This document shows positions 1 through 24,221 of a stretch of DNA of 24,221 bases, piece after piece. Source of the DNA: a virus; IMG/VR virus record IMGVR_UViG_3300007363_000100, positions 1-24,221 of that record, one strand, 5' to 3'. The position numbers and the translations under genes were made by a program. Positions within the stretch are counted from its first letter, which is position 1. Each line of letters opens with the position of its first letter. The notes beneath the pieces were generated by a model that was given only the letters and a program-made list of their open reading frames with translations, did not search any database and had not been told where the DNA came from.

Positions 1-842
1 CCTGCACTGGCTGTCGCCGCCAAGGAGGTTACTTGGCTTGGCGCGGTAGTATCGCCGGGGGTCGGAGCAGTCCCGCACCCAATACGAGTATTGCCTACGG
101 CAAAATCATCGTAGTAAAATTTCCCCTCGCCGCCTTGGGCCATAATTTTCGTCCGGTGGATTCCGTCAGGCTGACCCGCCACAAGAAAGGGCCTGTTGTA
201 ATAGCCGAGAGTTTGGCGGCCATCAATAAAGATTTCCAACGATCCGTCCGCTTGCCCTGCCGTGCCGAGATTGACATGGGTTTCGACGCAATACCATTGT
301 CCATCATTGATCGCTACGCGGTCCATATTCACAGGGAAGTCACAGCTTCCGTTCGTATTCCCGCTTGGGCAGAGCTGATCGGGGGTGCCTTGCACCCCAA
401 CCATAAGCTCCTTGCTCCCCCATTTATGCCCCCACACGATGCTGGGCGTATCATCCGGTGTATAATCGTAGACGTTTTTGGAGTTGCCCCCTGTATAGCC
501 CCCGTTGACCGTCCTAAACCAAAACCGCTTCCAGTGGTCAGCCGATGAAGGAAAGTAGCGCGTGATATTGACGCCGGATGCCCCCGTGCCCCCATCAGGA
601 TAGAGCGCCCCAGTATAATCAGCCTCGACTGAGTGCGTCCCAGAACGGGGAAGTGCTGTGGAGCGGGTAGGGTTGCAGCCATCTGCCCAAGGGGCACTCG
701 CTGGCGCAATCCACACACAGGCATCCGTCGTCCATCCGCTACTCAGGAGCGTGCCCGTGTCAAAGGTTTCATCAAAAAACGTCTCCGCCCCCGCCACGGT
801 CGGGAACAGCATCACCAGCACACACACAAGTCGAATCAGCAT
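1..842 (-). CDS. Exported jelly-roll (LamG/polysaccharide-lyase-like) protein, 3' end missing
   Basis: I translated this by hand from the ATG at 840-842, which overlaps the previous stop (TAATG). There are 280 codons without a stop to the left edge, so it is truncated by the window. Residues 1-19 form a signal peptide (MLIRLVCVLVMLFPTVAGA, cut before ETFF). Residues 20-256 look like a concanavalin-type jelly-roll, with HWKRFWFRTVNGG, DGQWYCVETHVNLGTAG near 180-196 and LEIFIDGRQTLGYYNRP, resembling the W..vE.hV.LN..G..DG..E.wiDG pattern of polysaccharide lyases. It ends KFYYDDFAVGNTRIGCG. Six mature cysteines are seen (42, 56, 158, 167, 185, 256). After residue 264, DTTAPSQVTSLAATASA looks like the start of a fibronectin type III domain. 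Confidence 0.75.
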   Translation of the reverse strand, partial: MLIRLVCVLVMLFPTVAGAETFFDETFDTGTLLSSGWTTDACVWIAPASAPWADGCNPTRSTALPRSGTHSVEADYTGALYPDGGTGASGVNITRYFPSSADHWKRFWFRTVNGGYTGGNSKNVYDYTPDDTPSIVWGHKWGSKELMVGVQGTPDQLCPSGNTNGSCDFPVNMDRVAINDGQWYCVETHVNLGTAGQADGSLEIFIDGRQTLGYYNRPFLVAGQPDGIHRTKIMAQGGEGKFYYDDFAVGNTRIGCGTAPTPGDTTAPSQVTSLAATASA

Positions 843-3091
843 TAGTTCCTCGCAGCGCGTGTGGCGGCAGGATCGCCGCTCGATGATTGATAGGCTCCGA
901 TGTCGGGGCGGTCGGGGTAACAGGCGCGGCCACGGTAGTCGATACAGAGTACCCCGCCCGTTCCAGCTCTCCGAAGCAGGGATGTGGGCCGTAATCGGTA
1001 ATCCGTTGTTGACATAAAGAGCGGGTCAGTTTGCAGCCCGTTTGCTTCTTTCCCTTGTGCCTGGAAGCCTGTGAATGTGGTGCTTTGCGTGGCATCTCCT
1101 CCGTCTGAATACTCAAACATGGCCGCGCCAGTCGTCACATAATCGTTGTAGTTGACAATGTTCGCGGCGAAGGCGGCGTTTGTCATGCTGCACATGGTCA
1201 TGTTCTTTGTTGTCGCAGACACCACGTTATTGACAATCTTCTGTGCGTTCGCTGCGAGCCCCAACATCAACCCATGCGTGACACCAGAAAAATAATTATT
1301 ACTGACTATGGCGGTGTTGGCGGTACGGTAGCCGAGATACCCCACCGATTGCCCAGCCGTAACACAGGTCCCGATATTTGCCGTGGCGGGGTCAAGATCG
1401 TGGATCTTATTGCCAAAATACACGGCGGTCGTCATGCCTGTACTTTCGGACTGTTCCCATAGCCCAATCGGCACATGCGACACATCGTTCAGTGAGGCGT
1501 AGAATCCAACAGAAGGCCGAGCCGTCGCGCCATGCGAGGCAATGCCGTACAGTGCATACGACAGCGTGTTCCCCCGCACCACATTACTATCTGTCGCAAC
1601 GTCATTTGAGGCGAATCCGATCAGGCCCCCTTCGTTGTCTAGTGCCGCCATCGGTATCGCATGGCTTACGGTATTGTCTACTGCTTGGCAATAAGAACAC
1701 CCCGACAGATCAAGTAACCAGTCGCCGTAGGTGAGAGTCGAGTTGCGAACGATCATGCGAAGGCGAGCCGTCACATTCGTAACGTGGGCCATCAGTTGCG
1801 CCGTTACTCCATCCATAATGAAATCGTTCGTGACGCCTTTTACAAGTTGATGCCCCGACGCACGTACATCCAGACCGTCTAGCGTAATAAAGGTTTTGCT
1901 GTTCACATCAATAGTCGCACTTGTCGAACCGCCTATCGCATAGATGTTGCCGCCGTTGTAGGACTCAGAGCTTGGAATCCCTTCTGGGGAATAGACATAG
2001 ATTGCAGCGTAGTTCGTTGCGTAGTTGCGGCGATACCAAATGGCGCTACTCGATAGGGAATTCTGATCGGCGGCTTGATCGGTAAACACAGTTCCCTTGA
2101 GCAGCATTGTTTCCGAGAGGCTCCCACTTAACACCCCAGCAGGAGTGCTCCACACACCATTGTTACGGTCTGTCCAGAGTGGACGCCACGCCACTTTCCC
2201 GATGTACACACTTGATCCGTTCGCTCCGGCTGCAAGAATTTGCAACGTGGGACCGCGGTTACTCGCATCGACGCGAACGCGGATAGATTTCGTGGTCCAT
2301 TCCGTATCCGCCGTGGTGCAGGCGAGCGCCGCAATGTAGGCCCCGCCAGCCGTGCCCCATGTTGAGTACTCTCCGTTACCATCAACGCTATCAGACAAGC
2401 TCGTGGTATCGTTAAAGCGCACAGTGGCACTCGCCGTACCATCGCTCTTGCATTGATAGGTGAATTGATAGGCTTCCTCCTTGGTCGCATAGAAATCGTT
2501 GGAGAGTCTTGTCGGACCCGCCGTACCGTTGGTGACTTTGGCGCTGTAGTATTCACCTGTCGGCACAACGGTCGTCTCCTGGGCGATTGTTGCGGCTGTG
2601 CCTTTCGTCTCCGTCCATGATGTAAAATTGGACGAATCCCCACCCACCAGTGACGCGAATCGGCCATTAACAAATATCCCTAGCGTGTCGGATTGCCCGC
2701 GTCCGTGCAGGAAATACGCATCATCGTCCTCTTCGTTCAGTCGCACATGCGCCGGGGCATACAGCACCACCCCAGACTGTTGCGTGATGGTAATTGGCGA
2801 CCCGGACGTTCCAGAGTCCCCGACCGTCAGCCCATCTTTGAAGTCAGTCCCAACGATGGTTAAGGTATCCCCTGCTACGACTCCTCCACCGCCCCACACG
2901 ATTGTCGAAGCCCCAGCCGTTCCCGCCCACGCCCCCACGCCCCCATCGCTCGCCGCGCATGTTGACGCCGTGCCATCCCCATTAAAGGCGCATGGGCCAC
3001 TAGGACGCGATTGCGTCACATACCACGTTGTTGCCTTAGCCCATGACGGCATCAGCAACGCTAGGAGGAGAAGGAGGAGAAGGATGGGCAT
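842..3091 (-). CDS. Exported parallel beta-helix protein with inserted carbohydrate-binding-like domain
   Basis: The 749-residue product starts with a Leu-rich signal (MPILLLLLLLALLMPSWAKA before TTWYV), oddly lacking a positive n-region. It then resembles secreted pectate-lyase-like right-handed beta-helices: TTWYVTQSRPSGPC... at the N-terminus, and later many short turns such as NTVSHAIPMAALDNEGGLIG and VVRGNTLSYALYGIASHGAT. The end carries DPLF..DYRLRP.S..R.AG...DIGAYQ, a hallmark of bacterial secreted beta-helix proteins. Residues about 137-305 look like an inserted CBM4/9-type jelly-roll (SNFTSWTETKG, VVPTGEYYSAKVTNGTAGP). A polysaccharide-binding or depolymerising role is likely; catalytic residues cannot be picked. 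The stop overlaps the next start (TAATG). Confidence 0.75.
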   Translation of the reverse strand: MPILLLLLLLALLMPSWAKATTWYVTQSRPSGPCAFNGDGTASTCAASDGGVGAWAGTAGASTIVWGGGGVVAGDTLTIVGTDFKDGLTVGDSGTSGSPITITQQSGVVLYAPAHVRLNEEDDDAYFLHGRGQSDTLGIFVNGRFASLVGGDSSNFTSWTETKGTAATIAQETTVVPTGEYYSAKVTNGTAGPTRLSNDFYATKEEAYQFTYQCKSDGTASATVRFNDTTSLSDSVDGNGEYSTWGTAGGAYIAALACTTADTEWTTKSIRVRVDASNRGPTLQILAAGANGSSVYIGKVAWRPLWTDRNNGVWSTPAGVLSGSLSETMLLKGTVFTDQAADQNSLSSSAIWYRRNYATNYAAIYVYSPEGIPSSESYNGGNIYAIGGSTSATIDVNSKTFITLDGLDVRASGHQLVKGVTNDFIMDGVTAQLMAHVTNVTARLRMIVRNSTLTYGDWLLDLSGCSYCQAVDNTVSHAIPMAALDNEGGLIGFASNDVATDSNVVRGNTLSYALYGIASHGATARPSVGFYASLNDVSHVPIGLWEQSESTGMTTAVYFGNKIHDLDPATANIGTCVTAGQSVGYLGYRTANTAIVSNNYFSGVTHGLMLGLAANAQKIVNNVVSATTKNMTMCSMTNAAFAANIVNYNDYVTTGAAMFEYSDGGDATQSTTFTGFQAQGKEANGLQTDPLFMSTTDYRLRPTSLLRRAGTGGVLCIDYRGRACYPDRPDIGAYQSSSGDPAATRAARN

Positions 3092-3948
3092 TATTTCCAC
3101 TCCTGGATGACAAGATAACCAGGGCACCCGTTGCCGCCTGCAAAGGTCGGAGCGCCCCCGCCACCACCAGCTCCGTACCCACCAGTACAGGCAGTGCCTA
3201 CCGCATTCGATCCTCCAATAGCCCCTGTCCCCATGAGCGAGTTGCCCCCCGTGCCACCGCCACCTTTCGTACCGTTTGACGCGCCTCCCGCGAGGTTCGC
3301 CATGGCCGCGCTATACCCACTCATCGCAGGCACGATGCCGCCGTTCGCTGGTCCTGTGGCTCCCCCACCAGCCGAGCCACTTTCGATTCTCGTGGCATCG
3401 CCGCCCTGGACGAGGACTTGCGAGATCACCCCCGCCGCGCCAGTTCCCGTCCCCGTCACAGGGCATGTCTGAAGAATCGCATGGCACCCTCCAGCCCCAC
3501 CGTTTGTTACGGTGCCTGTCCCTGGTGCGGTATTGGGTCCGTGGATACTGTAGGTCCCCAGCGGGAGTCCGGCGATGGTCGTGTGAAGATTCACGATTCC
3601 ACCAGCCGATCCAGCCGCCGCGCCAACTCCTGCTGTGCCAATCGTTATGGTGAGGGCTGTCCCTGGCACGACGACAATCGGTTGTCGGACGACACAAACC
3701 GCGCCCCCTCCACCGCCTCCGCCGCCGCCTGGGTCGGCAGTATGTCCGCCTGCCCCGCCCCCGCCAGCGCCGCAGCCGGTGACACTGATGAAGTTACTGG
3801 TGGGAGTGTATGTACCGTTCGCCGTGAATGTCGTCGTCACAAGTGTCTGCCCAGGTGAGCCAGCAGCACTAGTGGTAACGGCTGCGGCCCACACCCCCGT
3901 CGGCAGGAGCAACGCGAGGATGAATATGGAAGTTAAGAGTTGTTTCAT
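3091..3948 (-). CDS. Exported polyglycine adhesin-like protein
   Basis: The 285-residue product starts with a classic signal (MKQLLTSIFILALLLPTGVWA, cut before AAV). A strand opening TTTFTANGTYTPTSNFISVT follows, as in phage and bacterial glycine-rich domains, which begin with F.A.GT.T.P. Long glycine runs come next (CGAGGGGAGG, then PGGGGGGGGGAV, later GGGGTGGN and GYGAGGGGGAP). Such runs can pack as polyglycine-II helices, as in the S16 gp38 receptor-binding adhesin, where loops between them bind the receptor. The mature protein also carries cysteines, in keeping with export. A phage adhesin normally lacks a signal peptide, which makes this unusual. It shares one base (TAATG) with the next gene. 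Confidence 0.74.
   Translation of the reverse strand: MKQLLTSIFILALLLPTGVWAAAVTTSAAGSPGQTLVTTTFTANGTYTPTSNFISVTGCGAGGGGAGGHTADPGGGGGGGGGAVCVVRQPIVVVPGTALTITIGTAGVGAAAGSAGGIVNLHTTIAGLPLGTYSIHGPNTAPGTGTVTNGGAGGCHAILQTCPVTGTGTGAAGVISQVLVQGGDATRIESGSAGGGATGPANGGIVPAMSGYSAAMANLAGGASNGTKGGGGTGGNSLMGTGAIGGSNAVGTACTGGYGAGGGGGAPTFAGGNGCPGYLVIQEWK
3100..3104 (-). promoter_or_regulatory. Ribosome binding site for the beta-helix protein
   Basis: AGGAG lies eight bases before the ATG at 3089-3091. It fixes this start over a GTG at 3127 that would overlap the previous gene and add twelve residues ahead of the signal sequence. Confidence 0.78.
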
Positions 3949-3953
3949 GGTCG

Positions 3954-3959
3954 CCCCTT
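3954..3959 (-). promoter_or_regulatory. Ribosome binding site for the polyglycine protein
   Basis: AAGGGG lies five bases before the ATG at 3946-3948 and supports that ATG over an in-frame start 24 bases upstream within the previous gene. Confidence 0.75.
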
Positions 3960-4483
3960 TAATACATCGCATACATCACCGCCGTGGTTAGGCCAGAGCT
4001 GGCCGTGGTTATTACGTAGTAGTAGCTGAAGTTCGCTGTCACAACAGGGCACGCATCGGAGGTGGCTGTGGTTCCTGTGAGGGTCAGCGTACAGAGCAGC
4101 ACCCCGTTAGAGGCTGTCGAACTGAACGCCCCATAGAGCTTCATGGTCTGTGCAATCGCGCCTGCGCCGGTCAGGACACCCATGAAGGTCTTGGAGCCTG
4201 TAGGCACCGCGACAGCGGCAGAGGTGGTATCGGTGATTTGTGATTCGACGGTCGTTTGCCGAACCACGCCACCGCTGGTTTGGAGCAGGTTATTCGTCTG
4301 TTCCTCACCGGAGATGAGGGTGCCGAGGGTCACACGCAAGTTGCCTGAGGTATCGCAACTTAACAGCCCCATGGCCGTAAGATCGGCAAACGTTGGTGCG
4401 GCGGTTCGCACATCGCACATCGCGGCCCATGACTCAGAGGCCGTCCAGACGGCCATCAGCACTAGAACCCTCATCCATTTCAT
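3959..4483 (-). CDS. Small exported protein with Sec signal peptide and four mature cysteines
   Basis: The 174-residue product starts with a Sec signal: basic MKWMR, hydrophobic VLVLMAVW, and a cleavage-like ESWA/A site before MCDVRT. The mature part has four cysteines, suggesting two disulphides formed outside the cytoplasm. It is Thr/Ala/Gly-rich and strand-like: LRVTLGTLISGEEQTNNLLQ, then VPTGSKTFMGVLTGAG and VLLCTLTLTGTTATSD. I do not recognise the family. The NLRVTLG..I.G.EQTNNLL stretch resembles segments of small phage structural proteins, so an exported variant of a virion module is possible. It is the first of four consecutive signal-peptide genes. Confidence 0.68.
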   Translation of the reverse strand: MKWMRVLVLMAVWTASESWAAMCDVRTAAPTFADLTAMGLLSCDTSGNLRVTLGTLISGEEQTNNLLQTSGGVVRQTTVESQITDTTSAAVAVPTGSKTFMGVLTGAGAIAQTMKLYGAFSSTASNGVLLCTLTLTGTTATSDACPVVTANFSYYYVITTASSGLTTAVMYAMY

Positions 4484-4490
4484 ATGCGGC

Positions 4491-4497
4491 CCTCCTT
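4491..4497 (-). promoter_or_regulatory. Ribosome binding site fixing the first exported protein start
   Basis: A perfect AAGGAGG lies seven bases before the ATG at 4481-4483. It makes this ATG preferable to an in-frame ATG 39 bases upstream that would overlap the tail-fibre gene and bury the signal peptide. Confidence 0.88.
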
Positions 4498-4508
4498 GAA
4501 TCCTCACG

Positions 4509-5447
4509 CTAACCTCCGTCATGGGTGTAAATAACGCAGCCTTGTAACTTCACGGTGCCGCCTGTCGGGAAATCGGTGATTGCCAGAATGGCGCTAGCCT
4601 GTCCTGATCCGCTCGCGTAGCAAGTCACCTGCGTCGAGGCTGAGGCCACAGATCCGACCACTTGCGTATAGTTTGCTTTCGTCATGCCGGAAAACATGAC
4701 CGCTTGCCCCATAAAGGGACTCATAAGCGTGGAGGCGCGAAACAACAGCCCTGTAATCAGGAGATTTCCCGATGCCGTGGTATGCGTAAAGGACGAGGTG
4801 ATGATGTTGAACCAAGCGGTAATCTTGTTGCCGGAGATTTCGAGATAGCCCGTCTGCGTGGTGTAGGCTACCGAGAGATCGCCAGGGGTGACACAGGTCA
4901 AGACCGGCGTCCATCCGTCCAACCCCTTGCGGAGATTCAACACCTGCAGGTAGGTGCCGTCGTATTGCACGGTGACGAGATCCCCGATGCGGAGTTCTCC
5001 GCCCACGAGGGCCAGCGTGCCGTTATGACAGGTCTTAGCGGCCAGCCCTGAGATCGCCACCGTCGTACTGCCCGTATTTGTCGCGCCGACGATAAAGCTG
5101 AACTTCTGGCCTGCCACATACGCCGTAATGGCAGGCGAAGGCGTCAACGTGATCGCGTTACCCGTCCCGCCGACCGTGCCGACATACACGCCGGTCCCGT
5201 CCTGCACGTTCCCAATGTTGCAGGAGTCGGTGCGGGCGCTGCCTGCCCCCAATCCCGTGAACTTGTAGGTGGCCATCGGGATATTGGCTGTGATGGTCGT
5301 TTGTCCGTCCTTGCAAATGCGGTTACTCATCGCCGTCGCCGCATCGGCGGTATAGGCGTTGAACACTGCCGCCATGATGGGCGTATCCGTAATGACGGGT
5401 TGCCCTGTGCTATTGACGACATACACCCCTGAGCCGTTATCTGACAT
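4509..5447 (-). CDS. Tail-fibre-like or host-recognition protein
   Basis: The 312-residue protein has an N-terminal region followed by DAATAMSNRICKDGQTTITA and NIPMATYKFTGLG, a pattern typical of phage tail-fibre shafts, in which KDGQTT..ANIPM..YK.TGL repeats link the fibre to distal domains. The centre is rich in Gly, Thr and Ser with beta-strand alternation (GTGNAITLTPSPAITAYVAG, FIVGATNTGSTTVAISGL). The C-terminal part (TQTGYLEISGNKITAWFNII) may be a distal receptor-binding domain. There is no signal peptide, unlike its four downstream neighbours. AGGGGA stands seven bases before the ATG. The receptor cannot be predicted. Confidence 0.72.
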   Translation of the reverse strand: MSDNGSGVYVVNSTGQPVITDTPIMAAVFNAYTADAATAMSNRICKDGQTTITANIPMATYKFTGLGAGSARTDSCNIGNVQDGTGVYVGTVGGTGNAITLTPSPAITAYVAGQKFSFIVGATNTGSTTVAISGLAAKTCHNGTLALVGGELRIGDLVTVQYDGTYLQVLNLRKGLDGWTPVLTCVTPGDLSVAYTTQTGYLEISGNKITAWFNIITSSFTHTTASGNLLITGLLFRASTLMSPFMGQAVMFSGMTKANYTQVVGSVASASTQVTCYASGSGQASAILAITDFPTGGTVKLQGCVIYTHDGG

Positions 5448-5449
5448 CG

Positions 5450-6868
5450 TTAGTTCCCCTGGTTCGCCAGTTGTGAAGCCGTTGCGCCAGTGATCGGCGT
5501 GCCTCGCTTCAGCAATTCATCGAGAATGGCCTGATACCTTGGATTGATCCCTGACGTTGCGAAGTTCTGATAGGGGTTCGACAACACCAGCGACCGTGCC
5601 GGACTGCGTAACAGCGGCAAGGCGGCAGCAGCCATGCCAGCAGGCCCACCAGCGGCCCCATAGCCCACCGTCCCTAGCAAGGCTGAGGCGGCAGCATCAG
5701 TGCCACTCACGCCCGATGACGGCACCCGCGCCCCTTCCCGCATCACCGATGGGAAGGCTTCGGCCATTTGCCCGATGGTCCTGAGTTCGCCGCTTTTCGC
5801 GGCCATGCCTGCTTTGTCGAGTTGTCGCCCGATGATGGGAGCGGAGATGTTTTCGTCACCAAAGTTCAACGCCTTCTCCACATCGTGGATCTTGGCAATC
5901 TTAGTCCGCGCTTCGGTCAACGCCTTGACGAGATCCTCGCGGCCATTCGCCTTCGCAATGTTGACAATATCTTTATGGATCGACGCGGCTTGAGCATCGA
6001 AGGCTCGTGCGGCGTCCCGCGCCTCAGAGTTGCCCATCTTCGACGCTTTCCATGCGTCACTCGCACTCTCTCGCGCCTTGGCGAGCTGCCCCACAAGATC
6101 CTTTTCGTGGAAGCGCGGGAACCACTCCATCTTGTCGGTAGGCTTGAGCTGTGAGACTTCTTCGTAGACTTTCCCCGCTTGTTTCCGTGCGGCCCGTAAG
6201 GTGTCCTCTGTCAATGGCGCATCGTCAGCCAAGCCAAGGGCCTTCTTCGCCAGGGCATTCGTCACGGCCTGATTGCGTTTGGCCGCTTCCTGGCCTACGG
6301 CGGCTTTCCCTGCCACGCTTTCGAGCTTGTTGGTGAGCCATGAGGGGTTGACGGTAGACGGCGGCACCACATAGCCCGCCTTGCGGCCTTCTTTGAGCGT
6401 TTCAGCCGCAACGGGATTGAGCAGGGATTTCCCAGCCCCCATGACCTTACTGGCGATGCCTGCCACAGCGGGCACTACGCCTTGCATCGCCCCAGTGATC
6501 GCGATACGTCCTATATCCGGTTTATTCGCTTCAGGGATGACGCTTCCAGCCGGTGTCAGTCCGGTTGCCTGGCTGATCGTTTCACCTAATGCCGCCCCTG
6601 CCATCGCCCCAGGCACGCCACCAATGGCCGTCCCTGCCGTCGCGCCCAATGCAGGCAACGCCCCTTCGCGCACGAATCGACCCGCGTATTGCGGCAAGGA
6701 CTCAGCCTGCTTTGCGCCCGCTATCGCCATTTTGTAGTCAAGGGAGTTGGCGTGAGCCTTGAGCGCGTTGAGATCGACGGGCGCAACAGACGCGACTTCA
6801 GGCGCGTTCAACCATGCGGGAGTTCCGCTAGGCTGTGCCTCAATCACTGGGGCGTCTTGCCATCCCAT
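5450..6868 (-). CDS. Ejection-type protein with glycine-zipper hydrophobic segments
   Basis: The 472-residue protein has two Gly/Ala-rich hydrophobic segments, GALPALGATAGTAIGGVPGA with following residues (69-96) and AAASALLGTVGYGAAGGPAG with following residues (390-420), suited to membrane insertion or glycine-zipper packing. Between them lies a helical region with AGYVVPPSTVNPSWLTNKLE near 170, a pattern shared with podophage DNA-ejection proteins, and a long charged segment (for example ARAFDAQAASIHKDIVNIAK). No enzymatic motif is seen, and I find no lytic transglycosylase signature. It follows the coiled-coil ejection candidate with a one-base overlap (TAATG). AGGAAG is eight bases upstream of the ATG. 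Together with neighbours it may form the trans-envelope conduit, which is inference. Confidence 0.7.
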   Translation of the reverse strand: MGWQDAPVIEAQPSGTPAWLNAPEVASVAPVDLNALKAHANSLDYKMAIAGAKQAESLPQYAGRFVREGALPALGATAGTAIGGVPGAMAGAALGETISQATGLTPAGSVIPEANKPDIGRIAITGAMQGVVPAVAGIASKVMGAGKSLLNPVAAETLKEGRKAGYVVPPSTVNPSWLTNKLESVAGKAAVGQEAAKRNQAVTNALAKKALGLADDAPLTEDTLRAARKQAGKVYEEVSQLKPTDKMEWFPRFHEKDLVGQLAKARESASDAWKASKMGNSEARDAARAFDAQAASIHKDIVNIAKANGREDLVKALTEARTKIAKIHDVEKALNFGDENISAPIIGRQLDKAGMAAKSGELRTIGQMAEAFPSVMREGARVPSSGVSGTDAAASALLGTVGYGAAGGPAGMAAAALPLLRSPARSLVLSNPYQNFATSGINPRYQAILDELLKRGTPITGATASQLANQGN

Positions 6869-8391
6869 TACGGCTTCTTCCTCTGCTTCCCATCAGGGCC
6901 AATGAATACGGCACCAGACGGCAGCGCGTTGTAGTCGGCATCGCTCGCAATTTTGGGAGGTACGCTAGACGGAGCCGCTTGCGTTGGTGCCACTGGCCCA
7001 CCGTTCGGCGTAAAGAAGGACCCTTCGCGCAACTGTTTGGCCTTTTGCGCGTTCTGCTCCTCGCGCCGTTTCGCCATCGTAATGGCCCGCTCGTAAATGT
7101 CTTTGCGCTGATCGGCCTTCATGTTGACGGAGCCCTGCACTTCCAACAGTATCTTGCGTTCGCCCTCTGTCGGCATCCCGCCAAACACGGCACGCAACTG
7201 CTCAAGGGCTTGCCCTGTCACAATGTTATTGAGTTCAACCGTGGCATCTTCCCCTTCAAACTTCCCAGGGACGTAGCCAAGGATCTTTGAGCGGGTCCCC
7301 GCCGTCCCGCCGTCAAACGCCTTGTCATTAATCTCTAACGCCTTGGTGAGCGAGGAGACGACATTGCGCGAGGCGTTCACCGCGTCATCGGCTTCAAAGA
7401 GTTCCTTTTGCGCGGTAGGGGAGAGCGGAGTTTTCTCGTTCGGCTTTTTGGTCGCGGCAAGCTCTTTGATCGTTTCGTTGTGTTGCTGTGCCGTCTCTTT
7501 CCTCGTCTGCAACTCAAGCTTCTTCAAGTCTGCCGCTTGATCGGCTAACTGCTTCTTGAGGGCGTTCGCGTCTTGTCCCGCCTGCATCCTGGCGTCGATC
7601 TGCATTTGCGTGAGCGCCATCGTGTTTTTCATCTGCTCCACGCGGGTCAACGCATTCGCCTCGATGCCTTCACGCCGCACGGCGCGATTCTCGTCAGCCT
7701 GTTGCGCCTGGAAGGCGCGAGCGGCCTGCTTCTCGTCTTCCTGTGCCTTCGCCTGCTCCATGAACCGCACCGCTTCACGCACGCGCGGGTCTTGGTGGCT
7801 CATCGCTTCCATCACGGCTTTGCGTGAGGCCATAGGATCAGGTACTTGGAATTGCGCCTCGTTCACCGGCCCTTGCGTGGGAGGGGTGCCTGGTATCGTA
7901 ATCTGCGCCGGTTGCTCCTGAATCGCGCCAAACTCGCCGGTCATGGGGTCTGCTGGCTGCGTGATGTTCGGCGGTCCTTGGACCGGCACCACTTGGTCTG
8001 GCGTGCCCTGGGGCAACGTACGCTCTGGGACCTGCTTGCCTTGTGTTTCGTCGATGTACCGTTGAACGGCCCTTGCCCGCTCGTCGTTCATGTCGGTGGA
8101 GAGAGCTTGCCGCTTCTTATCGACGACATGCGTCCCGACTAAACCCGCGAGCAATTCCCCAATCTTGGCGGCGTGCTGTGTGCCTGAGGTCGGGACGTAG
8201 AACCGGCCCACCATTTGCCCTTGTCCTGCTCCCTGCAACCCTTGCTGCATGAGGAGGTTGGCAATCTGCTGCTTCCGGTTAAGCGCCTGCTCCTCAATAG
8301 CGACATCGGGCGCAACTTCGCCGTTGTAGCCGTAGCGGTCTTGGACGCCGTAGCTATTGAGGTAGGGTGCTCCGCTGAATTGCTGCGCCAC
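6868..8391 (-). CDS. Coiled-coil ejection or internal virion protein
   Basis: The 507-residue protein starts at a GTG immediately after the previous TAA, with AGGGG six bases upstream. Residues 1-60 are Tyr/Gln-rich (FSGAPYLNSYGVQDRYGYNG). Residues 105-190 are Pro/Gln-rich and disordered. Residues 195-320 form a long coiled coil (for example QMQIDARMQAGQDANALKKQ). Residues 325-470 are helical, with VNASRNVVSSLTKALEIND and GQALEQLRAVFGGMPTEGER. The C-terminus reads ALPSGAVFIGPDGKQRKKP, a terminal motif I know from many phage pilot or ejection proteins. Ejection proteins leave the capsid with DNA to span the host envelope, so the role is inferred from motif and position. It overlaps the next gene by one base. 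Confidence 0.72.
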   Translation of the reverse strand: MAQQFSGAPYLNSYGVQDRYGYNGEVAPDVAIEEQALNRKQQIANLLMQQGLQGAGQGQMVGRFYVPTSGTQHAAKIGELLAGLVGTHVVDKKRQALSTDMNDERARAVQRYIDETQGKQVPERTLPQGTPDQVVPVQGPPNITQPADPMTGEFGAIQEQPAQITIPGTPPTQGPVNEAQFQVPDPMASRKAVMEAMSHQDPRVREAVRFMEQAKAQEDEKQAARAFQAQQADENRAVRREGIEANALTRVEQMKNTMALTQMQIDARMQAGQDANALKKQLADQAADLKKLELQTRKETAQQHNETIKELAATKKPNEKTPLSPTAQKELFEADDAVNASRNVVSSLTKALEINDKAFDGGTAGTRSKILGYVPGKFEGEDATVELNNIVTGQALEQLRAVFGGMPTEGERKILLEVQGSVNMKADQRKDIYERAITMAKRREEQNAQKAKQLREGSFFTPNGGPVAPTQAAPSSVPPKIASDADYNALPSGAVFIGPDGKQRKKP

Positions 8392-8715
8392 TTAGTACCC
8401 CTGTGGTTTCAAGTAATCGTAGGCACTGGGATCTGTTGCCATGCCCGTTCCTTCGCCCATGACGGGATCTGGTGCTCGCATCGCCATCGGACGAGGAGTC
8501 GCCGGTCGCTGCATCTGCCGCATCCCGTACATCTGCAAGCCGTTGCCGAGGGCGGTGTTAAGCCCGCCCAATATGCCCGTACCTTGGGGCTGCATACCGC
8601 GTTGCATCTGCATCGCCATCGCAATACGTTGGCGTGGGTCCATCCCCATCGGCGCTTGTGCGGGTTCGGGCGTCGGCATCGCCGGGTTGGTCGTGACAGT
8701 CCGTGGGTCGATCAT
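8392..8715 (-). CDS. Met/Pro/Gln-rich small virion-associated protein
   Basis: The 107-residue product begins MIDPRTVTTNPAMPTPEPAQ and is dominated by Met, Pro, Gln and Gly, with MDPRQRIAMAMQMQRGMQPQ and a Tyr-ending tail (SAYDYLKPQGY). It looks largely disordered apart from one helix. Low-complexity proteins like this precede ejection-protein genes in several podophages, where they may be internal or assembly factors. The stop TAA is followed directly by the GTG start of the next gene, with no gap. Its first 158 bases overlap the open frame of the upstream gene, discussed under findings. It is judged real because of its Shine-Dalgarno, start and clean junction. No function is known to me. 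Confidence 0.62.
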   Translation of the reverse strand: MIDPRTVTTNPAMPTPEPAQAPMGMDPRQRIAMAMQMQRGMQPQGTGILGGLNTALGNGLQMYGMRQMQRPATPRPMAMRAPDPVMGEGTGMATDPSAYDYLKPQGY

Positions 8716-9250
8716 ATGCACTCTCCTGGGCTAATCGGATACGGGTGATACTCGTAATGGCAGCGGCGGTATCGGCAGCATTGCGGTAGATCCACCCTTT
8801 GACCGTCTCATTCTTAATCTCGGCAATCTGTCTCAACACCTCCGCCCCATGCTGCCCATCATGTTCGGCGTGGAATCGCACACAGGGGAGCGGGCCTACA
8901 ATGGCCTCCATTGCATCAACTTGAGCAGTCGTAAACGTGCGGCATTCCAAGACCGCGCAATAGCCGAGGAGCACGCGGGGGTCGAGGTGTTGGATGAAGT
9001 AGTATTGAGCACCGGCAATGGCGGCGGCGGTGAAGTCATACGGGATCGTTTCGATGCCAAGCGCGGCGAGGTCTTGCTTGAGCCAGTCGGCGTGTCCTTT
9101 TTCCTCATCGCGTTTCTCCTCCATGCCCGCCAGGTCCAGCAGCGGATCGGTTGCCACCATGAGCGAATGGCAGAATTGTAAATGCCGCACCAGTTGCGCT
9201 TTCGTCTGAATCGGGGGGAGCGGATACTGTGCGAGAATGTCGTGAATCAT
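8558..9250 (-). CDS. Haem-oxygenase-like diiron oxidase/oxygenase candidate
   Basis: The open frame gives 230 residues. Residues 10-165 are strongly patterned as an all-helical haem-oxygenase-like (TenA/PqqC/HDO) fold: PLPPIQTKAQLVRHLQFCHS, PLLDLAGMEEKRDEEKGHAD, AGAQYYFIQHLDPRVLLGYC and RFHAEHDGQHGAEVLRQIAE. Possible metal ligands are E50 and H53 (ExxH), E102, and H127-x3-D131-x2-H134. The last spacing is exactly that of the third ligand helix of HDO enzymes such as CADD. A ferritin-like diiron protein is the alternative. The last 55 or so residues are Asp/Thr-rich, low complexity and overlap the next gene in another frame, so they may be spurious. The start forms TGATG with the previous stop, and a Shine-Dalgarno is weak. 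No haem motif is claimed. Confidence 0.62.
   Translation of the reverse strand: MIHDILAQYPLPPIQTKAQLVRHLQFCHSLMVATDPLLDLAGMEEKRDEEKGHADWLKQDLAALGIETIPYDFTAAAIAGAQYYFIQHLDPRVLLGYCAVLECRTFTTAQVDAMEAIVGPLPCVRFHAEHDGQHGAEVLRQIAEIKNETVKGWIYRNAADTAAAITSITRIRLAQESAYDRPTDCHDQPGDADARTRTSADGDGPTPTYCDGDADATRYAAPRYGHIGRA
8723..8727 (-). promoter_or_regulatory. Ribosome binding site fixing the Met/Pro-rich protein start
   Basis: AGGAG is seven bases before the ATG at 8713-8715 but only one base before the in-frame GTG at 8719-8721. The ATG is therefore the likely start. Confidence 0.75.
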
Positions 9251-10272
9251 CAGAACATCATCGCTCCGGCCATCAAGGCGGTCCCGCCAAGCCCTACTAG
9301 CCCTGCCGTGTTCGCGCTATTTCTGGCCTGATTCGCGTTATAGACATCGGTCCCGTACTGTCCGGCCTGTTGTGCCGCGTTATAGACCGGCGCGGCTTGG
9401 ACGCTGGCGTTCTGTGCGTACCCTGGCATCTGGAACGGGTTGCTCGTTTGTGAGCCGGACATGAGCGCGGTGATTTCATTCAGCGGCACCTGACGCTGCG
9501 CGAGGAGTTCAGAGAGGCCCTGTTGACGGCTCTGCATGTCCATCCCGTAGGCTTGCTGCGTCTGATTGCCTGCGTTGATAATGGCTTGCTGTTGCGCATC
9601 GTTCTGCTGCCGGTTAATCAGGTTCATCTGCGCGTCATACGCCTTGGTGCCTGGCCTGATACCCGCTGCAATGAGGTCTGAGTTCGTGTTGTCGCGCTTG
9701 ATGCCGAGATCCTCGTTCGGGCGGGCCATCATCGCGTCATAGACTTGATTGCGGAGGCTGTTGTAGTCCCCAGGCGCGGCAGGCGCACCGGAGTAATCGA
9801 CCTTGCTACCGATGATGCCTTGCGCGGCACCAATGCCTTGATTGGCGAGTGACCCCAGCCCTTGCTGATTGCCGACTTGCTGGTTGTAGAGGGCTTGCTG
9901 TTCAGGGGAGAGTTTCTGAATAATCGTAGCTTGGTTCGGGTCGCTATACGTACTGCGATCAGGTGGGGCCAGGGCGTTCAACGTATTGAGCTGTTGCGCT
10001 CTGGCGTCAAGCTGCGCCTGTGACCAGCCGTTCGTATCTTGCGATTTGAGCGAGTTGATCTGCGCTTGATTGGTGTTATAGGCCGCCAGGTCTTGATTGT
10101 ACTGATCCTCGTTAAACTTCCCCCATTGCGTTGTCTGCGTGCCGTAGGGGCTGATGACGTTCGGGTTATTGATCTGCCCCTGTACCTTCGCCGTTTCGAC
10201 GTTCGCGGCGCCTTGAGCCTGCGCTGCGCCCACGTAATCCGGTGCCGGAGGAGGACTACCGCCCTTTGACAT
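9250..10272 (-). CDS. Minor virion protein, probable internal or ejection-associated protein
   Basis: The 340-residue protein opens SKGGSPPPAPDYVGAAQAQG, a Pro/Ala/Gly/Gln-rich start I recognise from a family of podophage minor structural proteins encoded between nozzle and ejection genes. The middle is very rich in Gln and Asn (for example NDAQQQAIINAGNQTQQAYG), predicted helical with weak hydrophobicity. The last 20 residues, around GLVGLGGTALMAGAMMF, form a glycine-containing hydrophobic segment that could insert in a membrane. GAGGAG sits five bases before the ATG. The family is sometimes labelled tail-fibre domain, but nothing here shows a fibre. An internal or DNA-transfer protein fits location and composition better. 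Confidence 0.6.
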   Translation of the reverse strand: MSKGGSPPPAPDYVGAAQAQGAANVETAKVQGQINNPNVISPYGTQTTQWGKFNEDQYNQDLAAYNTNQAQINSLKSQDTNGWSQAQLDARAQQLNTLNALAPPDRSTYSDPNQATIIQKLSPEQQALYNQQVGNQQGLGSLANQGIGAAQGIIGSKVDYSGAPAAPGDYNSLRNQVYDAMMARPNEDLGIKRDNTNSDLIAAGIRPGTKAYDAQMNLINRQQNDAQQQAIINAGNQTQQAYGMDMQSRQQGLSELLAQRQVPLNEITALMSGSQTSNPFQMPGYAQNASVQAAPVYNAAQQAGQYGTDVYNANQARNSANTAGLVGLGGTALMAGAMMF

Positions 10273-10699
10273 AATAGCTCCTCTTCAAGAATCGGCAGGC
10301 GTCTTTCTGCATCGTGTAGAGCAGCATCGCCCCTGACGGATCGGCCTGCGGGATCTGCGTCACTAGGGAGAACCCTAGCCGCTCGCACAAATGACGCGAC
10401 TTGACGTTCCCTTCAGCCACCAGGCCGAGAATGACGTTCACGCCGAGATGCACAAAGGGATAGTGGAAGATCGCCCACAACCAGCGGCGAGTGATGGGGC
10501 CAGCTATGGCGATGCTCGCCATGATGGAAGCCCCGTTGTAGTAATCGTAGAGTGTACCGGCCACGAGTTCGCCATCACGTTCCAGGCCGATGCACGTAGC
10601 CCGATCCCGTGACGCAATCGCGCCGTGCTCTTGCATCCAAGAGCCGACCCGATGGGTATCTGTGGTGATGTGGTAGTCTGTGGGGCAACTCACCGGCAT
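10256..10699 (-). CDS. GNAT-family acetyltransferase
   Basis: The 147-residue enzyme shows the GNAT pattern. Beta strands carry ATCIGLERDGELVAGTLYDY and ASIMASIAIAGPITRRWLWA. A LGVNVILGLVAEGNVKSRHL segment follows, with an Asn near residue 98 and the CoA-proximal helix ending in CERLGF at 105-110. This matches the last strand-helix of the fold, where the N...ER/EKLGF motif sits. Similar acetyltransferases are found between tail genes of other podophages. The substrate is unknown: an N-terminal amine, a sugar amine of the proposed glycan, or a host protein are all possible. It follows the only sizeable gap in the tail region and overlaps the next gene by 17 bases. Confidence 0.78.
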   Translation of the reverse strand: MPVSCPTDYHITTDTHRVGSWMQEHGAIASRDRATCIGLERDGELVAGTLYDYYNGASIMASIAIAGPITRRWLWAIFHYPFVHLGVNVILGLVAEGNVKSRHLCERLGFSLVTQIPQADPSGAMLLYTMQKDACRFLKRSYYVKGR

Positions 10700-10787
10700 T
10701 GGATCATCCTTGTAAGACGTTCCGCTGTCGGCGGTATGACAAATGCGATGCGGTAAGAATGCAGAAAGACCGCTAGAAAGTCAAGGT
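10700..10787 (-). promoter_or_regulatory. 88-base intergenic gap with weak promoter-like elements and small hairpins
   Basis: This is one of the few gaps in an otherwise overlapping operon. On the minus strand TTGACT is followed 17 bases later by CATTCT, a fair -35 with a poor -10. GCGGT/ACCGC and CCGC/GCGG inverted repeats could form small hairpins without T-runs, so they are not terminators. AAGGA lies nine bases before the acetyltransferase ATG. It might allow separate expression of the downstream genes. Evidence is thin. Confidence 0.3.
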
Positions 10788-12356
10788 CTAAATCCCTTGC
10801 CCGGGTTCATACATCATAGACGCGCCCATCCATTGCACCGTGAGCACGTTCGACGTGATCTTGACCTTGCCTGAGATCCATCGCCCTTGCCATTCTGACG
10901 GCGAGGACCATTGCCGGACGATCTCAGAGGATGCCGCCCAGTATCCGCTATCCCAGAGCGAGGTATCCCATACGGCCCCTGCGGTCGTCACATACGTCAC
11001 CGTCCCGCTGATCGGTTCGTCCTTAAAGTCTACGTCAATGTCTGCGCCGTAGGCGACTGATCCATCCACCACCAGGAACGGCATGAACAGTTTGACATGC
11101 TTCTGGCGCGAGTCGCCAAAGTCTTGAAAGGCTTGTTTGGCGTAGAAGTCAATCGCGTTGCCGTTGTCTGCCGTACCGGTCCAGGCTTTATAGACCGTCG
11201 TGCCTTTGCAGAAATACAGCTCTCCGCTCAGAATGCCGAAGTCCTCCGCATTCCAGCCGGTGAAGCGGCACCAGGACTTCGTAATCGTATTCATCACGTA
11301 TTGCTGATGGGTGCCGTCCTCAGACTGCGGGATGTTGACCAACAGCGCGTCATACTTCGGGAAGGCAATGGCTCGCCAGCCGTAGACCGTGCCATAGAGC
11401 CGTGCGGCTGCGGTAAAGGCGTCTTGGATCTTGTAGGAGAGTGCAAACTTGTTGCGGTCGTCGCCGCTTTGCAGTAAGGCCGTGAGCGGGAACGTCCCGT
11501 TTTCCGTAATGACCACGCAATCGCCGCCGTACTGAATCACACAGCGCCGACCCAGTGGCCGTCCAATGGTATAGCTGCCCACCTTACCCCAGGTCGTCGC
11601 GCTCGAGGGGTTGGTGCCTTGATAGACGGCTACTTCACCCTCAGAGGAGAGAAATACGGCAAAGTCATCAGGGCCGCTCCCAGCGTCCCGCGTCCAGGTT
11701 GCCATCGCCATGAGATAGCCACCACTCTTGAACTCGCCGGACAGGTCGTATTCAGTCAACGCCCCCCCTGCGGCCCCTGCGGCGAGATACCAGAACGAAA
11801 GCGATTGTTTCGGGATGAAGAACAGTCGGCCCTTAAAGACGTTGACCCCGATGAAGTCCTCGACCGCGTTGCCGGTATAGCCGGTCAGGGCGGGGGAGGT
11901 CGCGTGCGTCACCGCCGTCCATGCCGATCCGTCGTAATACGCGGGCTTATCGACCCCATTCACCGCAATCAGCCAGTTGCTTGTGCCGTCGCCAAAGCGT
12001 TCATGCTGGTGCTTGCCGTTGGTGCGGACCAGCACAGCAGCCCCTACAGCCCCCGCTGTGGTCACTTCGTAGACCCCCGAAGAAGTTGAGCAATACAGCT
12101 CATTCGTGCCGGTCAGCGTGTTGTAGGGCATCAGCGTCTTGCCGTTGCCCGTCATGCCGGTAGCGTGAGAGGCATGGCCCCCTCGAAACTCCACATAGGA
12201 GGGGCGGGGATACCAGTTCTGCAACTCAATGGCGTCCGTGGGTTTCATGGAAGCGAGGGCGTCACGCGCATTCCAGCCCCCCACCGGCGCAGCGTAGGAC
12301 TTCATTATGGAGACTTGCTGTTGCGGGGCACCTTTAGCACGTAATGGCATTCTCAT
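10788..12356 (-). CDS. Tail nozzle/hub-type protein (tail tubular protein B-like)
   Basis: The 522-residue protein begins near MRMPLRAKGAPQQQV and then shows APVGGWNARDALASM and TDAIELQNWYPRPSYVEFRG. That opening is shared by many podophage nozzle or DNA-stabilisation proteins, in which the chain starts with a short segment before a six-bladed beta-propeller. Repeated short strands with conserved Trp, Gly and Asp follow (RLFFIPKQSLSFWYLA, DDFAVFLSSEGEVAVYQG), consistent with a propeller, and the end is beta-rich. Such proteins extend the portal-adaptor channel and hold the fibres. I chose the ATG at 12354-12356, after the previous stop; a longer open frame upstream would overlap the previous gene heavily. 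The Shine-Dalgarno is weak. Confidence 0.72.
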   Translation of the reverse strand: MRMPLRAKGAPQQQVSIMKSYAAPVGGWNARDALASMKPTDAIELQNWYPRPSYVEFRGGHASHATGMTGNGKTLMPYNTLTGTNELYCSTSSGVYEVTTAGAVGAAVLVRTNGKHQHERFGDGTSNWLIAVNGVDKPAYYDGSAWTAVTHATSPALTGYTGNAVEDFIGVNVFKGRLFFIPKQSLSFWYLAAGAAGGALTEYDLSGEFKSGGYLMAMATWTRDAGSGPDDFAVFLSSEGEVAVYQGTNPSSATTWGKVGSYTIGRPLGRRCVIQYGGDCVVITENGTFPLTALLQSGDDRNKFALSYKIQDAFTAAARLYGTVYGWRAIAFPKYDALLVNIPQSEDGTHQQYVMNTITKSWCRFTGWNAEDFGILSGELYFCKGTTVYKAWTGTADNGNAIDFYAKQAFQDFGDSRQKHVKLFMPFLVVDGSVAYGADIDVDFKDEPISGTVTYVTTAGAVWDTSLWDSGYWAASSEIVRQWSSPSEWQGRWISGKVKITSNVLTVQWMGASMMYEPGQGI

Positions 12357-12366
12357 GGTGATGTGC

Positions 12367-13173
12367 TCATGTGTAGAAGTTAGGGGCTTTTTGCTTCGTC
12401 CCGATGTTCGTGCTTTGATAATGAATATCGGCCTCAAGGAGAAAGGGCGCAGGCACGCTCCCGCTTGCGACCGTAATGTTATTAGCCGACAGATAGAGCC
12501 GCATGGAGAGCAGGCCGTCCACCTCCAGATCATCCGTGTCGATCTGCGAGGCAGTCGGCGTGCCCGCCGATAATTGCCCCTCGGCAATGTGATGCCATCG
12601 GGTTGTCGTTGAGCAATTTTGCTGAACTGTCATCGTGATGGGGGTTGCAAACGCCGCTTGCTGATGCCCTTTCGCATACGTGACCTCTGCTCCCCATGTC
12701 ACCGACCCGCCCGTGACGGTCCCCGATGCCGCGCCTGCTTTCGTCGTGGCATTTTGCACCCAATGGAAATGGAGAAAGAGGTCGGTTCCCAGCGCATAGT
12801 CATGCGGCATGTGAAAGAGCAGGAACACTTCATCATTCACGGCGAATTGAAACTCTCGCACCCCACCAATGAACGCATTGAAGGCAGGTATGGTCCCGCC
12901 AGCCCCACGAATCGTAATGGCCCCAAGCATGTCGTGCCACGGATACGTCGGGGCATCCAGGTCCACCTTGATACCTTGGGCGCTGGTCTTACCAATCACC
13001 GCCGTCAACGCTCTCGACGTTGTGAGGAGATCCCCGATTTCCCGTACTGCGGGTACGTCGTCAAGATAATACCCGCGACCGTCAGATGACGTATCAATGA
13101 CAATCGGCGTTCCGCCGGTCGAGGCGAAATCCGCCGCTATCGGGACGCTCTCCTTATGGCGAATCTCGGTCAT
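12367..13173 (-). CDS. Beta-rich conserved virion protein, possible minor head or tail component
   Basis: The 268-residue product begins MTEIRHKESVPIAADFASTG. It contains long beta-strand-like stretches, including REFQFAVNDEVFLLFHMPHD and LGTDLFLHFHWVQN, where alternating His residues resemble a jelly-roll barrel. The C-terminus HYQSTNIGTKQKAPNFYT looks like an anchoring motif conserved in phages. The ATG at 13173 overlaps the adaptor stop (ATGA) and has GGAG five bases upstream. An upstream in-frame TTG is less attractive because it overlaps that GGAG. Position between adaptor and nozzle suggests a virion component, perhaps a head fibre or tail accessory. I cannot assign a definite function. 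Confidence 0.6.
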   Translation of the reverse strand: MTEIRHKESVPIAADFASTGGTPIVIDTSSDGRGYYLDDVPAVREIGDLLTTSRALTAVIGKTSAQGIKVDLDAPTYPWHDMLGAITIRGAGGTIPAFNAFIGGVREFQFAVNDEVFLLFHMPHDYALGTDLFLHFHWVQNATTKAGAASGTVTGGSVTWGAEVTYAKGHQQAAFATPITMTVQQNCSTTTRWHHIAEGQLSAGTPTASQIDTDDLEVDGLLSMRLYLSANNITVASGSVPAPFLLEADIHYQSTNIGTKQKAPNFYT

Positions 13174-13880
13174 AGGCTCCAAGACTGATCGGGTACAAAC
13201 ACCCCAGGACTGGGCTTGCGAATGCTGCCGTCCATGCTCAATGTCACCTTGCCACCATCGCGGCCTAGCGCGTCCTTCACCTGCATTTCGTAGGTGCGGA
13301 AGTCCTCGGCATAGTCAAAGCCCTTTTCCTTCTTCCAGCGCCACCTGAGGCCCATAATGACGAGTTCTTCGGGCAGTAAGATCGTGTCAGTGTCTAGCGT
13401 GAAGTACTGCTTGTAGGTGGTGCCGTCGATACCAAGAATCCAGTACTTGCTGATGTATTCAAAGACAAAACTCAGCGAGGCAGAGGGCACGGGGCTGATA
13501 AGCATTTTCCCACCACGAATGCGCCAGGAGTAGCGCGGGCCGGTAATGGCAAGGGCTTGCCGTGCCTGCCATTCGCTATCAGACAATGGCCCAATGATGG
13601 GGAACTTACTCGTGCGGTCCCAAAAGGTGTCCTTCTTGATGTAGTCGAAGCCAGAGGCCGCTAACGTGGTGACGGCTCCTTGATCCTCTGCCGCCGTCGA
13701 ACTCCATGAGGCTTCCTTCACGATGCCTTGCCACGGGCCGCGCTTGCGAAGGTCCTCGCCTTCTTCCTCCACCAGCCGCAAGAGTTGCAGCACTTGTGGA
13801 TCTGAGGTGCCGAGGACCGAGGACGGCACCGTGACGCCGGTTCGTCCGGCCACGTATTGAATGACGGTAAGCAGTGACAT
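13170..13880 (-). CDS. SU10-type head-tail adaptor protein
   Basis: The 236-residue sequence matches the adaptor (portal-tail connector) family of SU10-like podoviruses. In such virions a ring of adaptor subunits binds the portal and recruits the tail nozzle. Seen: the N-terminal helix MSLLTVIQYVAGRTGVTVPS, a SDPQVLQLLRLVEEEGEDLR helix, RGPWQGIVKEASW, then FDYIKKDTFWDRTSKFPIIG with PLSDSEWQARQALAITGPRY. Together these are the family hallmark. The C-terminal helical part (LLPEELVIMGLRWRWKKEKG) is also typical. An AAGGGGG lies four bases before the ATG. The stop overlaps the next gene (ATGA). Order relative to capsid and nozzle genes agrees. Confidence 0.85.
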   Translation of the reverse strand: MSLLTVIQYVAGRTGVTVPSSVLGTSDPQVLQLLRLVEEEGEDLRKRGPWQGIVKEASWSSTAAEDQGAVTTLAASGFDYIKKDTFWDRTSKFPIIGPLSDSEWQARQALAITGPRYSWRIRGGKMLISPVPSASLSFVFEYISKYWILGIDGTTYKQYFTLDTDTILLPEELVIMGLRWRWKKEKGFDYAEDFRTYEMQVKDALGRDGGKVTLSMDGSIRKPSPGVFVPDQSWSL

Positions 13881-13889
13881 GCGGCCCCC

Positions 13890-14564
13890 TTATTCGTCGA
13901 TCAAATCGCTGGCTGAAATGTCGTCCGATTTCTTGCGACCGCGTGCCGATGGCTTCTTCGCGTCCTTCATCTCCGCTTGCATCACCTCGATTTTCGCGGT
14001 GAGCGTGGTGACGGTGTTCAAGAGCTGCTCGTTCGTCCGTTGCAGCGCCGTCATGTCTTGCGTCAGTTTACCCTTATCCTGCGAGGCCGTCATCCAGTTT
14101 TTTGCCTTGTTCTTGAGTTCAATCGCGCCCATGCCGATCTTGCGCAAGCCTTCGTCGTTGAGATCGGACAAGTCCTCAACGGTCCTGATCCCCACCCGCA
14201 GAAGAATCTCGACCTGTGCGGGGCTAATGACAGGCCATGACTTGATGGGCGTACCGTGGACCGGCATCTCCTGCCCGGCCTTCCAGCGTTTGTAGCTTTC
14301 CTCGTAGGCGTTCGCATGGGAGGCGTCGAGCCGTCCCGCCTGTACGTCCAGCTTGTTCTGTGCCAGCCATTGTTCCACCTTAAAGACGACGGAATCGGTA
14401 GCCCCAAGCTGCCGGACTGTGACCATATCCACATCCCGCGCCACATAGCGCCCCGCTTCTTCACTTTCCTTCTTCTGTTCCTTCGCAATCGTCTGAAAGC
14501 TCACAAAAGCGGGCTTGCCGTTCTTCGTGCTTAACTCTCCGGCTATGTCTGCGATACCGTTCAT
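13890..14564 (-). CDS. Conserved head-associated phage protein with HhH-like segment and coiled coil
   Basis: The 224-residue protein has three visible parts. Residues 20-60 (VSFQTIAKEQKKESEEAGRY) precede a VARDVDMVTVRQLG strand. The centre contains QEMPVHGTPIKSWPVISPAQ followed by VEILLRVGIRTVEDLSDLND, a helix-hairpin-helix-like pattern. Residues about 165-205 form a coiled coil with LTQDMTALQRTNEQLLNTV. The end is basic then acidic (GRKKSDDISASDLIDE). I recognise the central pattern as recurring beside head genes of environmental podophages, but I do not know its role. It has GGAGG seven bases before the ATG and overlaps the C-methyltransferase stop (ATGA). It may be a virion-assembly or minor head protein rather than part of the glycan cassette. 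Confidence 0.6.
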   Translation of the reverse strand: MNGIADIAGELSTKNGKPAFVSFQTIAKEQKKESEEAGRYVARDVDMVTVRQLGATDSVVFKVEQWLAQNKLDVQAGRLDASHANAYEESYKRWKAGQEMPVHGTPIKSWPVISPAQVEILLRVGIRTVEDLSDLNDEGLRKIGMGAIELKNKAKNWMTASQDKGKLTQDMTALQRTNEQLLNTVTTLTAKIEVMQAEMKDAKKPSARGRKKSDDISASDLIDE

Positions 14565-15661
14565 ACTGCAACCTCCTCAGCAAAAGGGACGATAAAGTTC
14601 AAATTGGGGAACTGGGCACGGATTTCTCGCTCAAAGTTCCACGCCGTCAGAATCACGCCCGCTGGTGGACGTTCCTTGAGCATCTGCATCGACGCAATCG
14701 GGATCTTCGTGCCAGGGATAAACCGGCCCTGCTTGGCAGGGGTGTTGTCTACGCAGTAGTCGATCACCTTGGCGAGTCCAAAGTGATGAATCAAGGTGGT
14801 CGCCTTGGCCGTAGCCCCAAAGCAGGCCAGCGTGCCGTCTACGTCGAACACTTGCCGCTGGATCACGCGCTTGGCTTGATAGATGCGCTCCTGAAACGCT
14901 CGCCAGTCTAGCGGCTCTTCCGGCAGGACCATCCCCACCCCAGGCCGTTCGCAATAGACGCGAATGGAGCCGCCATGCGTCCCTAGAAACTCATAATTCG
15001 TGATGACCAGGCCATACCGCTTCAGGAACGGCACCCACGGCTTGAGGGTGTGATAGTCACGATGCTCGTGGTAGATCATGTCGAAGGCCCCCATGTGCAT
15101 CATGGCGGGCAGGTATTGCACTTCAAAGACCAGTACGCTGTCATCGTGCATCAGCCGGTCAATGCCGGAGAACACATCGCGTAAATCGTCCACATGGGCC
15201 AATACGTTGTTGGCAACGATCAAATCGACGGGCGGCAAGGTCATGGCGAGGGCATGGGAGAACGGGGCTTTCACGCCCACCGTGGCGCAAGGGTCCACGC
15301 CGTAGGCATTGATCCCCACCCGCTGCAATTCTTCCAGATAGAGGCCGTTATTGCTGCCGATTTCGAGGCCGGTCTTGAGCGACGGATAGCGGTTGTGAAT
15401 CCGTTGCGCGGCGTCAGCCAAGTGTGGCCGGTTCGCTTCGGGCGTGCTGTACTTGTAATCCACCCAATCCACCGTCACCTTTTCGCGTAACTGCACATGG
15501 CCGCATCGCAAGCACTCCTGCACATCCAGCGGCAACCGTTCGGCGTGGGTATCTGGTTCAGCGGGAAAGCTGTTCGCAATCGGGGTGGGTGTCAGCGAGA
15601 GCATGACGCGGGATTCCCCAGCGCACATGCGACAGGCCCATTCAGAGTAGTGTGCGCCCAT
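14561..15661 (-). CDS. TylC3/TcaB9-type sugar C-methyltransferase
   Basis: The 366-residue product matches the three-part architecture of C-3' methyltransferases acting on NDP-4-keto-6-deoxysugars. (1) A small zinc-binding N-terminal domain has CRMC at 10-13 and CLRC at 50-53. (2) A SAM-binding core has LEIGSNNG at 99-106 and ANNVLAHVDD near 150. (3) A C-terminal Rossmann-like domain has GATAKATTLIHHFGLAKVI and NTPAKQGRFIPGTKIPI. The family's catalytic YHEH lies at 197-200. All parts are intact, so an active enzyme is expected. In known members it makes branched deoxysugars for antibiotics or O-antigens. No dTDP-sugar synthesis genes are in the window, so the substrate would come from the host or from phage genes elsewhere. 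Confidence 0.87.
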   Translation of the reverse strand: MGAHYSEWACRMCAGESRVMLSLTPTPIANSFPAEPDTHAERLPLDVQECLRCGHVQLREKVTVDWVDYKYSTPEANRPHLADAAQRIHNRYPSLKTGLEIGSNNGLYLEELQRVGINAYGVDPCATVGVKAPFSHALAMTLPPVDLIVANNVLAHVDDLRDVFSGIDRLMHDDSVLVFEVQYLPAMMHMGAFDMIYHEHRDYHTLKPWVPFLKRYGLVITNYEFLGTHGGSIRVYCERPGVGMVLPEEPLDWRAFQERIYQAKRVIQRQVFDVDGTLACFGATAKATTLIHHFGLAKVIDYCVDNTPAKQGRFIPGTKIPIASMQMLKERPPAGVILTAWNFEREIRAQFPNLNFIVPFAEEVAV

Positions 15662-16137
15662 TATGGCTTGACCCCCTCAATCCGCATATCCCGTGCGGCG
15701 ATATGAAAGACCGGCTCCATCACCGTGACAGACTGATAGCCCACGCTATTGAGGGCTTCCGTCAGTTCGTCCTGTGACCAGCACCATTGATGCATCATGT
15801 CAGGCTTGCCGTCGCGGGGATCACCAAAGATCCCAAACAAGGTGAGCCGCAGATTCTTTTCGCCGTTGACGATCATGCGGGCAATCTTGTCGAGGCAGGG
15901 CAGCTCTAACACCAGCTTCCCCCCAGGCTTGAGCACGCGAAACCACTCAGTCAGCACTTGCGAGGCGTCTTTACGATGCAAATGCTCAAGTAAGTGAATC
16001 GCCCACAGTTCGTCGGCGTGATCCGTTGGGAAGGGCAGGGGGAAGGCATCGCTGTTGATGTCCTGGTTGCCGTGGCGGTCGATATTGACGAATCCAGGCA
16101 GGTATTTATCCCCCGCGCCCACATTCAAACGAATCAT
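15661..16137 (-). CDS. Class I SAM-dependent methyltransferase (Methyltransf_11 type)
   Basis: The 158-residue enzyme is a compact class I methyltransferase. Motif I is LNVGAGDKYLPGFVNID (4-20), with D20 placed to hold the SAM ribose. LPFPTDHADELWAIHLLEHL (34-53) matches the motif around the second strand and helix, with the typical LEH ending. VLKPGGKLVLELP (68-80) is the post-motif strand and turn. This variant is common for small-molecule, sugar or lipid methylation in glycan clusters. It overlaps the GT4-like gene by four bases and the C-methyltransferase gene by one (TAATG). The substrate is probably a sugar or the glycosylated product. Protein methylation is possible but nothing in the sequence points to it. 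Confidence 0.82.
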   Translation of the reverse strand: MIRLNVGAGDKYLPGFVNIDRHGNQDINSDAFPLPFPTDHADELWAIHLLEHLHRKDASQVLTEWFRVLKPGGKLVLELPCLDKIARMIVNGEKNLRLTLFGIFGDPRDGKPDMMHQWCWSQDELTEALNSVGYQSVTVMEPVFHIAARDMRIEGVKP

Positions 16138-16982
16138 GCGGCCACCCGCTCAATCAGTTCGCGCCATTGCTGGCCGACGTTGGCCGGTGAGAACTTCTCA
16201 ATGTAGGCTTGCCCTTCCGCCACCAAGTCGTTGAGATGATCTTTTTCCGACTGTGCCCACTTCAGGCCGGTGATGAAGTTGCCCACCCAGGCCACTTTCT
16301 TGAACTCAAAGAGCGAGGGGAGTTGATCGCCGCAGACCGGAAAGCATCCGGCGCGTAAGGCGTTGACCAGTCTATTAGGGCTTTTGTACTCGGTGCCTTT
16401 GCGCGTGGGAATCAGGACAATGTGCGCCCGGTGGAGTTGTTCGGCCTGTGCGTCAGGCGTCCAGCGGATATAATCGGCCTTCCAGTGATGGTTTTCGCCA
16501 GTCACTACCGTAAGGTCCATGTCCTTCAAATACGGCATCCACGGCGACAATTCTTTCAAGTTGATCTGATGCCCGTACCACAACAGCCGCTCGGCTCCGT
16601 TCGCGTGCGGGGTCGTCAAGGCTTCTTCATACGGGTCGGGGATGACCATATCGGCGTGCCGGTCAAAGTACTTGTAGAGCCGTCCTGACATATTGTCCGT
16701 CGGCGTGACAATGGCATCAGCCAGCCCCACCATCTCACGATAGACCGGACCCCACACAGGATGAGGGAACAAATCATCGCCTACGTCAAAGATGATCTTC
16801 AGCCCGTCCGCTTTCGAGTCTTTGGCAAGCTGAATGTCGTCAGGCGTCGGCTTGGAGAAGATCAAGACTTGCGCTTCGCCACCGTTCACCGTCCCGCCAA
16901 TCGCCTCAGCAGGGATAGCAGCGCGATACCGATAACTCGCAAAGGTCGGCCCACTCCGATGCACAAAGACGGCTTTGGTCAT
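16134..16982 (-). CDS. GT4-like (GT-B fold) glycosyltransferase
   Basis: The 282-residue protein resembles compact phage and bacterial GT-B glycosyltransferases. The N-terminal half contains VFVHRSGPTFASYRYRAAIP and IIFDVGDDLFPHPVW. The C-terminal half has the donor-site pattern YKSPNRLVNALRAGCFPVCG, comparable to the conserved segment of GT4 enzymes in which a loop precedes EAMAxGxPVV-like sequence. It ends in an amphipathic helix (EKFSPANVGQQWRELIERV) typical of this fold. The length is short for GT4, and the N-terminal Rossmann domain looks reduced. It overlaps its upstream and downstream genes by four bases each, so it is firmly within the cassette. Donor and acceptor are unknown. Confidence 0.8.
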   Translation of the reverse strand: MTKAVFVHRSGPTFASYRYRAAIPAEAIGGTVNGGEAQVLIFSKPTPDDIQLAKDSKADGLKIIFDVGDDLFPHPVWGPVYREMVGLADAIVTPTDNMSGRLYKYFDRHADMVIPDPYEEALTTPHANGAERLLWYGHQINLKELSPWMPYLKDMDLTVVTGENHHWKADYIRWTPDAQAEQLHRAHIVLIPTRKGTEYKSPNRLVNALRAGCFPVCGDQLPSLFEFKKVAWVGNFITGLKWAQSEKDHLNDLVAEGQAYIEKFSPANVGQQWRELIERVAA

Positions 16983-17767
16983 ACCCTCTTCCCCTGTTTC
17001 TTCCGTTCATCCAGAATCGCGGCAATCAGCCCGCCGCCTTTGGCTTCGATGTGTATATCAGGAAGGAGAGAGTACGTCACTAATTGAAATTCATTGGCCT
17101 GTGCCGCCATCGCCATATTGCACTCAAACCGCTGTCCACCCACGTAGACATCCTGAGTCACTCCCGTGCGGGAGCCGTCAAAGCGTTTTGTCCCGTCTGC
17201 CGCATTACAAGAGTCATACCCGTAGAGCACAAAGTTGCGGTAGCCCATGATATAGGCCAGGGCAATCGCCCGCAGCCCCGACGTAGACCCGCCTCCGCAG
17301 GCGTACTTGGTCGTGTCCTTGAACGCTTTCATCTCTTCGCTGGTGCCAAAGGCGTTCCAGAGCACCACATGGCAGTCGCTCAGATAGTCAAAGACTTCGA
17401 CCGCGACACGCGAGGACAGCAGATAGAGGGTGTGCTGATTCTTCCGCTTGAGGTTCACACGGCGATCACGCGGTTCAACGGATACAAAGAGATCCGGTTC
17501 GATCCCTTGTTCGCAGAGATAGTCATGCGCCCCTTTGACGGCGCAAATCGGGCGTCCTTTGGCGCGTTCCGCTTTGATCTGGTCGATGACGGTGGGGAGC
17601 GAAGGGCCACTCCCCACACAGACCATCGTTCCGTCATGCGCGACAAGCGCAGGCACTAACTCCGGCAACCCACGAGCCAAATTCTTCTGGATCACCTCGA
17701 TATGTTGCGAGGCATTGCCGAACTGGCTCACGTCGATGGTCAACGGTTTCAGGGTTGCCGTTGTCAT
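16979..17767 (-). CDS. DUF115/MptE-Maf-like protein (putative glycosyltransferase or nucleotide-binding enzyme)
   Basis: The 262-residue product carries the DUF115 pattern shared by archaeal MptE-like pterin diphosphokinases and bacterial Maf proteins, which take part in flagellin glycosylation. Seen: GSGPSL at 52-57 in a Rossmann-like turn, AVKGAHDYLCEQGIEPDLFVS with D92 and E98, the Gly-rich GGGSTSGLRAIALAYIMGYR at 158-177, and LYGYDSC at 181-187. I chose the ATG at 17765-17767, one base after the previous stop; the open frame extends upstream, but only into the preceding gene. There is no signal peptide. Its stop overlaps the GT4-like gene (ATGA). With two sugar-related neighbours, transfer of a sugar to a virion protein is the favoured hypothesis, but the reaction cannot be read from sequence. 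Confidence 0.75.
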   Translation of the reverse strand: MTTATLKPLTIDVSQFGNASQHIEVIQKNLARGLPELVPALVAHDGTMVCVGSGPSLPTVIDQIKAERAKGRPICAVKGAHDYLCEQGIEPDLFVSVEPRDRRVNLKRKNQHTLYLLSSRVAVEVFDYLSDCHVVLWNAFGTSEEMKAFKDTTKYACGGGSTSGLRAIALAYIMGYRNFVLYGYDSCNAADGTKRFDGSRTGVTQDVYVGGQRFECNMAMAAQANEFQLVTYSLLPDIHIEAKGGGLIAAILDERKKQGKRV

Positions 17768-17768
17768 G

Positions 17769-18266
17769 TTACGCCGGGTTCGTGTACGGGTGGACGTACA
17801 TCGGCGTCGCGGCCACAACCGTGAGGGCGGTAGCCAACGAACCCGTTACCGGCAAGTACACCCCAGCCACGAGGCAGTTGGAGATGGTGGCATCATCCAA
17901 CTCGCCCGCGTTGGCCGTAGTGAACAAGGGCACGTTGTCCGCGCAATCGTCGGACAAGCGCATGAGGAACGTCCCCTGACGCATCGCCCAGCCGTAGTAG
18001 GCCGAGGCGATGGAGGTCTGAATACAGCCGACCTTCTTCCCGCTTCCGGCGTCAGCCGCAAGGGTCGTGGTCAACGGAGCCGCCGTGCCCTGCTCATAGA
18101 TCAGGACGGCGCAATACGCGGAGATCGCTTCTCCGGCAACAATGTACTCAGCCACGCCACCGGCATCCGTATGCACGATGGTGCCGACAGGAATGCGAGC
18201 GGTAGAACTCGAATCCGTCAGCGGGGGAGTGACAAGCGGACTGATGATTTTTGATGCGACAGCCAT
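17769..18266 (-). CDS. Small head decoration-like protein
   Basis: The 165-residue Ala/Thr/Val-rich protein follows the major capsid gene after 48 bases. A strong AAGGAG stands eight bases before its ATG. The sequence is beta-strand-like (GTIVHTDAGGVAEYIVAGEA, YCAVLIYEQG, QGTFLMRLSDDC) and ends in TPMYVHPYTNPA. Small beta-rich proteins immediately after the coat gene are commonly capsid decoration or cement proteins in tailed phages. It is the last head gene before the glycan cassette, so it is one possible substrate of those enzymes. That link is inference from position only. Confidence 0.62.
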   Translation of the reverse strand: MAVASKIISPLVTPPLTDSSSTARIPVGTIVHTDAGGVAEYIVAGEAISAYCAVLIYEQGTAAPLTTTLAADAGSGKKVGCIQTSIASAYYGWAMRQGTFLMRLSDDCADNVPLFTTANAGELDDATISNCLVAGVYLPVTGSLATALTVVAATPMYVHPYTNPA

Positions 18267-18314
18267 GTGCTATTCTCCTTGTTATTCGTGGATGATCGTC
18301 AGTCGATCACCAGC

Positions 18315-19280
18315 TTATGCCTTGAGGACGCCCTGCATTTTGCGGTTGCTGCACACCAGATTCCCCATCCAGAGAATCGGGATGACGGAACCATCCTGGT
18401 TGACAGGCCGCATATCGCTCATCTCTTCCATGTCCGCATCCTTATGCGCGACCAACTCCAAATAGTTGGTGTTGATGAAGTAGGCGTGCGAGGCAGGGAT
18501 GCCGGTCGCTGAGGTGTCGTACAACACATCCGCGCCCTTGTACTTCAAGGCCACCGCGCCCCCGTCGAGCGTACCGCTGGAAGAGTACCGCTTGAAGGAG
18601 ACTTGTGAACCCTCGAAGTGCGTGTAGTACACGCTGTCCATGACGATCAAATCCGTCTGATCGTCCGGGCCGCGATCCGTCGCCAGCCACAGCGGCAACA
18701 TACAGCCGAGTTCGATGTTCGACGCCGAGATGGTCGTCACCAAATCCGAGGCATCGGCCACGGAGTTCTGCCAGAAGGACCACACGTTGGCGTCAATTGA
18801 ACCAACGGTATTGGTGTTGGTGTCGGCAATAATGGCCTGCAAGCCGTTGATCTGGTTCGTGAGCGAGCCAGCGGAGTACAGGTCAGACGAGAAGCTATTC
18901 GTAAAGGTACGAATGGCATTCTTCAACCGCGCTTTCGCCAGGTTGATAATCTGCGATTCCCCGCTGTTAATGCGGAGTTCGCGGCCTGAGGCCACGACGT
19001 TAATCGCAATCTGCCGCCACTGATATTCCGCGGCACTCAGCACATCGGACTGGGAGATGTTCAACACATCCCAGTCTGAATACCGCTGATAGGTCCCGTT
19101 GCTGTTGTAGTCCAGCGGGCAGGCAATCGTCAGACCGCCATCTTCCAAGCGGTAGTTGCCGCGCTGCTTCATACGCTTCACCAGCGCGTTGCGGTTGCTC
19201 AGGTTGTCTTTGACGGTACTGCGGTGCTTCCGGTAGGTGGTCGAAACCAGCTCCGTGAAGGTAGAGTTTGCTGAAGGCAT
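18315..19280 (-). CDS. Major capsid protein
   Basis: The 321-residue product lies between the scaffold-like protein and a small decoration-like protein, and has the composition of an HK97-fold coat protein. The N-terminal arm (TTYRKHRSTVKDNLSNRNALVKRMKQ) resembles the extended N-arm of podophage coat proteins. RELRINSGESQIINLAKARL looks like the start of the long spine helix. The C-terminal part is beta-rich with LWLATDRGPDDQTDLIVMDS, YINTNYLELVAHKD-like sequence and a late IPILWMGNLVCSN strand. A strong AAGGAG lies seven bases before the ATG, as expected for the most abundant virion protein. No cleavage site or protease gene is seen. The family is assigned from context and pattern; I could not run a structural comparison. 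Confidence 0.85.
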   Translation of the reverse strand: MPSANSTFTELVSTTYRKHRSTVKDNLSNRNALVKRMKQRGNYRLEDGGLTIACPLDYNSNGTYQRYSDWDVLNISQSDVLSAAEYQWRQIAINVVASGRELRINSGESQIINLAKARLKNAIRTFTNSFSSDLYSAGSLTNQINGLQAIIADTNTNTVGSIDANVWSFWQNSVADASDLVTTISASNIELGCMLPLWLATDRGPDDQTDLIVMDSVYYTHFEGSQVSFKRYSSSGTLDGGAVALKYKGADVLYDTSATGIPASHAYFINTNYLELVAHKDADMEEMSDMRPVNQDGSVIPILWMGNLVCSNRKMQGVLKA

Positions 19281-19301
19281 ATGATGTCTCCTTATCGAGC
19301 T

Positions 19302-20333
19302 TTATTTGTCGCGTAAGTGAATTTTCGCGTAAGTGTCTTTTAAGGTGTCATCCAAGGACCCCACGGGGTCTGTCGAACTCCGTGCGGTATCACGGCTCCG
19401 CACATTGACGCCCTTCGCCGTTTTCTTCGGCAAGGCATCGAGGCGGGCGCGTTCTTTTGCCTTCTCGGCTTCTGTCTGAAGTCGAGCCTGCATCTGCTTT
19501 TCGCGTGTCACCGGATTGGCCCAAATCGCCCGCTGATAGGCTTCCTGTAAGGAGTCCCCAGCCTTGATGAACTTGGCGATGTCATCCGCCACATCCTCAA
19601 AGAAGGCGTTATTCGGGTCACTGGCGAACGCGTCCACTTCCTGCTTGATGGTGGCTTGTGCCGCCGCATACGCTTCCCGCTGTTTGGCGAGTTGCATTTC
19701 TTCGATCTGTGCGAGTTTCTGTTCAATGGTCTGTAGGCGAGGGTCAACCGGAGTCTGGGTGGCGGGATCGCCAGCCTGTTGCGGCTGTGCCGAGATGCCG
19801 AGATTGCGGCCCAATTCCTGATAGGCTTGCTGCCGTGATTCCGGCGTGCCGGTCGTCAGCCGTCGATTCGCTTCCAGCAAGAACTGCACGGCGCGTTGCG
19901 GTTCCACCCCATGCCGGACAAAATCCTCGTGATACGGCGACACCACATCGTGAAACGTCTTGCCGAAGTTCGCGGCTTGCTTGTACTGCTCCAAGCCGTC
20001 GAGCATTTGCTTTTCGCGGGTCTGCCAATACTGCTGCACTTGCGGAGGCGTCTTGGTCCAGTGCTCGTGCATCTCTTTCGGCCAGGACTTCGGCGCGGTC
20101 CCTGTCGTCGTCTCAGGGGTTGTCGCTGTCGTCGCGGCAGGGGTCGTCTCTGTCGGTGTTTGAGCGACAGCCTCTTCCTTGGGCTGTTCGGCCAATGCTT
20201 CAGCGACCGTCTCCGTCGCGGGCTTGTCTCCTTCAGGCGTCTCGACTTCGGGGAACAGTTCATTCCCCAACCGTTCAACGGCTGAATCCATGTCAAACCC
20301 GGTCTGTTCTTCCGCTACTTCTGTCTCAGGCAT
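19302..20333 (-). CDS. Scaffold-like capsid assembly protein
   Basis: The 343-residue acidic protein lies directly before the major capsid gene, the usual place for a scaffold. Residues 1-80 are Glu/Thr/Ala/Pro-rich and look disordered, with repeated TTPATTATTPET-like sequence. Next comes a helical region opening with SWPKEMHEHWTKTPPQVQQY and continuing for about 80 residues. The C-terminal half is charged and coiled-coil-like (IEQKLAQIEEMQLAKQREA), ending in a basic, then DDTLKDTYAKIHLRDK, tail suited to docking on a coat subunit. Similar proteins accompany SU10-type capsid genes. There is no protease motif. The call rests on position and composition rather than a catalytic signature. The start is set by GGAGG upstream of the ATG at 20333. 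Confidence 0.72.
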   Translation of the reverse strand: MPETEVAEEQTGFDMDSAVERLGNELFPEVETPEGDKPATETVAEALAEQPKEEAVAQTPTETTPAATTATTPETTTGTAPKSWPKEMHEHWTKTPPQVQQYWQTREKQMLDGLEQYKQAANFGKTFHDVVSPYHEDFVRHGVEPQRAVQFLLEANRRLTTGTPESRQQAYQELGRNLGISAQPQQAGDPATQTPVDPRLQTIEQKLAQIEEMQLAKQREAYAAAQATIKQEVDAFASDPNNAFFEDVADDIAKFIKAGDSLQEAYQRAIWANPVTREKQMQARLQTEAEKAKERARLDALPKKTAKGVNVRSRDTARSSTDPVGSLDDTLKDTYAKIHLRDK

Positions 20334-20337
20334 AGAA

Positions 20338-20342
20338 CCTCC
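20338..20342 (-). promoter_or_regulatory. Ribosome binding site fixing the scaffold start
   Basis: GGAGG lies four bases upstream of the ATG at 20331-20333. This favours that ATG over an in-frame TTG at 20346-20348, which lies upstream of the GGAGG. Confidence 0.8.
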
Positions 20343-20349
20343 AAGCAAT

Positions 20350-20391
20350 AAAAAAGGCCTACCGAGCAGCCGCGCTGCCTCGATAAGCCTT
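20350..20391 (-). terminator. Strong intrinsic terminator or attenuator before the scaffold gene
   Basis: Read on the minus strand, AAGGCTTATCGAG and CTCGGTAGGCCTT pair over 13 positions with two G-U wobbles. After one bulged G, GCAGC pairs with GCTGC in the inner stem (about 17 pairs in all), around a GCG loop. A run of six T follows immediately. The plus strand has no T-run after the stem, so the signal is directional. It separates portal-block genes from scaffold and capsid genes. Only 16 bases lie between the hairpin and the scaffold ATG, so no promoter fits in between. Partial read-through (attenuation) or RNA processing is therefore more likely than a full operon end. Confidence 0.85.
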
Positions 20392-20417
20392 GACCCCTGC
20401 GTGTTCTGAGGGGGTAA
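20392..20417 (-). other. Short GC-rich hairpin preceding the terminator
   Basis: On the minus strand ACCCCCT and AGGGGT flank a loop of about ten bases, with one extra C. It sits between the stop of the 53-residue gene and the strong terminator hairpin. It could influence folding of the leader, or be fortuitous. Confidence 0.3.
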
Positions 20418-20435
20418 GCGATGATGTGCGAACGA

Positions 20436-20597
20436 TTACTTCAGTTGTTTTTTACATGCCTCGCAGAGCTGTTCTTTCATCGCGTCCGCCATCCATTGAG
20501 GTACGGGCGCGAACCGATACATGCCGTTCTCTTCCATCCCCACTTTCTCCTGGCAGGACTCGCACAGTACGAGGATGGGAACGCCGTGCCATTTCAT
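20436..20597 (-). CDS. 53-residue protein with two CxxC pairs (mini zinc-binding protein)
   Basis: The ATG at 20595-20597 overlaps the TGA of the 29-residue ORF (ATGA), and translation stops with TAA at 20436. The peptide has CESC at residues 12-15 and CEAC at 45-48, a spacing suited to one structural zinc site. The segment between them contains YRFAPVPQWMADAMKEQLC. It is probably a zinc-ribbon-like small phage protein. No catalytic function is implied. It is the last gene before a strong terminator hairpin, so it may close a portal-proximal transcription unit. Confidence 0.6.
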   Translation of the reverse strand: MKWHGVPILVLCESCQEKVGMEENGMYRFAPVPQWMADAMKEQLCEACKKQLK

Positions 20598-20683
20598 TTA
20601 TCTAGCAACTCCTTCAGCATCCGGCGCAAGCCGTCGAGCTGCCGCAGAATGTCAATAATGCGCTGGCGGTCCTGGTCGCTCAT
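20594..20683 (-). CDS. 29-residue small ORF, helical, unknown function
   Basis: The reading frame begins with ATG at 20681-20683, overlapping the zinc-ribbon stop in ATGA, and ends in TGA overlapping the next ATG. The peptide begins MSDQDRQRIIDILRQL and continues with a Leu/Arg/Lys pattern ending in LKELLDK, consistent with one amphipathic or coiled-coil helix. The two precise ATGA junctions are the main reason to regard it as real. No function can be assigned. It might be a small assembly or regulatory peptide, or merely a spacer that keeps ribosomes coupled. Confidence 0.55.
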   Translation of the reverse strand: MSDQDRQRIIDILRQLDGLRRMLKELLDK

Positions 20684-21108
20684 GCCGTGGGCGTGCTCCT
20701 GACCACATCTGCTGTCATGCCCTGGTCTACCATTTCGCTATAGAGTTGTGCCCGTTTCGCCGTGGGCATCTTCTCAATCGTCTCCTCGACATGGGCGTCA
20801 ATCATCGCGTCGAGCTTCGCATCGCCCTCGTCAATCCGGCGCTTCGCATCGCGTTTCATCTCAGGGTCGTAGGGGACGCAATCGTTCCGCTTCAGGTCCT
20901 CTCTCCAGGCGTCATGCGAGGTGATCGGCCTGCCGTCGATCGGAGAATCAAAACACAACTCCGCCGCCACCTTGACCAACGTCGGGGCGGTAATGATCTG
21001 CGTGGCTTCCTGACCGCATTCACACATCCAGACCGATGAATGCTCTGAGACTGTTGAGAACCGCTGGAAGCGATGACCGTTCAAGCACGAGTAGAGATAA
21101 CTTGGCAT
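20680..21108 (-). CDS. FmdB-like degenerate zinc-ribbon phage protein
   Basis: The 142-residue protein opens with MPSYLYSCLNGHRF, closely resembling the MPxYxYxC..CGHxFE opening of FmdB-type zinc ribbons. One cysteine of the first knuckle appears replaced, so likely ligands are C8, H12, C29 and C31 (the CECG knuckle). Residues 50-142 are charged and probably helical. I chose the ATG at 21108, which forms TGATG with the previous stop, over the GTG three bases upstream, because FmdB-like proteins begin with MP. Small zinc-ribbon proteins occur next to portal genes in some phages, but their role is not known to me. Its stop overlaps the start of the 29-residue ORF. Confidence 0.65.
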   Translation of the reverse strand: MPSYLYSCLNGHRFQRFSTVSEHSSVWMCECGQEATQIITAPTLVKVAAELCFDSPIDGRPITSHDAWREDLKRNDCVPYDPEMKRDAKRRIDEGDAKLDAMIDAHVEETIEKMPTAKRAQLYSEMVDQGMTADVVRSTPTA

Positions 21109-21821
21109 CACACCCCCACTGGTTTCGGCATGTTCAAGGTTGGGAATGCGAGGTCCAGTTCAGCGAACCACTCCCGCGCATAGTCGCAGAACTGGTAGTC
21201 CCTGAACCACGGACCTCCTAAGGTATAGTGAATCAGTTTCGGGGTTTCGGTGCTCTGGTTCGGTTCAGCCACCAGATAGTTCCACTCCATCGGCAAGTCG
21301 CCAATGTTCTGCTCCACGCCCGCCCAAGTCATCCGGTGCAGGTCCAGACCGGAGGCCGTGTTGACGTAGGCCGGGGTGAGCCGGTCGCAGTACTTGTTGC
21401 GGAACACCATCACGCTCGACCAGTTCTTCCGTGGATAGACCGTTTGCTCCTGCGCCTGCATCTTGAGCGAGGACGACGGCGTGTAGCTATGCTTGACGCA
21501 CCAGACGGCGCGTAGCTCATCTTTCTTGGCAATCTTAACCAGTTCATAGACATCCCCCTGGCAGAGCATGTCGCAGTCCATGAAGATCGAATAATCGCCG
21601 TACCCGCTCATGTAGGGCACTAGAAAGCGCGTCAGCGAGAACTCGGTGCTTTCCGTCTTGCCCCGCTCCCTCGTATAGAGGCCAGCCTGGCGTAAAGAGT
21701 CTTGCACCAGCGGCGTAATGGAGACAGGTCCCGACGCCTGCCGTAAGATACTGTGGCAAAGGACATGGTAGGCGACGGTTTCAGCGGGGTCATAGCCGAT
21801 AAACACATTTAAGGGCCTCAT
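21108..21821 (-). CDS. GT8-like glycosyltransferase
   Basis: The 237-residue protein has the look of a GT-A fold nucleotide-sugar glycosyltransferase. The N-terminal NVFIGYDPAE strand-loop suits nucleotide binding. SIFMDCDMLCQGD places a DxD metal-binding motif at D82/D84. IHYTLGGPWF near residue 197 resembles the C-terminal His-containing metal/donor motif of GT8 enzymes. There is no signal peptide or membrane segment, so it should act in the cytoplasm. Its start overlaps the portal stop in ATGA, and its own stop overlaps the zinc-ribbon gene. Donor sugar and acceptor are unknown. Location inside the virion operon suggests that it modifies a virion protein or a host surface precursor, which is inference. 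It is separated from the second glycan cassette at 14561-17767. Confidence 0.8.
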   Translation of the reverse strand: MRPLNVFIGYDPAETVAYHVLCHSILRQASGPVSITPLVQDSLRQAGLYTRERGKTESTEFSLTRFLVPYMSGYGDYSIFMDCDMLCQGDVYELVKIAKKDELRAVWCVKHSYTPSSSLKMQAQEQTVYPRKNWSSVMVFRNKYCDRLTPAYVNTASGLDLHRMTWAGVEQNIGDLPMEWNYLVAEPNQSTETPKLIHYTLGGPWFRDYQFCDYAREWFAELDLAFPTLNMPKPVGV

Positions 21822-24127
21822 GCAGCTTCGTTCTCCGATTCTGTTTCTGCGGCTTCTTCCGCTCTCGCCGCTTGGGCGGCGGCACTGATCCGCGCCACTT
21901 CAATCTGTGCAGCGGCGGCAATGTTCGCCTTCTGAATTTCCGTCTCTTGGTGTATCAATTCCTGCATCTTCTTGGTGTCGCGTTCCGCCTGCATCTGTCG
22001 GCGCTGCATCTCCATCGCTTCGGGAGACGCTTTGGCCTGATGGACCGCATCACGCATCGCCATCTTGGCCTCGTTCACCTGTTGCTGTTGCGCCAAGACT
22101 TCTTCTTGCTGTTTCAACTGCAGTTCGCGTTGTGCCAGTTCCTGTTGCTTGATCGCCAGCGTCTTTTCAGCCTGGAACTGTTGTGTTTTCAACTGCTCGC
22201 TCGCCTGCATCTGTTGCATCTGCTGTTGGATCTGTGCGAGCTGCTGTTGCGCCTGCGCCAGTTCGGCGCCCTTGCCGTCATCTTCCGGTTTCGGCGGCTG
22301 CATCGCCTTGATGGTGTCCTCAAGTTCTGACCCGTACCGCCACCGTCGGACAATCGCCAACAGCATCACTTGGGCCGCTTCAAACGGGAGGGTGCCGGAC
22401 TGAATCATCGGGCCAAGCCCTTGCAGCACTTGCGCGAGGACCTGCAAAATCTCTTGAATGTTCTTCTGATCCTCGGCTGCTTCCGGTTCGACCGTGCTAT
22501 TCGTCTCAATGTCGATCCGGTAGGCGCGTTGGAGATCGTCGCGCAACATCGCCAGCACATCGGACCACTTCGGGGCCTTCAGTTGCTCTTGAATCTGCTG
22601 CAACTGCTGCATCTGCGGGTTCGGCTGAGGGGGTTGCCCAGGCTGCGGAGGCGGCTGTATCGCCTGTGCCCGCTGGATTTCTTGGCTTATGGCCTGAGCA
22701 ACCGCTGTCAGCTCGTTGAACTTGGCGCTCACGAGGAAAGGGAGACCCGTCATCTTGGCCCAGGTTTCTTCGCTGAACTTCGTCGCGGCCAATTCCAACA
22801 TGAGCCGCAGCAAATCCCGCGCATAGCGTGCCACTTCCTTCTGTGCCCGCTTCAGCCGCAACGTCCCCCACTGCGTCTTGATTTCCTGTGCGCCGAGCGT
22901 TTCAGAGGCTTTGGACGATCCCCGCAGAATGTCCGAAATGCCGGTGATTTCGTAGATGACCTGTTTGCACTGTTCCCGGGCGCCGAGCAGTTCGCGCAAG
23001 GTGATGATGAGTTCCTGCACCGGCATGAACCAAATGGCGTTCTGCAAGCCCTTTTCAGCAGCCAGGGAGGAGGATTTATCGGCGGGGACCAGTTCGTTAT
23101 CGTCCGCCTCCATCAGCTTCTTGAGATCGTCGCCTAATTCGCTGTCATAAATGCCCCGCGCCTTGATCGCCTTGGTGATCATGCGAATCCGGCGCGTCAG
23201 TTCGTTCAGTTCCTTTGCCTGATTCTCGTACAGCACATAGACGGCGGTCGGGGTGAAGCTGTGGTTCTTCTTGAGGAACTGCAACGGCTTCGGGCAGTTG
23301 AAAAAGCCGGTCAGTTGCAGGGGGTCATCTTCTTCCTTCAGGAAATCGTCCTTGTAGGTGTCGCTGAGATAGCGAACCTTGCGGCCCCCGTCCTTATCCC
23401 ACACCTGATAGATCCGGCAGGTCTTACGCTCGCCTTGGTGTGCGTCCTCTTTGCTCTTGGGTTCGTCCTTCTCCTGCGGCGTGTTGTCTTTCGAGTAGGT
23501 GAGCTTCGCCGCTATCTCCTTGCCAAAGAGCTTCGTGGCTTCTTCACGGTCAATTTCGTTCTCGTAGGCCACCCAGGGGACGTTGGACCACTTCTTCGCG
23601 TACCCGAAGTAGACCTTCTTCCAATCCTTGCTTTCGAGGCAGACCAGTTCGGAGGTCATTGCAGCCGGGACCGCTTCTTCGCCCTCTACCGGCGCAGCCT
23701 CGACAAGATCGGCGTCATAGACCACGGCAGTGACCGCACGGCCAGGCAGTAAGGCATCGAGAGACGCGGCCTGCATCCCATCGTCAAACACTTCGTAGCC
23801 GTCCACGTTGGTATCGAGCAGAAATTCCAGGCCCCGTTGTCCGGCCTGGGCCGCTGCTTTGCCGAGGGGGTCGTCATCCTTGAACCGGCGCTGTACCACA
23901 GGGCGGGGAATGGCCGAATAGACGGCAGGGAGCAGCGTTTCGGTGTTGCTGTAGAGGATATTAAACGGCGTTTCGTCCGACTTCGTGCCGTCATAAATGT
24001 CCAGAATGCGTTGGCCGGTCTTGCGAAAGTCGGATTCCCGCTTCTTACAGGCCTCGATTTCCTTGACCCATGCGGCCACGGCTTCTTGTTTCGTTTTCAA
24101 CTCATCTTCGGCAGTCGGCTTCGCCAT
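21818..24127 (-). CDS. Phage portal protein (large podovirus type) with Gln-rich coiled-coil C-terminus
   Basis: The 769-residue product fits the large portal proteins of P22- and SU10-like podoviruses. In such phages a portal dodecamer sits at the capsid vertex and is the DNA gateway. Seen: a charged N-terminal helix (about 1-45), then a portal-like core with PFNILYSNTETLLPAVYS near residue 55 and VIYEITGISDILRGSSKASE near 390. A Pro/Gln-rich linker lies around residue 495. From about 620 to 750 there is a long Gln/Ala/Glu-rich coiled coil. The ATG has GGAG five bases upstream. The stop overlaps the next start (ATGA), coupling it to the glycosyltransferase gene. Position ahead of scaffold and capsid genes supports the call. 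The unusually long Gln-rich tail could be the portal barrel or an internal extension. Confidence 0.88.
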   Translation of the reverse strand: MAKPTAEDELKTKQEAVAAWVKEIEACKKRESDFRKTGQRILDIYDGTKSDETPFNILYSNTETLLPAVYSAIPRPVVQRRFKDDDPLGKAAAQAGQRGLEFLLDTNVDGYEVFDDGMQAASLDALLPGRAVTAVVYDADLVEAAPVEGEEAVPAAMTSELVCLESKDWKKVYFGYAKKWSNVPWVAYENEIDREEATKLFGKEIAAKLTYSKDNTPQEKDEPKSKEDAHQGERKTCRIYQVWDKDGGRKVRYLSDTYKDDFLKEEDDPLQLTGFFNCPKPLQFLKKNHSFTPTAVYVLYENQAKELNELTRRIRMITKAIKARGIYDSELGDDLKKLMEADDNELVPADKSSSLAAEKGLQNAIWFMPVQELIITLRELLGAREQCKQVIYEITGISDILRGSSKASETLGAQEIKTQWGTLRLKRAQKEVARYARDLLRLMLELAATKFSEETWAKMTGLPFLVSAKFNELTAVAQAISQEIQRAQAIQPPPQPGQPPQPNPQMQQLQQIQEQLKAPKWSDVLAMLRDDLQRAYRIDIETNSTVEPEAAEDQKNIQEILQVLAQVLQGLGPMIQSGTLPFEAAQVMLLAIVRRWRYGSELEDTIKAMQPPKPEDDGKGAELAQAQQQLAQIQQQMQQMQASEQLKTQQFQAEKTLAIKQQELAQRELQLKQQEEVLAQQQQVNEAKMAMRDAVHQAKASPEAMEMQRRQMQAERDTKKMQELIHQETEIQKANIAAAAQIEVARISAAAQAARAEEAAETESENEAA

Positions 24128-24135
24128 TCTCGCTC

Positions 24136-24221
24136 CTACTGGCTCAACGCCCGTTCACGCTGTTTACGGCTGAAATGCTGCGCTTTGATCTGTCCAAAGG
24201 TCTGTTGACCGGGATTCGTGG
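24136..24221 (-). CDS. C-terminal fragment of an unidentified gene upstream of the portal
   Basis: A reading frame enters from the right edge and ends at a TAG at 24136-24138. It gives about 28 residues ending in a Gln/Arg/Lys-rich tail (FSRKQRERALSQ). The other two frames in this strip either stop earlier or read less like protein. The TAG overlaps the GGAG that serves the portal start, so the two genes look translationally linked. In short-tailed phages the gene before the portal is often the terminase large subunit, but this fragment carries no terminase motif and I cannot identify it. The 5' end lies outside the window. Confidence 0.5.
   Translation of the reverse strand, partial: TNPGQQTFGQIKAQHFSRKQRERALSQ

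Follow-up and report, generated by a model that had tools for sequence, protein, structure and literature searches.

Four consecutive genes with predicted Sec leaders behind the tail fibre of a podovirus-like environmental phage

Phage glycan enzymes and fibres are commonly regarded as cytoplasmic virion parts, and signal peptides are absent from phage GH32 enzymes (PMC4595243) and from phage DGR proteins, for which this absence has been read as backing a phage origin (PMC6199706). The locus described here raises the question of why four consecutive phage genes, placed directly behind a tail fibre, begin with Sec-like leaders, and where their products might act. The window, i.e. the whole stretch of DNA analysed, comprises the 24,221 nt of virus record IMGVR_UViG_3300007363_000100 and is a fragment of a podovirus-like, small-tailed environmental phage, with a portal (phrog_12082, E 1e-154), a tail/stabilization gene (phrog_5107, E 1.6e-111) and a structural protein (phrog_6121, E 3.8e-37). 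Its gene order resembles that of the annotated spring phage MW202489; no tRNA hints to the host were found. The window is contained, from base 383 on, in the 39,162-base IMG/VR contig IMGVR_UViG_3300025635_000063 (G001), with identity over 23.5 kb apart from one block in the last gene of the cassette, P1. The features of the locus are the following.

5450..6868, minus strand: structural gene upstream of the fibre, with homologues in L012, L110 and L112; it served to find relatives
4509..5447, minus strand: tail-fibre-like gene, leaderless, N-terminal NGSG adaptor; immediately precedes the cassette
4491..4497, minus strand: Shine-Dalgarno sequence of P4, AAGGAGG, 7 nt before the ATG
3959..4483, minus strand: P4, 174 aa, predicted Sec leader; mature part of 154 aa containing 4 Cys; its L012 homologue likewise has a leader
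4424..4483, minus strand: P4 leader MKWMRVLVLMAVWTASESWA, predicted cleavage between MKWMRVLVLMAVWTASESWA and AMCD (sequence; cleavage matrix, which ranks it last of the four)
3091..3948, minus strand: P3, predicted Sec leader and Gly_rich_2 domain (tail-fibre type), 6 Cys
3886..3948, minus strand: P3 leader MKQLLTSIFILALLLPTGVWA, predicted cleavage between MKQLLTSIFILALLLPTGVWA and AAVT (heuristic)
842..3091, minus strand: P2, 749 aa, predicted Sec leader, 10 Cys; start overlaps the P3 stop (TAATG)
3032..3091, minus strand: P2 leader MPILLLLLLLALLMPSWAKA, predicted cleavage between MPILLLLLLLALLMPSWAKA and TTWY, alternatively after SWA (heuristic, matrix)
3..842, minus strand: P1, predicted Sec leader; truncated at the window end; TAATG overlap with the P2 stop
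786..842, minus strand: P1 leader MLIRLVCVLVMLFPTVAGA, predicted cleavage between MLIRLVCVLVMLFPTVAGA and ETFF (heuristic, matrix)

A preliminary description of this DNA had ascribed Sec-like leaders and Ala-X-Ala-type cleavage sites to the four genes starting at 4483, 3948, 3091 and 842, and both attributions held. By inspection, the co-directional P1 to P4 each carry a hydrophobic leader followed by an A-x-A-like site. An author-made heuristic combining h-region and cleavage site, applied in its final form, was positive for all four proteins, a stricter first version having missed P4. Among the remaining window genes no leader was found at a likely start, the two matches both lying at internal GTG starts, and at 80 related loci none was positive among the 294 genes located upstream of, and on the same strand as, homologous fibres. 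This agrees with the earlier premise that signal peptides are as a rule missing from receptor-binding proteins of phages, and so does the leaderless tailspike of the relative L051 described below. With a home-made cleavage-site matrix, built from 24 E. coli leaders, P1 and P2 outscored all 391 controls and P3 about 95% of them, and the P4 score of 4.3 was ordinary among the controls, so that P4 is the weakest of the four leaders. The P4 homologue in L012 likewise begins with a leader. The n-region of P2 has no positive charge and that of P1 a single R. No lipobox, with no Cys at +1, was seen by inspection in P1 to P4, and the leaders therefore look like those of the signal-peptidase-I type.

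The assignment of the starts was supported by the way in which the genes are joined. As previously described, the cassette follows a tail-fibre-like gene (4509-5447) and is coupled by short gaps or TAATG overlaps: 25 nt separate the fibre stop from the P4 start and 10 nt separate P4 from P3, and TAATG is common to the P3/P2 and P2/P1 junctions. A Shine-Dalgarno-like motif precedes each of the four starts. The starts can be considered safe, because starts downstream of the leaders would leave non-coding gaps of about 20 codons and would have no Shine-Dalgarno site; misplaced starts were ruled out by these sites together with the TAATG overlaps.

Leader-bearing proteins were then also found in other phages, both among 80 loci with homologous fibres and in L110, which was reached through its homologue of window gene 5450-6868. 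In L012 (IMGVR_UViG_3300034177_000015), whose portal is 65% identical to that of the window phage, the homologous fibre is followed by a P4-like leader protein (L012a) and, beyond a NUMOD3/HNH endonuclease, by another protein with a leader (L012b). P4 and L012a, both with leaders, share 40% identity over 130 aa (1e-17). In L110 (IMGVR_UViG_3300045933_000063; portal 51% identical), five consecutive leader genes lie behind the homologue of gene 5450-6868:

11083-11454, 11464-12423, 12420-13145, 13160-13621 and 13614-16349 of L110: leader genes

The third of these products, L110_3, is homologous to L012b (about 5e-7), both again with leaders, and the fifth, L110_5, has Beta_helix and Laminin_G_3 domains besides a weak match to choice-of-anchor-Q. 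The three phages thus carry 11 leader proteins (four in the window, two in L012, five in L110) in mostly different sets, and the loci examined yielded no homologue of them without a leader. The NGSG adaptor of L110 is a 173-aa stub without receptor-binding part; since this adaptor sits upstream, L110 is not a fibre-less phage.

The 80-locus survey ruled out that the cassette is general to phages with this fibre: large exported proteins behind the fibre were predicted only in the window phage with G001 and in L012, with L110 besides, and other phages gave downstream matches that were for the most part short hydrophobic proteins resembling holins or spanins. When a tree was built from the stabilization protein, the window phage, L012 and L110 came to lie within one 10-row clade (support 100/100) in which the contigs of most other members end before the cassette region; the three are not sister rows within it, and a single origin of the cassettes is no more than possible. 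In L051, of the same 100/100 clade, the slot holds leaderless genes: a tailspike with Pect-lyase (E 1.9e-5) and Phage_depo_C (E 0.002) matches, both just under the curated cut-offs, and a homologue of the lipid A deacylase PagL (E 1.1e-11). Export would therefore characterise part of one clade, and the slot as such does not entail it across the group.

The cysteines reported in the mature parts were likewise found, with 4 in P4, 6 in P3, 10 in P2 and 9 in a longer, still incomplete copy of P1. All nine complete Cys-containing mature leader proteins of the three phages have an even number (4, 6, 10, 6, 4, 2, 8, 2 and 20), for which the random chance is about 1 in 500; the tenth complete leader protein has no Cys, and P1 was left out as incomplete. 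Parity is mixed among the leaderless window genes, whose Cys content is 1.1% compared to 2.0% in the leader proteins. Even counts are what would be expected of disulfide-bonded exported proteins. However, the leaderless fibre of the window phage has 6 Cys as well, and the parity is thus supportive but not decisive. On the basis of the leaders, the even Cys counts and the retention of leaders in diverged homologues from two phages, Sec export of P1 to P4, as put forward in the preliminary description, is a well supported prediction. We give very little credence to the opposite explanation, by which the leaders do not function, either because ordinary virion proteins happen to begin with a hydrophobic stretch or because the starts are misplaced: the weak matrix score of P4 would suit it, but the Shine-Dalgarno sites, the TAATG overlaps, the 11 leaders in three phages and the cysteine parity all speak against it.

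Domain searches indicated what the mature proteins could be. P3 is the only one of the four with a fibre-type domain, Gly_rich_2 (E 2.6e-7, above the Pfam cut-off), together with a tail match to phrog_863 (E 2.4e-5); elsewhere, Gly_rich_2 occurs in leaderless fibre-region proteins of the relatives L031, L134 and L117. P1 gave a weak match to polysaccharide lyase 14 (E 0.003, 17.7 bits against a curated cut-off of 27), and the longer copy (L004, 8001-9224) gave no Pfam match to PL14; in this copy the PL14-like domain is followed by an FN3 domain resembling those of chitinase A1 and exoglucanase CbhB. A LamG-like third domain of P1 was considered and was unsupported by comparison with L012b and weak with L110_3 (5/1000 shuffles). 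P2 has no significant Pfam family match, and no homologue of it was found in the bacterial genome collection or the phage records by scans that catch fairly close relatives only. Its full-length homology to L110_5 was not significant; the two have in common a short C-terminal motif, DYRL...AGT (0/1000 shuffles), and since L110_5 is a Beta_helix protein, a right-handed beta-helix is possible in P2. AlphaFold models of P1 and P2 were unusable (pLDDT about 30), relatives being too few. In P4 no known domain was found. The searches of P1 to P4 returned no significant catalytic family and no peptidoglycan-enzyme domain (Pfam, PHROG), and the absence of lysis domains ruled out a lysis cassette. The suggestion that these may be secreted glycan-degrading or adhesin-like proteins is matched by the domain types, as a predicted function.

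The preliminary description had also proposed capture from a bacterial secretome. This fits part of the material, namely the FN3 resembling that of CbhB and chitinase A1 and, in the relative L110, the choice-of-anchor-Q-like and LamG modules; it fails for P3, since relatives have Gly_rich_2 in leaderless proteins of the tail-fibre region. GC3 of P1 to P3 (0.60-0.61) is somewhat below that of the tested core genes (0.66-0.73), which is consistent with mosaic acquisition. The same secretome-type modules and low GC3 could be taken to mean that the block is passive cargo that contributes little or nothing to the phage cycle. We regard this as very unlikely, since three diverged phages retain cassettes in one region, two pairs of homologous leader proteins link the phages, the frames are intact with coupled starts, and P3 is of phage type.

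P1 further differs between the two nearly identical contigs.

46..651, minus strand: allelic block with 103 substitutions relative to the otherwise identical G001 (contig comparison)

The flanks of the block are identical, the window equalling G001 letter for letter from 652 to 24221. The 606 bp of the block lie behind the leader, within one P1 domain, and change 43 codons synonymously and 35 non-synonymously, which indicates replacement of an allele and not targeted mutagenesis; a diversity-generating retroelement was rejected on the same counts and on the spread of substitutions over all bases. Localised allele replacement is a pattern typical of host-interaction proteins. Being near the contig ends, the block could in part be a strain-mixing assembly artefact.

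Taken together, we give about an even chance to the reading that P1 to P4 are late, Sec-exported phage proteins acting as free proteins on glycans of the host envelope or matrix. According to this model, suggested by the sequence features above, the cassette would be translated late with the structural operon to which it is coupled, and the products would pass the host Sec system, lose their leaders and probably acquire disulfide bonds by oxidative folding in the periplasm. In the late phase they may gather there or go further by host secretion, and they would act on envelope or matrix glycans upon lysis at the latest. At that point host exopolysaccharide could be loosened, or released surface fragments bound, so that progeny would escape instead of being trapped on debris; the free proteins would thus do outside the cell what a leaderless virion tailspike presumably does in the close relative L051. 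We counted in favour of this model the leaders of four consecutive genes, the recurrence in three diverged phages, the coupling, the even Cys counts, the domains, the leaderless tailspike in that slot of L051 and the allele replacement in P1. The ordinary P4 score and the lack of a significant catalytic family count against it. So does the leaderless fibre that the window phage still has, since the model gives no reason for additional exported proteins beside it.

The chief rival to action as free proteins is attachment to the virion after lysis, in which P1 to P4 are distal fibre or tailspike parts that, once exported, fold and form disulfides in the periplasm; rupture of the inner membrane at lysis would then bring them onto the tails. 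We consider this possible at a clearly lower level of confidence. The cassette occupies the fibre position, P3 shares Gly_rich_2 with leaderless fibre-region proteins of relatives, allelic exchange as in P1 is typical of receptor-binding proteins, and in L110 the binding part must come from another source, because its adaptor stub has none. On the other hand, the NGSG adaptor that would tie the proteins to the tail is absent from P1 to P4 and sits in gene 4509-5447, the leaderless fibre gene is retained, and no tailed phage is known to build its appendages via the periplasm. Unlikely, in our judgement, is the broader proposal that a clade of tailed phages sends tail-appendage or depolymerase proteins through Sec to form disulfides in the periplasm, followed either by fitting to virions at lysis or by free release as surface-active proteins that change fast.

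Exported, envelope-facing proteins with a variable P1 might also coat, mask or trim the receptors of the infected cell, and the PagL homologue in the same slot of L051 would suit such a surface modification. We consider it improbable: expression would come late, given the position in the late structural operon, and domain searches and inspection of P1 to P4 revealed neither a membrane anchor or lipobox nor a match to a known exclusion family. For the superinfection blocking earlier suggested, no supporting evidence was found.

In the open PMC papers searched we found no description of a recurring multi-gene cassette of exported fibre- or glycan-type proteins at the fibre position. If the prediction is true, such a cassette would imply an investment of some phages in free extracellular proteins, and the annotation of such phage genes would change. 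The nearest parallel is offered by Porphyromonas gingivalis phages (proposed Nixviridae), in which five genes of unknown function carry host-type Sec signals and are likewise suggested to work on the outside of the host; these differ in their Bacteroidota host, in obeying the Q rule and in not being presented as a fibre-position cassette with glycan/fibre domains (PMC10367356). Late phage products also pass the host Sec system in the case of the lysis proteins fOg44 Lys44, SAR endolysins and T4 RI, which are small enzymes or regulators, unlike the present cassette, in which no peptidoglycan-enzyme domain was found (PMC6116005, PMC8385771). An export signal on a tailspike-like enzyme is known from WceF of Pantoea stewartii, a parallel beta-helix protein acting on biofilm glycan, although this is a bacterial gene with a Tat signal in an EPS operon and not in a phage genome (PMC7949094). 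In the podoviruses L051, L031 and L134, Gly_rich_2 or beta-helix type proteins occupy the same position behind the NGSG adaptor, but these tailspike and Gly-rich fibre modules have no signal peptides and are presumed virion parts.

In P1, the Sec-leader gene cut by the window end, 103 substitutions separate the window from G001, the 39,162-base contig that contains it; all of them fall within one domain (window 46-651), and the remaining 23.5 kb are identical. This block is a local allele exchange or a mixture of strains.

Among the related phages, L012 carries a NUMOD3/HNH homing-type endonuclease gene (19318-20064) between its two Sec-leader genes. The NGSG fibre adaptor of L110, which has five leader genes in a row, is a separate gene of 173 aa (3129-3650) without the receptor-binding part, relocated upstream and flanked by structural genes. 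Ahead of the L110 leader cassette lies a terminator-like hairpin (~11044-11066), of a kind no commoner here than in shuffled sequence. The fibre-downstream slot of L051 holds a homologue of PagL (lipid A 3-O-deacylase; 9261-9740) with no obvious leader, adjoining a leaderless depolymerase-type tailspike (9787-11451).

Within its structural region, the window also has a gene block of sugar/methyl-transfer type (14561-17818), which might modify virion or host glycans and comprises:
C-methyltransferase (Methyltransf_13/14)
second methyltransferase gene
unassigned gene, glycosyltransferase-like by appearance
MptE-like gene
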